A stretch of 64,000 nucleotides of DNA from Leucobacter sp. PH1c (GTDB lineage: Bacteria; Actinomycetota; Actinomycetes; Actinomycetales; Microbacteriaceae): the NCBI RefSeq assembly GCF_000633415.1, contig NZ_AYMV01000022.1, positions 1 through 64,000 on the forward strand. Direction: 5' to 3'. The notes under the pieces are model-generated. The model did not search any database and had not been told where the DNA came from. It worked only from the letters and a program-made list of their open reading frames with translations. Position 1 is the stretch's first letter. Each line of letters starts with the position of its first letter. A program made the position numbers and the translations under genes. Shown here one piece after another: positions 1 through 64,000 of the stretch.

Positions 1-53
1 CCGGGACGTTCTTGGTCTTGTGCGGGCCGCACTGCGGTGCAGGCCCCACCCCG

Positions 54-2495
54 CTAGTGCTTCAAGCGATAGATGAATGCGGCCATGGCCTCGCGAGTGA
101 CCTTCCCCTTCGGGTTGTAGATCCGCTTGCCGTTCTTATTGATCCCGGTGGAGAGGCCCGAGGAGTACATCCAAGTGACCTCCTTGTAGAACTTCTGCCC
201 GGGCTTCATGTCGGCGAACGGGGACGTCTTCGCGCCCGCGTACCGGGACCCTTCAAGCCGGTAGATGAACGCCGCCATCGCCTCGCGGGTCACACTGGAC
301 TTGGGAGCGTAGGTGCGTCCGCCCGCGGTCTTGATACCCGTCGACAGCCCGGACGTGTACATCCAGGCGATCTCCTTGTAGAACTTGTGACTCGTCGGGA
401 CATCCGTGAACGGCGACTTCTTGGGCGCCTGGTAGTTCTTCGGGGCTTCCAGGCGGTAGAGGAACGCGGCCATCGCCTCGCGCGTGACGTTGCTCTTCGG
501 ATCGTACTTGCGCAGCGAACCACCGGCGTTGATGCCCGTCGAGAGCTTCGCTGAGCTCATCCAGTTGATCTCCTTCCCGAACTTGTGCGCGTAGGGCACA
601 TCGATGAACGGGGTGAAGTCGACGCGAACCACCGCGGTGCTCCCCACCGACACAACGGAGACCCGCGCGGTGTTATACCAGGGCGTCGAGTTGGTCCCCG
701 CGCGCATGGTCTGGAATCGCCCCTTGGTTCCGGAGACCGTGTCCCAGATCGGGATCACCGTGCTGGCCTTGGCCGCGGAGGCACCGTAGCCCTGCGCGAA
801 GGGCTTCAGCACGCGCACGCCGCGTTCCTGGTGGTAGTTCAGCCCGTAGTAGTAGTAACTCGCGCCTGGCACCGTGTAGAAGCCCGCGTCCTGCCCGGTC
901 CGGTTCCGATACTCGACATAGAAGGTGCCCCCGGTCGGGCTCTCCACCTTCAGCCCGCGCAGCCCGGAGTTCCCTCCGCCGGGCTGCAGCGTGAACGTCT
1001 GAGAACGCCCGCCCGACGCCTGCACGGTCCGGACCGACCCCGCGGGTGCGATTCCGAGCTGGTGCTTCTGAGAGATCGCCAGCGCGACCGGCTTCGAACC
1101 GCCGAACGATGAGCCCTTGCCCATCACGTTGTAGACATCGCCGTACTCGTCATCCCAGCACGGAGACACCGGGCGGCCGTTGCGCATCTGCGCATCGGTG
1201 ACGTTCCCCGTGCAGATTCGTGAGTTCCCGTGTCCCAGGCCGAGGTTATGCCCGATCTCGTGAGCCAGGAGACCCGTGGTGAGCGAAACGTCTCCCCCAT
1301 CGCGCACGCCCGTGTCGATCCAGACGAGACCGCCGGAGTGCAGCGACCCGATCGTCCCCCAGCCTGCAACGTTGCCGGAGAGCGCGCCGCAGTCGTCGTC
1401 GACGACGACAACGAGGTGACGGCCGGACTTCAGGTACGAATCCGGATTCTTCCCGAAGGCCCGTGCACCCTGCGTCCAGAGGTTGTCGGTGTACCGCGCG
1501 TCGCAGCGCAGCGTCCGGCTGTTCCCGGTGGGGGCTTTGCGCTTCTGCGCGCTCAGCGGCATTCCGGAAATCGCCCCGTTGCTCTGACCGTTCCAGTAGA
1601 TGCTCGTGTCTGCGACCAGCTTCTTGAGGCTTGCATCCGAGGGATTCCCGCCGCCCGTGAAGAAGATGAGGTCGACGCCGTGCGACTTCTTCGCGGGAGC
1701 GGCTGCGACATCCGCGTTCGGCAGCGCGCTGCCGACCACCCCTGCCACCGGCCCGGCCCCGGCCTCCGCCTGCGTCGCCGCCTCGATCGCGTCCTCTACT
1801 GCGACCGGCCCGCTCTCGGAGATCTCGGCCTCCACCGCGGCCTGCGCCGTGGCGTCCAGCGTCAGCGTCCCTTCGAAGCGATCACCGCTCAGTGCCTCCG
1901 CGCCGACGAGTGCGGGATCAATCTCCACGAGCGGACCGCTGTCCGTCGCGACCAGCACGCGTCCCGGCGTGAGCTCGGCCCCCTCGTGCTCCTCCTCAGG
2001 TTCCGCGCTCCCCCCGGTGCTCCACGCCGACTCGCCGAAGCCAGGGTGCGCACCCTCGCTCGAGACGATCGCCAGGGTGCCGGATACCGGCAGGATCTCC
2101 GGAACTTCTGTCAGCAGCTCGCTCTCGGATTCTGCGGCGTCATCGTCCTCGGTCGGCAGCTCCCCTGCCGGAGCGGTTTCACGCTCTGCAGGATCGCCCT
2201 CTCCCTCGGAATCCTCGGGGTCCACGGGCAAAGTTCCCTCACCAGTGCCCGCTCCGCCCGGATCTGCGGGATCAGGCCCGGTCTCGTCAGGCCGGGGAGT
2301 CTCGCCGTTCGGCTCAGTTCCTTCCGGGGCGGTCTCGCCGGGCTCGGTCGCACTCGGGTCATTCGCGGGGTCCTGAATGAGCGCATCGGGAGACGGGGGT
2401 GCGAGTGGCCCGGTCACCGCGACGGCGGGACTCGCGCTGAGCGCTACCCCGATCGCGAGAGCCACTCCGAGGAGGGTTTTCAGAGGTGAACGCAC
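54..2495 (-). CDS. Secreted metzincin-like metalloprotease with three SLH-type repeats
   Basis: This 813-aa exported protein probably cleaves proteins at the cell surface. Residues 1-26 form a Sec signal peptide ending in ASPAVA. An acidic Pro/Glu-rich linker follows to about residue 130. The zinc-binding motif HEIGHNLGLGH lies at 412-422, and the MG of a Met-turn-like NVMG is at 458, which together define a metzincin-type zinc protease. The last ~185 residues are three ~60-aa SLH-like repeats, each ending in (T)REAMAAF(L/I)YRL, expected to bind wall polymer. The start is GTG at 2495, preceded by GAAAGGAAG. It lies directly downstream of a same-strand paralogue. Substrate is unknown; the protease call rests on the motif and the repeat call on resemblance to PF00395. 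Confidence 0.85.
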   Translation of the reverse strand: MRSPLKTLLGVALAIGVALSASPAVAVTGPLAPPSPDALIQDPANDPSATEPGETAPEGTEPNGETPRPDETGPDPADPGGAGTGEGTLPVDPEDSEGEGDPAERETAPAGELPTEDDDAAESESELLTEVPEILPVSGTLAIVSSEGAHPGFGESAWSTGGSAEPEEEHEGAELTPGRVLVATDSGPLVEIDPALVGAEALSGDRFEGTLTLDATAQAAVEAEISESGPVAVEDAIEAATQAEAGAGPVAGVVGSALPNADVAAAPAKKSHGVDLIFFTGGGNPSDASLKKLVADTSIYWNGQSNGAISGMPLSAQKRKAPTGNSRTLRCDARYTDNLWTQGARAFGKNPDSYLKSGRHLVVVVDDDCGALSGNVAGWGTIGSLHSGGLVWIDTGVRDGGDVSLTTGLLAHEIGHNLGLGHGNSRICTGNVTDAQMRNGRPVSPCWDDEYGDVYNVMGKGSSFGGSKPVALAISQKHQLGIAPAGSVRTVQASGGRSQTFTLQPGGGNSGLRGLKVESPTGGTFYVEYRNRTGQDAGFYTVPGASYYYYGLNYHQERGVRVLKPFAQGYGASAAKASTVIPIWDTVSGTKGRFQTMRAGTNSTPWYNTARVSVVSVGSTAVVRVDFTPFIDVPYAHKFGKEINWMSSAKLSTGINAGGSLRKYDPKSNVTREAMAAFLYRLEAPKNYQAPKKSPFTDVPTSHKFYKEIAWMYTSGLSTGIKTAGGRTYAPKSSVTREAMAAFIYRLEGSRYAGAKTSPFADMKPGQKFYKEVTWMYSSGLSTGINKNGKRIYNPKGKVTREAMAAFIYRLKH

Positions 2496-2533
2496 AGAGC
2501 TTCCTTTCGAGGGGGTCGGGTTTACCCGGAATT

Positions 2534-2539
2534 ACCCTA
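2534..2539 (-). promoter_or_regulatory. Candidate -10 box TAGGGT
   Basis: TAGGGT on the minus strand would give a leader of about 30 nt ahead of the GTG at 2495. No good -35 is visible, so this only suggests that the first SLH protease has its own promoter in the 157-bp gap after its paralogue. Confidence 0.3.
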
Positions 2540-2652
2540 TGCGCTCACGGCGTTCTTTCAGAAACCCGCGAGGAAACATCGCACGCTCTTCGCTGCTCGC
2601 GAGCCCAACTCCTCACGCCACACGAACGTCCGGGGCACCCCCTGGCGAGCGC

Positions 2653-5316
2653 TCAGCGCGCATCCAAGCGGTAGAGGAACGCGGCCATTGCTTCCCGGGT
2701 CACACTCGCCTGAGGCGCGTAGCCCCGCTGCCCACCAGGAAGCGCGTTCCCAGTGCTGATGCCGCGCTCGCGCATCCATGAGATCTCGCGTGCGAACCGA
2801 TGATTGGCCGGGACGTCCTGGAATGGAGCTGACCGAGGAGCACTCAGCGCTGCTCCCTCCGACCGCGCGAGGAACGCCGCCATGGCTTCGCGCGAGACGG
2901 GGCGACTCGGAAGATACTTCGGTTTGCCCCGGGGCTGCGTGATCCCCGTTGAAATACCGCGCTCATACATCCACGCGATCTCTCGATAGAACTGGTGCGA
3001 GACCGGCACATCGGCGAACGGCGACACCGCAGGTGCCGCGTAGCCGCTGGGGGCCGCCCGCCGGAACAGGAAGGCAGCCATGGCCGCGCGCGACACTGGG
3101 GCCTTCGGTTGGTAGGCGCGCGCGCCTCCCCCCGCCGCCACCCCCGTGCTGAGCCCGCTCGAGTGCATCCACACGATCTCCGTAGCGAATGGTGCAGAGG
3201 CCGCCACATCTACGAACGGCATGAACTCGATCTTCACCCGCGCGCTCGCCGCGCTCGTGGAGACGACGCTCACGCGCACCGAGCTGTTCCACGGGCTCGC
3301 CGTCCGGCCGGCGCGGGCGGTTTGGAAGAGCCCCGTCGCCCCGAGCTGCGCGTCCCGCACCGACACGACGGTGCTGCCGAAGCGGTGCGTGCCATCCGCG
3401 TTGCGGCCGGAGTCGGCGTCCCCCTTGACGATCCGCACCCCCGCCGCCGTATAGTGCTCGCCCGGAGCGAGCCCCGTCGCGTACACCCGCCCCGCGGCGA
3501 GGCCCATGCTCGCATCCTGGCCCGTCATCGCCCGGTACTCGACGTAGAACGTGCCGCCGCGATCCCCCTCGATCCGGAGCCCGCGCACCCCGGTCGCACT
3601 CCCCGCTGCCGCGAGCGTGATCGTCTGCGTCGCCCCACCCGAGGCGCGCACCGCGCGGATCGCCCCGGCGGGCACGACCCCCAGTGCATCGCGCTGCGCC
3701 GCGGTGAGGGCGGGCGGGCGGCGACCGCCCGACCAGGCGCCGATCCCCATGACGTTGAAGGGATCGCCGTACTCGACGTCCGCGCAGGGGGCGACCGGTG
3801 CGCCGCCGCGCACCGCCGCATCCGTCGCGCTGCCCGAGCAGACACGGGACTTCCCGTGGCCGAGCCCCAGATTGTGGCCAATCTCGTGCGCGACCATTCC
3901 CGTCGCGGCGCTCAGCGGCAAGCCCGCGCGGTGGCGCGCGCCGAGGTCGACCCAGCTCAGCCCGCCGCTGTGCAGCGTGCCGTAGCTCCCCCACCCGCTC
4001 GAGTGCTGCGACAGCGCCCCGCAGCCGTCGTCGACGAGCACGATCAAGTGCCGCGCCGATCCGATGTAGCTGCTCGTGCTGCGGCCGAACTGCTGCGCTG
4101 CGTCGCTCCAGAGCCGCTGCAGGTACTTCGGGTCGCAGCGCGCTGCGCGGTCCCCGGCGAAGGTGGCGACCCGCTTCACCGCGTTGACGGTGATCCCGCT
4201 GACCGCGCCGTTCGTCTGGCCCGCCCAGTAGTCTCCCGCGTCGCGCACCAGCTGCGTGAGCTCAGCGGTGGACGGCGCTCCGCCCCCGGTGTAGAAGGCC
4301 ACGTCGGCGGTATGGGCGCGCGGTGCCGTGCCGCTGCCAGTGCCCGAGCCGGGGATGACGAGACCCCCGATCGTGACGTTGCCTCCGAGGTTCAGGGCCG
4401 CGACCGTCACTGCGGCGGTGGCTTCTGGGCTGAGCGCGTCTGGGCTGAGCGCGTCTGGGCTGAGCTCGTCAGGGCTGAGCGCGTCATTGCTGAGCGCGTC
4501 CGCGGTCAGTTCAGTCGCGGTCGGATCGCCCGGGAGCGGCTCGTTCCGCGCGCGCTCCTCCGTGCCCGCTTCCGTGGGCGGCGGCTCCGGCTGCGTCGCC
4601 GCGGGCAGGTCCTCCGGCGCGAGCGCCGCGACCGCTTCCGTGGCCACGGCCGCCTGCTGCTCCGGTGCGGGATCGAGCACGAGCTCGCCCGTGACACGCT
4701 CGCCCGCCGCAGCCGCCGCGAGCCCGTCGACGGGGAGCTCGAGGATCGGGCCGACGTCCGTCGCGATGAGGCGCTGCTCTTCGGCGAGCGGGGCCGCGGC
4801 CGCGGGTGTGTCCCCTGCGACCGGCGCGCTGCCGCCCTCCGCCGCGACCACCACCACCGTCCCGTCGAGCGGGAGCGCCTCGGGGAGCGCGCCCAGGAGG
4901 CGCGCCGCAGGGTCCTCGGCGACGGGGTCCGCGGCCACCGGCTCGGCTCCGGGAACCGGGTCGGCGGGGCCCGGAACAGCGGCCTCTGTGGGACGGGGGT
5001 CAGCGGGACCGGGATCGGGGTCGGGGTCGCCCGTGGCGGGATCTCCGTCGGGCGCGGGGTCCCCCGGCGGTTCGGTCCCCGGGTGTCCGGGTTCACTCGT
5101 TCCCGGCTCCGCCGTTCCCGGCGCCGCCGTCCCAGGTTCCGGCGCCCCCGGCTCCGTCGTCCCCGGCTCCGTCGTGCCCGCCGCGGCCGACAACGTGCCG
5201 GGCACGCGTCCGTCCGACTCGCCGTCCGCGGCCTGCGCCGGCGGCACGCCGACCCCGCCAAGGGCGAGCGCCAGCGCAAGCAGGGCGACTCCGGGTGAGC
5301 TCCGCAGGATTCGCAT
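2653..5316 (-). CDS. Secreted metzincin-like metalloprotease with three SLH-type repeats (paralogue)
   Basis: This 887-aa protein is a diverged duplicate of its downstream neighbour and has the same order of parts. It has a signal peptide (about residues 1-30, ending PAQAA), a long Pro/Thr/Glu linker rich in PGT(T/A)EPG repeats, and HEIGHNLGLGH at 477-487 with a following NVMG Met-turn. Three SLH-like repeats with SREAMAAFL or TREAMAAFLYRL blocks end the protein. ATG at 5316 is chosen because GGAGGG (complement of 5323-5328) sits six bases upstream; an in-frame start 21 nt further out has no such site. A pentapeptide array (consensus DALSP) lies between linker and protease domain. Role is inferred as surface-anchored proteolysis. 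Confidence 0.85.
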   Translation of the reverse strand: MRILRSSPGVALLALALALGGVGVPPAQAADGESDGRVPGTLSAAAGTTEPGTTEPGAPEPGTAAPGTAEPGTSEPGHPGTEPPGDPAPDGDPATGDPDPDPGPADPRPTEAAVPGPADPVPGAEPVAADPVAEDPAARLLGALPEALPLDGTVVVVAAEGGSAPVAGDTPAAAAPLAEEQRLIATDVGPILELPVDGLAAAAAGERVTGELVLDPAPEQQAAVATEAVAALAPEDLPAATQPEPPPTEAGTEERARNEPLPGDPTATELTADALSNDALSPDELSPDALSPDALSPEATAAVTVAALNLGGNVTIGGLVIPGSGTGSGTAPRAHTADVAFYTGGGAPSTAELTQLVRDAGDYWAGQTNGAVSGITVNAVKRVATFAGDRAARCDPKYLQRLWSDAAQQFGRSTSSYIGSARHLIVLVDDGCGALSQHSSGWGSYGTLHSGGLSWVDLGARHRAGLPLSAATGMVAHEIGHNLGLGHGKSRVCSGSATDAAVRGGAPVAPCADVEYGDPFNVMGIGAWSGGRRPPALTAAQRDALGVVPAGAIRAVRASGGATQTITLAAAGSATGVRGLRIEGDRGGTFYVEYRAMTGQDASMGLAAGRVYATGLAPGEHYTAAGVRIVKGDADSGRNADGTHRFGSTVVSVRDAQLGATGLFQTARAGRTASPWNSSVRVSVVSTSAASARVKIEFMPFVDVAASAPFATEIVWMHSSGLSTGVAAGGGARAYQPKAPVSRAAMAAFLFRRAAPSGYAAPAVSPFADVPVSHQFYREIAWMYERGISTGITQPRGKPKYLPSRPVSREAMAAFLARSEGAALSAPRSAPFQDVPANHRFAREISWMRERGISTGNALPGGQRGYAPQASVTREAMAAFLYRLDAR
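4426..4500. repeat. 15-bp coding tandem repeat, five copies
   Basis: Five tandem copies of TGGGCTGAGCGCGTC (plus-strand reading, last copies diverged) encode the DALSP/DELSP pentapeptides of the larger SLH protease. The unit is a multiple of three, so copy-number change would keep the frame. Confidence 0.9.
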
Positions 5317-5392
5317 ACACGTCCCTCCGCACCGCAACGGCCAGATGTGCGCCCCAGCATAAGTCCTGATGAGAGCGCTGTGTAGTCTCGTT

Positions 5393-5421
5393 TTGCGAGC
5401 AATGTAGGTGTACGCTATGTC
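5393..5421 (+). promoter_or_regulatory. Candidate promoter for the AGCS symporter
   Basis: TTGCGA (5393-5398) and TATGTC (5416-5421) are 17 bp apart in the 229-bp gap between the divergent SLH protease and the symporter. A second possible -10 is TACAGT at 5477-5482. Neither is strong. I see no recognisable riboswitch in the gap. Confidence 0.25.
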
Positions 5422-5545
5422 CTTGCTTTTCTTCGCCCCACCCGCGCGAGGGCTGCGGGAAGCCCCTGATTCCTGCTACAGTCGCCCGCAACCATGGCCG
5501 GGCACAACCCGGCTCCGCGACGACGCGAAGGGCTCAGGTACTCCC

Positions 5546-7111
5546 GTGACTGATCAGTTGCAGAGCATTCTCGATTCCATCGGAGGGGTGATCTGGGGGC
5601 CATTCGTCCTGATCCCGCTCCTGTTCCTCACCGGCCTCTACCTCACGATCCGGCTCGGGGGCATCCAGTTCCTCCGACTCGGAGCGGCCCTCAACCTCGG
5701 CATCATCCGTCGCCGGGATCCGGGATCGAGCGGGGACATCTCCCAGTTCCAGGCGCTCACGACCGCCCTGGCGGCCACCGTCGGCACGGGCAACATCGTG
5801 GGCGTCGCCACGGCCATCGGCATCGGCGGCCCCGGCGCACTGTTCTGGATGTGGGTGACGGGCCTCCTCGGCATGGCCTCCAAGTACACCGAGGCGTTCC
5901 TCGGCGTGCGCTTCCGACAGGCGGACAGCAAGGGCGAGCGCAACGGCGGCCCCCAGTACTACCTCGAGAAGGGCATCCGCGGCCCGCTCGGGAAGATCCT
6001 CGCCTGGTCGTTCACCATCTTCGCCGTGTTCGCCTGCTTCGGCATCGGCAACCTCACGCAGTCGAACTCGATCTCCGCGAACGTCGAGCACAGCTTCGGC
6101 ATCCCCACGTGGGCCACGGGCGTTGTCCTCACCGTCTTCGTGCTCGTCGTGCTCGTCGGCGGCATCAAGTCGATCGGCAAGGTGACCGCCGGCTTCGTGC
6201 CGATCATGATCGTGTTCTACGTCGTCGCCGCGCTCTACATCCTCTTCGCCAACATCGGAGACGTCCCCGCGGCAATCGGCCTCGTGTTCGCCGACGCGTT
6301 CACGGGCACGGCGGCGGCCGGCGGCTTCGCGGGATCCGTGTTCATCATCGCGATCCAGTACGGCTTCGCGCGCGGCATCTTCTCGAACGAGTCGGGCATG
6401 GGCTCCGCGGCGATCGCCGCGGCCGCGGCGCAGACGAGCCACCCCGTACGCCAGGGCCTTGTCTCGATGACGCAGACGTTCATCGACACCATCATCGTGG
6501 TGACCATGACGGGCCTCGTGATCATCACCACGGGAACGTACACCTCCATCGACCCGGAGACCGGGGAGCAATTGTCGCCTGCGCTCATGACCGGGCAAGC
6601 GTTCTCGAACGGACTCCCCGGGGAATGGGGGCACTGGATCGTGACGATCGGACTCGTGATGTTCGCCGCCTCGACGATCCTCGGCTGGGCCTACTACGGC
6701 GAGCGGAACATCGTGCGCATCTTCGGCCGCCGCATCGTGACCCCGTTCCGCATCGTGTTCTCGCTCATCGTCTTCGTGGGAGCGACCACGCAGCTCGCCA
6801 TCGCGTGGTCCTTCTCGGACATGATGAACGGCCTGATGGCGATCCCGAACCTCATCGGGCTCATCATCCTGTCCGGCCTCGTCGCCCGCGAGACGCGCGC
6901 GTATCTCCGCTTCGATCCGAAGCTGCGCGCCAGCTCGGCGGAGATCGAGCAGGCACTCGCGGACGAGCCCGGGTACCAGGCCTGGCGCGCCCGCGAGGCA
7001 GAGCTCGACCTCCAGAGCGGACACTCGCCGCAGCGCCCGGCCACGCACCAGATCGACGCGATCGGGCTCGACGCCGAGGAACCCGACGATCTCCCGGCGC
7101 CCCGGCGCTAG
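5546..7111 (+). CDS. Alanine/glycine:cation symporter (AGCS family)
   Basis: This 521-aa multi-pass membrane protein should import alanine or glycine with Na+ or H+. It has the family's hallmark blocks: GGPGALFWMWVTGLLGMASKYTEA early in the protein and the NESGMGSAAIAAAAA loop in the middle, with about ten hydrophobic segments. The open frame extends upstream to 5408, but that part is not membrane-like; GTG at 5546, just before TDQLQSILD and after GAAGG, gives a protein of normal family length. A hydrophilic tail of ~60 residues follows the last membrane segment. Its TAG overlaps, on the opposite strand, the stop codon of the convergent sigma-factor gene within CTAG. Confidence 0.88.
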   Translation: MTDQLQSILDSIGGVIWGPFVLIPLLFLTGLYLTIRLGGIQFLRLGAALNLGIIRRRDPGSSGDISQFQALTTALAATVGTGNIVGVATAIGIGGPGALFWMWVTGLLGMASKYTEAFLGVRFRQADSKGERNGGPQYYLEKGIRGPLGKILAWSFTIFAVFACFGIGNLTQSNSISANVEHSFGIPTWATGVVLTVFVLVVLVGGIKSIGKVTAGFVPIMIVFYVVAALYILFANIGDVPAAIGLVFADAFTGTAAAGGFAGSVFIIAIQYGFARGIFSNESGMGSAAIAAAAAQTSHPVRQGLVSMTQTFIDTIIVVTMTGLVIITTGTYTSIDPETGEQLSPALMTGQAFSNGLPGEWGHWIVTIGLVMFAASTILGWAYYGERNIVRIFGRRIVTPFRIVFSLIVFVGATTQLAIAWSFSDMMNGLMAIPNLIGLIILSGLVARETRAYLRFDPKLRASSAEIEQALADEPGYQAWRAREAELDLQSGHSPQRPATHQIDAIGLDAEEPDDLPAPRR

Positions 7112-7677
7112 CGAGGTGCCCTTCGGCCCCGGACATCCTCCGGGGCCGAACGGTACTCGATCTCTGCGCGCAGTCGTTTACGGCATCGAGCGAGCCGAGT
7201 CCGCACCGCTTCAGGAGAGCAACCGAGCGCTCTCGCAACCTCAGTGGACGGAAGCCCCTCCCAATAGGTCAGCCAGATCAGCACCCGTTCAGCCTCGGGA
7301 AGCGCGCGAACCGCGGCGCGGAGCTCCACGTACGCGGCAATGCACGACGTCTCCGCGGAGGCAGAGGCGGGTTCCCGCCCCATGCGCTCGACACGCGAGC
7401 GCACTCGTTCACGCGAGCGGAGCTCCGCTCCGATCGAGTGCCGAAGCGCACCGAACAGCCAGGCCTGCGCGCACTTCGGGTCCAGCTCCTCACGCCGACG
7501 CCACGCCGCGAGCGCGGTGCGCCCGACCGCGTCCTCCGCATCTTCGGCATTCCCTAGACTGCGCAGCGCGACCCAGAGCAGGGCACCACGGGCCTGCTCG
7601 ATCGCACGGATCAGTTCGCAGTGGGATCTGCCATCGACCCGACGGCGCGCAGAGGGTTCCCGAGTGAGGGCAGCCAC
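7108..7677 (-). CDS. RNA polymerase sigma factor, ECF-like sigma-70 family
   Basis: This 189-aa protein has a sigma region-2-like N-terminal half (around NAEDAEDAVGRTALAAWRR) and a clear region 4 near 115-165 (LPEAERVLIWLTYWEGLPSTEVARALGCSPEAVRTRL-type helix-turn-helix). It should direct RNA polymerase to a small regulon. No anti-sigma gene lies beside it. It follows the ABC-exporter operon with a 91-bp gap that contains a possible -10 TACACT (complement of 7723-7728), so it may be transcribed separately or with the operon. The GTG start at 7677 lacks a good ribosome site, so the start is uncertain. Its stop overlaps the convergent symporter stop. Confidence 0.75.
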   Translation of the reverse strand: MAALTREPSARRRVDGRSHCELIRAIEQARGALLWVALRSLGNAEDAEDAVGRTALAAWRRREELDPKCAQAWLFGALRHSIGAELRSRERVRSRVERMGREPASASAETSCIAAYVELRAAVRALPEAERVLIWLTYWEGLPSTEVARALGCSPEAVRTRLARCRKRLRAEIEYRSAPEDVRGRRAPR

Positions 7678-7768
7678 GACCGGTCCAATCGTCAGGCCCC
7701 ATCCGTCCGAAGATGTGTCGCCAGTGTACGAGTGAATGCCGCGCGGTGAGTGGTGCGTCGAGGGCTAC

Positions 7769-8911
7769 TTAGTACCGCATCACGGATGACAGGTCTCGAC
7801 GCGAGGAGCTGACCGCGGGGACGATACTCGCGGCAAGCGCAGCGCCCGCAGAGACCCCGAAGCTCACCGCCCCAATCGCCGGGGAGAAGTCCGGCGCCGC
7901 AACACCTGCCGGGATATCGAACGCTTCCAGGATGACGGGGAAGAGCGCCCAGGAGCACCCGTACGCGATCACTGCTGAGACGCACGCGATCAGTTGCGAC
8001 TCCCCCAGCGTCACCAGCGCGATCTGCACCCGGGACGCGCCGAACACCCGCCGGAGCGAGAATTCACGCGCTCTGGCCCGGCTCGTGGCGAGTCCGAGAT
8101 TCACCGCGCCCAGCAGCGTCGAGGCCACGCTCAGCCCGCCGAGGGCGAGGAGCACCCGTGAGGTCGCGGCGAGTTCCTCCGCGAGCTGCCCCACCGTGTC
8201 GATCCGCTCAACTTCGTCGGCCGCGCCCGGCACCCCGAACGACGCGAGTTCACGGGCGGCACGCGACACCGAATCTGTCGTGAGCGTCGGGCCACTCAGC
8301 ACAATGTACGTGCGCGCCGAACGCTGCGCGGTCCACAGTGGCTCGGCTATCGGAACGTAGATCCGTGGGATCGGAGCACCGTCGCGGAGCTCGCCCGACA
8401 CGTGCACTCCGGTGCGATCGGCCACCAGACGCAGTTCGGCGCGACGTTCGCCGCGAAGCATCTCTGCCGCACGGTCATTGACCACCACGCGTGGTGCGAC
8501 TCCACTGAGTCCAGTCCCCCAGTTTCCCGAGACGAGCGCCAGCGGAAAGATCTTCATGTACGCGTCGTCGACGAACACGAGGTCGACGAGCGCATCGCCG
8601 CGAGCGCTTCGGAGGCCTGCCTCAGGGATCCACACCTCAGCGGCAACCGCAGACGCTGCCGATCGGGCGGCGAGGAAGTCGCCGTAGCTCCGCAGTTCCT
8701 CGGCGGACTGCAGCCCACCGACGAGCACACGAACAGTCGTGGACGGCCCCCCACCGAACAACGCACGTTGCTGCACGGTCTCGCCGAGCACCGCGCTCGC
8801 GGCGACGACCGAGACGAGGCCCAGCATGCCGAGCGTCAAAGCGAGCGCCGAGAGCAGGCTCCGGACCGGCTCGCCACGAGCAGTCTGCCAGATCACCACG
8901 AGCGTTCTCAC
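7769..8911 (-). CDS. ABC transporter permease, FtsX/MacB type
   Basis: This 380-aa membrane protein has the FtsX/MacB layout: one N-terminal membrane helix (about 20-45), a large extracytoplasmic domain (about 50-245), and three C-terminal helices. The stretch SRARAREFSLRRVFGASRVQ before the last helices is typical of the coupling region of this family. GTG at 8911 overlaps the upstream ATPase stop by 4 nt (GTGA), and GAGGT precedes it. With the ATPase and adaptor encoded just upstream it should form a mechanotransmission-type exporter or lipoprotein/peptide-handling complex. Substrate unknown. Confidence 0.82.
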   Translation of the reverse strand: MRTLVVIWQTARGEPVRSLLSALALTLGMLGLVSVVAASAVLGETVQQRALFGGGPSTTVRVLVGGLQSAEELRSYGDFLAARSAASAVAAEVWIPEAGLRSARGDALVDLVFVDDAYMKIFPLALVSGNWGTGLSGVAPRVVVNDRAAEMLRGERRAELRLVADRTGVHVSGELRDGAPIPRIYVPIAEPLWTAQRSARTYIVLSGPTLTTDSVSRAARELASFGVPGAADEVERIDTVGQLAEELAATSRVLLALGGLSVASTLLGAVNLGLATSRARAREFSLRRVFGASRVQIALVTLGESQLIACVSAVIAYGCSWALFPVILEAFDIPAGVAAPDFSPAIGAVSFGVSAGAALAASIVPAVSSSRRDLSSVMRY

Positions 8912-9588
8912 GCGGGTACCTCGCTCAAGCGGCCTCGGTCGACGCGGAACTCCCGATCGGCATCGCGCGCGATTCGCGGGTCATGAGTCACGGTGATCAG
9001 GCATGCGCGGGCGTCGCGAACGAGACGAAGTAGCAGGCCGAGCACGGTGTCGCCGGTGTCCTGGTCGAGGGCCCCCGTCGGCTCGTCGGCGAGCACGAGC
9101 GCGGGCTCGGTCACGAGCGCGCGTGCAATCGCGACGCGCTGCCGTTCCCCGCCCGACAGCGCTCCGGGCTTCCGCCCCGCGAGGGCTCCGATTCCCAACT
9201 GCTCCAGGAAGCTCGTGGTCCGTAGTCGTGCGAGGCCACGGGCTATATCTCTCCGGTGCATGAGGGGGAGTTGCACATTCTCACGCACCGTGAGGTGGTC
9301 GATGAGCCAGGAGTTCTGCGGCACGAATCCGATGCGCCGCCCCCTGATTCGGGTGATCTCCGCGTGGCCCAGTTCCCCGATCGGGACACCGTCGAATTCG
9401 AAACGCGAGCCCGGGTCGAACGGCGACGTGAGCCCGATGCAGGACAACAGCGTGCTCTTGCCGCTTCCCGACGGGCCCGTGATCGCGATGTGCTCCCCCG
9501 CGTGCGCGGCGAACTCGATATCGCGGAGCACTTGCGACCCATCCGCAAGGGTGCGGTTGCCCGCGCGCACCGTGATGACCGCGCTCAT
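8908..9588 (-). CDS. ABC transporter ATP-binding protein, LolD/MacB type
   Basis: This 226-aa cytoplasmic ATPase powers the adjacent FtsX-like permease. It has Walker [10 protein letters not shown] near residue 40, signature LSGGERQR near 143 and Walker [14 protein letters not shown] near 163, all intact. Length and motifs match the LolD/MacB/FtsE subfamily. ATG at 9588 overlaps the adaptor stop by 4 nt (ATGA), with GGGAG seven bases or so upstream. Translational coupling along the operon should keep subunits in balance. Confidence 0.88.
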
Positions 9589-10436
9589 TCGGCTCCCAGA
9601 AGCGTGGGTGAGGGGATCAGTACCTCCATGCCTTCGCTGAGCCCGTCCACGATCTCGACGTAGGCACCGTCGCTGATTCCGAGTGTGACGGAATGGGCAC
9701 GTCCGTGGCTCGTCCGGGGGAACACTTCGCCGCGCTCAAGGGTGCCCGCGACCGCTTCGATCGGCAACGCCAGCACATCGCGCCGTTCCTCGAGCACGAT
9801 GACGATGCGAGCCTCAGCACCGACCACGACCGGCACCTCGGCGGGCGGCCTGCAGGTGAAGACCATGTCCTCACCGATTCGGCTGAGGCGTGGATCGGTC
9901 ACCCCGCAGGAGAACGGCCCGGCGGATCCCCGGACCTGGGCGGTGATCCGAGCCGGGGAACGCTGCCCGATACGCAGCAGTGCTTCAGGGTCGGGAAGTG
10001 CACGGAGGAGCAGTGCCGCATCGGTGATCTCGAGCAGCGGAGTCCCCGCTTCGAACACGATCTCCTCCGGGGCGAGGATCGTCACCTGAGCCGCAGTCTC
10101 GGGGACGTCGAGAGGGATCACCTCCCCATGTTCAGAGAGAAAGCTGAAGCCCACCGCACGCGGCTCGGTCAGGATACTGCCCGCGGGAACCCCCTCGGCC
10201 CCGACCGTGTGGAAGGAACCCCGAGCGGGTGCGGTGATCGCGTAGCGCTGCCCGGCTTCCACCGTCGCTTCGAGGCTGAGCCCCTCGACGAGGTCCCGCC
10301 GCTCCACTCGAACGGACTCCTGCGATTCGGTCACCCCCGTATCGCCCGTCTGCGTGTCTCCAGCGGAGCAGCCCACAGCGCTCAGGGCGAACCCGACCAC
10401 CAGCACCATCGCGAGCCTCGCGTATCGACGGGTCAC
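9585..10436 (-). CDS. HlyD/MacA-like efflux adaptor, probable lipoprotein
   Basis: This 283-aa exported protein starts [23 protein letters not shown], with Cys23 at a plausible but weak lipobox (AVGC). The rest is beta-rich. Its C-terminal part ([11 protein letters not shown], then [25 protein letters not shown]) is the membrane-proximal pattern of HlyD/MacA adaptors. It is short for the family and lacks a visible long coiled-coil hairpin, as expected in a Gram-positive with no outer membrane to span. GTG at 10436 overlaps the preceding stop by 4 nt. It probably couples the ABC pair to the secreted product of the operon; that link is inference. Confidence 0.7.
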
Positions 10437-10930
10437 TCGGCGCCCAGCACGCAGTCCGTGCGGTGGAATTCCGCAAGTCCGCCCAGGTCACCGAGTTCGG
10501 CGGATTCGAGCGTCTGCTCCCAGACGCCATCGGGATCTTCCAAGTGGTCGACGGCCCAGCTCGTCTCGGGGAAACGGCGGAGCTGAGTCATCCCCTCGGC
10601 ACGCACCGCGGAGTCCGACGATTCAAGCGCAAGTCCCAACCACGCGCAGTACCACTGGAAGTATGCTTCGGCTTCGCCCAGGGACTCGGCGATCTGCCCG
10701 CGCGGCGGACTCGGATGCTCGGCGAACTGGAACCCCTCAGGAAGGCGTTCCGGGAACGAGGCGACCGTGCGCTCGTACTCGGCGGTCCACTCGCGAGCGG
10801 AGATAAAGCGCGTCTCCGTGCCCGGTTCGCCCGGAGCCTCCCCGGTGCACGCCGTGGTGCCCGCGAGGATCAGAACGAGAATTCCGAGCCACCAGCGCGC
10901 CATTCGTCGGCGGAGCGAACGGGAGCTCAC
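10433..10930 (-). CDS. Small hypothetical lipoprotein of the ABC operon
   Basis: I do not recognise this 165-aa protein. It has a basic N-terminus (SSRSLRRRMAR), one hydrophobic segment (WWLGILVLILAG) and a Cys in TTAC that could be lipidated, then a soluble acidic domain with conserved-looking Trp and a C-terminal Cys. GTG at 10930 is preferred because it overlaps the upstream stop as GTGA, like the other junctions of this operon, with GGGAG upstream; ATG at 10903 is the alternative. Frame extension further upstream runs through the previous gene and is a shadow. The setting suggests an accessory or immunity-like partner of the exporter, which is speculative. Confidence 0.6.
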   Translation of the reverse strand: MSSRSLRRRMARWWLGILVLILAGTTACTGEAPGEPGTETRFISAREWTAEYERTVASFPERLPEGFQFAEHPSPPRGQIAESLGEAEAYFQWYCAWLGLALESSDSAVRAEGMTQLRRFPETSWAVDHLEDPDGVWEQTLESAELGDLGGLAEFHRTDCVLGAE

Positions 10931-11364
10931 AGGGACAGGCTCCCGGACCACGAGGGCAGCGGGAAGCCGCAGCCCGTGCTCTTCGTCACATGACGAGCGT
11001 TCACCGCGAAGTGGCCCTGCGGGATCGTCGCGCTCCCCTGCGTGGTCGTGAAGCGCTTGCTCCGGTTGAGCTCGGACCGAACGAAGTTCAGGCTGCGTGT
11101 GACCTGCGTCCCGTTCTTCGAGCGAAGTCCGTAGTTCACCCCTCCCGCGGCGATCGACGTGAATGAGGAGACCGTGATCGAGGCGCCCCCGCGAGCGTGA
11201 ACGCGGAACGTGTCGTACTGCGTCAGCGTTCCGATGCAGCTGAGTGTTCCCGACAGCCGGTGCGTCGCGGCTGAGGCAGGAACGGCGAGTCCAGCGACGG
11301 GCGCTGCCCCGAGCGCGATCGTGAGCGCCGGATCGCGCCACCCGGTCCGACGTGTCTGGTGCAT
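10927..11364 (-). CDS. Small secreted protein, first gene of the ABC operon
   Basis: This 145-aa protein has a signal peptide (twin Arg but ordinary Sec-like, cleavage near ASAA, residue ~32) and a ~110-aa mature part that looks beta-rich, with one Cys near each end (LSCIG and STGCG) that could form a disulfide. I cannot assign a family. ATG at 11364 is chosen because GAGGA lies about seven bases upstream. It heads a five-gene chain with 4-nt overlaps leading to a MacAB-like exporter. A secreted effector, a bacteriocin-like protein or a surface sensor for the complex are all possible. Confidence 0.62.
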   Translation of the reverse strand: MHQTRRTGWRDPALTIALGAAPVAGLAVPASAATHRLSGTLSCIGTLTQYDTFRVHARGGASITVSSFTSIAAGGVNYGLRSKNGTQVTRSLNFVRSELNRSKRFTTTQGSATIPQGHFAVNARHVTKSTGCGFPLPSWSGSLSL

Positions 11365-11461
11365 GATGGGTCCTCGACTCTCTCCGGTGCGCATCGAGAG
11401 CGCGCACGTCCGTACAGAGATCTTTCCCACCCGGGCGCGAACTGTGACATTCTCCCGGTAC

Positions 11462-11509
11462 GACGAACGGGCCCGGATCCCCCGCAGGGAGGATCCGGGC
11501 CCGTTCGTC
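11462..11509 (-). terminator. Strong hairpin terminator after glf
   Basis: A perfect 19-bp inverted repeat (11462-11480 with 11491-11509, rich in GGGCCCGGATCC) encloses a 10-nt loop. It lies 13 nt after the glf stop and ahead of the next minus-strand gene, so it should end glf transcription. There is no U tract, as is common in actinobacteria. Confidence 0.85.
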
Positions 11510-11522
11510 CGCGCGCTGGCGC

Positions 11523-12716
<1,194 letters not shown>

Positions 12717-12717
12717 C

Positions 12718-12723
12718 TAGACT
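12718..12723 (+). promoter_or_regulatory. -10 box TAGACT of the LicD-methyltransferase gene
   Basis: TAGACT would place transcription near 12730, giving a ~23-nt leader that includes AGGGA ahead of ATG 12753. The same hexamer sits just upstream of at least four other genes in this window. Confidence 0.5.
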
Positions 12724-12752
12724 GTGTCCGATCCTCAGGGACCCCTCACACC

Positions 12753-14345
12753 ATGCAGCCATTCGTCACGCCGAGCGCCCTCGCGCTCCCATCGCTCCCC
12801 CCGGGCACCGCCTCGATCGACGTCCGCTTCGACGACCAGCGCGTCTGGTCGGTGGACGTGCGCCCGCACTCGGGCGAGCTCCTGCGTGTCCCGTGGCCGG
12901 CGGCGCTGCAGCCGTACCTCGTGGGACGCACCCGGCTGAGCGTGCACGACTCGGCCACCGGGATCGAGCTCGGCTCCGCGGAGATCGAGTTCACCGAGGA
13001 CCCCGGGCGCGTGCGCGTCGCCGACGAGGCGGGCAGCCCGCTCGTGGTGAACAAGTGGGGTCGGCTCGGCGCGACCCTCGAGACCATGGGCGCTGGCGCG
13101 CAGCGCGTGATCATCGATCGCGCCGCCCACATCGTGAGCGAGCTGAGCCGGATCGGGCTGCGCCCGTTCATCGTCGGCGGCACGCTCCTCGGCGGCATCC
13201 GCACGGGATCGCTCCTCCCCCACGACGACGACGCCGACATCGCGTACCTGTCGAAGTACGTGAACCCGGCCGACGTCGCGCGCGAGGGCTTCCGGGTGGG
13301 CGCGGAGCTCGCGGCCGCGGGCTACGAGATCCGGCGCCACAGCGCCACGCACCTCCAGCTCCTCTTCCGCGACGACGCCGGAGAAGTGGTGCACTACATC
13401 GACGTGTTCGCCGCGTTCTTCAGCGCGGACGGCCAGATCAACCAGCCCTTCCACGTGCGCGGCGAGATGCGCCCGGATCAGCTGCTCCCGTTCCGCACGG
13501 TGACGCTCGACGGCACGGAGTTCCCCGCACCGGCAGACGCGGAGCACTGGCTCACGATCAACTACGACGAGAACTGGCGCACCCCGATCCCCGGGTACGT
13601 CCTCGAGACCCCCCTCCCCACACGGCGGCGCTTCGACAACTGGTTCGGCGCATTCAACCTGCACCGCGAGTACTGGGACGAGCACTACGCCCGCGCCGTG
13701 GAGTCGGATCTGCCCGGGCGCGCCTGGCGGCTCGGCGCTGCATGGCTCGCCGGCGAGTCCGACGCGCTCAGCGCCCCTTCGCTCGTCGATCTCGGCTGCG
13801 GCGACGGGACGCTCGCGATCGAGCTCGCGCACCTTCGCCCGGAGCGCCGGGTCGTGGGCCTCGACTACTCCGACCGCGCGCTCGCACTCGCCCGCACTGC
13901 CGCCTCCGCGGCGGCAGTGCGGGCACCCGGCGGTGGGATCGAGTTCCTGCACGCGAACCTCTACCGCTTGACCTCGCTCCGGGCGCCGCGCGACGCCGGC
14001 ATCACGGGTCCGTTCGACCTCGTGGCGAACCATGTGCTCGAGCAGCTGGGCATGCAGGGCCGGGAGCAGGCCTGGCGATTGATCCGCATGGCGATCCGCA
14101 GCGGCGGCAGCGCGCGCTTCACCGTGCACGCGCACCACGACGCCGACGTGAAATTCGAGGATCCGACGGGCTGGCACCTCGGCCGCGGCGCCCTCGAGCG
14201 CGAGGCCGAGCGCTTCGGGCTCGCGCTCGCATTCACCCCGCTCGCCCGCGCCACGGGAACGGTGCCGGGCCGCCGTCCCACCGGGGTGACCGTGTCCCGA
14301 CTCGATTCCGCTGACCAGGGCGCCACCGCGCTCGACGAACGCTAG
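12753..14345 (+). CDS. LicD-family phosphotransferase fused to a SAM methyltransferase
   Basis: This 530-aa cytoplasmic protein joins two enzymes. Residues ~1-110 are an uncharacterised beta-rich lead-in. Residues ~130-310 are LicD/PF04991-like: GTLLGGIRTGSLLPHDDDAD (about 143-162) has the nucleotidyltransferase-type acidic cluster of proteins that add phosphocholine or other phospho-groups to glycans. Residues ~340-500 are a class I methyltransferase, with SAM motif LVDLGCGDGTL at about 344 and GLDYSDRAL after it. ATG 12753 follows AGGGA. It lies in a glycan cluster beside glf, so it probably decorates and methylates a wall polymer. Donor and acceptor are unknown. Confidence 0.8.
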   Translation: MQPFVTPSALALPSLPPGTASIDVRFDDQRVWSVDVRPHSGELLRVPWPAALQPYLVGRTRLSVHDSATGIELGSAEIEFTEDPGRVRVADEAGSPLVVNKWGRLGATLETMGAGAQRVIIDRAAHIVSELSRIGLRPFIVGGTLLGGIRTGSLLPHDDDADIAYLSKYVNPADVAREGFRVGAELAAAGYEIRRHSATHLQLLFRDDAGEVVHYIDVFAAFFSADGQINQPFHVRGEMRPDQLLPFRTVTLDGTEFPAPADAEHWLTINYDENWRTPIPGYVLETPLPTRRRFDNWFGAFNLHREYWDEHYARAVESDLPGRAWRLGAAWLAGESDALSAPSLVDLGCGDGTLAIELAHLRPERRVVGLDYSDRALALARTAASAAAVRAPGGGIEFLHANLYRLTSLRAPRDAGITGPFDLVANHVLEQLGMQGREQAWRLIRMAIRSGGSARFTVHAHHDADVKFEDPTGWHLGRGALEREAERFGLALAFTPLARATGTVPGRRPTGVTVSRLDSADQGATALDER

Positions 14346-14355
14346 GGAGCCAGAG

Positions 14356-14562
14356 ATGACCGAACACCGACCCACCGCGGGGCGCGTCGCCGCGCGCCTG
14401 CGCCGCGCGCTCCCGGGCGGCCGAGTGAGCCGACTCACCGAGGAACTCCAGGCCGAGCGCGAACGCATCACCCGGCTCGAAGCCGAGCTCGACGAGCTCC
14501 GCCGCGACAGCCTCCGCGTCGCCGAGATGCTCGACCTGATCGAGGACCGGCTGACGCCGTAG
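14356..14562 (+). CDS. Small coiled-coil protein (DUF6752-like)
   Basis: This 68-aa protein has a basic N-terminus (RVAARLRRALPGG) and then a heptad-rich helix (SRLTEELQAERERITRLEAELDELRR). It begins 10 nt after the LicD-methyltransferase stop with GGGAG as ribosome site, so the two are likely co-transcribed. Similar short proteins follow glycosyltransferase genes in other actinobacteria and I believe they belong to DUF6752. It may scaffold or measure a glycan enzyme, as coiled coils do in O-antigen chain-length control; that is speculation. Confidence 0.65.
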   Translation: MTEHRPTAGRVAARLRRALPGGRVSRLTEELQAERERITRLEAELDELRRDSLRVAEMLDLIEDRLTP

Positions 14563-14711
14563 CGGGGTCGGCTCCCCTGGCATGGGCTGAGGCGTGTCCC
14601 GCGCGGTTCGGGGCTCGCTGCCGACGCTCCGCTGGCTGATGACTGCTGCGCGCGGTCTGCTTCCCGCCTGCGCGCCTATCGCGTCGGCCAGCCCATTGCT
14701 TCGGCCGGCGT

Positions 14712-14825
14712 TCACCGCCTCGGCCGCCCCTCACCGCCTCGGCCGATGCTCACCGCCCCGGCCGATGCTCACCGCCTCGGCCGATGCTCACCGCCTCGGC
14801 CGATGCTCACTGCCTCGGCCGATGC
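14712..14825. repeat. 19-bp tandem repeat, six copies
   Basis: Six adjoining units of TCACCGCCTCGGCCGATGC start at 14712, 14731, 14750, 14769, 14788 and 14807. The first differs in its last bases and two others carry single substitutions. A seventh partial unit runs into the 72-bp element at 14826. Confidence 0.92.
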
Positions 14826-14826
14826 T

Positions 14827-14898
14827 CACCGCGAAGATTGCGCCGACTTTGCCCCGGTATCGACGCCGCTTACCGGAGCAAACTCGAACCAAGTTGCA
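14827..14898. repeat. 72-bp palindromic element, copy 1
   Basis: Starts CACCGCGAAGATTGC and ends CCAAGTTGCA. Compared with copy 2 it has the same length, an identical 3' part (TACCGGAGCAAACTCGAACC and beyond) and a diverged left arm, so its hairpin is imperfect. Confidence 0.88.
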
Positions 14899-14951
14899 GA
14901 TTGCACCGCTTCACCCCGCCGGGTCCAGCATCAGCGCGCGCCGAGCCTGCG

Positions 14952-15023
14952 CACCGCGAAGATTGCATCGAGTTTGCTCCGGTGTGAACGCTCGATACCG
15001 GAGCAAACTCGAACCAAGTTGCA
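14952..15023. repeat. 72-bp palindromic element, copy 2
   Basis: Contains a perfect 16-bp inverted repeat, TCGAGTTTGCTCCGGT at 14968-14983 with its complement at 14997-15012, around a 13-nt loop. Could act as a bidirectional terminator for the convergent neighbours or be a REP/BIME-like mobile repeat. Confidence 0.88.
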
Positions 15024-15105
15024 AGCGCTGTTGCGGGCACTGCAACGGGCGCTGCAACGGGCACTCTCACAAGCGCCGTTCCACCAGTTCCCGCGGGATC
15101 GCGCG

Positions 15106-16062
15106 CTACGCCTTTGCGGCGAGCGCGGCCGCGATGATGCGGTGCGCGGGAAGGATGCTGCGGCGCTCCTCGTCCGCGTCGACGCTTCCGCCCACGAGAT
15201 CGACGAAGTGCTCGAACTGCGCGGCGAGCGGCTCGAGGCCCGAGACCTCGGGAACCTCCATCTCCGTCATCTGCTTGAAGCCGGCGCGGCCGTCGGTGCT
15301 CTCGATGTTCGCGTGGCGGTACTTCGTGACGCTGCGGAGGAGCAGGTCGACCTCCACCATCGAGTTGAGCGACTGGATGGTGAGCTTACGCACCTTGCGC
15401 TGGCCCACGCGGCTGGCCGAGGCCGAAGCGATGCCGTTGCCAGGGAAGCGCAGCGTCATGTCGATGACGTCCTCTGCGCCGGCAACGGACTCAGGGTGGA
15501 AGAAGCCGAGCTCGGCGCTCACCGACGTCGGCGAGGCGGAGCCGAAGAGGCGCGACACGAGATCGGCGTCGTGCACGAGCATGTCCCAGGCGACGCCCGT
15601 CTTGATGCGGGCCCAGTACGGCGAGTGGCGCTCGGCGCGCACGTAGACGGGCTCCTCGATGAGCGACTGGGCGGCGATCACGCCGGCGTTGTAGCGCTCG
15701 AGGAAGCCGCACTGCACGGGGACGCCGCGCTTCTCGGCCGTGGCGAGGATCTCCTCGGTCTGCTCCAGCGAGGGGCAGATCGGCTTCTCGATGAGCACGG
15801 GGAGCCCGGCGTCGAGCACCTGGCGGGCGATGTCGTAGTGGTATTCGGTGGAGGCGGCCACCACGACGGCGTCCGCGTGCCGCAGCGCGGCCTCCGCCTC
15901 GGGGAACCACTCACCGCCGTACAGATCGGTCGCCGCGCGGCCGTTCTGCTCGAACGGGTCGACGATCCCGACCAGGTTGGCGCGCGAGGAGGACGAGATG
16001 ATCCGGGCGTGGTTGCGCCCCATCGTCCCCGCTCCGAAGAGCACAATGTTCGGGTTGGCCAT
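15106..16062 (-). CDS. Gfo/Idh/MocA family NAD(P)-dependent sugar oxidoreductase
   Basis: This 318-aa enzyme should oxidise or reduce a sugar or sugar nucleotide. The N-terminal Rossmann motif VLFGAGTMGRNHARI is at ~6-20, the conserved EKPIC block near 96, and a C-terminal substrate domain contains WDMLVHDADLVSRLFG, with the H of the catalytic helix. ATG at 16062 is fixed by GGAGGAGAAGC directly upstream; the frame runs further back without support. A possible -10 TACACT is at the complement of 16121-16126. In this glycan locus, oxidation of a UDP-sugar or a step to an amino or keto sugar is likely. The exact substrate cannot be told. Confidence 0.8.
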   Translation of the reverse strand: MANPNIVLFGAGTMGRNHARIISSSSRANLVGIVDPFEQNGRAATDLYGGEWFPEAEAALRHADAVVVAASTEYHYDIARQVLDAGLPVLIEKPICPSLEQTEEILATAEKRGVPVQCGFLERYNAGVIAAQSLIEEPVYVRAERHSPYWARIKTGVAWDMLVHDADLVSRLFGSASPTSVSAELGFFHPESVAGAEDVIDMTLRFPGNGIASASASRVGQRKVRKLTIQSLNSMVEVDLLLRSVTKYRHANIESTDGRAGFKQMTEMEVPEVSGLEPLAAQFEHFVDLVGGSVDADEERRSILPAHRIIAAALAAKA

Positions 16063-16172
16063 GCTTCTCCTCCGAGGTGTCGTTCGGTCCGATCCCGAGG
16101 CTTCGAGACGAACCCGTCTAAGTGTACGGGGTACGCACACGGGGATCCCGCGGCTTCCCGGGGCCCGCGCGA

Positions 16173-16178
16173 TAGGAT
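16173..16178 (+). promoter_or_regulatory. -10 box TAGGAT ahead of GT operon
   Basis: TAGGAT lies 7 nt before an ATG at 16186, a spacing that would start the transcript at that codon. It should drive the glycosyltransferase series from 16.2 kb. Confidence 0.45.
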
Positions 16179-16185
16179 TGCGCGC

Positions 16186-16224
16186 ATGGCCGCACCGGAA
16201 TCTGCGGGGTACCCCGCCCCGTGA
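16186..16224 (+). CDS. Possible 12-codon leader peptide
   Basis: ATG at 16186 opens MAAPESAGYPAP, whose TGA overlaps the GTG start of the following glycosyltransferase (GTGA). A leaderless start would be read first and termination would hand ribosomes to the GTG. The alternative is that the ATG is chance. Not visible as a gene by length alone. Confidence 0.3.
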   Translation: MAAPESAGYPAP

Positions 16225-17468
16225 ATCGCAATCGCCTCCCCGCGTGGGTGAACCGCGGGATCGACCGTCTTGCCGACGCGCCGATGAGCCCGCTCGGACG
16301 GCTCGCGGCGCGGCGCCTCGGCAGACCGGCGCCGCGCGGCTCCGTGCCGGCCACCGAGTTCGCGCCCGCAGAGACCCGGGTGCTCATCGCCCCCGTGAAC
16401 TACTCCGGGCAGGGGATCGCCTGGGCACGCGCGCTCGAGACCGCCGATCCGACGATCTCGGCGCGGAACATGGCGATCGAGGTGCCCGGGGGCTTCTCCT
16501 TCGACGCCGATCTCCTCGTCCCTGTGGGCACCTACCACAACGATCCGGACTGGCAGCGCCGCCAGTTCGCCGCCGCCGCGGGTGCGACCCACGTGCTCAT
16601 CGAGGCGGAGGAGCCGCCGTTCGGGCGTCTCCTCGGGCGCTCCGTCGTACGGCAGGCGCGCGCCCTCACCGAGCGCGGAGTGAGTGTCGCGTACCTTGCA
16701 CACGGAACAGACGTACGCTTGCCCTCCCGACACATCGCGGGGAACCCGCTCTCCTACTACGCCGACGAGGCGGTCTACCTGCCGCGGGCGGAACAACTCG
16801 CGGCGCGCAACATCGCGATCGTGTCCGAGAGCGGGCGCCCCGCATTCGTCTCAACGCCGGATCTCCTGGTCGACCTCCCCGAGGCGCGCTGGTGCCCGGT
16901 CGTGGTCGACCCCCAGCGCTGGGCGGCGGCCGAGCGCCGCGACCGTTCCCCGGGCGCCCCGCTCCGCGTGGTCCACGCGCCGTCGGTTGCAGCGTACAAG
17001 GGAACCGCGATGGTGCTCCCCGTACTCGAACGACTCCAGGCCGAGGGCGTGATCGAGTTCCGGCTGGTGCAGGGCGTCCCCTCCGCCGAGATGCCCGCGG
17101 TCTTCGCCGAGGCGGACGTCATGCTCGACCAGTTCCGAGCGGGGTCCTACGGCGTCGCCGCCTGCGAGGCGATGGCCGCCGGCTGCCTCGCCGTCGGCCA
17201 GGTGTCCGGGCAGGTGCGCGCGGCGGTGCACGCCGCGAGCGGCCTGGAGCTTCCCGTGTTGGAAGCCGACCCCGAATCGCTCGAGCACCTCCTCCGCTCG
17301 CTCGCGGCGCGACCGTCCCTCGCCGAGCTCTCCGAGCGCGGCATCGATTTCGTGCGTACCGTCCACGACGGACGCATGGCCGCGCAGGCGCTCCGCGAGC
17401 ACTGGCTCGCCGCGCCCGATGCGCACTCCGACGACCGAAAGGACCCCGCCGGTGCACCCCGTCGCTGA
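16221..17468 (+). CDS. GT4-like glycosyltransferase, paralogue A
   Basis: This 415-aa protein is one of three related transferases here. Shared landmarks are NYSGQGIAWARALE near 54, HGTDVRLPSRH near 160, a central start of the second Rossmann domain (RVVHAPS), and AEMPAVFAEADVMLDQFRAGSYGVAACEAMAAG near 290, which holds the E-x7-E type nucleotide-sugar site of GT-B enzymes. It should transfer a sugar from a nucleotide donor in the cytoplasm. GTG at 16221 has only a weak ribosome site and overlaps a tiny upstream frame. The next gene begins inside its 3' end. Confidence 0.78.
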   Translation: MNRNRLPAWVNRGIDRLADAPMSPLGRLAARRLGRPAPRGSVPATEFAPAETRVLIAPVNYSGQGIAWARALETADPTISARNMAIEVPGGFSFDADLLVPVGTYHNDPDWQRRQFAAAAGATHVLIEAEEPPFGRLLGRSVVRQARALTERGVSVAYLAHGTDVRLPSRHIAGNPLSYYADEAVYLPRAEQLAARNIAIVSESGRPAFVSTPDLLVDLPEARWCPVVVDPQRWAAAERRDRSPGAPLRVVHAPSVAAYKGTAMVLPVLERLQAEGVIEFRLVQGVPSAEMPAVFAEADVMLDQFRAGSYGVAACEAMAAGCLAVGQVSGQVRAAVHAASGLELPVLEADPESLEHLLRSLAARPSLAELSERGIDFVRTVHDGRMAAQALREHWLAAPDAHSDDRKDPAGAPRR

Positions 17469-18624
17469 ACGCCTCTGGAACCTCACCCCGAAGATCGCGC
17501 AGGACACGATCGCTTCGACCGTCGACCGGCTCCGGGGCTCGGTCCCGGCCCCGCCGCCGCTGCCCGACCCCGCGAAGCCGATCCGGCTGCTCGTCGGCCC
17601 CGTCAACTATGCGGGCCAGGGGTATCGCTGGGCCCGCGCCGTCGAGGAGACCGGTCGGGTCTCGGCGCGAAACTACGTGCACGAGGCGAACAACCCGCTC
17701 GGCTACGCCGCGGACTACACGGTGTCCTGGCGGACGGCCGAGCACTCGCGCGCCTGGCAGCGCAGCATGCTCGAGACGCTCGCCGAGCGCTACACGCACG
17801 TGCTCATCGAGGCGTGCTTCCCGATCCTCGGCGGCCGTTTCTCCGGTGACATCCGCCGGCAGGTGGCCGAGCTCCAGGCGGCAGGGCTCAAGGTCGCCGT
17901 TGTGGGGCACGGCACGGACGTGCGTCTCCCGTCCCGGCACGCTGCAGCCGAGCCCTGGTCGATGTTTCACACCGATGCATGGGTCGCTCCGGAACTCGTG
18001 GAGCGGGCCGTCGCGAAGAACCTGCAACTCCTCGAAGACCTAGGCGTTCCCACATTCGTGTCGACGGCTGGCCTGCTGCTCGATCTCCCGGATGCGCACT
18101 ACCTCGGAGTGATCATTGAGCCGGAGCTCTGGACTGCCCCCGAGCCGCCCCTGCAGCGGGAGCGGATCCGCGTCGTCCACGCACCGACGAATCAGCACGT
18201 CAAGGGCACGGGCGATATCGCACCGATCGCGCGTCAGCTCCACGAGGAAGGCCTCATCGAGTACGTCGAGATCGACAAGATCCCCCACGCAGAGATGCCC
18301 GCGGTCTTCGCCGAGGCCGACGTCGTGCTCGACCAGTTCCGGATCGGGGACTACGGGGTTGGCGCGTGCGAGACGATGGCGGCGGGGCGGATCGTGCTCG
18401 CGCATGTCAGCGACCAGGTTCGCGCCGAAGTTGCGCGGCACGCAGGAATGCCGCTGCCGATCCCGGAGACCACGATCGACTCGGCTGAGGCCGTACTGCG
18501 TGACATCGCCGCTCGCCGCGATCACTATCGCGAGATCGCCGCTCAGGGGCCGGAGTACGTCCGCAGACTCCACGACGGCAGCTTCTCGCGGGACACGCTC
18601 ATGCGCCAATTCCTGGAGTCCTGA
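17452..18624 (+). CDS. GT4-like glycosyltransferase, paralogue B
   Basis: This 390-aa protein has the same layout as the preceding gene: NYAGQGYRWARAVE, HGTDVRLPSRH, and AEMPAVFAEADVVLDQFRIGDYGVGACETMAAG. GTG at 17452, eight bases after AAAGGA, is preferred over ATG 17419; it overlaps the previous coding region by 17 bp, so translation is probably coupled. Donor and linkage are unknown. Tandem copies of one fold usually mean successive sugar additions to the same lipid-linked oligosaccharide. Confidence 0.78.
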   Translation: MHPVAERLWNLTPKIAQDTIASTVDRLRGSVPAPPPLPDPAKPIRLLVGPVNYAGQGYRWARAVEETGRVSARNYVHEANNPLGYAADYTVSWRTAEHSRAWQRSMLETLAERYTHVLIEACFPILGGRFSGDIRRQVAELQAAGLKVAVVGHGTDVRLPSRHAAAEPWSMFHTDAWVAPELVERAVAKNLQLLEDLGVPTFVSTAGLLLDLPDAHYLGVIIEPELWTAPEPPLQRERIRVVHAPTNQHVKGTGDIAPIARQLHEEGLIEYVEIDKIPHAEMPAVFAEADVVLDQFRIGDYGVGACETMAAGRIVLAHVSDQVRAEVARHAGMPLPIPETTIDSAEAVLRDIAARRDHYREIAAQGPEYVRRLHDGSFSRDTLMRQFLES

Positions 18625-18626
18625 GC

Positions 18627-19793
18627 ATGCGCGTCATCATCGTCTCCCGGATCTACCGCCCGGAACCCTCCGCGGCCTCGCTGTTCCTCGGCTCGGTCTC
18701 CGACGCGCTCACGGCGGGTGGCCACGAGGTCGAGGTCCTCACCGCGAAACCGCTCCCCGGCCAGGGCGAGGCGTCTCGCGGCGAGCGCGTGCGCACCTTT
18801 CCCGTGCTCCGCGACGCGAACGGCTACGTGCGCGGCTACGTGCAGTACATGAGCTTCGATCTCCCCCTCGCGTTCCGCCTGCTGTTCGCGCGGCGCCCCG
18901 CAGCGGTCTTCGTCGAACCGCCGCCCACGACGGGCGCCGTCGTGCGCGTCGTGTGCGCGCTCCGCCGAATCCCGTACGTCTACGACGCCGCTGACATCTG
19001 GTCGGACGCGGCCGGGCAGGCGACCGACTCGCGCGCGGTGGTGCGCGTGCTGCGCTGGATCGAGCGCTTCGCACTTCGGGGCGCCGCCGAGCTCGTCACC
19101 ATCTCGGATGGCGTGGTCGAGCGGCTCAGGCAGCTCGGGGTCTCCTCCCCGGTCGAGGTCACGGGCTTCGGCGCGGACACGACGGAGTTCAAGTATCGCG
19201 AGGCGCCCACCGAGCGGCTCTTCATCTACGCGGGCACGTACACGGGCCTCCACGGCGCTGACATCCTGATCGAGGCATTCGCGCGCTTCACCGAGACGCA
19301 CCCGGGGTACCGGCTCCGCTTCATCGGCAACGGGACGGAGCAGGAGCGCATGCGAGCCCGAGCTGACGCGCTCGGCCTCGGCTCCGCCGTCGAGTTCGCT
19401 CCGCCCGTGCCGCCCGCAGAGCTCGCACCGCAGCTCGCCCGCTCGGTCGCGAGTCTCGCGACGCTGCAGCCGGGCGGCGGCTACGAGTACGCGTTCACCT
19501 CGAAGGCGTACTCGTCGCTGGCGGCGGGCTGCCCCGTGATCTTCGCGGGCCCGGGCCCGACCGGCCCGTTCCTCCGCGACGCCGCGCGAGCAGTGCCCGC
19601 AGGAGCCGCGGTGGCCTACGACGCCGACGCGATCGCCGACGCAATGCGCGCGGCAGCCGATGCCCCGCTGAGCGGCGCGGACCGTGCCCGCGTCTCGGAG
19701 TGGACCGCCGCGCACCACTCGATGCGCGCCGTGGCAGAACGCGTCGCCGCGCGGATCGCCGCTGTCGCAACGCGGGGTGGGAGCGCCCGATGA
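18627..19793 (+). CDS. Glycosyltransferase family 4 (WbuB-like)
   Basis: This 388-aa GT-B enzyme begins MRVIIVSRIYRPEPSAASLF, typical of GT4 enzymes that act on undecaprenyl-linked sugars. It has PYVYDAADIWSDAA in the N-domain, FIYAGTYTGLHGADILIEAF at the start of the C-domain, and YEYAFTSKAYSSLAAGCPVIFAGPG near 290, a donor-site variant seen in WbuB-type transferases. ATG 18627 lies two bases after the previous stop, with GGAG upstream. The next gene overlaps its stop by 4 nt. It is not one of the HGTDVR paralogues that surround it. Confidence 0.82.
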   Translation: MRVIIVSRIYRPEPSAASLFLGSVSDALTAGGHEVEVLTAKPLPGQGEASRGERVRTFPVLRDANGYVRGYVQYMSFDLPLAFRLLFARRPAAVFVEPPPTTGAVVRVVCALRRIPYVYDAADIWSDAAGQATDSRAVVRVLRWIERFALRGAAELVTISDGVVERLRQLGVSSPVEVTGFGADTTEFKYREAPTERLFIYAGTYTGLHGADILIEAFARFTETHPGYRLRFIGNGTEQERMRARADALGLGSAVEFAPPVPPAELAPQLARSVASLATLQPGGGYEYAFTSKAYSSLAAGCPVIFAGPGPTGPFLRDAARAVPAGAAVAYDADAIADAMRAAADAPLSGADRARVSEWTAAHHSMRAVAERVAARIAAVATRGGSAR

Positions 19794-21013
19794 AGGCGTT
19801 TTTCGCGCGCTGCGCGGGATGGGCCGTCTCTCACCGGTCCCGCCTCCCCCAGTGGGTGCAGCGGCTCATGGAGTCCGCCGCACGGAACCCCGACGGCCTG
19901 ATCGGACGTCTGAGCTCCGCGCTCATGGGCTCCGGCGGAGAGGCCCCGAACACCACCGTGCCCGCGGCGGAGATCCGCGTCTACATCGCGCCGACGAATT
20001 ACGCGGGGCAGGGCTTCCTGTGGGCGCGCGCCCTCGAAGCCGCGGATCCGCGGGTCGGTGCGCGCAACATGGCCATCGAGCTGCCCGGCGGCTACGCGTT
20101 CCCGGCCGACACGCTCGTGCCGATCACCGCGGTGAACGCCTCGGCGGAGTGGGCTGCGGGCGAGTGGGCGGCCGCGCGCGAGTTCACGCACGTGCTCATC
20201 GAGGCTGAGCGGCCGATGTTCGGCAAGCAGTGGGGACGCGACGTCGCCGCGGAGGTCGCCGCCCTCGAGGAGGCCGGCGTCTCCGTCGCGTTCCTCGGCC
20301 ACGGCACCGACGTACGCGATCCCGACAACCACATGCGGCTCACGCCGTGGTCACCGTACGCGGAGGACCCGCGGACCCCGGTGCTCCGCGCGGATGCGGC
20401 GGAGAACCTCGCGCTGCTCCGCAGGCTCCGTCGTCCCACGTTCGTCTCCACCCCCGACCTCATCGAGGACGTCCCGTGGGCGATCTGGTGCCCCGTGGTC
20501 GTCGACGCCGCCCGTTTCGCGAGCGACCGCCCGATCCTCCAGGGCGAACGCGCCCGCGTGATCCACGCATCGAGCAACCCGCTCCAGAAGGGCAGCGACC
20601 GGATCGAGCCCGCCCTCGCCCCGCTCATCGAGGCCGGCGCGCTGGAGTACGAGCTCATCACCGCGACGCCTGCCGCAGAGATGCCCGGCGTCTTCGCGGC
20701 GGCGGACATCGTCCTCGACCAGTTCCGGCTCGGGTCCTACGGCGTCGCTGCCGCCGAGGCCATGGCCGCGGGCCGGGTTGTGCTCGGCCATGTGGTTCCG
20801 GAGGTGCGGGACCGCATCCTCCGGGACACCGGACTCGAGCTGCCGATCGTCGAGGCAACCCCCGACACGCTCGGCGACGTCGTGGCCGAGCTCATCGCGG
20901 ATCCGGTGCGCGCACGCGCGGTGGCGGCGGCCGGTCCGGTGTACGTGGCGGCGGTCCACTCGGGCGCGCGCAGCGCCGAGGCGCTCCTGCGGAACTGGAT
21001 CGATCCGCAGTAG
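19790..21013 (+). CDS. GT4-like glycosyltransferase, paralogue C
   Basis: This 407-aa protein is the third member of the HGTDVR family: NYAGQGFLWARALE near 67, HGTDVRDPDNH near 165 and AEMPGVFAAADIVLDQFRLGSYGVAAAEAMAAG near 300. ATG 19790 overlaps the previous stop (ATGA), with GGGAG upstream; the frame upstream of it is a shadow of the GT4 gene. Its N-terminal ~60 residues differ most from paralogues A and B. Same cytoplasmic GT-B role, with a different acceptor expected. Confidence 0.78.
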   Translation: MKAFFARCAGWAVSHRSRLPQWVQRLMESAARNPDGLIGRLSSALMGSGGEAPNTTVPAAEIRVYIAPTNYAGQGFLWARALEAADPRVGARNMAIELPGGYAFPADTLVPITAVNASAEWAAGEWAAAREFTHVLIEAERPMFGKQWGRDVAAEVAALEEAGVSVAFLGHGTDVRDPDNHMRLTPWSPYAEDPRTPVLRADAAENLALLRRLRRPTFVSTPDLIEDVPWAIWCPVVVDAARFASDRPILQGERARVIHASSNPLQKGSDRIEPALAPLIEAGALEYELITATPAAEMPGVFAAADIVLDQFRLGSYGVAAAEAMAAGRVVLGHVVPEVRDRILRDTGLELPIVEATPDTLGDVVAELIADPVRARAVAAAGPVYVAAVHSGARSAEALLRNWIDPQ

Positions 21014-21030
21014 CCCGTCCGGGCCCGCGG

Positions 21031-21036
21031 TACCAT
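21031..21036 (+). promoter_or_regulatory. -10 box TACCAT, leaderless promoter
   Basis: TACCAT is exactly 6 nt before ATG 21043 and no ribosome site is present, so the GT2 mRNA probably begins at its start codon. Confidence 0.5.
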
Positions 21037-21042
21037 CGCCTC

Positions 21043-22116
21043 ATGCTGGATCCCCGCATCGACGTCATCGTCCCCGTCCACTCGGCCACGCGGCCCCTCG
21101 CGCGCGCGGTCGACTCGGTCCTGGGGCACACCGCGGCCCCCGTGCGGGTACTCGTCGTGGCGCACAACATCGATCCCGAGCAGATCCGAGCCGCGCTCGG
21201 CGCGCACGCGTCCCACCCGGCCGTCGAACTGCTCGAGCTCGCCGACGGGATCCCGTCACCGGCCGGGCCGCGGAACCACGCGCTCGCGCAGGGGACGGCG
21301 CCGTTCTTCGCGTTCCTCGACTCCGACGACACGCTCGCGCCGGGCGCGCTCGACTCCTGGCTCGCTCTTGCGGACGACGCCGCGGCCGACGTTGTGCTCG
21401 CCCGCATCGAGCGGGGCGAAGCAGCCGCGGCCGATCCGCTCCCGCCGACTCGCCCCGGCCGTCAGCGGGACCTCCACCCCGTGAAGGATCGCCTCGCCTA
21501 CCGCAGCGAGCCTGTCGGGTTGATCTCACGCGCACGCTTCGAGCGGCTTCGCTTCACCCCGGGCCTCCGCTCCGGAGAGGATCTCGCCGTGTCCGCGGAG
21601 CTCTGGTTCAGCGGCGCCTCGATCGCGTACGACCGGAACGGGCCCGCGTACCGGTTCCGCGACGACGCGGTCGACCGAGTCACCGCGGCCGCTCGCACGC
21701 TCGGCGAAGACTTCGCGTTCCTCGACGCGATCGCCCAGGCCGACTGGTTCCGCGGATCGAGCCGCTCCGCCCGGCGCGCGTTCGGCGTGAAGGTGTTCCG
21801 GCTGCACTTCTTCGACGCGGTGCTCGCCCGGCTGCAGGATCGCGACGGCTCCGGCGGGCTCGCTGCGCACCGCGCCGAGCTCGCCGCCCTCGTGGCGCGG
21901 ATCGAGGGGCTCGCCCCCGGTTCGCTCGCGCTGCTGTCGCGGCGCGACCGGGCGGCCATCGCGGAGGCGATCGCTCCGGAGGCCACCCCCGAGTCGGTGC
22001 TCGCCCTCCTCGAGGCGCGCTGGCTGGGCGGCGTCGACGCGATGCTCACGCGCAACCCGTTCCGCTCGCTGCATCGCCAGGGGCCGCGCCGCACGCTCCG
22101 GGACATGGTCGCCTGA
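21043..22116 (+). CDS. Glycosyltransferase family 2, first of a duplicated pair
   Basis: This 357-aa GT-A enzyme has IDVIVPVHSATRPLARAVDSVL at its start, then FFAFLDSDDTLAPGALDSWLAL with the DxD-like SDD near 92-95. SGEDLAVSAELW near 180 is the usual ED acid/base region. The C-terminal ~150 residues are helical and unassigned. Its start is set by the TACCAT box 6 nt away, and the protein aligns from the first residue with its downstream paralogue. It should transfer a sugar to the growing glycan. No membrane helix is visible. Confidence 0.8.
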   Translation: MLDPRIDVIVPVHSATRPLARAVDSVLGHTAAPVRVLVVAHNIDPEQIRAALGAHASHPAVELLELADGIPSPAGPRNHALAQGTAPFFAFLDSDDTLAPGALDSWLALADDAAADVVLARIERGEAAAADPLPPTRPGRQRDLHPVKDRLAYRSEPVGLISRARFERLRFTPGLRSGEDLAVSAELWFSGASIAYDRNGPAYRFRDDAVDRVTAAARTLGEDFAFLDAIAQADWFRGSSRSARRAFGVKVFRLHFFDAVLARLQDRDGSGGLAAHRAELAALVARIEGLAPGSLALLSRRDRAAIAEAIAPEATPESVLALLEARWLGGVDAMLTRNPFRSLHRQGPRRTLRDMVA

Positions 22117-22124
22117 GCGCGCGG

Positions 22125-22130
22125 TAGCAT
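22125..22130 (+). promoter_or_regulatory. -10 box TAGCAT, leaderless promoter
   Basis: TAGCAT is 7 nt before ATG 22138. It mirrors the box of the preceding paralogue, so the duplication appears to include the promoter. Confidence 0.5.
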
Positions 22131-22137
22131 CGACAGC

Positions 22138-23223
22138 ATGCTCGAACCCCGCGTTGATGTCACCATCGCCGTCCACTCAGCCGAACGTCCCATCGCGCGA
22201 GCGGCAGCCTCGGTGCTCGAGCACACCGCTGCCCCGGTCCGCGTGAACGTCGTCGCGCACAACATCGATCCGGAGATCATCCGCGCGAACCTCGGCGCAC
22301 TTGCTGACGACCCCCGACTTCGACTGCTCGAGCTCCGCGACGGCATCCCGTCGCCGGCCGGTCCGATGAATCACGGCTTCGCATCGTCGACCGCGCCGTT
22401 CATCTCGGTGATGGGCTCCGACGACGAGCTCGCCCCCGGCGCGATCGATTCCTGGCTCGCGCTGCAGGAGGAGACGGGCGCCGAGGCCGTGCTCGCGCGC
22501 ATCCAGCTGGCCGACGGCCGCACCGACCCGTACCCGCCCGTGCGCGGGGGCCGCCGCACCCGCGGCCTCGACGGCCGGAGGGATCGCCTCGCGTACCGCA
22601 GCGCCCCGCTCGGGCTGATCGACCGCGCGCGCTTCGGCGAACTCCGTCTCACCGAGGGCCTGCCCTCGGGAGAGGACCTCGCCTACTCGCTGACCGTCTG
22701 GTTCACGGGCGAGCGGATCGCCTACGATCTGGCCGGCCCCGCGTACGTGATCAACGACGACGCGGGCGATCGGGTCACCTCGGCGCCTCGGCCGCTCGCG
22801 CAGGACTTCGCCTTCCTCGATGAGATCGAGGCGTTCCCCTGGTTCGCGGCGGCGTCGGCGGCCGAGCGCACCGCGATCGTCGTGAAGCTGATCCGGATCC
22901 ACGTCTTCGACGCCATCCTCACCCGCTGCGGGACCGGGCAGGATCTTGCCGCGAACCGCGAGGAGCTCCTCGCACTGCTCGATCGCTTCGAGCGCCTCGC
23001 GCCGGGATCGCGCGCGCTGCTCTCGCGCGCGGACCGCGCGGTGTTCGACGCGCTGCGGGATCCGGCCGGCTCGCCGGAGGAGCTGCTCCGGCGTGTGTCG
23101 GCGCGCCACGCCTACCTGTCGCTGCCGACGCTGCTGCCCCGGAACGTGCTGCGCGTATTCCACGCGCAGGCGCCGTTCCGCACGCTCTTCGCCGGCTACC
23201 GCATCATGCGCAGCGCGCGGTAG
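22138..23223 (+). CDS. Glycosyltransferase family 2, second of a duplicated pair
   Basis: This 361-aa GT-A enzyme is closely related to the gene before it along its whole length (MLEPRVDV, HTAAPVRVNVVAHNIDPE, DGIPSPAGPMNHG, GSDDELAPGAIDSWLAL, PSGEDLAYSLTVWF). The catalytic acidic cluster is intact. It ends 12 bp from the convergent ABC flippase gene, with no clear hairpin between. The pair probably adds two similar residues or provides alternative linkages. Confidence 0.8.
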   Translation: MLEPRVDVTIAVHSAERPIARAAASVLEHTAAPVRVNVVAHNIDPEIIRANLGALADDPRLRLLELRDGIPSPAGPMNHGFASSTAPFISVMGSDDELAPGAIDSWLALQEETGAEAVLARIQLADGRTDPYPPVRGGRRTRGLDGRRDRLAYRSAPLGLIDRARFGELRLTEGLPSGEDLAYSLTVWFTGERIAYDLAGPAYVINDDAGDRVTSAPRPLAQDFAFLDEIEAFPWFAAASAAERTAIVVKLIRIHVFDAILTRCGTGQDLAANREELLALLDRFERLAPGSRALLSRADRAVFDALRDPAGSPEELLRRVSARHAYLSLPTLLPRNVLRVFHAQAPFRTLFAGYRIMRSAR

Positions 23224-23235
23224 CCGGCTGCGGCC

Positions 23236-25062
23236 CTACTCCGCGGCTGCGGCGGTGCCACGCTCCGCGTCGTGCAGCACCGATGCGAGGCCCGCGAGCG
23301 CGACCTGCTCACCGAACGCGGGGTGCGCGCGGGCGACCTCGGCGAAGGTGCCCTGGGCCACGATCACGCCGTCGTCCAGGTAGCAGATCCGGTCGTAGTC
23401 CTTGATCGTCGAGAGCCGGTGGGCCACGGAGATGAGGGTCACCTCGCCCTGCAGGCTCCGGATCGACTTCGTCACCTCGTCCTCGGTCTTCGTGTCGAGC
23501 GAGCTCGTCGACTCGTCGAGCACGAGCACGAGGGGATCCGTGTAGAGCGCGCGGGCGATCCCGAGGCGCTGCTGCTGCCCGCCGGAGAGGGAGACGCCGC
23601 GCTCGCCGATCCGCTCGTGGATCCCGCCCGCCCGCGACTCGATCAGCGAGCCGAGCTGGGCCCGTCGGAGCGCGTGCTCGACCCGCTCGGGGTCGAGGTC
23701 GTCACCCCAGGTGAGGGCCACGTTCTGCGCGATCGTGCCGTCGAACAGCGCGACGCGCTGCGGCACGTAGCCGACCCGGCCACGCCACTGCCGCAGTACG
23801 GCGCGGAGGGGCTCGCCGTCGATCTCGATCGAGCCGGCCGAAGGCTGGCTGAGGCCGAGCAGCAGGTCGATCAGCGTCGACTTGCCGGCGCCCGAGGGGC
23901 CGACGATTCCGACGGAGCTGCCGAAGGGGATCTCGAGCGACATGCCGCGGATCACCTCGTCGTCCGCACCCGGGTATCGGAACCGCACCTCATCGAGCCG
24001 CAGCTGCGTCGGCTGGGACGCGAGCTCCGCCGTATCTGCGGGGGCCTGCGAGGTCTTCATGTCCCGCTCCGCCGCGATCATGTCGCCCACGACGTCCTGC
24101 GCGCCCGGCGTGCTCGCGGTCGCCTGGACGATGCCGCCCTGGAGGCCCGTGAGCGCCGGGATCAATCGGATGCCGGTCATCGCGAAGAGGGCGACCGAGC
24201 TCAGCCCGGCCGCCATGCCGCCCTGCCACACGGCGACGCCGCCGATGAGGATGACCCCGCCGAAGAGCGCGGCCTCGTACGCGAAGCCCGGGAGGATCCC
24301 GAGGAACGCCCCGTTCGCGCGCGCCCGCACGCTGTGCCTGCGGTTCGCCGTGACGAGCTCCGCGACCTCGCCGAGGCGGTTGCGGAGGCTGAGCTCCTTG
24401 AGCGCGTCGATCATCTCGGTCATGAGGTTCGCGACGCGGTAGCCGTAGTACAGGTTGACCTGACCGGCCTCGAGCGCGCGCTTCGTGACCACGAAGTGCA
24501 CGAGCAGCATGACGAGCGAGAGGTAGACGAAGGCGATCACCGAGGTCACCGGATCGGCGACCACAAGCACACCGAGCACCAGGACGAAGGTGAAGAACGA
24601 GCTCGGGATCCGCATGATGGGGAGCACGAAGCCCGCCATCGTGTTCGCGATCCCGGCGTCCGCGATGCGCGTGATCTCCGCGACCGAGCGCTTCGAGCGC
24701 TCCTCCCAGCTGGAGTTGATGTACGCCGTGAACAGGCGGTCACCGATCTCGAGCTCATACTTCGCGAAGCGCCGGGTGGCGAACCACTGCAGCACGACGT
24801 TGAGCACGGACTTCAGGATCATGAGGAGGAGCGCGATGAGCACGAAGAGCGGCGCAGTCTCCGGCGCGACCTCGCCGATCACGGGGAGCGTGATCGAGCT
24901 CCCGCTCAGCGCGGGACCGATCACAACGGCGAGGAGCGCCATACCGAGCGCGTCGAGCGAGGTGATGAGGCTCGTCGCGATCATGTAGCCGAAGAAGTAC
25001 CGCTGCGCCCCCTTCGGCAGCAGCGGGAGCAGCTGCCGAAGAACTGACAAGATCTGTTTCAT
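23236..25062 (-). CDS. ABC transporter, fused permease-ATPase (MsbA/PglK-like flippase)
   Basis: This 608-aa half-transporter has six membrane helices (about 20-310) followed by an ATPase. Walker A GPSGAGKST is near 395, signature LSGGQQQR near 500, Walker B LVLVLDESTSSLD near 520, and the H-loop in SVAHRLSTIKDYD. Its setting among glycosyltransferases and an aminotransferase fits flipping of a lipid-linked oligosaccharide, as PglK does. ATG 25062 begins MKQILSVLRQLLPLLPKG. It lies 39 nt after the aminotransferase stop on the same strand, so the two form an operon. Confidence 0.83.
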   Translation of the reverse strand: MKQILSVLRQLLPLLPKGAQRYFFGYMIATSLITSLDALGMALLAVVIGPALSGSSITLPVIGEVAPETAPLFVLIALLLMILKSVLNVVLQWFATRRFAKYELEIGDRLFTAYINSSWEERSKRSVAEITRIADAGIANTMAGFVLPIMRIPSSFFTFVLVLGVLVVADPVTSVIAFVYLSLVMLLVHFVVTKRALEAGQVNLYYGYRVANLMTEMIDALKELSLRNRLGEVAELVTANRRHSVRARANGAFLGILPGFAYEAALFGGVILIGGVAVWQGGMAAGLSSVALFAMTGIRLIPALTGLQGGIVQATASTPGAQDVVGDMIAAERDMKTSQAPADTAELASQPTQLRLDEVRFRYPGADDEVIRGMSLEIPFGSSVGIVGPSGAGKSTLIDLLLGLSQPSAGSIEIDGEPLRAVLRQWRGRVGYVPQRVALFDGTIAQNVALTWGDDLDPERVEHALRRAQLGSLIESRAGGIHERIGERGVSLSGGQQQRLGIARALYTDPLVLVLDESTSSLDTKTEDEVTKSIRSLQGEVTLISVAHRLSTIKDYDRICYLDDGVIVAQGTFAEVARAHPAFGEQVALAGLASVLHDAERGTAAAAE

Positions 25063-25101
25063 AGTGCCGTGACCGCTCCGCGTGCTCGCGCGCGCAGGGG
25101 C

Positions 25102-26214
25102 TTACGCTCCTGCCTGCAGCACCGCGGTGACGCCCGCGATGATCCGCTCGATGTCCGCGCCGCTCAGCGACGGGTGCACGGGCAGCGACAGCACCTCGGC
25201 CGCGGCGCGCTCGGTCTCCGGCAGCTCGAGGCCGGGTGCGAACGGCGCGAGCGACGGCAGGCGGTGGTTCGGGATCGGGTAGTAGACGCCCGAGCCGACG
25301 TTGTGCTCCGCCTTCAGCGCGTCGCGGAGACGATCGCGCTCGGCGGCGTCGACGCGGATCGTGTACTGGTGGTAGACGTGCACGGCCTCGGGCGCCACGA
25401 AGGGCGTGGTGACCCCGGCAACGTCGGCGAGCCCGGCCGTGAGCGCCGCGGCGTTCGCCTGGCGCTGCGCGGTCCACGCATCGACCTTGGTGAGCTGCAC
25501 GCGCCCGATCGCGGCGTGGATGTCGGTCATGCGGGCGTTGTAGCCGATGACCTCGTTCGCGTACTGCGTCTCCATGCCCTGGTTGCGGAGCAGTCGGAGG
25601 TTGCGTGCGATCTCCTCGGTCGCGCACGACACCATGCCGCCCTCTCCCGAGGTCATGTTCTTCGTCGGGTACAGGCTGAACATGGCGAAGTCGCCGAGCG
25701 TGCCGACCGGCCGGCCGTTCCAGGAGGCGCCGTGCGCCTGCGCGGCGTCCTCGTAGATCGCGAGGCCGTGCTCCTCGGCGATCGCGTTGATCTGGTCGAC
25801 GAGGTAGGGGTGGCCGTAGAGGTGCACGGGCATGATGCCCTTGGTCTTCGGCGTGATCGCCGCGCGCACCGAGGCGGGGTCGAGCGTGAACGTGCGCGGG
25901 TCGATGTCGGCGAACACCGGCGTCGCGCCCGTGAGCGCGACCGAGTTCCCCGTCGCGGCGAAGGTGAACGAGGGCACGATGACCTCGTCGCCAGCGCCGA
26001 CCCCCGCCGCGAGCAGGCCGAGGTGCTGCCCGCTCGTGCCGGAGTTCACGGCGACCGTGGCACGCCCGTTCACGAAGTGTTCAGCGAACTCGGCCTCGAA
26101 CGCAGCGACTTCCGGGCCCTGCGCGATCATGCCGGAGCGGAGCACGCGGTCGACCGCCTCCCGCTCCTCGTCGCCAATGATGGGCTTTGCCGGGGGAATG
26201 AAATCTTCTGACAT
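25102..26214 (-). CDS. DegT/DnrJ/EryC1-family PLP sugar aminotransferase
   Basis: This 370-aa PLP enzyme converts a nucleotide-linked keto sugar to an amino sugar. It shows NSGTSGQHLGLLAAG for PLP phosphate binding, EDAAQAHGASW near 180, and the Schiff-base lysine in SLYPTKNMTSGEGGM. ATG 26214 is chosen because GGAAGG lies 10 nt upstream; start codons at 26238 and 26253 are possible. It reads away from the DPM1-like gene across a shared promoter and precedes the ABC flippase. The product could be a 3- or 4-amino sugar; no partner dehydratase lies in the window. Confidence 0.83.
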   Translation of the reverse strand: MSEDFIPPAKPIIGDEEREAVDRVLRSGMIAQGPEVAAFEAEFAEHFVNGRATVAVNSGTSGQHLGLLAAGVGAGDEVIVPSFTFAATGNSVALTGATPVFADIDPRTFTLDPASVRAAITPKTKGIMPVHLYGHPYLVDQINAIAEEHGLAIYEDAAQAHGASWNGRPVGTLGDFAMFSLYPTKNMTSGEGGMVSCATEEIARNLRLLRNQGMETQYANEVIGYNARMTDIHAAIGRVQLTKVDAWTAQRQANAAALTAGLADVAGVTTPFVAPEAVHVYHQYTIRVDAAERDRLRDALKAEHNVGSGVYYPIPNHRLPSLAPFAPGLELPETERAAAEVLSLPVHPSLSGADIERIIAGVTAVLQAGA

Positions 26215-26259
26215 CTTCTGCACACCTTCCGTGGACATGGGTATGCCCACCATTCATGC

Positions 26260-26266
26260 CAGAATA
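26260..26266. promoter_or_regulatory. Overlapping divergent -10 boxes
   Basis: CAGAAT (plus, 26260-26265) is 6 nt before ATG 26272. On the other strand the complement of 26261-26266 reads TATTCT, placed to give a ~40-nt leader for the aminotransferase. The two promoters cannot easily be used at the same time. Confidence 0.4.
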
Positions 26267-26271
26267 CCCGT

Positions 26272-26967
26272 ATGTCCTTTGCATCCGCGGCAGGGTCCTC
26301 CGCCGCAGCCGACACGTGGGTCGTGATCCCCCTCTACAACGAGGCGACCGTGATCGGCGAAGTCGTCCACGGCCTCCTGGAGCAGTTCTCCCAGGTGGTC
26401 TGCATCGACGACGGATCGCGCGACGGCTCCGGGGCGATCGCCCGCGCCGCGGGGGCGCACGTCGTGACCCACCCGATCAACCTCGGCCAGGGCGCCGCCC
26501 TGCAGACGGGCTTCGAGTACGCGCTCGAGCGCGGCGCCGAGTTCGTCGTCACCTTCGACGCCGACGGGCAGCACCGCGTCGAGGATGCGGTGGCCATGCT
26601 CGCCCGCGCCCGCGAGGAGCAGCTGGCGATCGTCTTCGGTTCCCGCTTCCTGGACGACCGCACGAAGCCGGGCATCCTGAAGAAGATCGTGCTGAAGACC
26701 GCCGTCGCCGTGACGAACCTCACCACGCGGACGCGGCTCACGGACGCGCACAACGGTCTCCGCGTGATCCGGGCGGACGCGCTCCGCTCGATCAAACTGC
26801 GCCAGGATCGCATGGCCCACGGCACCGAGATCGTCGTGCAGCTGGGCCGCACCGGCCTGCCCTACGCCGAGCACCCCGTCGAGGTGATCTACTCGGAGTA
26901 CTCGAAGGCGAAGGGGCAGTCGCTCCTCAACTCCGTGAACATCCTCGTGGACCTGATCATCCGGTAG
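26272..26967 (+). CDS. DPM1/GtrB-like polyprenyl-phosphate glycosyltransferase (GT2)
   Basis: This 231-aa enzyme should make a polyprenyl-phosphate sugar at the inner face of the membrane. It has TWVVIPLYNEATVIGEVV, CIDDGSRDGSG, INLGQGAALQTGFEYAL and FDADGQH (the DxD of GT2), then DAHNGLRVIRADAL and RMAHGTEIVVQL, all typical of the DPM1/GtrB subgroup. There is no C-terminal membrane pair in this protein; the next gene supplies a small membrane partner. Start ATG 26272 fits a leaderless transcript. Confidence 0.87.
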   Translation: MSFASAAGSSAAADTWVVIPLYNEATVIGEVVHGLLEQFSQVVCIDDGSRDGSGAIARAAGAHVVTHPINLGQGAALQTGFEYALERGAEFVVTFDADGQHRVEDAVAMLARAREEQLAIVFGSRFLDDRTKPGILKKIVLKTAVAVTNLTTRTRLTDAHNGLRVIRADALRSIKLRQDRMAHGTEIVVQLGRTGLPYAEHPVEVIYSEYSKAKGQSLLNSVNILVDLIIR

Positions 26968-26980
26968 GGAACTCCGACTC

Positions 26981-27367
26981 ATGACGCTCTTCCAGCTCCT
27001 CCTCATCGCCGCGGTGATCACGGCCGCGACGCTCGCGGTCCGTTTCCTGCCCGGTGAGCGCTCGCTCGCCCTCAAGCGCATCTTCGCGATCCTCTTCGTG
27101 GCCGCCGCGGTCTTCGCGATCGTGTTCCCCGGTGCCCTCACGACGATCGCGAACTTCTTCGGGATCGGGCGCGGCACCGACCTGCTGCTCTACCTCTTCA
27201 TCGTCGCGATGCTCATCTTCGCCACCGCCACCGTGCGCGCGAAGGCCCGGAGCGACGCCCGCGTCACCGATCTCGCCCGCGCGGTCGCCCTCATGGAGGC
27301 GCGGCTCACGGAGCCGAACCCCGCCGCGCCGCATGATTCCGACTCCGAGGAGACCCCCGCACCGTGA
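26981..27367 (+). CDS. DUF2304 membrane protein
   Basis: This 128-aa protein has three hydrophobic segments (about 4-20, 33-53, 66-85) and a charged cytosolic tail containing RVTDLARAVALMEARL, as in DUF2304 (PF10066). Members are commonly encoded directly after DPM1-like transferases, as here with a 13-nt gap, and are thought to anchor or assist them. Its stop overlaps the next start by 4 nt. Confidence 0.82.
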   Translation: MTLFQLLLIAAVITAATLAVRFLPGERSLALKRIFAILFVAAAVFAIVFPGALTTIANFFGIGRGTDLLLYLFIVAMLIFATATVRAKARSDARVTDLARAVALMEARLTEPNPAAPHDSDSEETPAP

Positions 27368-29343
27368 TGGCCTGGCTCGCGTTCTCCGCCCCCGTGCTCG
27401 CCGCGATCGCGATCGTCGCGGTACTGGGGCTCCCCGCGGCCCTCGCCCTCCGGCTCCGCGGGCTCGCGCTCCCGCTCGTCGCGATCCCCGCGAGCTTCGC
27501 GGTGCTCGCGGTCGCGAGCCTCGCCGGGCCCGTGCTCGGGCTCTCCTGGTCGATCCTCCTCGCGGGGGCCGTCGCCCTCGCACTCGCCCTCGTGCTGCTC
27601 GCGCTGCGCCGCTGGCTCGGGGCGCCCCGCGCGGTCGCGGCCGCGCGCCACGGCGGGCTCTGGCTGCCCCTCGGCGCCGCAGCCGCCGGCGGGCTCGTTA
27701 TCGCGATCGCCCTGGCGGCAGCGCTCGGATCCCCGCAGGCCATCTCGCAGACCTTCGACGCGAACTTCCACCTGAACGCCGTGCGCTACATCCTCGACAC
27801 GGGATCCGCATCGCCGCTCACCGTCGAGCTCACCACCCCCGGAGCCCCGGTGTTCTACCCGACGCTGTGGCACGGCTTCGTCGCGCTCGTCGTGCAGCTG
27901 AGCGGTGCCTCGATCCCCGCGGCCACGAACGCCGTGCTCTTCACGGTCTCCGCCGTGATCTGGCCGGTGGGCGCCGTCGCGCTCGGCCGCGCCGTCGCCG
28001 GCCCGAGCACGCACGTCACCCTCATCTCGGGCGCGCTCAGCGCGGCGTTCCCCACGTTCCCGCTCTTCCTCGCGGGCTACGGCGTGATCTACCCGAACAT
28101 CCTGTCCCTCGCGCTGTTCCCCTTCCTCATGGTCGCGGTGCTCCAGGTGCTCAACCTCGGCCCGGCGCGGCGGGCGACGCCGCTCTCGGCGGGGACGCGC
28201 TGGCTCCTCCTCCTCGGGGCGCTCGGCGCCTCGGTGCTCGCGCACCCGAACGCCCTGCACACGCTCCTCGCGTGGGCCGCGCTCCCCATTCTCTTCGTCG
28301 TGTTCCGCGCGCTGCGCGGTGGGCCCGTGCCGAGCGTCTCCGGCGCGCTCGGCGCATCCCCGATCCCGCTCGCGCTGCGGCGCACCGGGGCGGTCGTGGG
28401 CGCCGCTGCGCTCGTCGCGGTGATCGCGGGGGCCTGGTACTTCGGGCGCAGCACCGACAATTCGTGGGAGGGATTCTACGGCCCGCGCAGCGCCGCGCTC
28501 GAGCTGATCGGCGGCACCCCGCACCTGCCGGGCCACGCGTGGCCCGTCGCCCTGCTCGTCCTCATCGGCGTGGTGCTGGCCTGGCGGCACCGTTCGCTCC
28601 GCTGGGTGATCGGCGCGGCTGCCTCGCTCGCATTCCTCTACTGGGTGGCCGACGGCTTCCCCACCACCGACTGGCGCACACTGCTCGTCGGCCCGTGGTA
28701 CAACGATCCCCGGCGACTCGCCGCGCTCGTGCCGTTCGGGGCGCTCCCGCTCGCGGTGCTCGGCGCCTCGGCGCTCTGGGCGATGCTCCGCCCCGGCCTC
28801 CGCCGCTTCGCCCGCGCGCTCTCCCGCCGCCCGCGCCGCTTCGGCCGCGGCCTCGCGGCGCTCGCACTCCTCCTCCTCATCGCCGCCGGACAGTCCGGCG
28901 CCGAAGCAGCGTTCCAGATCGTGCGCTCGAGCTACGATCCGCAGCAGGCGACCCTCCTCGACCCCGACGAGCGTAAGCTGCTCGACCGGCTCGCCGACGA
29001 GGTGCCCGCGGGCGAGGTCATCGCGAACAACCCGCTCAACGGGAGCTCGCTGAGCTACGCCATCGCCGACCGAGCGGTGCTGTTCCCGCACGGGAGCGGC
29101 GCCTACGACCCGCGCGCGTACACCCTGGTCGACTCGCTCGTCCCGGCGCCGGGCGAGGCCTGCGCGGTCGCAACGGAGCTCGGCGTGCACTACGTGCTCG
29201 ACTTCGGCACCGACTACATCTTCGAGGACGCCGGGAAGCGGGGCATCCCCTTCAAGCGCATGCGGCACTTGGAGCGCTCCCCGATCCTGACGGAGATCGA
29301 TCACCAGGGCGACGCCGTGCTCTACCAGATCACCGGGTGCTGA
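27364..29343 (+). CDS. DUF6541-like polytopic membrane protein, probable lipid-dependent glycosyltransferase
   Basis: This 659-aa protein has about a dozen hydrophobic helices and a soluble C-terminal domain of ~170 residues. FDANFHLNAVRYILDTGSASP, after the third or fourth helix, is a periplasmic-loop acidic motif like those of GT-C transferases that use polyprenyl-phosphate sugars. The placement after the DPM1-like and DUF2304 genes fits a module that makes a lipid-P-sugar and adds it outside the membrane. GTG 27364 overlaps the previous stop (GTGA); ATG 27367 is equally possible, with GAGGAG upstream. The function is inferred from topology and neighbours. Confidence 0.7.
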   Translation: MMAWLAFSAPVLAAIAIVAVLGLPAALALRLRGLALPLVAIPASFAVLAVASLAGPVLGLSWSILLAGAVALALALVLLALRRWLGAPRAVAAARHGGLWLPLGAAAAGGLVIAIALAAALGSPQAISQTFDANFHLNAVRYILDTGSASPLTVELTTPGAPVFYPTLWHGFVALVVQLSGASIPAATNAVLFTVSAVIWPVGAVALGRAVAGPSTHVTLISGALSAAFPTFPLFLAGYGVIYPNILSLALFPFLMVAVLQVLNLGPARRATPLSAGTRWLLLLGALGASVLAHPNALHTLLAWAALPILFVVFRALRGGPVPSVSGALGASPIPLALRRTGAVVGAAALVAVIAGAWYFGRSTDNSWEGFYGPRSAALELIGGTPHLPGHAWPVALLVLIGVVLAWRHRSLRWVIGAAASLAFLYWVADGFPTTDWRTLLVGPWYNDPRRLAALVPFGALPLAVLGASALWAMLRPGLRRFARALSRRPRRFGRGLAALALLLLIAAGQSGAEAAFQIVRSSYDPQQATLLDPDERKLLDRLADEVPAGEVIANNPLNGSSLSYAIADRAVLFPHGSGAYDPRAYTLVDSLVPAPGEACAVATELGVHYVLDFGTDYIFEDAGKRGIPFKRMRHLERSPILTEIDHQGDAVLYQITGC

Positions 29344-29379
29344 GCGGCTGCCTCCCACTGACGGGTACCGCCGAGCGGA

Positions 29380-29385
29380 TACCAT
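29380..29385 (+). promoter_or_regulatory. -10 box TACCAT
   Basis: Would start transcription near 29392, leaving a ~25-nt leader with GAGGAG before ATG 29417. This argues against the earlier ATG at 29387. Confidence 0.42.
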
Positions 29386-29416
29386 CATGAATCATGCCAT
29401 CGACTCGAGGAGCAGA

Positions 29417-30145
29417 ATGAGCGCATCGATCAGCCCGCAGGCCTTCATCGGCGAGGGCGTCGTCCTGGGCGACGACGTCAGCATCGGCCCGGGCGCAGTG
29501 ATCCTCGGACCGTGCGTGATCGAGGATGGCGTGTGGATCGGGCCCGGCGCCCAGATCGGCGCGCCCCCCGAGATGTCGAGTCTGCGGCAGAACGCGGCGT
29601 GGGCGGGCGACCTCGAGCACGCCGGCGTCCGCATCGGTGCCGGCGCGGTGATCCGCGAGGGCGCCGTGATCCACCAGGGCACCTACCGCGAGACCACGGT
29701 GGGTGCGCGCAGCTGGGTGCTGAACCGCGCCTATCTCGCGCACGATGTGCTCCTCGGCGCCGACGCGACGGTGTCGGCCGGAGTCTCCATCGGCGGGCAC
29801 TGCGTGATCGGCGATCGCGTGAACATCGGCATGAACGCCGTGGTGCACCAACGCAGGGTGATCGCTCCCGGCGCCATGATCGGCATGGGCACTCCCGTCA
29901 CGCGCGACGTGCCCCCGTTCGCGAAGGTCTACGGCACCCCGCCGCGCCTCGCTGGCGTCAACGCAGTTGGCGTCGAGCGCGCGGGCCACGCTCGCGCACT
30001 CGCAGACGTGCTTGCGGCACACTACGAGACGGGCGAGATGCTCATCGGCACGGACGAGGTTCCGGAAAACCTGAGCACCCTGCGTGAAGCAATCCACTGG
30101 TGGCGAGCACACGGCGAACTCAAGCCGGTCAGCGCACGCGCTTAG
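29417..30145 (+). CDS. Hexapeptide-repeat acyltransferase (LpxA/WbbJ-like)
   Basis: This 242-aa left-handed beta-helix protein has many [IVL]GxxxxI hexads (FIGEGVVLGDDVSIGPGAVILG, IGGHCVIGDRVNIGMNAVVHQ) and closes with VTRDVPPFAKVYGTPPRL, like LpxA-type and sugar O/N-acyltransferases. It should acetylate or acylate a sugar nucleotide or glycan, presumably the amino sugar from the DegT enzyme. ATG 29417 has GAGGAG five bases upstream. It marks the left edge of the lower-GC teichoic-acid block. Confidence 0.82.
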   Translation: MSASISPQAFIGEGVVLGDDVSIGPGAVILGPCVIEDGVWIGPGAQIGAPPEMSSLRQNAAWAGDLEHAGVRIGAGAVIREGAVIHQGTYRETTVGARSWVLNRAYLAHDVLLGADATVSAGVSIGGHCVIGDRVNIGMNAVVHQRRVIAPGAMIGMGTPVTRDVPPFAKVYGTPPRLAGVNAVGVERAGHARALADVLAAHYETGEMLIGTDEVPENLSTLREAIHWWRAHGELKPVSARA

Positions 30146-30182
30146 CGCATCCACTGCGGGATCCCGCCCACAGAAACCTTGG

Positions 30183-30188
30183 TATCAT
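30183..30188 (+). promoter_or_regulatory. Candidate -10 box TATCAT
   Basis: Would give a leader of ~60 nt before GTG 30257. A perfect 12-nt palindrome GCGGGATCCCGC just upstream (30156-30167) could be a short terminator of the preceding gene. Confidence 0.35.
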
Positions 30189-30256
30189 CTGTGTGGCTCA
30201 CATTTGCAGGTTCTCTTCAGCAAAGTGGCTCTGCACTGCCCGCTTGACGATTTTAG

Positions 30257-32497
30257 GTGAGTACGATCAGCCCCAAGGTGACTGTCATCATCCCGGTGTA
30301 CAACGCGAAGCCGTACCTCCAACGGTGCCTCGATTCCGTGCTGAAACAGACACACCAGAACATTGAAGTGCTCGCGGTCAACGACGGTTCGCGTGACGGG
30401 AGCAGGCGAATCCTCGAGCGCAACGCGATCGCCGACAGCAGGCTCCGCATCATTGATCAACCGAACCAGGGCCAAGGGGTCGCCCGCAATCGGGCATTGG
30501 ACGAGGCGACAGGAGAGTACGTTCTCTTCGTCGACGCAGACGACTGGATCGAACCTCTCACGCTTGAGCTTTGCCTTGCTCGTGCAGAGCGAGATCGCTC
30601 GGATTTCGTGCATTTCGATTGGAAGCTCGCGAGTCGCATTCCGCACCGGCCCAAGGCCTTCAACTACTTCAATATCCGGAACATTTGGAAACGAGATGTC
30701 CTCGACGGGGACGAGTGCGATGAGCTCATGGATACCGTGAGCTTCTTCACCGTCACAAGCCTGTACCGGAGAGACTTCCTGGACCGTCATAGCATCCGTT
30801 ACGGAGAGGGCTATGTCTACGAGGACATTCCCTTCTATGCACTCGCGGCAAATTTTGCGACTCGAGTCTCGCTCGTACATTCGCCGCTCTACATCATCCA
30901 ACCGAACATGAGCTCAACCACGCAGACCGCGGTCGATACCGACCGTCATGCAGTTGGGCACCTCGCTGCCACGAATGCAACACTCGAGCGGTTGGTACCA
31001 CGCACCGACGCAACTCTGACCTATTTCTTCAAGTATTCGCTGCAGAAGTTCATGGAGTATTACTCGCGCCGAGTACCGGAGCAATACCGAGAGGCGTACG
31101 CCCGAGGATTCGTCGATGCCTTCAGCACCGTAGAGCTTGTGCTCGATCCGAGCATTCCCGTGAATCGATATGCGAAGCTCTTCGTCCGAACGCAGGCTTT
31201 CCCGCGCCGGCGCTACGGCTTCTTCCAGTCAGTCATCTCCACCTGGCTCAGCGGCGTACTGCCGCTGAAACAGCGCGTCAACCGCAGGAAGTCCGCCGCC
31301 CGCGAGCGAGCGAAGAAACGGCTTCGCGCCCAGAACCGCCGCGTGGCCGCACGGGCGCGGCGAAAGGAAGCCTCCCAGCCGCTCGCTCCCGCCGGGGAAG
31401 GCATGCTCCAACTCGATGGGGCGATCGTTTTCTTGGGGTTCGACCATCGGTTCACCGGCAATTCCCGGTATCTGTTCGAGCAGATGCTCGCGGATTCCCG
31501 TTTCACGGACCACCCGCTCCTCTTCATCACCGACGACGAACGGGTCGCGGATGAGCATCGTATTGACCCTGAGGACCGCACGACCCTGCACCGCGCCCTC
31601 GCATCGGCCGCGATTGTGATCGCCGAGTCTTGGGTTCCGTTGCACTACCGCAAGGCCCCCGGGGCGATCTGGCTCCAGCTCTGGCACGGGACCCCGCTCA
31701 AGCGCGTACTATTCGATAGCAATGAAACCTCGATCATCCAGGCGAAGAACGACCACAAGGTCATGAAGCACCGGGACATTCAGAAGTGGGATTTCCTACT
31801 TTCCGACAGTCCCTTTGCCACCACGAAGTTTGCCTCGGCCTTTCTGTTTCCGCCGGACCGAATCGTGCAAGGTGGATACCCTCGCGTTCGCTATCTTCTT
31901 GAGAACCGCAACAACGCAGCGCTTCGCGCGGCGATCAAACAACAGATCGGTGTCCCCGAAGACAAGAAGGTGGTGCTGTACGCTCCGACCTGGCGCGACT
32001 ACAACTATGCGAGACCTGCGGACGAGCACGATCTCGCCTACGCACTGCCTGCGCGAGAGTTCCTCGCAGAGATGGGCGATGACTACGTTCTGGTCTTTCA
32101 CGACCACAACTACATGACGCAGGGGGAGCAGGACAGCAGCCACACAGTCATCGACGCCAGCGGACATGAGATCCAAGAGCTCCTCCTCGTCGCGGACAGC
32201 GTGGTGTCGGACTACTCGTCGATCGTCTTCGACTGCTTCGCGGCTGAAAAACCCGTTGCGCTCTACTGCACGGACGAGGCGCAGTTCGAAGCCGCCCGAG
32301 GGGTCTACCCAGACTTCTGGGCGGCAGTCGCCCCGTTGGTCGCCGCTTCTGTGTCTGCGGCAGCGTCGGTGTTGAAGGATCCCCCGGAAACAGGAACGGG
32401 CCAAGCCCTCATCAAGAGCACCGCTTACTCTCCCGATGTCGACCTCCTGACGTTCATCGAAGAGCTCGACCTGCATCATCTGCACCGGAACTGGTAG
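30257..32497 (+). CDS. GT2 glycosyltransferase fused to CDP-glycerol glycerophosphotransferase domain
   Basis: This 746-aa cytoplasmic protein has two catalytic parts. Residues ~1-240 are a GT2 (VTVIIPVYNAKPYLQRCLDSVL, VNDGSRDGS, FVDADDW as the DxD). After a basic stretch (RRKSAARERAKKRLRAQNRR, about 345-375) residues ~385-740 are a TagF/TagB-like PF04464 domain, with LWHGTPLKR (catalytic H477) and VSDYSSIVFD near 650. It should add a sugar and a glycerol- or other polyol-phosphate to the wall polymer. GTG 30257 has only a weak AGG site. Its base composition is less GC-rich than genes to the left. Confidence 0.83.
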   Translation: MSTISPKVTVIIPVYNAKPYLQRCLDSVLKQTHQNIEVLAVNDGSRDGSRRILERNAIADSRLRIIDQPNQGQGVARNRALDEATGEYVLFVDADDWIEPLTLELCLARAERDRSDFVHFDWKLASRIPHRPKAFNYFNIRNIWKRDVLDGDECDELMDTVSFFTVTSLYRRDFLDRHSIRYGEGYVYEDIPFYALAANFATRVSLVHSPLYIIQPNMSSTTQTAVDTDRHAVGHLAATNATLERLVPRTDATLTYFFKYSLQKFMEYYSRRVPEQYREAYARGFVDAFSTVELVLDPSIPVNRYAKLFVRTQAFPRRRYGFFQSVISTWLSGVLPLKQRVNRRKSAARERAKKRLRAQNRRVAARARRKEASQPLAPAGEGMLQLDGAIVFLGFDHRFTGNSRYLFEQMLADSRFTDHPLLFITDDERVADEHRIDPEDRTTLHRALASAAIVIAESWVPLHYRKAPGAIWLQLWHGTPLKRVLFDSNETSIIQAKNDHKVMKHRDIQKWDFLLSDSPFATTKFASAFLFPPDRIVQGGYPRVRYLLENRNNAALRAAIKQQIGVPEDKKVVLYAPTWRDYNYARPADEHDLAYALPAREFLAEMGDDYVLVFHDHNYMTQGEQDSSHTVIDASGHEIQELLLVADSVVSDYSSIVFDCFAAEKPVALYCTDEAQFEAARGVYPDFWAAVAPLVAASVSAAASVLKDPPETGTGQALIKSTAYSPDVDLLTFIEELDLHHLHRNW

Positions 32498-32594
32498 CGC
32501 TGCGCGAACGCCCATTCCCTGTCTCGGGATCAGGATGGCAAGCCCCCTCGCTCGGGCCGATTAGCGAAGACATCTCCCCGCCAGGTATACCCAC

Positions 32595-32600
32595 TAGACT
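32595..32600 (+). promoter_or_regulatory. -10 box TAGACT, leaderless promoter
   Basis: TAGACT is 8 nt before GTG 32609 and there is no ribosome site, so the TagGH operon mRNA probably starts at the GTG. Confidence 0.52.
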
Positions 32601-32608
32601 CCTCTGTC

Positions 32609-33475
32609 GTGGCATATGTAGCAGCGCTTTCCGACCCGGAGTTTGACACTCCGGGGAAGAGCAAGGGCCTCATCGATGTATTTCGACACCGGTACCTGCT
32701 CTCTCTCCTGCTGAAGAAGGGCATCACCACCCGGTACTACGGGTCTGTCCTCGGCTGGGTTTGGTCTTACGTTCGCCCCGCAGCACAGTTCCTCATGTAC
32801 TACCTCGTCATCGGGGTCGTGCTCGGCGCGAACCGCGGCATGGACTTCTTTCCCGTCTACCTGTTCGCCGGCATCATCACTGTCAACCTCTTCAGCGAGG
32901 CACTCCGCAACACGACGAACGCGATCACGGACAACGGCTCACTCGTCAAGAAGATCTACCTCCCGAGAGAGCTCTTCCCCGTCGCCGCAGTCGGTGTTGC
33001 ATTCGTGCATTTTCTCCCGCAGGCCGCGGTGCTGCTCGCCGTGTGCATCTTCCTCGGTTGGACAATCACCTGGATGCAGGTCCTCGCGTTCATCGTCGGC
33101 CTCGTCGTTGTGCTCCTCTTCGCGCTGGGGCTCGGACTGTTCTTCGGAGCGATCAACGTCGCGTACCGCGACGCCCGCAACGTCGTGGACCTGATCCTCA
33201 TGTTCGCCACTTGGGCGTCCCCGGTCCTCTACTCCTGGGAGATGGTGCACAAGCTCATGCCGGACTGGCTGTTCACCCTGTTCATGGTGAACCCCGTCAC
33301 CACCGCGGTCGAACTGTTCCACAACGTATTCTGGCTCCCGCTCGCCCCCCACACTCCGCGCCCCGAGCACCTCCTCATCAACGCAGGGATCGGACTCGTA
33401 CTCGCGCTCATCACGCTGCTCATCGGGCAGTTCACGTTCCGAAAGCTGGAGGGGAACTTTGCCCAGCACCTCTAA
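32609..33475 (+). CDS. Teichoic-acid/polysaccharide ABC exporter permease (TagG/Wzm type)
   Basis: This 288-aa permease has six hydrophobic helices and the ABC-2 polysaccharide-exporter features: RYYGSVLGWVWSYVRPAAQFLMYY near 40, SLVKKIYLPRELFPVA near 115, and NVAYRDARNVVDLILMFATWASPVLYSWEMV near 190. It should move a lipid-linked polymer across the membrane with the ATPase that follows. It overlaps that gene by 17 nt. Closest functional analogues are TagG/TarG and Wzm; no symbol is assigned because the polymer is unproven. Confidence 0.87.
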   Translation: MAYVAALSDPEFDTPGKSKGLIDVFRHRYLLSLLLKKGITTRYYGSVLGWVWSYVRPAAQFLMYYLVIGVVLGANRGMDFFPVYLFAGIITVNLFSEALRNTTNAITDNGSLVKKIYLPRELFPVAAVGVAFVHFLPQAAVLLAVCIFLGWTITWMQVLAFIVGLVVVLLFALGLGLFFGAINVAYRDARNVVDLILMFATWASPVLYSWEMVHKLMPDWLFTLFMVNPVTTAVELFHNVFWLPLAPHTPRPEHLLINAGIGLVLALITLLIGQFTFRKLEGNFAQHL

Positions 33476-34586
33476 CCCCGAGTCCCAGTCGTCGAAGCCG
33501 GCAATCGTACTCCACGACGTCCGAAAGACGTTCACGATCAAACACACGCAGTCGTTCAAAGAGGCTTTCGTCTCAACGCTGCAGCGCAAGGAGCTCAGCT
33601 CCTCATTCAACGCGATTGACGGACTCAGCCTCGAGGTTCCCGAGGGGCAGTCCATCGCGCTGCTCGGCCGCAACGGGTCCGGCAAGTCGACCACGCTGAA
33701 GCTCGTTTCCGGCGTCATGCGTCCCGATGCCGGATGGATCCGCACCCGCGGCCGCATCGCCGGTCTCCTTGAGGTGGGAGCGGGGTTCAATCCCAATCTC
33801 ACCGGTCGTGACAACGTGTATCTCAACGCGGCTATCCTCGGGATGAGTCAGGAAGAGACTGAAGCTCGTTTCGAGGACATCCTCGAGTTCTCCGAGATCG
33901 GCGATTTCATCGATACCGAGGTCAAGCATTACTCCTCGGGGATGTATTCGCGCCTCGGGTTCTCTGTCGCCGTCCATACCGAGCTGGATGTCCTGCTCGT
34001 CGACGAGATCCTTTCCGTCGGCGACGCGGCCTTCCGCGCGAAGTGCGCCGAACGCATGCAGCTCCTGCGCGAACAGGGAAAGACGATGTTCGTCGTCAGC
34101 CACTCCGCGGGGCAGGTGAAGCAGCTGTGCGAGCGTGGCGTGGTGTTACAGCGCGGCAAGATCGTCTTCGATGGCCCCATCGATGAAGCCGTCGCGTTCG
34201 TCGATCCGAAGTCGGGAAAGTTGACTTCGGGCCCCGTCAGCTACACGGTTCGTGGCGGCATTCGCACGATCTACGAACGGAACCGCAGCGGCTACGGTCG
34301 CCCGCTCCACAACGAGGTGAAGATCTCGGAGAATGGCGGGGGATGGTTCCAGCAGTTCGAGAACGGGCTCATCACGTACTCGCAGTCGATGAAGAAGGGG
34401 CAGGGTCTCCTCCAGGGCTCGTTTCTAGAGGAGTACCTGGAACGCGGCGGCGCTATGGGTGAATGGGGATTCATCTCAGGCCAGCCCAAGGGTCGCGTCG
34501 CTGACGGGAACCGGACTCTGGAGTTCCAGCACGGCGTCGCGCGATACGACGCTGCGACCGGAGTCTCATTCACACCTTCCGCATAA
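33459..34586 (+). CDS. Polysaccharide ABC exporter ATPase (TagH/Wzt type) with C-terminal LGFP-like domain
   Basis: This 375-aa ATPase powers the preceding permease. Walker A GRNGSGKST ends at about 77 (K76), EVGAGFNPNLTGRDNVYLNA is the polysaccharide-exporter Q-loop block, signature YSSGMYSRL follows, then Walker B VLLVDEILSVGD. After ~265 come ~100 residues resembling LGFP repeats (PF08310): GGWFQQFENG, GAMGEWGFISGQP, FQHGVARYD. No membrane helix separates them, so the domain is probably cytosolic and may read the polymer, as the Wzt carbohydrate domain does. TTG 33459 is the only sensible start, with GGAGGGG upstream. Confidence 0.83.
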   Translation: MPSTSNPESQSSKPAIVLHDVRKTFTIKHTQSFKEAFVSTLQRKELSSSFNAIDGLSLEVPEGQSIALLGRNGSGKSTTLKLVSGVMRPDAGWIRTRGRIAGLLEVGAGFNPNLTGRDNVYLNAAILGMSQEETEARFEDILEFSEIGDFIDTEVKHYSSGMYSRLGFSVAVHTELDVLLVDEILSVGDAAFRAKCAERMQLLREQGKTMFVVSHSAGQVKQLCERGVVLQRGKIVFDGPIDEAVAFVDPKSGKLTSGPVSYTVRGGIRTIYERNRSGYGRPLHNEVKISENGGGWFQQFENGLITYSQSMKKGQGLLQGSFLEEYLERGGAMGEWGFISGQPKGRVADGNRTLEFQHGVARYDAATGVSFTPSA

Positions 34587-34611
34587 TCAGGCCATTCATC
34601 AGGACACCCAC

Positions 34612-34617
34612 TAGACT
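34612..34617 (+). promoter_or_regulatory. -10 box TAGACT, leaderless promoter
   Basis: The decamer CCCACTAGAC and following CT also occurs before the TagG-type gene at 32.6 kb. Here the box is 7 nt before GTG 34625. Confidence 0.5.
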
Positions 34618-34624
34618 TCCTGGA

Positions 34625-37600
34625 GTGGTTTCCATGCGTGCATTTGCCCAGTCCCTCGGGCAGGGGTTTGGCCTCGTTTTTGACCGTGCACGTCCGTGGC
34701 GGCGAGACTTTTTCGTCCTTCGCACTCTCGTCGCGAGCCGTGGCCCTGACAACCCGGCGTCCATCGCGCAGCGCACGAGATATGAGTCAAAGCTCTCCAG
34801 CTCCCCGGATGCGGCGGTTCCGTACCTGCAGTGGGTGTCGGAGCAGCAGGGGTACGATGCTGCGCAGGGAGTTGCACGAGAACTCTCCCAACGTCCCCAG
34901 GCTTCCGCGGCCCTCCTCGTCGAGATCGCGAAATTCCACTACCTGACCAACAGCACCGCTCTCGGCGACAGCTACCTTGAGCAGGCGAAGTCTGTCGAGC
35001 CAGGCCTGCTTCGCATCTACGATGAGGAAGCCTGGAATCAGCGCGCACGAGGCAACCTCCATCGCGAGGCCCAAGCGGTGCAGCACGCGATCGCCGTCGC
35101 CCCCGACGAAGCGTCGCGGTTGTACTGGCGCGTGTGGCTCGGCGAGGTTCTGATCCGGCAGGAACGCTTTTCCGAGGCATGGGACCACCTGCAGCATTTC
35201 GCGCGCCTTCCCTCCGATGATGTGCGGATCCTGAGCGCAGGATACTGCGCTCACGTGCTCGGACTGCACGAGGCATCGTCCGCCGCATACCGCCGCTTCG
35301 CACCGGAGGGAGCTGACGGCTTCGACGTCCTCCGGGTCGCCCAGGCCCAGTTCGAGTCGTTCCAGCGCGCTGATGAGGCCGCGCGTCTCTTGGGAAGAGT
35401 TTCGTCCATCAGCCCGACAAAGGCACTCGAGCTGAGCGCCGATGTCCAGCTGCGGCTGGGGCACCCCGAAGCAGCGGTGGAGCACCTGAGCCTTGCCTTC
35501 GACAGGACCGACCGGAGCAGCGCTTCCCGACCCAAGCTCGCACAATTGCTGGAGCTTCTCGAGCGTAGCGATGAAGCCCTCGCGGTCTATGAGTCCTTGA
35601 CGCCGGAAGAGCGCTCACCGCTCCTCCTCTTGCGCGCCGGCGAGCTCCTCTCCGGGGAGGGGCGTACGAAAGAGGCGGTCATCCGTTTCCTCGAGAGCGT
35701 TTCAACACCGGCTCTCCCGCCGCTCGCAGCGGTCGATGTCGACCCGCAGCTGCCCGTGCTCCATGGACGCTACACCGCGGCACAGGCCCACGATGCCGAG
35801 CCACTGATTGCCGAGATTCTGAATCGCGCGAGTTCCGCCGAGCTCATTCTCGCTGCTTCGCTCGCTCTCGCCTCGATTCTTGCTCGCCAGGAGCGTTGGA
35901 CTGACGCTTGGGCAGCAATTCGCCAGGGCCAGGCTGATCGTCTCCCGAGCATCTCGCTGACCGACGGCAGCTGGGAGACACCGGGAGCGCAACGCGCGCT
36001 CCACTACGCCGAGTGGATCGAGACCGAGCCGCTTCGCCCCGAGGTCACGCTGTACGAATCCTCGCTCGGCGGCACCACTTCCTGCAATCCCCTCGCCATC
36101 TGCCTGGAGTTGCTCAGCGACCCCGCGCATGCGGGTCGCACCCATGTGTGGAGCATCGAGCCGGGCACCACGATTCACCCCGCGCTCCTCGGGCACCCCA
36201 ACGTGCGCTTCGTCGCCAAGCAATCACCTGGGTACTTCCGCGCGCTCGCAGTCGCAGGAACGATCGTCAACAATGCGACCATCGACCACGAGTTCTGCAA
36301 GCGCCCCGGGCAGCGCTATCTCAACACCTGGCACGGCGTTCCCTGGAAGCACATGGGACGTGACAACCGGGCAGAACCGTTCGCCTACGGCAACATCGCT
36401 CGGAACTTCCTGCATGCAGACATCGTGCTGGGGCCGGACCCGCACACTCTCGACGTCCTATCTCGTGGGCACGATGTCGAGGAGCTTCGTCCCGAAGTGT
36501 TCGTGCGTGCCGGCTACCCTCGCAACGATCTCACACTGAATCTCTCCCCGGAAAAGCGGGCACGTATGCGAGCGGAGCTGGGTGTCGGCCCCGAAGACAA
36601 ACTCGTTGTACTGATGCCCACATGGAAGGGAACATTTGCGGATCGGAGCAGCGAGGTCGCCCAGGTGCTCGAGGCCGCACGTGGGCTGCGCGCCTCAGGT
36701 GCGCGGGTGGCGGTCCGCGCACACCACTACGTCAGTGCAGCCTTCCAGTCCGAGGACCTCCCCGGGATCCAGCTCGTTCCCGCATCGTTCGACACGAATG
36801 AGCTCCTCGGCGCGACAGATGCCGTCGTCACCGATTTTTCCAGCGTCCTCTTCGACGCTGCGGCAACGGGGGTACCCGTCGTCAAACTGATCGATGGTCT
36901 TGAGCAGTACGCGGCAGATCGAGGCCTGTACTTCTCAGCGGATGAAGTGCCCGGAGCAAACGCCCGGAGCATCGCGGAGGCGGCCGAGCTGGTCACCTCA
37001 GCATGCGCCGACCCGGCATCGTTCACGGCGCAGTATGCAGCGCAGACCGATCGGTTCAGCGCCGGAGAGGATGGTTCATCCGCGCGACACGCGATCGAGC
37101 TCCTCTTCGGAGAGGCAATTCTCCCCGCCTCAATCGAAGCGGGTCGTGCCCCCCGAAGCGTTCTCCTCTCCACCGGGGGGCTGCCGCCGAACGGCATTAC
37201 CCGGTCAACACGAAGCCTTATCGCCTCGTTGCAAGGTACCGGATACACTCCGTACCTCATCCCGGGGAAGAACACGCTCGATGGGGCGGAGCAGGAGACC
37301 TTGCGCGACGTCCGACGATACGCCAAGGTGCTCCCGCGAGTGGGGGTCGTGGCGGGCACGCGCATGGAACGTGAAGCGCTCTACTTCGGGACCGGGCGCA
37401 ACTACGTGCCGTTCCCGATGGTTCGCCGCTTTCTTGACGCCGGCGCTCGTCGCGAAGCACATCGGCTCTTTGGAGACAGCGCATTCCACGCCGCCGTCGA
37501 GTTCAGCGCATACGATGCAAAGAACATCGTCCTCCTCAACTCGGGGGTCCAAGTCTCTGGGGGCAGGCGAGGCATCGTTTTCCACAACGAGATGTGGCAA

Positions 37601-38356
37601 GAAGTGCAGCATCGTTTCCCCCGTCTGCGATCGGGCTTCCATACCCTCGACCAGATGGATTTCCTCGCCTCAGTCAGCGATGGGGTCCGCGACTACAACG
37701 CACGAACCATGCACGAGCAATTCGGCATAGCGGAAGATCGTCATGTGACGATTGAGAACACGATCAACGTTGCCGAGATCCGCGAACTCGCACAGACGGA
37801 TCTCGCCGCAGAAGATACCGAGTGGTACGCGGCTGACGCCGCGCACGCCTGCATCGTCGCGCGTCTCTCCCCCGAGAAGAACCATGGTCAGTTCTTTGCC
37901 GCACTCGCCGCCTGCCGTGACGAGCTCAGCCGGCCGGTACGCATCACCTGCCTTGGCGACGGCCCGCTCCGCATGGAGCTGGAGCGTCAGATCCGTGACC
38001 TGGGGCTGACCGACATTGTTCGGCTGCGCGGCTTGGTCCCGAACCCTCAGGCGCACTTGCGCGCCGCCGGAGCGATGATCCTTCCTTCGCTCCATGAGGG
38101 CCAACCTCTCGTTATCCTCGAAGCGCTCACCGTCGGAGCTGAGGTCGTTGCGACCGACACTCCCGGTTCGCGATCAGTGCTCCACGACGGGGCCTTCGGC
38201 CCGCTGGTGCCGCTCTCGCAGGCGGGGCTCGAGACCGCGATTCACCGAGTCGCCGACGGTGAGCTCAGCGGAACGGAGCAATTCGATGCGGAGCAGTTCA
38301 CCGCACGCTCGCGCGATATGTTCCTCGACGCAGTCGACCCCGAGCGCTCCCGCTAG
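34625..38356 (+). CDS. Three-part wall-polymer synthase: TPR-like, CDP-glycerol glycerophosphotransferase, GT4
   Basis: This 1243-aa protein is unusually long. Residues ~40-440 are helical with TPR-like pairs (EAWDHLQHFARLPSDDVRIL, LGHPEAAVEHLSLAFDR). Residues ~470-820 are a TagF-like PF04464 domain with LNTWHGVPWKHMGRD (H570) and VTDFSSVLFDAAATGVPVV (D737). Residues ~840-1240 are a GT4-like transferase with SPEKNHGQFFAAL and ILPSLHEGQPLVILEALTVGAEVV. It should build a polymer with phosphodiester and glycosidic links in alternation. GTG 34625 is favoured by the TAGACT box; ATG 34634 is the alternative. TPRs may recruit partners or set length. Confidence 0.83.
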   Translation: MVSMRAFAQSLGQGFGLVFDRARPWRRDFFVLRTLVASRGPDNPASIAQRTRYESKLSSSPDAAVPYLQWVSEQQGYDAAQGVARELSQRPQASAALLVEIAKFHYLTNSTALGDSYLEQAKSVEPGLLRIYDEEAWNQRARGNLHREAQAVQHAIAVAPDEASRLYWRVWLGEVLIRQERFSEAWDHLQHFARLPSDDVRILSAGYCAHVLGLHEASSAAYRRFAPEGADGFDVLRVAQAQFESFQRADEAARLLGRVSSISPTKALELSADVQLRLGHPEAAVEHLSLAFDRTDRSSASRPKLAQLLELLERSDEALAVYESLTPEERSPLLLLRAGELLSGEGRTKEAVIRFLESVSTPALPPLAAVDVDPQLPVLHGRYTAAQAHDAEPLIAEILNRASSAELILAASLALASILARQERWTDAWAAIRQGQADRLPSISLTDGSWETPGAQRALHYAEWIETEPLRPEVTLYESSLGGTTSCNPLAICLELLSDPAHAGRTHVWSIEPGTTIHPALLGHPNVRFVAKQSPGYFRALAVAGTIVNNATIDHEFCKRPGQRYLNTWHGVPWKHMGRDNRAEPFAYGNIARNFLHADIVLGPDPHTLDVLSRGHDVEELRPEVFVRAGYPRNDLTLNLSPEKRARMRAELGVGPEDKLVVLMPTWKGTFADRSSEVAQVLEAARGLRASGARVAVRAHHYVSAAFQSEDLPGIQLVPASFDTNELLGATDAVVTDFSSVLFDAAATGVPVVKLIDGLEQYAADRGLYFSADEVPGANARSIAEAAELVTSACADPASFTAQYAAQTDRFSAGEDGSSARHAIELLFGEAILPASIEAGRAPRSVLLSTGGLPPNGITRSTRSLIASLQGTGYTPYLIPGKNTLDGAEQETLRDVRRYAKVLPRVGVVAGTRMEREALYFGTGRNYVPFPMVRRFLDAGARREAHRLFGDSAFHAAVEFSAYDAKNIVLLNSGVQVSGGRRGIVFHNEMWQEVQHRFPRLRSGFHTLDQMDFLASVSDGVRDYNARTMHEQFGIAEDRHVTIENTINVAEIRELAQTDLAAEDTEWYAADAAHACIVARLSPEKNHGQFFAALAACRDELSRPVRITCLGDGPLRMELERQIRDLGLTDIVRLRGLVPNPQAHLRAAGAMILPSLHEGQPLVILEALTVGAEVVATDTPGSRSVLHDGAFGPLVPLSQAGLETAIHRVADGELSGTEQFDAEQFTARSRDMFLDAVDPERSR

Positions 38357-38387
38357 ACTGCGGGACGCCCGGCGTCCGCTGCGGGCT

Positions 38388-41300
38388 CTATCCGCGCCGG
38401 ATACGCCTCAGGGCAAGCCGAATGCGGTCTCGGGTGCGCGCACCGGGAGGACGTACTCGGTGCGCAAGCGTACCCATCTCGGCGCGCAACGCTTCGAGTT
38501 CCTGCCGGAGTTGAACGGAGCTCCGCTCCGAGTGCTGCTCTGCCCGCTGGGTTGAGCGTTCGAGCTGCGAGATCCGGGCCGCGTGGTCTTCGACGTTGAC
38601 GAGGTTGTTCATTCGGTACATGTTTGTCGCTTCATGAGCTACTCGTGACAGAGCCAGGAGCTGTTCCTCCTGCTCATTGCACCAGCTCACTGGGTCCGCC
38701 GCCAGCACATCCGGGAGACTCACTGGCGTGCGCGTGCGGATACACTCCACGATCGCATCCCACCAGCGCCCTTGGAATCCACGTTGCGCGGCACCGGACC
38801 GGGCTACGTGCGCGGCAAACTCGTCACGGCGCTCGCGCAGCGCATCCATCAAGGGTGCGCCGTGCACCGGGGTCCAGTACTCGAATGGGATGGCGAACGA
38901 CTCCATCCCGAACCCCGCAAGCGCTCCGCGCATCCGGAGCGCTGAGTAGTAGCTCGTCACCAGGCCGACCGCGGGAGTGCCGACTGCGGCGCCGAAGACC
39001 AACGGGTGATAACGGGTGGACAGGGTGAATTCTGCCCCCGACGTGACCGTCAGCACTTCCCGCGCCGAAATCATGGGGAGCGAGCGCACTCGCCCACTCT
39101 GCGTGTAGTGCACCACACGATCATGGCCGTAGACGTCGTTCTCACGTCCGTCCTGCTCTGCGGCCCCCAGCACTCCCATGTGAGGGAGGAGCACCACGTC
39201 GAGGTTGTGTGCGTCGACCAGTGCATCGAGGATCCGTGCAAGGTCTCGGTAGTACTCCTCTCGGGCAAGGCCCGTCGAGTACGCGTGGAATGTAAAGCTG
39301 CCGACGACGTATTTCGACGGAAGCTGGAGCTGCTCGTGCAGTGCTGGAGTGGAGTCAGCCGGTTCGAGAAGCAGCGCATCGTCCAGTGTCTGCACCACAT
39401 TTCCCGATCCCGCTCCCAGCTCTCGAAGGAGAGCGGCGGTCGCCCGCTCTCGCGCGCCGAACGCGAGAGCGTAGTCCAAGAGTTCACGCACGAGTGGGCG
39501 GTCCTCGGGAACCAGGAGTGGTCCGACCGTTTGGCTCGTCACGAAGAGCGGCACGCCCGCGGACTCGGCGATTCGCTTCAGCGCCACCCGCTCGAAGATG
39601 TGCTGTGAGCCCGTCGAGTTCAGATTTCCGCCGCCGGCAATAATCACGGCGTCAGCGTCCTTCACCGCGGATACAGTCAGCGCGTCGTGCTCGTCGAGCT
39701 CTGCGCGCCCGCGCGCCCCAGCGATCAGCGCGTCGAGGCGACGCTTCCGATCCGCACGGTTCTTCTCGCGAATAAAGCCGAAGCTGGGAACGGCTGCAAC
39801 CCCGTACTGCGCGCGCGAGGTCGCGGGATCTCCTGCGATCACCGTGACCTCGCAGCCACGCTGACGCAGCTGAGCGATCGCGGCCTCCGTCATCGCCTCA
39901 TCACCCAGGTGGTAGCGGCCGTTCCAGCTCACATCGCCAATCACGAGCACACGGGGCACGTTCGGTGCGCCCTCGGGCACGGCTGCTCGAACCGTGACTC
40001 GTGCGGGACCGTGCGCCACCCGCTGAAGATCCCAAACGTCTGACCGGTGCCCGGTCACGAGGAGCGCGCTATCCGGAAGCGCTTGCACGGGCGAGTAGTT
40101 CGCGCGTCCGTGCGAATCCGTCGCGAGCGCAGAGAGCTCCCAGGAGCCGAACTGCGGCGCTTCGCCGTCGACCGGCAGCTCGGCGATCCAGGTGACGCCA
40201 TCGTCGGCCGCCGCATGTACGGTAGCCAGCTCTCTCAAGTTTCCGGATCGGGATACCCGCACGCTGAGCCTCGAGCCAGGCTCACGCAGCGCACCGAGCG
40301 GATCCGAACTCCATCCGGTGATCCGGATCGAACGCTCATCAACTTCGATGTTCTCGATCGCGTGCAAGTACATCAGCTCCGAGTGGGAGCGTGGCACACG
40401 AGAGACATCGGCAAGTCCACTCAGTTCTCGAGCCCGGATGCTCGCGGTTGGTCGACTCGCTGCATCTCGGGGCGCCCAGAAGAGGCCTCCACCAGAGCCG
40501 AAGAATCGACCGGCGAGCGCACCGCCCAGTTTGCCTCGGAGAACGGTACGCACTCCTGGAACGTCTCCTCCGGCTGCCGCAGCATAGAGCAGGCGATCTC
40601 CCAAGAATCGCCGTTCGAACGTGGCGAGCGAGGTCTTCTCCAACCGAGGGCGGATGAGCTCCAAAACCTCTCTGCACCACTCATCCTCGGATTCGAGGAA
40701 GTCGTTCAGGTAGAACCGCAGGTGATGCGCAATCACCTTGTCCTCGAAGGCAGCGACAACCGACTCCCCGCAATCGGCGAAGGCCGCCTCGGCGAGATCG
40801 AGTGACCGGAGCCGATCCTCGAGATTCTTCCGTGTGTGACGCTGGTTCGTGATCGACTGGCGTTCCTCGTTCGGATAGACATTCCAGAGATAGACCTCAT
40901 CGGAGATCTGCACGATTCCCGATGCTTGAGCAAGCGTTGTCGCCGAGAACACGACATCCTCGTACAGCATCCCTTCAGGGAACCGGGCCCCGATCCGCTC
41001 GAGAAAGGACCTGCGGTACAGCTTGTTCGTCGTCAGGGTGTCCTGCACCTCACCCGGAAGCGCCGCAATGCTCGCTCCATAGCGCCGTTCCGCATGCAGT
41101 TCGGGGAACCACGGGACTCGGCGCCCTCCATCGTTCCTCAGCACTCTCGTCAACAGGCCGGAAACGATGTCCGCTCCGCTATCGTCTGCTTCGGCCAAGA
41201 GCGCGGCCACCGCTCCCGTGGGCAGCTCATCGTCGGACCCCAAGAACATGACATATCGTCCCGTGGCGATCCGCAGGCCGTCGTTCAACGGGGCCCCGGG

Positions 41301-41516
41301 AGCGCCGGAGTTCTCCGCACGCCGATGGGAACGCACCCGCGAGTCTCGTGCCACGAAGCCAGCTACGATCTCCGGGGTCGCGTCAGTCGAGTGATCGTCG
41401 CTGATGATCACCTCGATACTCGGATGCGTCTGCGCAAGAGCCGACTCCACCGCACTGGGGAGATGCGTCGCGTCGTTGTACCCAATGATGATGACGGAAA
41501 CGTCAGGCTCGGTCAT
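38388..41516 (-). CDS. GT2 glycosyltransferase fused to polysaccharide pyruvyltransferase (CsaB-like), coiled-coil tail
   Basis: This 1042-aa protein has a GT2 at ~1-240 (DVSVIIIGYNDATHLPSAVESAL, GSDDELPTGAV) and a PF04230 pyruvyltransferase at ~520-875: GDEAM at 538-542, IIAGGGNLNSTGS, SQTVGP, and STRYHPLVFGAAVGTPAVGL (H837). The end (~980-1020) is a coiled coil followed by a basic tail. CsaB-type enzymes put ketal-pyruvate on wall polysaccharide, the ligand of SLH domains. That makes this the best functional link to the four SLH proteins in the window. ATG 41516 has GGAGGACC upstream. It is divergent from the next gene. Confidence 0.85.
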   Translation of the reverse strand: MTEPDVSVIIIGYNDATHLPSAVESALAQTHPSIEVIISDDHSTDATPEIVAGFVARDSRVRSHRRAENSGAPGAPLNDGLRIATGRYVMFLGSDDELPTGAVAALLAEADDSGADIVSGLLTRVLRNDGGRRVPWFPELHAERRYGASIAALPGEVQDTLTTNKLYRRSFLERIGARFPEGMLYEDVVFSATTLAQASGIVQISDEVYLWNVYPNEERQSITNQRHTRKNLEDRLRSLDLAEAAFADCGESVVAAFEDKVIAHHLRFYLNDFLESEDEWCREVLELIRPRLEKTSLATFERRFLGDRLLYAAAAGGDVPGVRTVLRGKLGGALAGRFFGSGGGLFWAPRDAASRPTASIRARELSGLADVSRVPRSHSELMYLHAIENIEVDERSIRITGWSSDPLGALREPGSRLSVRVSRSGNLRELATVHAAADDGVTWIAELPVDGEAPQFGSWELSALATDSHGRANYSPVQALPDSALLVTGHRSDVWDLQRVAHGPARVTVRAAVPEGAPNVPRVLVIGDVSWNGRYHLGDEAMTEAAIAQLRQRGCEVTVIAGDPATSRAQYGVAAVPSFGFIREKNRADRKRRLDALIAGARGRAELDEHDALTVSAVKDADAVIIAGGGNLNSTGSQHIFERVALKRIAESAGVPLFVTSQTVGPLLVPEDRPLVRELLDYALAFGARERATAALLRELGAGSGNVVQTLDDALLLEPADSTPALHEQLQLPSKYVVGSFTFHAYSTGLAREEYYRDLARILDALVDAHNLDVVLLPHMGVLGAAEQDGRENDVYGHDRVVHYTQSGRVRSLPMISAREVLTVTSGAEFTLSTRYHPLVFGAAVGTPAVGLVTSYYSALRMRGALAGFGMESFAIPFEYWTPVHGAPLMDALRERRDEFAAHVARSGAAQRGFQGRWWDAIVECIRTRTPVSLPDVLAADPVSWCNEQEEQLLALSRVAHEATNMYRMNNLVNVEDHAARISQLERSTQRAEQHSERSSVQLRQELEALRAEMGTLAHRVRPPGARTRDRIRLALRRIRRG

Positions 41517-41673
41517 CTGTCAGGTCCTCCGGGATCAATCACTTCACGCCCGTGAGATCCACGTAGCGCATGCTCACTAGGGTATCCGGAGTACCCGGCG
41601 GCGACGCCCGTTGATTCCTTTGAGAAGCGCCTCCTCGGTCGTTTCCCGCGTGTTCACGGTACGATTACCCAGG

Positions 41674-41679
41674 TACATT
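41674..41679 (+). promoter_or_regulatory. Candidate -10 box TACATT
   Basis: Would give a ~23-nt leader with GGAGA before ATG 41709. The 192-bp divergent gap also holds TACCCT on the minus strand (complement of 41580-41585) for the pyruvyltransferase gene. Confidence 0.35.
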
Positions 41680-41708
41680 GGCTTGCGTCTCCAGGAGAAC
41701 CAACAGAA

Positions 41709-44360
41709 ATGACCCACGACTCCTCCGCCCAGGTCCGGGTCTCCACGAATGAGCGTGCACTGAGCGCTGATTCTGCCCCTCGCCTGAGCCTCGTGATCCC
41801 CTGCTACAACGTCGAAACGTACCTTCCGGTGCTGCTCCATAGCCTGGACGCACAAGACTGCAACCCTGCGTCCGTCGAGCTGCTCTTCGTGATCGATGGC
41901 TCCCCGGATCGATCTGAGCAGATCATCGCGGAATGGATGCCGCGGTCACAGTTCGCCGTGTCGCTCATCGTCCAAGAGAACCGCGGAGTCGCTGGGGCCC
42001 TCAACACCGGACTCGAGCGAGCCCAGGGCGAATGGGTGAGCTTCTCGGGACCTGATGATGAGCTCTCGCCTCAGTACTTCTCGGAGATTTTCGGCGGCAT
42101 TCTTCAGTTCCCCGAGATCGACATGTTTGTGACCCGCTTGGTACGAATCAGCCAGGAGGGTCAGGTCGTCCCGCACCCGCTCGACTACAAGTTCGCAAAC
42201 CACGATGAGCCTTTTGTCGTCGATCTGGCATCGGATCCGGAGATGATCCATCTCGCGGGCGGAACGATTGCCCTCCGGCTCAGCCGAGTCGCAGAGACCG
42301 GGGTCACTCACGACGAGACGCTACGCAGCGGGTTTGAGGACGCTCAGCTGATCTCGCAGTTCTTGCTTCGTCTCCCCCAGGCGCAGTACGCAATTGTTCC
42401 CCAGGCGCACTACTACTACCATTCCCGGGCAGACTCAATTATCGCGACGTCTTCCGCCGATTACACCCACAAGCTTCCTCTGTTTGAAACGGTCTACAAC
42501 CGACTCCTCGACGAGGCAGGAAGCACGTGCCCCGCGTGGCTCGCCAACGTCATTCTGTACGACATGTATTGGGTGTTCCGTCAATACCTACGTTTCCGAT
42601 CATCTGTGTTCGCAATGGACGACTCCACGAACCAGCGGTTTAACTCAGCGTCCAGGGAAGTGCTTCGCAGGATCGGGATCAACCACATTCGTTCGTTCCG
42701 GGTGGTGAACGTGCCTCTCGACATCCGGGCAGCTTGGGAAGCTGCCGTAGATCCCGAGCTCGTCACGTCAATCGCTGTGTTCCGTGCGCATGATCCAGTT
42801 CGGCGACTGAACAAGATCACGTTCCATTCAGGAGCGCCAGAGATCACAGTTCCCATCTCCTCTCGACGAAAAGACCGGTCCCGGGCATTTACGACCAGTA
42901 GAGAACTGCACTACTTCGGGGAAACCTGGGTTTTCGAGAACATCTACTGGATTACAGACGCGCTGAACTCCGGCGATGCCAGAGATGTGAAGTTCTCATC
43001 GCGGGAGATTGAGTTTTACGCGGGGGGAGCTGTTTTCACGACGCGTGATGCTGGGCGTGCACTCGGGAAGACCCCTCCGCGTGCAGGCCGTCCAGTTCTG
43101 ACACCTCGAGCTGATGCGCGGACGGCCGCTAAGAGGTCGGCCCGCACTCAGGCGATCCAGGAGCGTCTGCTGAGGACGTCCTACGCGCTCGCTTATCGGC
43201 TCGGCGGTGTCCTCGGCTGGCGCCGCCAGTTCGCCAACGCTTGGGTGCTGATCGATCGAAACACTCAGGCCAACGACAACGCCGAGGCGCTCTACCGTTA
43301 CCTTCGGGAAGCAAGACCCGACATCAACGCCTGGTTCGTCATCGACCAGGGAACGAGCGACTGGGCTCGTCTGAAGGCGGATGGCTTCCGGCTCGTGGCG
43401 CACGGGAGCAAGAAGCACTTCGCGCTCATGAAGGAGGCGCAGGTGCTCGCTTCCTCCATGATCGATCACTACATCGTGCAGCCGTTCCCGAAGAGATTCC
43501 TCGAGAAGACCTGGAGCTATTCGTTCCTCCAGCACGGGGTCACGAAGGACCTGCTGCATCGGTGGTGGAACCCGAAGACCGTAGATCACTTAGTCACGGC
43601 AACGTTGCCTGAGCATCAGTCGATTGCAGGCAGCCCCTCCCCGTACAACCTTTCCGAACGAGAGGTCACGCTCACTGGCATGCCGCGCCACGATCGCCTG
43701 TTCCGGCTGATGGCGGAAGCTCCCCTGCGGCGGGAGGGCACCCACCGCATTGTGCTCATGCCGACGTGGCGCAACTATCTGCTCGGCGAGAATACCGGAG
43801 CCGAACGAAGCCAGTTGGATGGTTTTGCGGATTCGCAGTTCGTCACCGAGTGGTCGCGATTCTTGAACGGCGCGTACCTCTCAGCGCTCGCTCAACGGCC
43901 AGACATCGAGGTGGTTCTCCTCCCGCACCCCGGCATCGATGCGCACTGGCAAGATCTCGTTGTTCCTCCGGGAGTCCGTCGAGTCTCCTATGTCGGCGAC
44001 GACGTCCAGGAAATCCTCGCCGGCGCAACACTCGTTGTCACGGACTACTCATCTCAGGCGTTCGAAGGCGCATTCTGCAACGCACCCTCGGTGTACTTCC
44101 AGTTCGACCGAGAAGAGTTCTTCTCCGGCGGGCATATTGGGTCCCCTGGGTATTTCGACTACATTCGCGACGGTTTCGGCCCGGTCTGCGAGGAGCGAGC
44201 CACGCTTGAGCAGGCGCTTGAGGAGATGATCTCCGGCACGCACGCCGAGCTACCGACATATCGTCGTCGCATTGCACGGCTGTACCCGCTACGTGACGGG
44301 AAAGCCTCTGCCCGCATCGTCGGCGAGATTGAAGCGCGACTGCGCCCCTACGGCAGCTAA
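41709..44360 (+). CDS. GT2 glycosyltransferase fused to CDP-glycerol glycerophosphotransferase domain
   Basis: This 883-aa enzyme has a GT2 at ~20-250 (LSLVIPCYNVETYLPVLLHSL, FVIDGSPDRS, SGPDDELSPQYF), a middle region of ~250 residues without a clear family, and a PF04464 domain at ~500-870 with LQHGVTKDLLHRWW (H609) and VVTDYSSQAFEGAF (D779). It probably extends the polyol-phosphate or sugar-phosphate chain. It is the third TagF-like protein here and differs from the others in its middle part. ATG 41709 follows GGAGAACCAACAGAA. A hairpin follows its stop. Confidence 0.83.
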   Translation: MTHDSSAQVRVSTNERALSADSAPRLSLVIPCYNVETYLPVLLHSLDAQDCNPASVELLFVIDGSPDRSEQIIAEWMPRSQFAVSLIVQENRGVAGALNTGLERAQGEWVSFSGPDDELSPQYFSEIFGGILQFPEIDMFVTRLVRISQEGQVVPHPLDYKFANHDEPFVVDLASDPEMIHLAGGTIALRLSRVAETGVTHDETLRSGFEDAQLISQFLLRLPQAQYAIVPQAHYYYHSRADSIIATSSADYTHKLPLFETVYNRLLDEAGSTCPAWLANVILYDMYWVFRQYLRFRSSVFAMDDSTNQRFNSASREVLRRIGINHIRSFRVVNVPLDIRAAWEAAVDPELVTSIAVFRAHDPVRRLNKITFHSGAPEITVPISSRRKDRSRAFTTSRELHYFGETWVFENIYWITDALNSGDARDVKFSSREIEFYAGGAVFTTRDAGRALGKTPPRAGRPVLTPRADARTAAKRSARTQAIQERLLRTSYALAYRLGGVLGWRRQFANAWVLIDRNTQANDNAEALYRYLREARPDINAWFVIDQGTSDWARLKADGFRLVAHGSKKHFALMKEAQVLASSMIDHYIVQPFPKRFLEKTWSYSFLQHGVTKDLLHRWWNPKTVDHLVTATLPEHQSIAGSPSPYNLSEREVTLTGMPRHDRLFRLMAEAPLRREGTHRIVLMPTWRNYLLGENTGAERSQLDGFADSQFVTEWSRFLNGAYLSALAQRPDIEVVLLPHPGIDAHWQDLVVPPGVRRVSYVGDDVQEILAGATLVVTDYSSQAFEGAFCNAPSVYFQFDREEFFSGGHIGSPGYFDYIRDGFGPVCEERATLEQALEEMISGTHAELPTYRRRIARLYPLRDGKASARIVGEIEARLRPYGS

Positions 44361-44367
44361 GTCTCCT

Positions 44368-44410
44368 CACAGGATGGCGGGAAACGACTCAGCGGTTCCC
44401 GCCATCTGTG
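44368..44410. terminator. Bidirectional hairpin between convergent genes
   Basis: GATGGCGGGAA (44373-44383) pairs perfectly with TTCCCGCCATC (44396-44406). CACA/TGTG extend the stem past a one-base bulge. It lies between the TagF-like gene and the convergent SLH-protein gene and should terminate both. Confidence 0.82.
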
Positions 44411-44435
44411 TGCAGCTCTGGTGGGTTGGTTCAGG

Positions 44436-46193
44436 TCAGTGCTTCAGGCGATAGATGAACGCGGCCATGGCTTCGCGGGAGACCCGATCCTTCGGCGCAT
44501 ACTTTGGTTTGCCAGAGGGCTGCTTGATGCCAGTCGAGTAGCCCTTCTGATGCATCCACGCGATCTCGTTGTAGAACTTGTCGCCCTTGCGAACGTCTGC
44601 GAACGGAGAAACTGCAGGCCCAACGTAGCTCGCCTTCTCCATTCGGTAGATGAAGGCAGCCATCGCCTCGCGGGAGACCCGATCCTTCGGCGCATACTTT
44701 GGTTTGCCAGAGGGCTGCTTGATGCCAGTCGAGTAGCCCATCTGATGCATCCACGCGATCTCGTTGTAGAACGGGTCACCCGGCTTCACATCTGAGAACG
44801 GAGAGACAGCTGGTCCCCGGTAGTTCGCGCCCTGCAGACGGTACAGGAACGCGGCCATCGCCTCCCGAGACACCCTGGTCTTGGGCTGGTACTGAGCCTC
44901 CCGCCCGTCTGCCGTCTTGATTCCGGTACTCAACCCGCTCGTGCCCATCCACTCAATTTCAGTGAAGAACTGGTGGCTCTGGGGGACGTCGGGGAAGAAG
45001 GTGTTCGGCGATCCGAACCACTGCTTATAAAAACGATAGAAGTTCCGGTTGCCGTAGCTCGAGCACGCGTTTCCGGTGCCCCCACCTGCATCAAGAGCAG
45101 ATTGATTTGGGCGATAAGGCGTGTAGTTGTAGAGCCCGGCCGTCGCAAGGTTCTCGATATAGACCGTCGAGCGTCCACAGTCGACTGGCACACGATTCTT
45201 ATCGTCTGGCGCCCATTTGATCTGGTTATTCTGGAACGGGACGTGATTGTAGTTGCTTGGATTTGTCTTGTATGCCTTGAATTGCCACGCTGCCAGGTAG
45301 ACCTGGTTAAAGAAGCCGTAGTAACGCGAATCGCACATCGCTCCACCGGCGCTATCGTCGGGGCAGGCATACCCGGTCGCACGATCAAACTGATGCTGCG
45401 CTGGGAAGTCATCCGTAACGAGAGACTGTTCCTTCTCCAACAGAACAAGAAGAGCCTTTGAGCTGATACCGCAAGCTGCCCCTACTCTCTGCAAGATCAT
45501 GGCGGCAGTCTGGCCTGTTCCCCCGGAGTAGGCCTTGCAATATGCATTCGCAGGCTGATTCGGTGTCGAGAATTTTTCATCTCGAAGACACTTCATTGCG
45601 AGTCGCGTCGAGTCTCCATTCGGGAAGTAGTAGATTCCACCAGGCGGTTTGCCAGGTTCACCCAGCGTGCAACGGGGAACTCGCTGGTTGAGGAAGTCCT
45701 GGATCTGCGACACGCTCATTGCGTTCGCGTTGTAGAAGTTTGAATCCGAGATGATATATCCGGCTCTGAAACCGCTGGTAGAACTCACGTTCGAAGTGAG
45801 AGCGTTCTGCGCGGCGAGACGCGAGCCCCGTTCCTCAGATTCCAGGGCTCGTAGCTCTGCGTCGCGAATCTGCCATGAATCATCGACAGTTGCGGCATCG
45901 TTCGTCGCTTGTGGCTCAGTCTCGTCGGGAACCATGAGATTCTCGGCCGGGATTGGAACTCCCGTTCCTGTGGAGTCAGGAGACTCAGGGCTATCGTCAG
46001 CTTTTCCTTCTTCCGCTTCCGGTTCTGCCACCGATTCTTCCTCGCCGTTCAAGAGGGTTTCCTCGACAACCTCTGTGGTTGGATCGTCGGCGAATCCGTC
46101 GACCGCGAGAGCACTTGTCGCAGGTACCAGCAAGCCTGCAATCATTGACAGTGCTGCTGTGAGGTAGAGAAAACTCCGGGGGCGCCGATTCAT
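44436..46193 (-). CDS. Secreted protein with conserved Cys-rich domain and three SLH-type repeats
   Basis: This 585-aa protein has a signal peptide (~1-31, ending TSALA) and an acidic linker to ~140. A domain at ~145-395 is conserved in many actinobacterial surface proteins: FYNANAMSVSQIQDFLN, CGISSKALLVLLEKEQSLV, CDSRYYGFFNQVYLAAWQFKAY, GLYNYTPYRPNQSAL and NRNFYRFYKQWFGSP, with about eight Cys. I do not know a name for it; the EKEQ helix followed by a GFFNQV block recalls lysozyme-fold enzymes, which is inference. Three SLH-like repeats end the protein; the last two are almost identical. ATG 46193 follows GGGAG. Confidence 0.82.
   Translation of the reverse strand: MNRRPRSFLYLTAALSMIAGLLVPATSALAVDGFADDPTTEVVEETLLNGEEESVAEPEAEEGKADDSPESPDSTGTGVPIPAENLMVPDETEPQATNDAATVDDSWQIRDAELRALESEERGSRLAAQNALTSNVSSTSGFRAGYIISDSNFYNANAMSVSQIQDFLNQRVPRCTLGEPGKPPGGIYYFPNGDSTRLAMKCLRDEKFSTPNQPANAYCKAYSGGTGQTAAMILQRVGAACGISSKALLVLLEKEQSLVTDDFPAQHQFDRATGYACPDDSAGGAMCDSRYYGFFNQVYLAAWQFKAYKTNPSNYNHVPFQNNQIKWAPDDKNRVPVDCGRSTVYIENLATAGLYNYTPYRPNQSALDAGGGTGNACSSYGNRNFYRFYKQWFGSPNTFFPDVPQSHQFFTEIEWMGTSGLSTGIKTADGREAQYQPKTRVSREAMAAFLYRLQGANYRGPAVSPFSDVKPGDPFYNEIAWMHQMGYSTGIKQPSGKPKYAPKDRVSREAMAAFIYRMEKASYVGPAVSPFADVRKGDKFYNEIAWMHQKGYSTGIKQPSGKPKYAPKDRVSREAMAAFIYRLKH
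44473..44577. repeat. 105-bp direct repeat inside SLH region, copy 1
   Basis: Matches 44668-44772 with one difference (GCCCTT against GCCCAT). Encodes the body of the third SLH repeat. Confidence 0.92.
44668..44772. repeat. 105-bp direct repeat inside SLH region, copy 2
   Basis: Second copy, 195 bp away, in the second SLH repeat. Such identity points to recent duplication or gene conversion within the gene. Confidence 0.92.
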
Positions 46194-46272
46194 ACTCCCA
46201 CCCTAGAGGGCGCTCCGACCGATGCGGGGTTTCTCCCACAACTACTCACGGTGCGCACCCCCTGCATTCCCG

Positions 46273-49200
46273 CTAGCCGCCCGTCTCGAGCCGGTACAAG
46301 AACGCCGCCATCGCTTCACGGGACACCGCGGCCGCGGGCGAGTACTTCGGCTTCCCGCCGGGCTGGCGGATCCCGGTCGACAGTCCTGAATCGTACATCC
46401 AGGAGATCTCACGGGAGAACCGGTCGCCGGGGCCTACGTCCGCAAAGGGCGAACGCGCAGGTGCCGTGTACGTCGGCTTCTCCAGACGGAACAGGAATGC
46501 GGCCATGGCTTCGCGGGAAACCGGTGCCTTCGGGTCGTACACCAGCCCCCGCGAGGTCTTGATTCCCGTGCTCAACCCGGTCTCGTGCATCCACGCGATC
46601 TCCCGATAGAACTGGTGGTTCGTGGGGACGTCCACAAACGGGGAGCTTTTCGGCGCGGTGAACGATTTGTCTGCTGCGAGCCTGAACAGGAAGGCCGCCA
46701 TCGCTTCACGAGTCACCTGCTCCTTCGGCAAGTACTTGGGCTTCCCGGATGGCTGCTTGACCCCGGTCGACATCCCCGAGGTGGACATCCACCCGATCTC
46801 CCGCGCGAACTTGTGGTTCGCGGAGACATCTGCGAACGGCGGCTGTGCCGGAGGCGCCGGTGTACCGGGGACCTTCACCGTTGCGGAGGAACGCACCGCG
46901 GAGGTATAACCGGTCTTCGTCCCAGTCACCGCGACCGTCAACCTCCGAGCGACGTCACCGGATGCGACTCGATAGCTCGTCCCCGTCGCACCTGGTATCG
47001 CCGTTCCGTTCCGGAACCACTGGAAGCTCAGCTGGACCGTTCCCGGCCCCCAGGTCCCCGACTGTGCGGTGAGGGTCGCCCCTACTGACGGCGTTCCGGT
47101 GATGCGCGGTGAGGTGGTCGACAGTACGCCCGGCGCTACGGTGTGGCTCGCTGAGACGCGGGTCACACTCGCGTGGGCGGGCTTCGCTCCGGTACTGCGG
47201 AACGAGATCTGCGTTCCTCGATCGGCCGGGGTCAACGTGTACTTGGTTCCGGTTGCCCCAGGGATCGCTTTTCCGTCCCGGAGCCACTGAGAGGTGAGCT
47301 GCACCGGTGCGGGCTGCCACTGGCCCGGACTCGCAGCCAACTGCTCCCCCACACGCACCTGTCCTGAGATCTGCGGGGTCGGGCGTTGCGCGAGTGTAAG
47401 GATTCCCACGGAACGCGGGTGCTCGGCGACGAACCACCCGCCAGCGCTCGTCCCCATCCCAGCGTGCTCGATGCGCGACGCACCGAATCCAGTGCCGGAG
47501 CTGCGGGCGATCCGCACCCCGGCAGCGCTGAAGCCCACGATGTCAGCCCGCCCGTCGCCATCGACATCCGTGACTTGCCGCGGGAGCGTGTTGTTCCGCC
47601 AGTCTCGCGCGCCGAACTCTCCAGTCCACCGGGTCGGCGCCGCGAACCCGCTCCCCGTACTCAGCGCGACGAGCACCCCGTCATTGTCGAAACCGATCAC
47701 GTCAGCGCGACCGTCGCCGTTCACATCAGCGAGGACCCGCGGGTGAGTGCCGACGAGCCAGCCGGCGGCCGTGCCGAAGCCGCCCCGCCAGAGCGTCATC
47801 GGCCGGAGACCGCTCCCGGTGTTGATCGCAACGTAGACTCCGTCCGAGGCGAAGCCCACCAGGTCTGGCCGGCCATCACCATTGACGTCTGCGAGAGCCC
47901 GCGGGTGCGCAACCAGCGCCCAGCCGTCCTTGCCAGCGAACTGCGCGCTCCACTGCTTCGCTGCAGCGAATTTCGTCCCGGTATTGAGCGCAACGTAGAC
48001 CCCAGCGTTCGAAATACCCACCACATCGGGACGGCCATCGCCGTTCATGTCTTGCAGGAATCTCGGGGTCTTATCGACAGTCCACCCCTTGGCCGTCCCG
48101 AATCCGTCGTACCACTTCTTCATGCCCGCGAAGCCCTTGCCCGTGTTCACAGCCACGTAGACCCCGTCGGAGGCGAAGGCAACGATATCCGCGAGGCCGT
48201 CGCCGTTGACATCGACGAGTGTTCGAGGGTGGTGGGCCACCGCCCACCCATCGGCCGAGCCGAACTGCGCAGACCACCGCTTCATCGCGGAGAATCCGCT
48301 GCCCGTGCTGAGCGAAACGTAGACGCCGTCATCGGCGAAGCCCACTACGTCGGATTTCCCATCACCGTTGACGTCAACGAGCGTGCGCGGATGGCGCGAA
48401 GGAGTCCACCCCGTCTCGGTCCCGAAACCGCTCCCCCACGTCTTCGCTTGGCCGAACCCCGTCTGAGTCCGAAGCGCAACCTGGACACCGTTGCTCGCGA
48501 ACCCCACAGCGTCGGGAAGACCGTCGCCGTTCACATCCGAGTTCCAGGGGAGGATCTCCTGAGTGTCGTCGATTCCATTGCCGTTGCTGTCCACCATCTG
48601 AACGGCACCTGTCGCGGCTGACACCGTTGCAGCGGGCCGGTAGCCTCGCAGATCCCCAGTAGCCTCGACGGTGATGCGGGTACCGAAGTCTGCCAGGACG
48701 GGCTGGTAGTTCGCTTTCGTCGCCCCCGGGATGACCGCCCCGTCTCGGAGCCACCGATACCGATAGCTCGTGGGCTTCGGCGTCCACCCCGAGACGGTCG
48801 CGGTCAGCGTGCCGCCCACCATTGCTGCACCCGAGATCGTCGGCTTCGTCGTCTTCGTGAATGGGGAGGTGAGATCCGCGATGTGGATGTACCCCTGAAA
48901 CTCGTCCGACCGGATGGTTCGGCTGTAATACGCCCCGGCCCAGCCGTAGTTGTACTCCTCGATGACCACGCGACCGTCGCTCAGCACGTCGGCGACCCAG
49001 GCCACGTGGCCGAACTCGGAGGCGCCACCGTAGTAGGGGCCGCTCCATGCGATGGCCCCGACCTCGGGTGTGCGGTCCACTCGAATCCCGAGGCTCCGCG
49101 CCGAGTCTCCCCACTCGGACGCATTGCCCCAGCGGACCAGGCCCCCGTACTGGTTGCTGAACGGGATCTTGTTCGCGGTGTTCAGGCGCCAGGCCACGAA

Positions 49201-49755
49201 CGAGGTGCACTGGCGATGCGCGAAGTTCCACTCATCCCAGCGGATGGGGAACATCGGGAGCTGCTTGTACTTCTGCGGATAGTTGTCGCCGATCAGGGCT
49301 CGGCCCGAGGCGTTCGTGAGCGGAGCGATCGCGCTTCCATCCCACGGTCGCGCGTCGGCGGGGCCGGGAGAATCCGATACGAGGCCCCCGTTGGCGCCGC
49401 GGATCCCTTCTTCTGGCAGCTCGGTACCCGGTTCGGGCTCTCCGTCGGGATCCGTTCCCGGTTCCGGCGTCGGCTCGGTTCCGGGGTCGACTCCCGGGTC
49501 CGTTCCTGGCGTGCCGGGCTCAGTGGAGGGCTCTTCCGGAAGATCCGGATCGCCCGGCCCGGTCGGGACGGGGGGTGTCGCCGGATCAGGAGCTGGCACG
49601 GGATCCTGCCCGGGCGATTCCACGCCCCGAGTCGGCGTCCCCCCGGCGACTGCCCCCGCAGGGGACACTGCCCCGACCCCGCAGAGCAGGGTGATTCCCA
49701 GGGTGATCGCCAGGGTTCTCGCGGCGTGCCGACGTGCGCGTCCTCCCGAAAACAT
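46273..49755 (-). CDS. Secreted CHAP-domain protein with FG-GAP repeats, Ig-like modules and SLH anchor
   Basis: This 1160-aa protein has a basic N-terminus and signal peptide (to ~35), then a linker of PGT(D/E)P repeats. A CHAP amidase/peptidase domain lies at ~150-290 with QCTSFVAWRL (C183) and FGHVAWV (H250). An Ig-like module (~300-385) is followed by about seven FG-GAP/VCBS repeats (DVNGDG..D.VGFA.DGVYV.L.TG, ~395-800), two more Ig-like modules and three SLH-like repeats. It probably hydrolyses peptidoglycan while anchored to wall polymer. ATG 49755 lies 6 nt from TAGACT with no ribosome site, so it is leaderless. Confidence 0.85.
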   Translation of the reverse strand: MFSGGRARRHAARTLAITLGITLLCGVGAVSPAGAVAGGTPTRGVESPGQDPVPAPDPATPPVPTGPGDPDLPEEPSTEPGTPGTDPGVDPGTEPTPEPGTDPDGEPEPGTELPEEGIRGANGGLVSDSPGPADARPWDGSAIAPLTNASGRALIGDNYPQKYKQLPMFPIRWDEWNFAHRQCTSFVAWRLNTANKIPFSNQYGGLVRWGNASEWGDSARSLGIRVDRTPEVGAIAWSGPYYGGASEFGHVAWVADVLSDGRVVIEEYNYGWAGAYYSRTIRSDEFQGYIHIADLTSPFTKTTKPTISGAAMVGGTLTATVSGWTPKPTSYRYRWLRDGAVIPGATKANYQPVLADFGTRITVEATGDLRGYRPAATVSAATGAVQMVDSNGNGIDDTQEILPWNSDVNGDGLPDAVGFASNGVQVALRTQTGFGQAKTWGSGFGTETGWTPSRHPRTLVDVNGDGKSDVVGFADDGVYVSLSTGSGFSAMKRWSAQFGSADGWAVAHHPRTLVDVNGDGLADIVAFASDGVYVAVNTGKGFAGMKKWYDGFGTAKGWTVDKTPRFLQDMNGDGRPDVVGISNAGVYVALNTGTKFAAAKQWSAQFAGKDGWALVAHPRALADVNGDGRPDLVGFASDGVYVAINTGSGLRPMTLWRGGFGTAAGWLVGTHPRVLADVNGDGRADVIGFDNDGVLVALSTGSGFAAPTRWTGEFGARDWRNNTLPRQVTDVDGDGRADIVGFSAAGVRIARSSGTGFGASRIEHAGMGTSAGGWFVAEHPRSVGILTLAQRPTPQISGQVRVGEQLAASPGQWQPAPVQLTSQWLRDGKAIPGATGTKYTLTPADRGTQISFRSTGAKPAHASVTRVSASHTVAPGVLSTTSPRITGTPSVGATLTAQSGTWGPGTVQLSFQWFRNGTAIPGATGTSYRVASGDVARRLTVAVTGTKTGYTSAVRSSATVKVPGTPAPPAQPPFADVSANHKFAREIGWMSTSGMSTGVKQPSGKPKYLPKEQVTREAMAAFLFRLAADKSFTAPKSSPFVDVPTNHQFYREIAWMHETGLSTGIKTSRGLVYDPKAPVSREAMAAFLFRLEKPTYTAPARSPFADVGPGDRFSREISWMYDSGLSTGIRQPGGKPKYSPAAAVSREAMAAFLYRLETGG

Positions 49756-49761
49756 GTGCCC

Positions 49762-49767
49762 AGTCTA
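49762..49767 (-). promoter_or_regulatory. -10 box TAGACT, leaderless promoter
   Basis: On the minus strand TAGACT-GGGCAC-ATG gives a 6-nt gap to the start codon of the CHAP/SLH protein. Confidence 0.55.
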
Positions 49768-49859
49768 GGCGGCCACGGCTCGCTCCCCCGCGAACGCCCC
49801 GCTTCGAGGCGCTCGGCGCTCGCCACCGCCCGGCGCGCATGTTCCGCGCTGGGCGGGGC

Positions 49860-50729
49860 TCACTCGGCTCGGTCGCCCGGAAGGCCGCGGCTCACGAGCC
49901 CGCGGAAGAGCACCCGCTTCAGGCCCGCGGGGAGCAGCCGGTACACGCCCTTCATCACGACGTTGCGCGCGTACTCCGTGCGGGTGATGAAGCCCATGCG
50001 GCGCAGCTCGCCCTGCAGGCGCCACTCGGTGCGCGCCTCGGTCCAGCCGCCGCGGCGGGCGAACGCGCCCGCCCCCACGCGGTAGCGCAGCAGCGGCTCG
50101 GGGAGGTTCTCGACCCGGGCACCCGAGTCGATGAGCCGGATCCCGAGCCAGTAGTCCTCCATCTTGCCGAACGGCTCGTAGCGGCCGATCCGGTCGAGAG
50201 CCGCGATCCGATACATCATCGTGGGGTGGTTGAACGGGTTGTGCGTGCGGGCGTGCGCCCGGATCCGCTCGGCGCCGACGGGCGGCGTGCGCACCGCGGC
50301 AGTCTCTCCGGGGTCGGACTCGAACTCGGCCATGCCGGTGCCGACGAGGTCGTAGCCCTCCTCGATCAGCGCCCACTGGCGTGCGAAGCGCTCGGGCTCG
50401 GAGACGTCGTCCGCGTCCATGCGCGCGACGACGGGCTGCGCGCAGGCCTCCAGCCCACGGTTGAGCGCGGCCGTGAGGCCCCGGTTCTCCGGCAGGCGCA
50501 CCCGCACCACGGGGATCGGGCTCGCCGACTCGATCCGGTCGAGCTCGCGTGCGAGCTCGGGTGAGACCGGGCCGTCCTCGACGATCACGGCCTCGGCGGG
50601 GCGCAGCGTCTGCCGATCGACGGAGCTTTCGAAGGCGAGGCGCAGGAACCCGGCGTCGTCTCCGGCGTAGACCGGCAGCAGCAGGGAGAAATCGGCCGTC
50701 GGCACGGCGGGCTCAGCGGGGTTCGGCAT
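49860..50729 (-). CDS. Glycosyltransferase family 2
   Basis: This 289-aa GT-A enzyme has FSLLLPVYAGDDAGFLRLAFES, VIVEDGPVS, NRGLTAALNRGLEAC and ARMDADDVSEPERF (DxD), then NPFNHPTMMYR and MEDYWLGIRL. That pattern matches amylovoran/AmsE-like GT2 enzymes that act early on repeat units. ATG 50729 is 9 nt from TAGGCT; GTG 50735 lies too close to that box. It is set between two secreted-protein genes on the same strand. Acceptor unknown. Confidence 0.83.
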   Translation of the reverse strand: MPNPAEPAVPTADFSLLLPVYAGDDAGFLRLAFESSVDRQTLRPAEAVIVEDGPVSPELARELDRIESASPIPVVRVRLPENRGLTAALNRGLEACAQPVVARMDADDVSEPERFARQWALIEEGYDLVGTGMAEFESDPGETAAVRTPPVGAERIRAHARTHNPFNHPTMMYRIAALDRIGRYEPFGKMEDYWLGIRLIDSGARVENLPEPLLRYRVGAGAFARRGGWTEARTEWRLQGELRRMGFITRTEYARNVVMKGVYRLLPAGLKRVLFRGLVSRGLPGDRAE

Positions 50730-50738
50730 AGTCACACC

Positions 50739-50744
50739 AGCCTA
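50739..50744 (-). promoter_or_regulatory. -10 box TAGGCT
   Basis: Nine nt before ATG 50729, so the GT2 transcript has almost no leader. The rest of the 110-bp gap is a GC-only stretch of GGCGCCGG units that may fold as a terminator for the gene to its right. Confidence 0.42.
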
Positions 50745-50845
50745 TCCCGGCGCCGGGCGCCGGGCGCCGGAGCTGCGCGCCGGGAGCACGGCGCCGAGCG
50801 CTGGGAGCCGAACGCCCGACACCGGGCGCCGGACTCCCGGGCCGC

Positions 50846-52672
50846 TCAGCGCTTCGACGCCCGGTACCCCGCGGCGACCGCGGCCGAGGCGGAGGAGAAG
50901 CACGCCTCCGGCTTGGTGCGGGAGTAGTAGGCGCCGCCCGGCACGTGGTAGATCCATTCCTTCCCGTTCTGGTTGCCCTTGATCGGCGCCCACGCCGGGC
51001 AGTTCCAGGAGCCGCCGGGGTTGTAGCGCGCGGGGGCCTTCACCGCGGCCGTCGCCGCCGAGGTCTGCGTCGCGGTCGAGTAGCCGCTCTTCGTTCCCAC
51101 GACGCGCACGGTGATCCGCTTCCCGATGTCGGCGCCGCCGAGCGTGTAGCTCGTGCCGGTGGCGCCGCGGATCACGGCGCCGTTGCGCAGCCACTGGGTG
51201 CTGAGCTTGGTGCCGCTCGTCCAGGTGCCGCGGTTCACCGTCAGCTTCGAGCCGGCGAGCGCGGAGCCCGAGATCTTCGGCTTCGCCGCGCCGAGCACCT
51301 TCGGGATGCTGCGCGTGCCAGAGGTCTTCGCGGTCGTCACGTAGCCGGACTTCTTCCCCGTGACGCGGACGGAGATCTTGGCCCCGCCGTCGGCCTTCGT
51401 GAGCGTGTAGCTCGACTTCGTCGCGCCCGAGATCGCGGCGCCGTTCCGCAGCCACTGATAGCTCAGCGCGACGGGGGCGGGTTTCCACGCGCCGGGCGCG
51501 GCGGTGAGCTTCGCACCGACCTTCGACGTGCCGGAGATCGTGGGGGTCGGGGCCGCCGTGAGGGGGCGGAGCACCGTCGCGGTCGCCGTCGAGGTGACCG
51601 TGCGGCTCGTGTAGCCGGTGAGCGCGCCCGTGACGCTGAGGGTGATCTTCTTCCCGGCGTCCGCCGAGGTGAGCGTGTAGCGCGAGCCCGTGGCCTTCGC
51701 GATCGCCGCCCCGTTGCGCTTCCACTGGTACTTCAGTGCGACACCGCCGGGCTTCCACCCGCTCACCGAGCTCGTGAGCGTCGTGCCCACGACGGCCGAG
51801 CCGGAGATCTTCGGGGCGGGGGCCGTGAGCGCGCCTGCGGCGACGGGCTTCGCCGCGCGCGCGGTGAGCGCCGCCGTCGTGTAGCCCGGCAGCGAAGACG
51901 TGACCGTCGCGGAGATTGTCGCGCCGAGGTCCTTCGCCGTGAGCGTGTAGTTCACGCCCGTCGCCCCGGCGATGGCGGCTCCGTTGCGCTTCCACTGGAT
52001 CTGCACGCGAGCCCCGCTCGGCACGGAGGCCCGCGCGGCGACGCTGAGCTGCTGCCCCACGCTCGCGGTGCCCGTGAGGCTGAGCGCGCCCGGCTGGAGC
52101 GTCCCGGGGCTGACGCGCAGCCCCGCCGAGTACGCCGTGACTGGCTCGGCGCCCGCGCGGGAGGCCGTCACAGCGAGGCGCAGGGTCTTCCCCGAGGCCT
52201 CGCCCGGCAGCAGGAAGCGCTCCCCGGTCGCGCCGGGAACGTCTGCGCCGTCGAGCTGCCACTGCAGCGCGAACTCGAGGTCCGGCGCGAGCCAGAGGCC
52301 CGGCGTGCCCTGGACGGTCTGCCCCACCTGAGCCGTGCCGGTCACGGCGGGGAGCTGCTCCGGCGCGGGAATGGGATCGACCGGGTCACCGGGCTCGCCC
52401 GGCCCGGGCTCACGGGGCTCAGGATCCCCCGGATCGGACTCCCCCGGCGCGGGCGCGGTGGGAGCACCGGGCTCGGTCGGAGCACCGGGATCCGCCGGCT
52501 CGGCCGTCTCGCCGAATCCGGGCTCGGCCGGATCGAGCGCGCCTGTGCCCACATCGCCCGCGATCCCGGCCGGAATCCACGCGTCGCCCGTGCCCTCCTC
52601 CGCGAGGGCGGGGCTCGCCGAGAGCCCGAGGACGAGGCCCGCGGTGAGCAGGACGCCGAGCAGCTTGCGCAT
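50846..52672 (-). CDS. Secreted protein with five or so Ig-like modules and SunSET-like C-terminus
   Basis: This 608-aa protein has a signal peptide (1-24, ASPALA), a Pro/Glu/Gly linker to ~105, and tandem ~90-aa Ig-like modules, each with the block (Q)W.(R/K)(N/D)G..I.GATG..Y.L....G..I.V.VTG...GY. These match the modules in the CHAP/SLH protein. The last ~55 residues (CPAWAPIKGN, EWIYHVPGGAYYSRTKPEACFSS, AAGYRASKR) look like the SunSET domain seen at the end of secreted nucleases and wall proteins. No enzyme domain is present, so a structural or adhesive role is likely. ATG 52672 follows GGGAG. Confidence 0.8.
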   Translation of the reverse strand: MRKLLGVLLTAGLVLGLSASPALAEEGTGDAWIPAGIAGDVGTGALDPAEPGFGETAEPADPGAPTEPGAPTAPAPGESDPGDPEPREPGPGEPGDPVDPIPAPEQLPAVTGTAQVGQTVQGTPGLWLAPDLEFALQWQLDGADVPGATGERFLLPGEASGKTLRLAVTASRAGAEPVTAYSAGLRVSPGTLQPGALSLTGTASVGQQLSVAARASVPSGARVQIQWKRNGAAIAGATGVNYTLTAKDLGATISATVTSSLPGYTTAALTARAAKPVAAGALTAPAPKISGSAVVGTTLTSSVSGWKPGGVALKYQWKRNGAAIAKATGSRYTLTSADAGKKITLSVTGALTGYTSRTVTSTATATVLRPLTAAPTPTISGTSKVGAKLTAAPGAWKPAPVALSYQWLRNGAAISGATKSSYTLTKADGGAKISVRVTGKKSGYVTTAKTSGTRSIPKVLGAAKPKISGSALAGSKLTVNRGTWTSGTKLSTQWLRNGAVIRGATGTSYTLGGADIGKRITVRVVGTKSGYSTATQTSAATAAVKAPARYNPGGSWNCPAWAPIKGNQNGKEWIYHVPGGAYYSRTKPEACFSSASAAVAAGYRASKR

Positions 52673-52724
52673 GAAGTCTCCCTATGTCTTTACAGAGACT
52701 TCTGAGTGTAACCCCTCAGCGGCA

Positions 52725-53726
52725 CTACTCAGCGCTTGCGCGCGAACGCTCACGCTCCTCGAGCTTCGAGAGCTGCTCGACCGCGACCATCACGTCGACG
52801 GGGACCCCGGCGCCGCGCAGCACCTCGCGCGTGGACCGTGGCGCCGTTCGCCAGCCGTCGCGCCAGCCGCGCCGCAGGCAGTCGCGGAGCTGGGCGCGAT
52901 CCGAGGAGGCCCGGAACGTGCGGAACCAGCGGCGGGCCGTCGCGGCTGCGTAGAGCGCGGTCTCCCACCCGAAGAGAGCCCGGCTCGTGCGGAACACCCA
53001 GAGCTTGTTGCGCACCTCGAAGAAGAAGCGCGGGCCCGGGTCCTGGTCGCTCGAGCCGCGCTTCGCGGTCTTGTGCGTCACGACCGAGGCGGGCACGTAG
53101 AGGCCCCGCGCCCCGCGGAGGAGACGCGCGGAGTACTCGAAGTCGTCGTTCCAGAGGAAGTAGTCGGCGATGGGGAGCCCGAGATCCCGCACGCGATCCG
53201 CGCGCAGGAATGCCGAGACGAAGGAGATCGAGCGGATCTCCATACCGCCGGCGGCCGCGGCACGCGCGCGCTCGGTCGCGTCCGCCCGGATCTTCGCCTT
53301 CGGCGTGTTCATCGGGTGGTCCTCGCCGTCCGTCCAGACGACGCGCGAACCCATCACGGCGAGGTCGTCCTGGCCGGACTCGCGGTAGCGCTGGTGCGCC
53401 GCGAGCGCGCCGGCGAGCGCGTCCGGCCCCGGGACGGTGTCATCGTCCATGACCCACACCCAGTCGATGCACTCCTCGGCGACGGCCGCCGCGATACCGG
53501 TCGCGAAGCCACCGGCGCCGCCCGTGTTCTCGGTCAGCCGGATGAGGCGACCGCGCTCGCCCCAGTGCTCGAGCATCTCGGCGGCGACCGCGGCGGAATC
53601 ATCATCCGAGGCGTTGTCGACGACGACCAGACGGTCGACGGGACGGCTCTGCGCCGCGAGGGCCGCGAGGGACTCCCGCAGCAGATCCCGCCGGTTGTAG
53701 GCAACCAGAACGGCGGTGACGCGCAT
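52725..53726 (-). CDS. GlfT1-like glycosyltransferase family 2
   Basis: This 333-aa enzyme has VTAVLVAYNRRDLLRESLAAL, VVVDNASDDDSAAVA, LTENTGGAGGFATGI and WVWVMDDDTVPGPDAL, then FLWNDDFEYSARLLRGARGLYVP. The ENTGGAGGF and DDD pair is characteristic of the galactofuranosyl/rhamnosyltransferase group that includes GlfT1. With glf and galE in the locus, transfer of galactofuranose is plausible. ATG 53726 has AGGGG ten bases upstream; the Arg-rich upstream frame is not coding. It follows the LCP gene on the same strand but has its own -10. Confidence 0.82.
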   Translation of the reverse strand: MRVTAVLVAYNRRDLLRESLAALAAQSRPVDRLVVVDNASDDDSAAVAAEMLEHWGERGRLIRLTENTGGAGGFATGIAAAVAEECIDWVWVMDDDTVPGPDALAGALAAHQRYRESGQDDLAVMGSRVVWTDGEDHPMNTPKAKIRADATERARAAAAGGMEIRSISFVSAFLRADRVRDLGLPIADYFLWNDDFEYSARLLRGARGLYVPASVVTHKTAKRGSSDQDPGPRFFFEVRNKLWVFRTSRALFGWETALYAAATARRWFRTFRASSDRAQLRDCLRRGWRDGWRTAPRSTREVLRGAGVPVDVMVAVEQLSKLEERERSRASAE

Positions 53727-53764
53727 GCGTGCACACCCCTTTCGACTCATGTTGGGCCTCGGAC

Positions 53765-53770
53765 AGTCTA
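53765..53770 (-). promoter_or_regulatory. -10 box TAGACT
   Basis: Minus-strand TAGACT gives a ~30-nt leader with an AGGGG ribosome site before ATG 53726. Confidence 0.42.
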
Positions 53771-53805
53771 GACGGCGCCTCCGACACCGCCCGCAGCGCC
53801 GGGCC

Positions 53806-55197
53806 CTACTGCCCCTCGGGCGGCGGCGAGGCCTGCGCCACGCCCGCCGCAACGAGCTGCCGGATCACGTCGTAGTCCGGGTAGTCGGGATCGACCTCCG
53901 GCGGCACGAGCTCGACGTTCAGCGGGGAGTACCCGCTGGCCTTCGTCGCGAGGTCGAGGAATCTGCCCAGCATCGACTCCGGGATGTCGGTCTCGACGAG
54001 CTGGGTGCCCGCCGCGGCGATCTGCTGGAAGTTCATGAGCACGTTGCTCGGATTCATCTGGGCGAGGATCGCGGCTTGCAGCTCGCGCTGGCGCTCCATG
54101 CGGTCGTAGTCGCCCCGGTCCGAGCCGTAGCGGGATCGGGCGTACCACTGCGCCGTGAAGCCGTCCATCTTCTGGAGGCCGGGCTCGATGTAGCCCTCCA
54201 CGCCGTTGCCGTACTGGTCGCCGCCGATCGGCAGGCGCTCCTGGACGTCGATCGTCACCCCGCCGAGCGCGTCGATGATGCTCTCGAAGGCGTCCATGTT
54301 GAGCAGCACGTAAAACTGCACTTGGAGCCCCGTGGTGGCGGTGACCGCGTCCTTCGTCGCCTCGATGCCGGGCGAGGAGCCCGCCTCGGTGGCGTTCGGG
54401 TAGAGCTCCGGCTGGAACAGCTCGACCTCGGCGTAGAGCCCGTTGAGGATGCAGCGGCCCACTTCGCAGCCGCCCCAGTCACCGTAGACGTTCGGGCCGA
54501 CACCGAAGCCGTTCGGGTGCAGCTCCGCCATCGGGGAGTCCTCGGGGAACGGCACGCCGGAGAGCTCGCGCGGGATGCCGATGATGGCCGACTGGCCGGT
54601 CTTCGCGTCGACGCTCACGAGCGAGATGCTGTCGGGGCGGAGCCCCTCGCGGTCGGCGCCGGCGTCGGTGCCGAGCAGGAGGATGTTGTAGCGTCCGTCG
54701 ATCGGCTCGACCGCGGGCGCACCGCTGAAGAGGCCGCTCAGGAGCTCGCGCCCCGCGTTGATCGTTGTCGCGGCCCATGCGGCACCTGCGGAGGGCACGA
54801 TCGTGAGCAGCACCGAGAGGATCGCGATCGGCACTCGCCAGCCGCGGTGGACGCGGACGAGGCGGGTGAGGCGCAGCGTGTCGAAGCCGAGTACGAGCCA
54901 GAGCACGGCGTAGATCACGAGCAGAATCTGGAGCACGAGCAGCACCGCGCTGTTCGCGAAGAAGGAGAGCGTCGCGACGCGCGCGAACAGCAGTCCGCCG
55001 ACTGCGGCGAGGCCCCCCAGGATGAGGAGCGAGGTGGCGATCGCCCCGAGGCGGCCGAGCTTTCGGCTCCCCGCGAGCAGCTGCGCGCTCCCGGGGAACA
55101 GGAACCCGACCACCACGAGCCAGCGCGCCCGCTTCGTCATGAGCGGCGCTGACTCGAGGTCGGGGTGTCGCAGCGGCCGCTCGAGGTCGAGCGTCAT
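53806..55197 (-). CDS. LytR-CpsA-Psr (LCP) family wall-polymer ligase
   Basis: LCP enzymes attach teichoic acids or other lipid-linked polymers to peptidoglycan outside the membrane. This 463-aa protein has about four membrane helices in its first ~160 residues, more than the usual one, then the LCP domain: YNILLLGTDAGADREGLRPDSISLVSVD with the pyrophosphate-contacting Arg/Asp, IIGIPRE, and RSRYGSDRGDYDRMERQRELQAAI. ATG 55197 overlaps the galE stop (ATGA), so translation is coupled to galE. It is the obvious final step for the polymer made by this locus. Confidence 0.9.
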   Translation of the reverse strand: MTLDLERPLRHPDLESAPLMTKRARWLVVVGFLFPGSAQLLAGSRKLGRLGAIATSLLILGGLAAVGGLLFARVATLSFFANSAVLLVLQILLVIYAVLWLVLGFDTLRLTRLVRVHRGWRVPIAILSVLLTIVPSAGAAWAATTINAGRELLSGLFSGAPAVEPIDGRYNILLLGTDAGADREGLRPDSISLVSVDAKTGQSAIIGIPRELSGVPFPEDSPMAELHPNGFGVGPNVYGDWGGCEVGRCILNGLYAEVELFQPELYPNATEAGSSPGIEATKDAVTATTGLQVQFYVLLNMDAFESIIDALGGVTIDVQERLPIGGDQYGNGVEGYIEPGLQKMDGFTAQWYARSRYGSDRGDYDRMERQRELQAAILAQMNPSNVLMNFQQIAAAGTQLVETDIPESMLGRFLDLATKASGYSPLNVELVPPEVDPDYPDYDVIRQLVAAGVAQASPPPEGQ

Positions 55198-56207
55198 GCG
55201 GGGTATCCGCCCGGGTTCGCGGACTGCCAGGCCCACGAGTCGCGGCAGGCCTCGGCGAGCGTACGGGTCGTGCGCCAGGAGAGCTCAGCGTTCGCGAGCG
55301 CGGGATCCGCGACGACCTCGGCGACGTCCCCCGCGCGGGGCGGCGCGATCGTGTAGGGCACCGGGCGGCCCGAGGCCTCCTCGAAGGCACGCACGACCTC
55401 GAGCACGCTCGACCCCGTTCCCGAACCGAGGTTGTAGGTGCGCACGCCGGCGGCCGCCTGCTCGAGCGCGGCGACGTGCCCCTCGGCGAGGTCCATCACG
55501 TGGATGTAGTCGCGCACGCCCGTGCCATCGGCGGTCTCGTAGCGGTCGCCGAAGACGCTCAGCCGCTCGCGCGTGCCGACCGCCACCTGCGCGATGAAGG
55601 GCATGAGGTTGTTCGGGATCCCCGCCGGGTCCTCACCGATGCGGCCGGAGGGGTGCGCGCCGACGGGGTTGAAGTAGCGGAGCAGCACCGCGCTGAGCTC
55701 GGGCCAGGCGTGCTGCGCGTCGCGGATGATCTGCTCGTTCATGAACTTCGACCAGCCGTACGGGTTCGTGAGCCCGACGCCCGCGCGCTGCGTCTCGTCG
55801 ATGGGCGAGGTCTCGGGGTCGCCGTAGACCGTGGCCGAGGAGCTGAACACGAGGTTCTCGACCCCGCGCTCGCGCATCAGATCGAGGAGCGTGAGCGTCG
55901 AGTCGATGTTCACGCGGTAGTAGCGCGTCGGCTCGGCGACCGACTCGCCCACCGCTTTGAGCCCGGCGAAGTGGATCACCGCGTCGAACTCGACCCCCGT
56001 GAGGGCGGCGTTCGCCGCGGCGCGGTCGGCGAGATCCGCCTCGATCACGGGGATCGCGGTTCCCGTGAGCTCCTCGACCCTGCGCACCGCCTCGGCGCTG
56101 CTGTTGGAGAAGTCGTCGAGCACGACGACCTCGTGGCCGCGCTCGATGAGGACCAGGGCGGTGTGCGAGCCGATGTATCCGGCGCCACCTGTCAGCAAAA
56201 CACGCAT
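55194..56207 (-). CDS. galE: UDP-glucose 4-epimerase
   Basis: GalE interconverts UDP-glucose and UDP-galactose. This 337-aa SDR enzyme has GGAGYIGSH for NAD at 7-15, SSSATVYG with the catalytic Ser/Thr near 123-128, and YGWSK with catalytic Tyr/Lys near 149-153, then LRYFNPVGAHPSG and the C-terminal SGTGSSVLEVV. Length is standard. It supplies UDP-Gal for Glf. TACGCT lies 6 nt before ATG 56207, so it is probably leaderless. It forms an operon with the LCP gene. Confidence 0.95.
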   Translation of the reverse strand: MRVLLTGGAGYIGSHTALVLIERGHEVVVLDDFSNSSAEAVRRVEELTGTAIPVIEADLADRAAANAALTGVEFDAVIHFAGLKAVGESVAEPTRYYRVNIDSTLTLLDLMRERGVENLVFSSSATVYGDPETSPIDETQRAGVGLTNPYGWSKFMNEQIIRDAQHAWPELSAVLLRYFNPVGAHPSGRIGEDPAGIPNNLMPFIAQVAVGTRERLSVFGDRYETADGTGVRDYIHVMDLAEGHVAALEQAAAGVRTYNLGSGTGSSVLEVVRAFEEASGRPVPYTIAPPRAGDVAEVVADPALANAELSWRTTRTLAEACRDSWAWQSANPGGYPA

Positions 56208-56213
56208 GGGGGT

Positions 56214-56219
56214 AGCGTA
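56214..56219 (-). promoter_or_regulatory. -10 box TACGCT, leaderless promoter of galE
   Basis: TACGCT-ACCCCC-ATG on the minus strand; 6-nt gap and no purine-rich ribosome site. Confidence 0.5.
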
Positions 56220-56389
56220 CTTCGCCCGCCCGAGTGCTTCCCGGCAGCACGCGCCGAAGCGGAGAAACTCCCGATTCTCGAACAGATCCGAACGCCGACC
56301 GAATGGTCGCCAGGGAAGGAGTGTTGCGATTCGGTCTCGCTCGCGCGCGGCGGCCCCTTGTCAGAGGGGTTTCCCGTGAATGCACTCCG

Positions 56390-56395
56390 TAGAAT
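56390..56395 (+). promoter_or_regulatory. Candidate -10 box TAGAAT
   Basis: Would give a ~45-nt leader containing GGAAGGGG before GTG 56446. The rest of the 238-bp divergent gap holds nothing else I can name. Confidence 0.4.
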
Positions 56396-56445
56396 GTGAA
56401 CATCAGATTTATGTCACCTGAGACAGGGCAGGAAGGGGTTCGGGA

Positions 56446-57564
56446 GTGGCAACACTGACCCTCATCGCGGATCCGTTCCCCGACTGGGAGGCCGAGGCGC
56501 AGGCCGCGGCCGCGCGCGACCTCGCGCTCGCGATCGCCGAGACGGCGCCGCGCAGCTGCAGCGCGCGCTACCTCGTCTCGCGCGGCGCGGCGAACCCGCA
56601 GTTCAGCTCGCCGCGCATCCGCACCGAGCAGCTCCCCATGCGGGCCGGCATGCTCCCCTTCGCCTGGCAGAACGGCGCGACCGCGCGCCCCCTCGACGGC
56701 GAGTTCGTGCACGCGCTCACCCCGCTCGTGCCGCTCCGCTCGCGCGGCGAAGACGACGGCTCGCAGACGTCGGTGACGATCACGCACAGCCTCGCGTGGG
56801 AGGACCCCTCCCTGCTCGGCAACGCGCAGGCCCGGCTCTACCGCGCGTTCACCCGCCGCGCCGTGCGTCACGCGGACGTGATCCTCACCCCCACCCACGC
56901 CACGGCGCGGGTGCTGCAGGAGAACTACGGCAGCGATCTGCCGGTGCAGGTGCTCCAGCTCGCACCCCCGCGCGAGTTCCTCGCGGGCACCGACGCGGCC
57001 GAGCGGCGCTCGGCGCTCGGGCTGCCGCCTCGCTACGCGGTCACGACCGCGGCGGCCGGCGAGCACGGGCGCCTGGAGTGGCTGCTCGACGCGATGCTCG
57101 CGGACCCCGAGCTCGGCGTGCTCGTGATCCTCGAGGGCGTCGATCCCGCGCCGCCGAGCCGCGAGAAGGCCGGCACCGAGGCGAGCGCGCAGCCGATCCC
57201 CGAGGAGCTGCGCGACCGGGTGTTCTCCGTGCAGGCCCGCGAGCTCGCCGACATCGGCGCGATCATCGCCGGGGCCGACGTGCTGCTCGCCCCGCAGTCA
57301 TTCGCCGGAACGGGCTACCTCACGATCGCCGCACTCTGCGCTTCCGTGCCCGTGCTCCACGCGGGCCACCCGGCGACAGCGGAGCTCGTGCTCGATGCCG
57401 GGGTCTCGGCGGAGACCGCCGAGGCGTTCGCAGCCGAGTGCAGCCGCCTGATCCGGGATCCCGAGGAGATCGCCAAGCTTGCCGTGCTCGCGAGCGATCG
57501 CGGGCGCGGCTTCAGCTGGAACGGTGCGGCCTGGCAGCTCTGGGAGACGCACGCGAACCTGTAG
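56446..57564 (+). CDS. GT-B glycosyltransferase-like protein
   Basis: This 372-aa protein looks like a diverged GT4. It has VHALTPLVPL and VTITHSLAWEDPSLL in the N-domain, RHADVILTPTHATARVLQENYG at the hinge, and PQSFAGTGYLTIAALCASVPVLHAGHPATAELV in the C-domain, where the second acidic residue of the usual E-x7-E site seems replaced. It may be active with an altered donor site or have a non-catalytic role. GTG 56446 follows GGAAGGGG. It converges on purE with 12 bp between stops. Confidence 0.7.
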   Translation: MATLTLIADPFPDWEAEAQAAAARDLALAIAETAPRSCSARYLVSRGAANPQFSSPRIRTEQLPMRAGMLPFAWQNGATARPLDGEFVHALTPLVPLRSRGEDDGSQTSVTITHSLAWEDPSLLGNAQARLYRAFTRRAVRHADVILTPTHATARVLQENYGSDLPVQVLQLAPPREFLAGTDAAERRSALGLPPRYAVTTAAAGEHGRLEWLLDAMLADPELGVLVILEGVDPAPPSREKAGTEASAQPIPEELRDRVFSVQARELADIGAIIAGADVLLAPQSFAGTGYLTIAALCASVPVLHAGHPATAELVLDAGVSAETAEAFAAECSRLIRDPEEIAKLAVLASDRGRGFSWNGAAWQLWETHANL

Positions 57565-57576
57565 TTCGCGCGAGCG

Positions 57577-58110
57577 CTACTCGGCGGAGTCCGCCTCGGC
57601 GTCCGCCTCGACGCGCGCGCGCAGGGCGGCGTTCTTCAGCTCGACCATGTCGGTGAGGCTCTGCGCGTACTCCGCCAGCCGCTCCGACAGCTGCGGATCG
57701 CTCGCGCCGAGGATGCGCGCGGCCAGGATCCCGGCGTTCTTGGCGCCGCCGATCGAGACCGTCGCGACCGGGATCCCGCCCGGCATCTGCACGATGGACA
57801 GGAGCGAGTCCATGCCGTCGAGGAGCGCGAGCGGCACGGGCACGCCGATCACGGGGAGCGTGGTCATCGAGGCGACCATGCCGGGCAGGTGGGCGGCGCC
57901 GCCCGCGCCCGCGATGATGACGCGGATGCCGCGCTCGGCAGCGCCGCGCGCGTAGTCGACCATCTTGTCGGGCGTGCGGTGCGCGCTCACGACCTCGACC
58001 TCGTGCGGGATGCCGAAGTCGCGCAGCACCTGCACGGCGTCGCCCATCACGGAGAAGTCGGAGTCGGATCCCATGATGACGCCGACGAGGGGCGCTGCGC
58101 TCTGTGCCAT
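57577..58110 (-). CDS. purE: N5-carboxyaminoimidazole ribonucleotide mutase
   Basis: PurE moves the carboxyl group of N5-CAIR to give CAIR in purine synthesis. This 177-aa protein has GVIMGSDSD at 9-17, SAHRTPDKM with the catalytic His, [14 protein letters not shown] and the GGAKNAG block. It is class I, as expected with purK beside it. The ~20-residue acidic tail is a common extension. ATG 58110 is 6 nt from TACGAT, though purK lies just 36 nt upstream and co-transcription is likely too. Confidence 0.95.
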
Positions 58111-58116
58111 GCCCCC

Positions 58117-58122
58117 ATCGTA
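58117..58122 (-). promoter_or_regulatory. -10 box TACGAT before purE
   Basis: TACGAT-GGGGGC-ATG on the minus strand. The G run could serve as a ribosome site or simply be the leaderless spacer; this would be an internal promoter of the purKE pair. Confidence 0.4.
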
Positions 58123-58146
58123 TCGCCCGCGCTCAGGCGTCCCGGT

Positions 58147-59295
58147 TCACTCGAAGGCTGCGGCGGCGGCCTGCGCCGCGGCGCGCACGGCGGCCATGTC
58201 GTCGCCCGTCACGGTCACGTGGCCCACCTTGCGCCCGGGCCGGGGCTGCTTGTCGTAGCTGTGGATCTTCGCGGCGGGGTGCGCGGCGAGCGCGGCGGCG
58301 TAGCGCACGGGCATGGGGCCCTCAGCCGGGCCGCCGAGCACGTTCACCATCACGGCGGCGGGCGCCGTCATACGGGTGTCCCCGAGGGGCAGATCGGCCA
58401 CGGCGCGCAGGTGCTGCTCGAACTGGCTCGTCACGGAGCCCTCGATCGAGAAGTGGCCCGAGTTGTGCGGGCGCATGGCCAGCTCGTTCACGAGCACCCG
58501 GCCGTCGCGCGTCTCGAACATCTCGACGGCGAGCACGCCGGTCACGGCCACACCCTCGGCGACGGCGGCGCCGATGCGCGCGGCCTCGTCGAGGGTGGCC
58601 GGATCGGCGACGGGGGCCGGGGCGAGCACCTCGGCGCAGACGCCGTCGCGCTGGATGGTCTCGACGACGGGCCAGGTGCGGGTCTCCCCGCTCGGCCGAC
58701 GCGCCACGAGCTGCGAGAGCTCGCGGGTGAAGTCGACGAGCTCCTCGACGAGCAGGCGACCGCCGTTGCCGTCCTCGTCGAGGGCGGTGAACCAGTCGCG
58801 CACCTCGGCGGCGTCGGACACGACGCGCACGCCCTTGCCGTCGTAGCCGCCGCGGGCGGTCTTCACGACGGCGCGGCCGCCGTGCGCTGCGATGAATTCC
58901 TGCAGCTCGGCCGCGTCGGAGACGGCGGCCCAGGCGGGCACGGGCACGCCGAGCTCGCCGAGCTTCTCGCGCATCAGGATCTTGTCCTGGGCGAACTGCA
59001 GCGCGCCGGGGCGCGGGTGCACCGCGACGCCGCGGTGCTCGAGCTCCTCGAGGATCTCCTGCGGCACGTGCTCGTGATCGAAGGTGATCACGTCGACGCC
59101 CTCGGCGAACGCGTACACCGTCTCGGGGTCCCGGTAGTCTCCGACCGCGTCGGCCGCGCGCTCGGCGCTCGATCCCTCGGTCTCGGCGAGCACGCTGATG
59201 CGCAGGCCCAGGTGGATCGCGGGTGGCACCATCATGCGGGCGAGCTGCCCGCCGCCGATGACGCCGATGCGGATGCTGCCGGTCTCAAGTCCCAT
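58147..59295 (-). CDS. purK: N5-carboxyaminoimidazole ribonucleotide synthase
   Basis: PurK carboxylates AIR with ATP and bicarbonate to N5-CAIR. This 382-aa ATP-grasp enzyme has GVIGGGQLARMM at ~10-21, TARGGYDGKGVRV in the ATP lid, VEMFETRDGRVLVNELAMRPHNSGHFSIEGS with the Mg-binding Glu and the HNSGH signature. ATG 59295 follows GGAGAC; the frame extends 670 bp further but that part overlaps the divergent MFS promoter and gene and is not coding. It forms a pair with purE. Confidence 0.95.
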   Translation of the reverse strand: MGLETGSIRIGVIGGGQLARMMVPPAIHLGLRISVLAETEGSSAERAADAVGDYRDPETVYAFAEGVDVITFDHEHVPQEILEELEHRGVAVHPRPGALQFAQDKILMREKLGELGVPVPAWAAVSDAAELQEFIAAHGGRAVVKTARGGYDGKGVRVVSDAAEVRDWFTALDEDGNGGRLLVEELVDFTRELSQLVARRPSGETRTWPVVETIQRDGVCAEVLAPAPVADPATLDEAARIGAAVAEGVAVTGVLAVEMFETRDGRVLVNELAMRPHNSGHFSIEGSVTSQFEQHLRAVADLPLGDTRMTAPAAVMVNVLGGPAEGPMPVRYAAALAAHPAAKIHSYDKQPRPGRKVGHVTVTGDDMAAVRAAAQAAAAAFE

Positions 59296-59330
59296 GTCTC
59301 CATTCTGCCGTACGACGAGCCCGGCAGGTA

Positions 59331-59374
59331 GTTGACGACGGTCAACAAATCCCCTATAGTTGACCATCGTCAAC
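59331..59374 (+). promoter_or_regulatory. MarR-type promoter with two identical-core operators
   Basis: A consensus promoter, TTGACG (59332-59337) and TATAGT (59355-59360) with 17-bp spacing, is covered by two palindromes GTTGACNNNNGTCAAC: 59331-59346 over the -35 and 59359-59374 at the -10 and start site. Centres are 28 bp apart. A repressor bound to both would block polymerase fully. The MarR-type gene at 61.2 kb is the natural candidate. Confidence 0.85.
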
Positions 59375-59455
59375 AACTTGCGCCGTCGACGGTCCCCTCG
59401 AGGTTCGACCGCCGCCGCTGCGCCCCACTCACGTCGCGAAGGATCCCGCACCCGA

Positions 59456-61150
59456 ATGACCGCAGTACACACCGAAGCCCCGGGGGGCGTCATCCTCTCG
59501 GGCCGCGCGAAGCGCCTGGCCCTCACCGGCCTCTTCCTCAGCATGTTCGTCTCGATGCTCGCCATGAACGTCGTCGGCACGTCGATGCCGATCATCATCG
59601 CCGACATCGGCGGCACGCAGGCCGCGTTCACCTGGGTCGTGACCGCGACCATGCTCGCCAGCGCGATCTCGACCCCGATCTGGGGCAAGCTCGCCGACCT
59701 CACGAGCAAGAAGGTGCTCCTCCAGGTCGCCCTCATCGTCTTCACCCTCGGCTCGGCCCTCGCGGGCACGGCGCAGGAGCCCTCCTGGCTCATCGCGTTC
59801 CGCGTACTGCAGGGCCTCGGCGCCGGCGGCCTCGGCGTGCTCGGCCAGATCGTGCTCGCCGAGATCGTGAGCCCGCTCGAGCGCGGCAAGTACATGGGCA
59901 TCATGGGCGCGATCATGGCCGTCGCCACGGTCGGCGGCCCGCTGCTCGGCGGCCTCATCACCGACACGATCGGCTGGCGCTGGAACTTCTACGTGGCCGC
60001 CCCCATCGCGATCGTTGCCATCATCATGCTGCAGCGCACGCTGCACCTCCAGACGATCAAGCGCAAGATCACGATCGACTACCTCGGCGCCGCACTCATC
60101 TCGGCCGGGTTCTCGGCGCTGCTCATCTGGGTGACCCTCGGCGGCTCCAGCTTCGACTGGTGGTCGTGGCAGACCCTCGCGATGGTCGGCGGCGGGCTGC
60201 TCATGCTCATCCTCGCCGTGGTCGTCGAGCTCCGCGTCGATGAGCCGCTCATCCCCCTCACCCTGTTCGCGAACCGCACCTTCACCCTCTCGGTGATCGC
60301 GAGCGTCGCGGTGGGCCTCGCGATGTTCGGCACGGCCGTCTTCCTCGGCCAGTACATGCAGCTCGCGCGCGGCCGATCGGTCATCGAGGCGAGCCTCCTC
60401 ACCCTGCCGATGATGGGCGGCGTGCTCATCTCCTCCACGATCGTGGGTCAGATCATCACCCGCACGGGCAAGTGGAAGCGCTACATGGTCGCGGGCGGGA
60501 TCGCCCTGTTCGCCGGGCTCATCATGATGGGCCAGCTCCGCTACGACACCTCCTACTGGTACGTGGGCGTCTCCATGTTCGTCATGGGCGCGGGCGTCGG
60601 CATGACGATGCAGAACCTGGTGCTCGTCGTGCAGAACACCGTCGCCCCCACCCAGATGGGCGTCGCGAGCTCCGCCGTCACGTTCTTCCGCACGATCGGA
60701 GGCACCGCAGGCATGTCGGCGATGGGCGCGATGCTCGCCCACCAGGTGACGAGCTACATCACCGACGGTCTCGCGAAGCTGAGCCCGCAGGATCTCGCCG
60801 GCGCGGAGTCGCTCGCGAGCGGCGTGCTGCCGAAGGTGTCGGAGCTGCCGCTCCCCGTGCGCCTCGTGGTCGAGTCGGCGTACGGGCACGGGATCGGCAA
60901 CATCTTCTTCGCCGCCGCCCCGATCGCGCTCATCGCCCTCATCGCGATCGTGCTCCTGCCGAACATCCCGCTGAGCTCGAAGAGCAACGCCGAGAAGATC
61001 GCGGAGCTGCGCGCCGACGGTGACGAGGCGGGCGCGGATCAGGCCAGGGCCGCTGACGCGGTCGTCGTCGCCGATGCGACGGGCCCGATCCCGCTCCCGA
61101 CGCGCCACGGCCGCCCCGCCGGTTCGGGCGCCGAGAGCGCCGGACGCTAA
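59456..61150 (+). CDS. MFS drug exporter, DHA2 (EmrB/QacA) family
   Basis: This 564-aa protein with about 14 hydrophobic helices should expel drugs or metabolites by proton antiport. It has MLASAISTPIWGKLADLTSKK (the motif A loop), RVLQGLGAGGLGVLGQIVLAEIVSPLERGKYMG and GPLLGGLITDTIGWRWNFYVAAPI (motif C of the 14-helix group). ATG 59456 with GAAGGA upstream is preferred to a start inside the operator at 59360. A hydrophilic tail of ~60 residues ends it. It is followed by its probable regulator, and transcription is governed by the double GTTGAC operator. Confidence 0.9.
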   Translation: MTAVHTEAPGGVILSGRAKRLALTGLFLSMFVSMLAMNVVGTSMPIIIADIGGTQAAFTWVVTATMLASAISTPIWGKLADLTSKKVLLQVALIVFTLGSALAGTAQEPSWLIAFRVLQGLGAGGLGVLGQIVLAEIVSPLERGKYMGIMGAIMAVATVGGPLLGGLITDTIGWRWNFYVAAPIAIVAIIMLQRTLHLQTIKRKITIDYLGAALISAGFSALLIWVTLGGSSFDWWSWQTLAMVGGGLLMLILAVVVELRVDEPLIPLTLFANRTFTLSVIASVAVGLAMFGTAVFLGQYMQLARGRSVIEASLLTLPMMGGVLISSTIVGQIITRTGKWKRYMVAGGIALFAGLIMMGQLRYDTSYWYVGVSMFVMGAGVGMTMQNLVLVVQNTVAPTQMGVASSAVTFFRTIGGTAGMSAMGAMLAHQVTSYITDGLAKLSPQDLAGAESLASGVLPKVSELPLPVRLVVESAYGHGIGNIFFAAAPIALIALIAIVLLPNIPLSSKSNAEKIAELRADGDEAGADQARAADAVVVADATGPIPLPTRHGRPAGSGAESAGR

Positions 61151-61160
61151 GGTCGTGACC

Positions 61161-61727
61161 ATGGAGGATCGCACGCTGCCGTCCGTCGCCCCCGCGGGGC
61201 AGGCGGGCGGCAGCGCCGACGCCGCGAACGGCGACACGATCGCCGAGATCATCGCGGAGTTCTCCGAGGTGATCGCATTCGCGCGGAGCCGCTGGGCCCG
61301 CTACGCCGAGGATGTGCACCCGGATCTCCGGGGCGTGGGCCTCATCGTGCTCCAGCTCATCCTGCGCAAGGGGCCGCTCACGGTCACCGGGATCAGCCAG
61401 ATGCTCGACATGGACAAGGCCGTGGTGAGCCGGCAGATCTCGAAGCTGCGCGAGCTCGGCCTCATCGAGGCGGAGCCCGCACCCGAGGATCGTCGCGTGG
61501 TGCTCCTCACGGGGAGCGCGCGGGCGCAGGAACTGATCGACGCGATCCGCGTGAAGTGGGCCGATGCCTACCACGAGCGCTTCGGCGACTGGAGCGCGGA
61601 GGAGCTCGAGGAGCTCCGTGCCGGGCTCCACCGCTTCAACGCCTCCGCGGACCACAGCGTCGCGCGGGACACCCCCTCCGGACGCTGCACGCGCGGCGAG
61701 GGGCCCGAGGACTCCCCCGCCGCGTGA
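61161..61727 (+). CDS. MarR-family transcriptional regulator
   Basis: This 188-aa protein has a winged helix-turn-helix at ~65-130: LRKGPLTVTGISQMLDMDKAVVSRQISKLRELGLIEAEPAPEDRRVVLL, where the DRR of the wing is typical of MarR. It probably represses the exporter gene upstream through the two GTTGACNNNNGTCAAC sites and is released by a ligand of the pump. ATG 61161 is 10 nt after the exporter stop; TAAGGT overlaps that stop 7 nt before the ATG and could be a separate leaderless promoter. Ends 16 bp from the convergent phnE-type gene. Confidence 0.87.
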   Translation: MEDRTLPSVAPAGQAGGSADAANGDTIAEIIAEFSEVIAFARSRWARYAEDVHPDLRGVGLIVLQLILRKGPLTVTGISQMLDMDKAVVSRQISKLRELGLIEAEPAPEDRRVVLLTGSARAQELIDAIRVKWADAYHERFGDWSAEELEELRAGLHRFNASADHSVARDTPSGRCTRGEGPEDSPAA

Positions 61728-61743
61728 GCGGTGCGCGCCGCCG

Positions 61744-62598
61744 CTACTGGAGCCGCTTCCGGATCCAGGCCGAGGCGAGATCGACGAGCACGATCACCAC
61801 GAGGATGATGATCAGGTAGGTCATCATCTCGTCGAACTGGAACGTCTTGATCGACTTATTGATGAGCAGTCCGATGCCCCCGGCGCCCACGAGCCCGAGC
61901 ACGAGCGACGAGCGCACGTTCACATCGAAGCGGTAGAGCAGGAGCCCCGTGAGCTGCGGGAGCACGCTCGGGATCGTCGCGTTCGCGACCACCTGCCAGC
62001 GGCTCGCCCCGGCCGTCCGAAGCGCCTGCTCGGGGCCGGGATCGATGTCCTCCATCGCCTCGGACCAGAGCTTCCCCATGACGCCCGTGTTGTGCGCGAT
62101 GAGCGCGAGCACGCCGGCGAAGGGCCCGAGCCCCACGGCGGTGACGAAGATGAGCGCGAAGACAATGTCGGGAACGGCGCGGAAGAACGACAGGATCCCG
62201 CGGGCCACCTGGTAGACGAACGCGTTCGGGGAGGTCGTGCGCGCACCGAGCACGGCGAGGAGCAGCGCGAGCGGCACCGAGACCGTCGTGCCGAGCAGGC
62301 CGACCCAGAGCGTCGTGAGCGCGCCGGCGAGGCCCGCCCGCACGACGTCGGGGCTGAGATCCGGCGGGATGGCCTCGGCGAGGAAGTTCGCCATGCCCTG
62401 CGCGCCCGTGACGAGCTTCTCGGGGCGGAAGTCGGTCGCCTGGAACGCGAGCAGGTGCAGCAGCACGAGCACGACGATGATCACGGACCACGAGCCGGCG
62501 CGGTAGGGCACGCGGGGGTCGCGGGGCACACCGAGCGCGCGCGGGGCCGCGCCGCCGGAAGCGCCGGCGCCAGCGGCGCGGGTGAGGGTGTCGGTCAT
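61744..62598 (-). CDS. phnE: Phosphonate/phosphite-type ABC transporter permease (PhnE-like)
   Basis: This 284-aa inner-membrane permease has about six helices and the binding-protein-dependent EAA-type loop EQALRTAGASRWQVVANATIPSVLPQL near 195-220. FRAVPDIVFALIFVTAVGLGPFAGVLALIAH and the ending IRKRLQ are typical of PhnE. ATG 62598 has GAGGAG upstream; GTG 62619 would overlap the ATPase stop by 4 nt and cannot be excluded. It forms an operon with the two genes to its right. Ligand could be phosphonate, phosphite or phosphate. Confidence 0.85.
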   Translation of the reverse strand: MTDTLTRAAGAGASGGAAPRALGVPRDPRVPYRAGSWSVIIVVLVLLHLLAFQATDFRPEKLVTGAQGMANFLAEAIPPDLSPDVVRAGLAGALTTLWVGLLGTTVSVPLALLLAVLGARTTSPNAFVYQVARGILSFFRAVPDIVFALIFVTAVGLGPFAGVLALIAHNTGVMGKLWSEAMEDIDPGPEQALRTAGASRWQVVANATIPSVLPQLTGLLLYRFDVNVRSSLVLGLVGAGGIGLLINKSIKTFQFDEMMTYLIIILVVIVLVDLASAWIRKRLQ

Positions 62599-62615
62599 GA
62601 GTGGCTCCTCGGGGC

Positions 62616-63440
62616 TCACAGGTAGAGGGACGCCAGCTGGGCGTCGTCGATGTCGGCGGTCGGCGCGTCGAAGACGAGCGCGCCGCCGCGGAGCCCGATC
62701 ACCCGGTCCGCGTAGGCGCGGGCGAGGTGCGGCTGGTGGAGCACGGCAGCGACGCCGAGACCCTCGTTCACCGCGAGGTCGTGCAGCAGCTGCATCACGT
62801 CGTCGGCGGCCTTGGGATCGAGCGCGGAGACCGGCTCGTCGGCCAGGATCATACGGGGCCGCTGGCAGAGGGCTCGGGCGATCGCGACACGCTGCTGCTG
62901 CCCGCCGGAGAGACTGCCCGCGCGGTCGTGCGCGCGGTCGGCGAGGCCGACGCGGTCGAGGCAGGCCATCGCCTCCTCCTTCAGCTCCCGGCCGAAGAGC
63001 GGCGGGATCGAGCGCCAGCCCGGGAGGCGGGCGAAGCCGCCCGCGCAGACGTTCTGGAGCACGGTCCGACGCTGGACGAGGTGGATCTTCTGGAACACCG
63101 TCGCGGCGGTGCGCCGTGCCTCGGCCCGGCGCTGCGCGCTCGCCTCGGCGAGACGGACCCCGGCGATCGTGATGTCGCCCGAGTCCGCCTCGATCAGGCC
63201 GTTCACCGCACGCAGGGTGGTCGACTTGCCGGAGCCGTTGGCCCCGAGGAAGGCGACCATTTCGCCCGCGTGCACGCGCATGCTCATGTCCTGCAGCACG
63301 ACGCGATCCCCGAAGCTCTTGGAGATGGCCCGCACATCGAGCAGCACCTCCCGTTCCTCGGCCGCGGCCGTTCCCGCGGCCGAGGAGTGCGCGAGCGCGC
63401 CCCCGGCGGCGGGATCCCTGCGTGCGGTGACGGCGCTCAT
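62616..63440 (-). CDS. phnC: Phosphonate/phosphite-type ABC transporter ATPase (PhnC-like)
   Basis: This 274-aa ATPase has Walker A GANGSGKST near 67, VFQKIHLVQRRTVLQNVCAGG (the Q-loop stretch with LV.R..VL.NV typical of PhnC), signature LSGGQQQR and Walker B MILADEPVSALDP. The first ~30 residues are an Ala-rich extension. ATG 63440 shares one base with the stop of the binding-protein gene, so the three genes are tightly coupled. Confidence 0.87.
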   Translation of the reverse strand: MSAVTARRDPAAGGALAHSSAAGTAAAEEREVLLDVRAISKSFGDRVVLQDMSMRVHAGEMVAFLGANGSGKSTTLRAVNGLIEADSGDITIAGVRLAEASAQRRAEARRTAATVFQKIHLVQRRTVLQNVCAGGFARLPGWRSIPPLFGRELKEEAMACLDRVGLADRAHDRAGSLSGGQQQRVAIARALCQRPRMILADEPVSALDPKAADDVMQLLHDLAVNEGLGVAAVLHQPHLARAYADRVIGLRGGALVFDAPTADIDDAQLASLYL

Positions 63441-64000
63441 CAGACGTCCGCCTCGGTGAGGCCCATGGTCTTCGCGAGGTCGAAGAGCGGCTGGTAGTCC
63501 TTCGTGGTGGCGGGGATCAGCGGCCCCGCGGGGTCGACCCCGAGGAAGCCCGAGACCTCGGCGACGTCCTCCGCGTCGAGGCTGAGGAGCGCGTCCGAGA
63601 CGGCGTCCTTGAACTCCTGTGGCAGGTTGCCGCGCACGGTGATCGGGTCGTTCGGGATCGGATCCGACTCCCAGATCTGACGGAACTTGCTGGTGTCGAA
63701 GGTTCCCTCGGCCGTCGCCGTCGCGAGCGTCTGCGAGTTGATCTGCGCGGCGTCGACGGTGCCGTTCACGAGCGCCAGCAGCGCCTCGGGGTGTCCGCCC
63801 GCGTAGTCCGCGGTGACCTCGTCGGCGATGCCGGCGTCGGTGATGGCCGACATGGGGAGCGCGTCGCCCGAGGTCGAGCCGGGGCTGCCGAGCGCGAGCG
63901 TGTGCCCGGGGAGGTCCTCGATGGACTGGATCTTCGAGTCCTTCGGCACCCAGATGCCGCCCGTGTAGGTCGTCGGGTTGCCTTCGGCGTCGCCGAAGGA
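63440..64000 (-). CDS. phnD: Phosphonate/phosphite-type substrate-binding protein (PhnD-like), 5' part off window
   Basis: Only the C-terminal ~186 codons are present; the frame continues through base 64000 (…TYTGGIWVPKDSKI). It has IEDLPGHTLALGSPGSTSGDALPM, ALVNGTVDAAQINSQT, and the WESDPIPNDPITVRGNLP block, all typical of PhnD-family solute-binding proteins, in which SxSG contacts the phosphonate oxyanion. Signal peptide and start lie beyond the window. It feeds the PhnC/PhnE transporter encoded downstream. Confidence 0.87.
   Translation of the reverse strand, partial: SFGDAEGNPTTYTGGIWVPKDSKIQSIEDLPGHTLALGSPGSTSGDALPMSAITDAGIADEVTADYAGGHPEALLALVNGTVDAAQINSQTLATATAEGTFDTSKFRQIWESDPIPNDPITVRGNLPQEFKDAVSDALLSLDAEDVAEVSGFLGVDPAGPLIPATTKDYQPLFDLAKTMGLTEADV

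Follow-up and report, generated by a model that had tools for sequence, protein, structure and literature searches.

The window analysed here is a 64,000-nt stretch of DNA from Leucobacter sp. PH1c (assembly GCF_000633415.1, contig NZ_AYMV01000022.1, positions 1–64,000), and the frames described below are backed by codon-position G+C. A single 1042-aa frame at 38388–41516 (minus strand) is predicted from Pfam profile matches to join an N-terminal GT2 glycosyltransferase (residues 7–175, E 1.2e-30) to a CsaB-like ketal-pyruvyltransferase domain, PS_pyruv_trans PF04230 (residues 537–855, E 1.5e-36). The PF04230 match is the only one in the whole genome, reaches 127.2 bits against a gathering cut-off of 25.3 and covers model positions 2–279 of 280. 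We assign this enzyme to a subfamily, A2 (domain at 38841–39953), whose members frequently carry a glycosyltransferase domain, placed before or after the pyruvyltransferase.

Nearby lie genes of the kind that make, export and attach a wall polymer. Three encode TagF-like PF04464 domains: with GT2 at 41709–44360 (plus) and with a GT4-type glycosyltransferase at 34625–38356 (plus), both from Pfam profile matches, and again with GT2 at 30257–32497 (plus), where the top NCBIfam match is TarF, below its cut-off. A TagG-like ABC-2 permease (ABC2_membrane, Pfam profile match; 32609–33475, plus) is followed by a TagH-like ATPase (Pfam and NCBIfam; 33459–34586, plus) with an LGFP repeat region at its C-terminus, the two top NCBIfam matches being teichoic-acid export (TagH-type) models, both below cut-off. 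An LCP protein (LytR_CpsA_Psr domain match; 53806–55236, minus), a candidate polymer ligase, is encoded 12 kb from the pyruvyltransferase gene. The initial annotation had listed the pyruvyltransferase, three TagF-like proteins, a TagGH-type exporter and the LCP protein, and domain matches confirmed them all.

Polymerase, exporter and ligase genes, by which we recognise a wall teichoic acid cluster, are present together, and enzymes for CDP-polyol synthesis and the linkage unit were absent from the Pfam matches of the window frames scanned. The PF04464 domains, ABC-2 permease and TagH-like ATPase resemble TagGH/TarF teichoic acid systems, but the glycosyltransferase fusions and the LGFP region on the ATPase do not, and all scores fall below the NCBIfam equivalog cut-offs. 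No single paper joining LGFP, an ABC transporter and teichoic acid was found in our literature search. As for other reference points, 5tze/5tz8 are S. aureus TarS, the Wzt carbohydrate-binding domain is a further one, and CBX151/CBX152 are the Verde1/Verde2 strains.

Four genes, all on the minus strand, encode putative SLH clients with three C-terminal SLH repeats each. S1 (54–2495) and S2 (2653–5337) carry a metzincin-like HEIGHNLGLGH motif, recognised by eye; S3 (44436–46193), whose SLH trimer spans 44439–44999, has a signal peptide, also seen by eye, and a Pfam-blank region; S4 (46273–49755) has CHAP and FG-GAP repeats. A fifth SLH protein of the same genome is encoded outside the window, on contig C35. 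The initial annotation had placed SLH proteins at both flanks, which holds for the four triple-SLH proteins, but only S3 and S4 (44.4–49.8 kb) are near the pyruvyltransferase gene, S1 and S2 being 33–38 kb away. Its observation of the locus is confirmed, and its interpretation is partly supported.

Co-occurrence and linkage across genomes

In Bacillus and Paenibacillus it is established that SLH proteins are anchored to a pyruvylated polymer. The corresponding proposal for this locus was that pyruvyltransferase and SLH clients belong together, and our surveys bear this out in both genus and order, often with adjacent genes. Among 54 Leucobacter genomes, 21 had SLH matches (0 to 50 per genome), 22 had PF04230 and 15 had both. 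Taking genomes as independent of kinship, PF04230 was associated with multiple SLH matches: it occurred in 13/13 genomes with at least three, versus 9 of the remaining 41 (Fisher 4e-7), and in each of those 13 some PF04230 gene lay less than 10 kb from an SLH gene. At E≤1e-40, A2 was found in 11/21 SLH-positive and none of the 33 SLH-negative genomes (p 4e-6, on the same assumption of independence). The A2 gene itself was within 10 kb of SLH in nine of those 11; the remaining two distances were 14 and 27 kb. G188 and G344, multi-SLH genomes without A2, had another PF04230 gene 4–6 kb from SLH. Seven SLH-negative Leucobacter genomes with PF04230 were considered as a refutation and rejected, as none of them matched A2 at E≤1e-40; a single weak match had E 8e-6.

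We also compared positions in four single-contig genomes. The chance that a random place would be equally near SLH, among the places listed, was 0.005 in G317, 0.024 in G299, 0.12 in G342 and 0.25 in G310. SLH places less than 50 kb from the enzyme, again among those listed, numbered 5/9 (0.26 expected), 2/5 (0.14), 4/38 (1.03) and 3/17 (0.53), respectively. For SLH-rich genomes, such a single-genome test is weak.

The order survey covered 396 genomes, and its association p values ignore kinship (no species tree): PF04230 occurred in 80/91 SLH-positive versus 170/305 SLH-negative genomes (p 6e-9), and A2 in 34/91 versus 15/305 (p 9e-14). Where both were present, A2 was less than 10 kb from SLH in 22/34 genomes, and 16 of those 22 linked genes were less than 500 bp away. 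PF04230 outside A2 was also near SLH, in 5/21 chosen controls (p 0.005), or in 7/23 once two linked cases from an earlier retrieval are included (p 0.016), which counts against the A2 link. Within Microbacteriaceae (299 genomes), the association was not significant (PF04230 in 9/12 SLH-positive versus 152/287 other genomes, p 0.15). On a pyruvyltransferase tree of 119 rows, made with a quick method, the linked state changes 18 times versus a shuffle mean of 37, and at least 14 of the 18 changes are forced by starred branches. Taken together, the surveys and linkage counts show that SLH and pyruvyltransferase genes are paired more than chance would give.

The pairing could still have another cause: pyruvylation may have its role in the polymer alone, through charge, phage or stress traits, and none in SLH binding, with SLH and wall-glycan genes merely sharing surface-gene islands. 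PF04230 without SLH is common (170 of the 250 PF04230-positive order genomes), and 15 of the 49 order genomes with A2 lack SLH. Nine of these 15 belong to one genus, read as Brevibacterium, and in those nine the SLH profile found nothing. Pyruvylated teichoic acids are described as chemically proven in Brevibacterium (B. iodinum) and Nocardiopsis, and the review states no function for them (PMC6801904). B. iodinum ATCC 49514 (L201) has a gene for an A2-type enzyme, as do other Brevibacterium; the chemistry comes from a different strain, VKM Ac-2106, and no TagF-like gene was found within the fetched 21 kb of the ATCC genome. We nevertheless consider this explanation unlikely. In all 16 order genomes where SLH and A2 are less than 500 bp apart, a TagF-like gene (searched with our own profile) is absent from the fetched 20 kb; in L095 the annotated neighbours, on one side, are housekeeping genes; and at E≤1e-40 A2 is missing from every SLH-negative Leucobacter genome (33/33). 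The same 16 pairs speak against the initial annotation's link to a specifically teichoic-like polymer.

Candidate ligand contacts in the SLH repeats, and the enzyme

The SLH repeats can be compared with those of Bacillus and Paenibacillus, in which Arg43 and Gly29 are the pyruvate contacts and Trp13 is the sugar platform. The window genome has 15 PF00395 repeats in five proteins, arranged as trimers, and 54/54 trimers tested matched PF00395. A structural model (pLDDT 95.7) predicts a trimer fold resembling Sap (3pyw, TMq 0.79), and it also matches 6bt4 and SpaA-SLH, structures with pyruvylated ligands. Both Arg43 and Gly29 are present in 15/15 repeats of this genome, and across genomes in 395/395 and 373/375 distinct repeats, respectively, collected with a profile built from the repeats of the window itself, a bias that favours the pyruvate reading. 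At position 13, where Trp stacks on ManNAc, W occurred in 0/393 repeats; the window genome's 15 repeats have K, Q, R or P there. In actinobacterial repeats it is position 20, in helix 1, that is almost always Trp, and the TRAE motif appears as [ST]REA. The CsaB-type pyruvate ligand originally proposed keeps its candidate contacts in the protein, but because Trp13 is absent its reading must differ in some way from that in Bacillus.

The missing Trp13 also fits a different idea, namely that the ligand of SLH trimers in Actinobacteria is something else, either peptidoglycan or a glycan without pyruvate, and that Arg and Gly are kept for structure. The TRAE motif matters for folding too, as Blackler 2018 reports, and PMC5817068 terms direct SLH binding to peptidoglycan controversial. 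Moreover, the initial annotation held that genomes with the repeats and no pyruvyltransferase would refute it, and these exist in the genus (6/21 SLH-positive genomes, each with 1–2 SLH matches), the family (3/12) and the order (11/91), including G307, with well-kept repeats, and G211, with six SLH matches. Rechecking these 18 distinct genomes at E≤10 gave a single PF04230 match, which at 12 bits falls short of the cut-off; the exceptions are therefore genuine. Another ligand would, however, leave the recurring SLH/pyruvyltransferase adjacency unexplained, as well as the constant presence of PF04230 in Leucobacter genomes with three or more SLH matches, and we regard it as quite unlikely.

On the enzyme side, "CsaB-like" is a fitting name judging by sequence, while "CsaB" itself is not established: CsaB is the top NCBIfam match, at 78.8 bits for the whole protein and 82.9 for the domain, far below the equivalog cut-off (TIGR03609, 213.1). 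All 25 A2 members compared match the CsaB model and share no other NCBIfam family, and all have invariant Arg 168, Arg-x-His 314/316 and Arg 340 (domain numbering), though 14 of the 25 were chosen from linked loci, which favours the pyruvate reading. Taking residue 522 as the start of the domain, these candidate catalytic residues are 689, 835/837 and 861 in the window protein. Their proposed pairing with the reported CsaB residues R148, R306/H308 and K328 follows their order and spacing rather than an alignment. An A2 sequence search found no solved pyruvyltransferase in the PDB, and neither did a fold search among the 50 matches listed; GT-B enzymes in general came up, so the fold search does not discriminate. 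An inactive domain, or one transferring something besides pyruvate, would suit the low CsaB score and these structure searches but not the invariant residues expected from CsaB, and is very improbable.

A predicted route from polymer to anchored proteins

We think it fairly probable that the locus makes a pyruvate-tagged wall polymer together with the SLH proteins held by it. The proven ketal pyruvate on actinobacterial teichoic acids speaks for this. The TagF-like enzymes would build a polyol-phosphate-type chain, to which the GT2-pyruvyltransferase fusion would add a sugar and then, with PEP as donor, ketal pyruvate on that sugar. TagGH would export the polymer and the LCP protein would tie it to peptidoglycan. 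The C-terminal SLH trimers may then grip the pyruvylated sugar via Arg43 and Gly29, keeping on the cell two metzincin-like proteins, one CHAP protein and S3.

This scheme shares the PF04230 domain, the SLH contacts and the Sap/SpaA fold with the Bacillus/Paenibacillus system, and its genes are clustered, as in P. alvei, where csaB, tagA, tagO, slhA and spaA lie near each other (PMC6801904). It differs in the GT2 fusion, seen in the window and several relatives, in its repeat motifs and in having TagF-like genes in Leucobacter clusters, whereas published SLH ligand polymers are said to lack alditol phosphates (PMC6801904). Most likely it is a novel form of SLH anchoring through pyruvate, in this case probably to a polymer of teichoic type. 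Among the papers listed by our literature searches, no title concerned the Leucobacter wall (teichoic acid or S-layer) and none named a system of SLH and actinobacterial pyruvyltransferases. Recurrence of the pairing in related actinobacteria suggests that the Bacillus anchoring rule also holds there, in modified form. If this is correct, the locus would link two orphan observations: the many SLH proteins without a known ligand and the pyruvylated teichoic acids without a known purpose.

More tentatively, actinobacterial SLH domains could form a second ligand-reading class, which keeps the pyruvate pocket (Arg43, Gly29), has Trp20 in place of the Trp13 platform and reads a pyruvylated non-ManNAc sugar on teichoic-type or other polymers. 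The pyruvate would be added by a dedicated, often glycosyltransferase-fused pyruvyltransferase subfamily that recurs with SLH as a compact gene pair. If true, a first function would thereby be assigned to pyruvylated teichoic acids in Actinobacteria.

Conserved features of the locus and its SLH repeats

The window covers the opening 64 kb of contig C22 (137 kb) in a Leucobacter genome of 3.12 Mb, and its reading frames and domain matches confirm all of the genes listed in the initial annotation. The pyruvyltransferase gene at 38388-41516(-), a GT2-PF04230 fusion, is the only PF04230 match in the genome. Its GT2 part has 5tze and 5tz8 as nearest solved relatives; both are entries for S. aureus TarS, which transfers sugar to wall teichoic acid. 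The enzyme is not filed as CsaB itself, since it falls short of the CsaB equivalog cut-off.

The genome encodes five SLH proteins: four in the window, at 54-2495(-), 2653-5337(-), 44436-46193(-) and 46273-49755(-), and one on contig C35. Each has a signal peptide by eye and three SLH repeats at the C-terminus, and REAMAAF is present in 14 of these 15 repeats. The tandem pair at 54-5337(-) is metzincin-like, and a protein at 50846-52672(-) ends in a ‘sunset’ domain (NF051437, 56.7 bits against a cut-off of 27) and shows weak matches to Ig-like domains.

In SpaA and Sap (PMC6081394), the pyruvate is gripped by SLH-Arg43 together with SLH-Gly29, and SLH-Trp13 provides a stacking surface for ManNAc. 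We collected 397 distinct repeats of actinobacterial origin from the fetched loci using a profile built on those of the window, which may have missed dissimilar ones. In this set, Arg43 is present in 395/395, Gly29 in 373/375 and Trp13 in 0/393. The position after 13 is Phe in 321/394, and position 20 is Trp in 383/395. When aligned with Sap, the profile has Lys opposite Trp13 and Arg opposite Arg43. A model of the SLH trimer (pLDDT 95.7) matches the Sap and SpaA trimers, including structures with pyruvylated ligand (TMq up to 0.79). The simplest reading is that actinobacterial SLH domains would keep the pyruvate pocket and that the sugar differs.

Association and linkage with pyruvyltransferases

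The observed SLH/pyruvyltransferase combination is real and extends beyond one locus, as surveys of the genus and order reveal. Of 54 Leucobacter genomes, 21 have SLH matches and 22 have PF04230 (both 15, SLH only 6, PF04230 only 7, neither 26; Fisher 5e-4). PF04230 occurs in 13/13 genomes with at least three SLH matches vs 9/41 others (4e-7), and the six with SLH only have one or two SLH matches each. Among PF04230-negative Leucobacter, repeats have drifted by eye in G316, G305, G306, G088 and G322 and are well kept in G307. The drifted repeats sit, by eye, in proteins with an HExxHxxGxxH-type motif, as in the 54-5337 proteins. In the G307 protein (locus L041), the SLH trimer lies near the N-terminus with Arg43 and Gly29 kept, and the C-terminal part is CAP/SCP-like by eye.

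We grouped PF04230 domains resembling the window's as subfamily A2, using an alignment of that domain and 24 others (ten from Leucobacter, 14 from other genera). Members score at least 211 bits with A2 profiles; PF04230 proteins of SLH-less Leucobacter score below 45 bits or give no match. Both fusion orders exist: GT2 leads in the window's protein, and PF04230 leads at loci L095 and L100. Others, L227 and L103 among them, have no GT2. At E<=1e-40, whole-genome searches found A2 in 11/54 Leucobacter, all with SLH, and in 0/33 without; across the order it occurs in 49/396 genomes, 34 of them among the 91 with SLH.

Some PF04230 gene lies <10 kb from an SLH gene in 13/13 multi-SLH Leucobacter, and the A2 gene itself is that close in nine of the 11 A2-bearing genomes, the other two having it 14 kb (G303) and 27 kb (G310) away. 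The draft genome G334 has a PF04230 gene 3.4 kb from an SLH gene. G342 has 50 SLH matches, one inside a 5206-aa frame. The system is also present in L. celer subsp. astrifaciens CBX151 (L163, G303; 35 SLH matches) and L. musarum CBX152 (L169, G230; 5 SLH matches), presumably the strains Verde1 and Verde2, which adhere to nematodes. Surface adhesion is described in the worm-star paper (PMC3898767); its available text gives no CBX names, and ‘surface protein’ was not found there.

Across the order, PF04230 occurs in 80/91 genomes with SLH vs 170/305 without (p 6e-9), a test that is free of A2 selection bias and, like our other association tests, uncorrected for kinship. Linkage was assessed in the 49 A2-bearing genomes within up to 20 kb round the gene, some stretches being off-centre or limited by contig ends. 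An SLH gene lies <10 kb from A2 in 22 of the 34 that also have SLH (window counted) and <=500 bp away in 16 (stop-to-stop frames), counts that are biased upward because the 14 non-Leucobacter A2 loci were chosen for nearby SLH. The linked state is scattered over several separate clades of the pyruvyltransferase tree. As a control, the best non-A2 PF04230 gene in 21 chosen stretches of SLH-bearing genomes has SLH <10 kb away in five, four from one genus (Fisher 0.005 vs A2), with control genomes G463 and G652 carrying A2 as well; adding two earlier-fetched linked cases (G424, G696) gives 7/23 (p 0.016). Non-A2 PF04230 genes lie near SLH genes at L144, L145, L159 and L160, all from a single further genus of the order (f4, g97); they may form a second lineage of the enzyme that shares this neighbour.

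Exceptions to the pairing

Against a general dependence of SLH proteins on a pyruvyltransferase, repeats without PF04230 do occur, in 11 of the 91 SLH-bearing genomes of the order. PF04230 is likewise missing from G211, one of the surveyed genomes, which has six SLH matches. When 18 such genomes (genus, family and order) were rechecked for PF04230 at E<=10, a single match of 12 bits turned up, and at family level the association does not reach significance. Hence more than one ligand may exist for SLH proteins.

The converse case is Brevibacterium. A review lists pyruvylated teichoic acids in B. iodinum (mannitol 4,5-pyruvate and GalNAc 4,6-pyruvate) and in Nocardiopsis, and states that no functions are known in Actinobacteria (PMC6801904). 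A2-type enzymes occur in named Brevibacterium, including B. iodinum ATCC 49514, which supports a pyruvyltransferase role for A2. They also occur in nine order genomes of a genus (f7, g84) that we read as Brevibacterium, where our own profile found no SLH, so an A2 enzyme can serve without SLH. The support for a pyruvyltransferase role is limited, though, by the presence of further PF04230 genes in this group (three matches in G588) and by the setting of the B. iodinum gene, which has a chaperonin gene on one side and an ABC/FtsX pair on the other.

The polymer and the predicted anchoring system

The initial annotation tied the pyruvyltransferase/SLH link to teichoic acid, and as a general statement this did not stand: with our own profile, a TagF-like gene was found in 0 of the 16 stretches (up to 20 kb) with SLH <=500 bp from A2. 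At L095, for example, an SLH-amidase gene is directly followed by the PF04230-GT2 fusion, and one flank holds purL-type, acyl-CoA oxidase and TetR genes. Within Leucobacter, a teichoic-type polymer is likely because fetched stretches of 11/11 A2-bearing genomes have TagF-like genes and 10/11 have a TagH-like ATPase with an LGFP region (the window and 9/10 others; in G317 the LGFP part is at the stretch edge). In the window's ATPase, at 33459-34586(+), this region is a C-terminal LGFP repeat (PF08310). By analogy with the Wzt carbohydrate-binding domain, it may detect the end of the completed glycan.

The locus is best filed as a predicted, modified form of pyruvate-dependent SLH anchoring.
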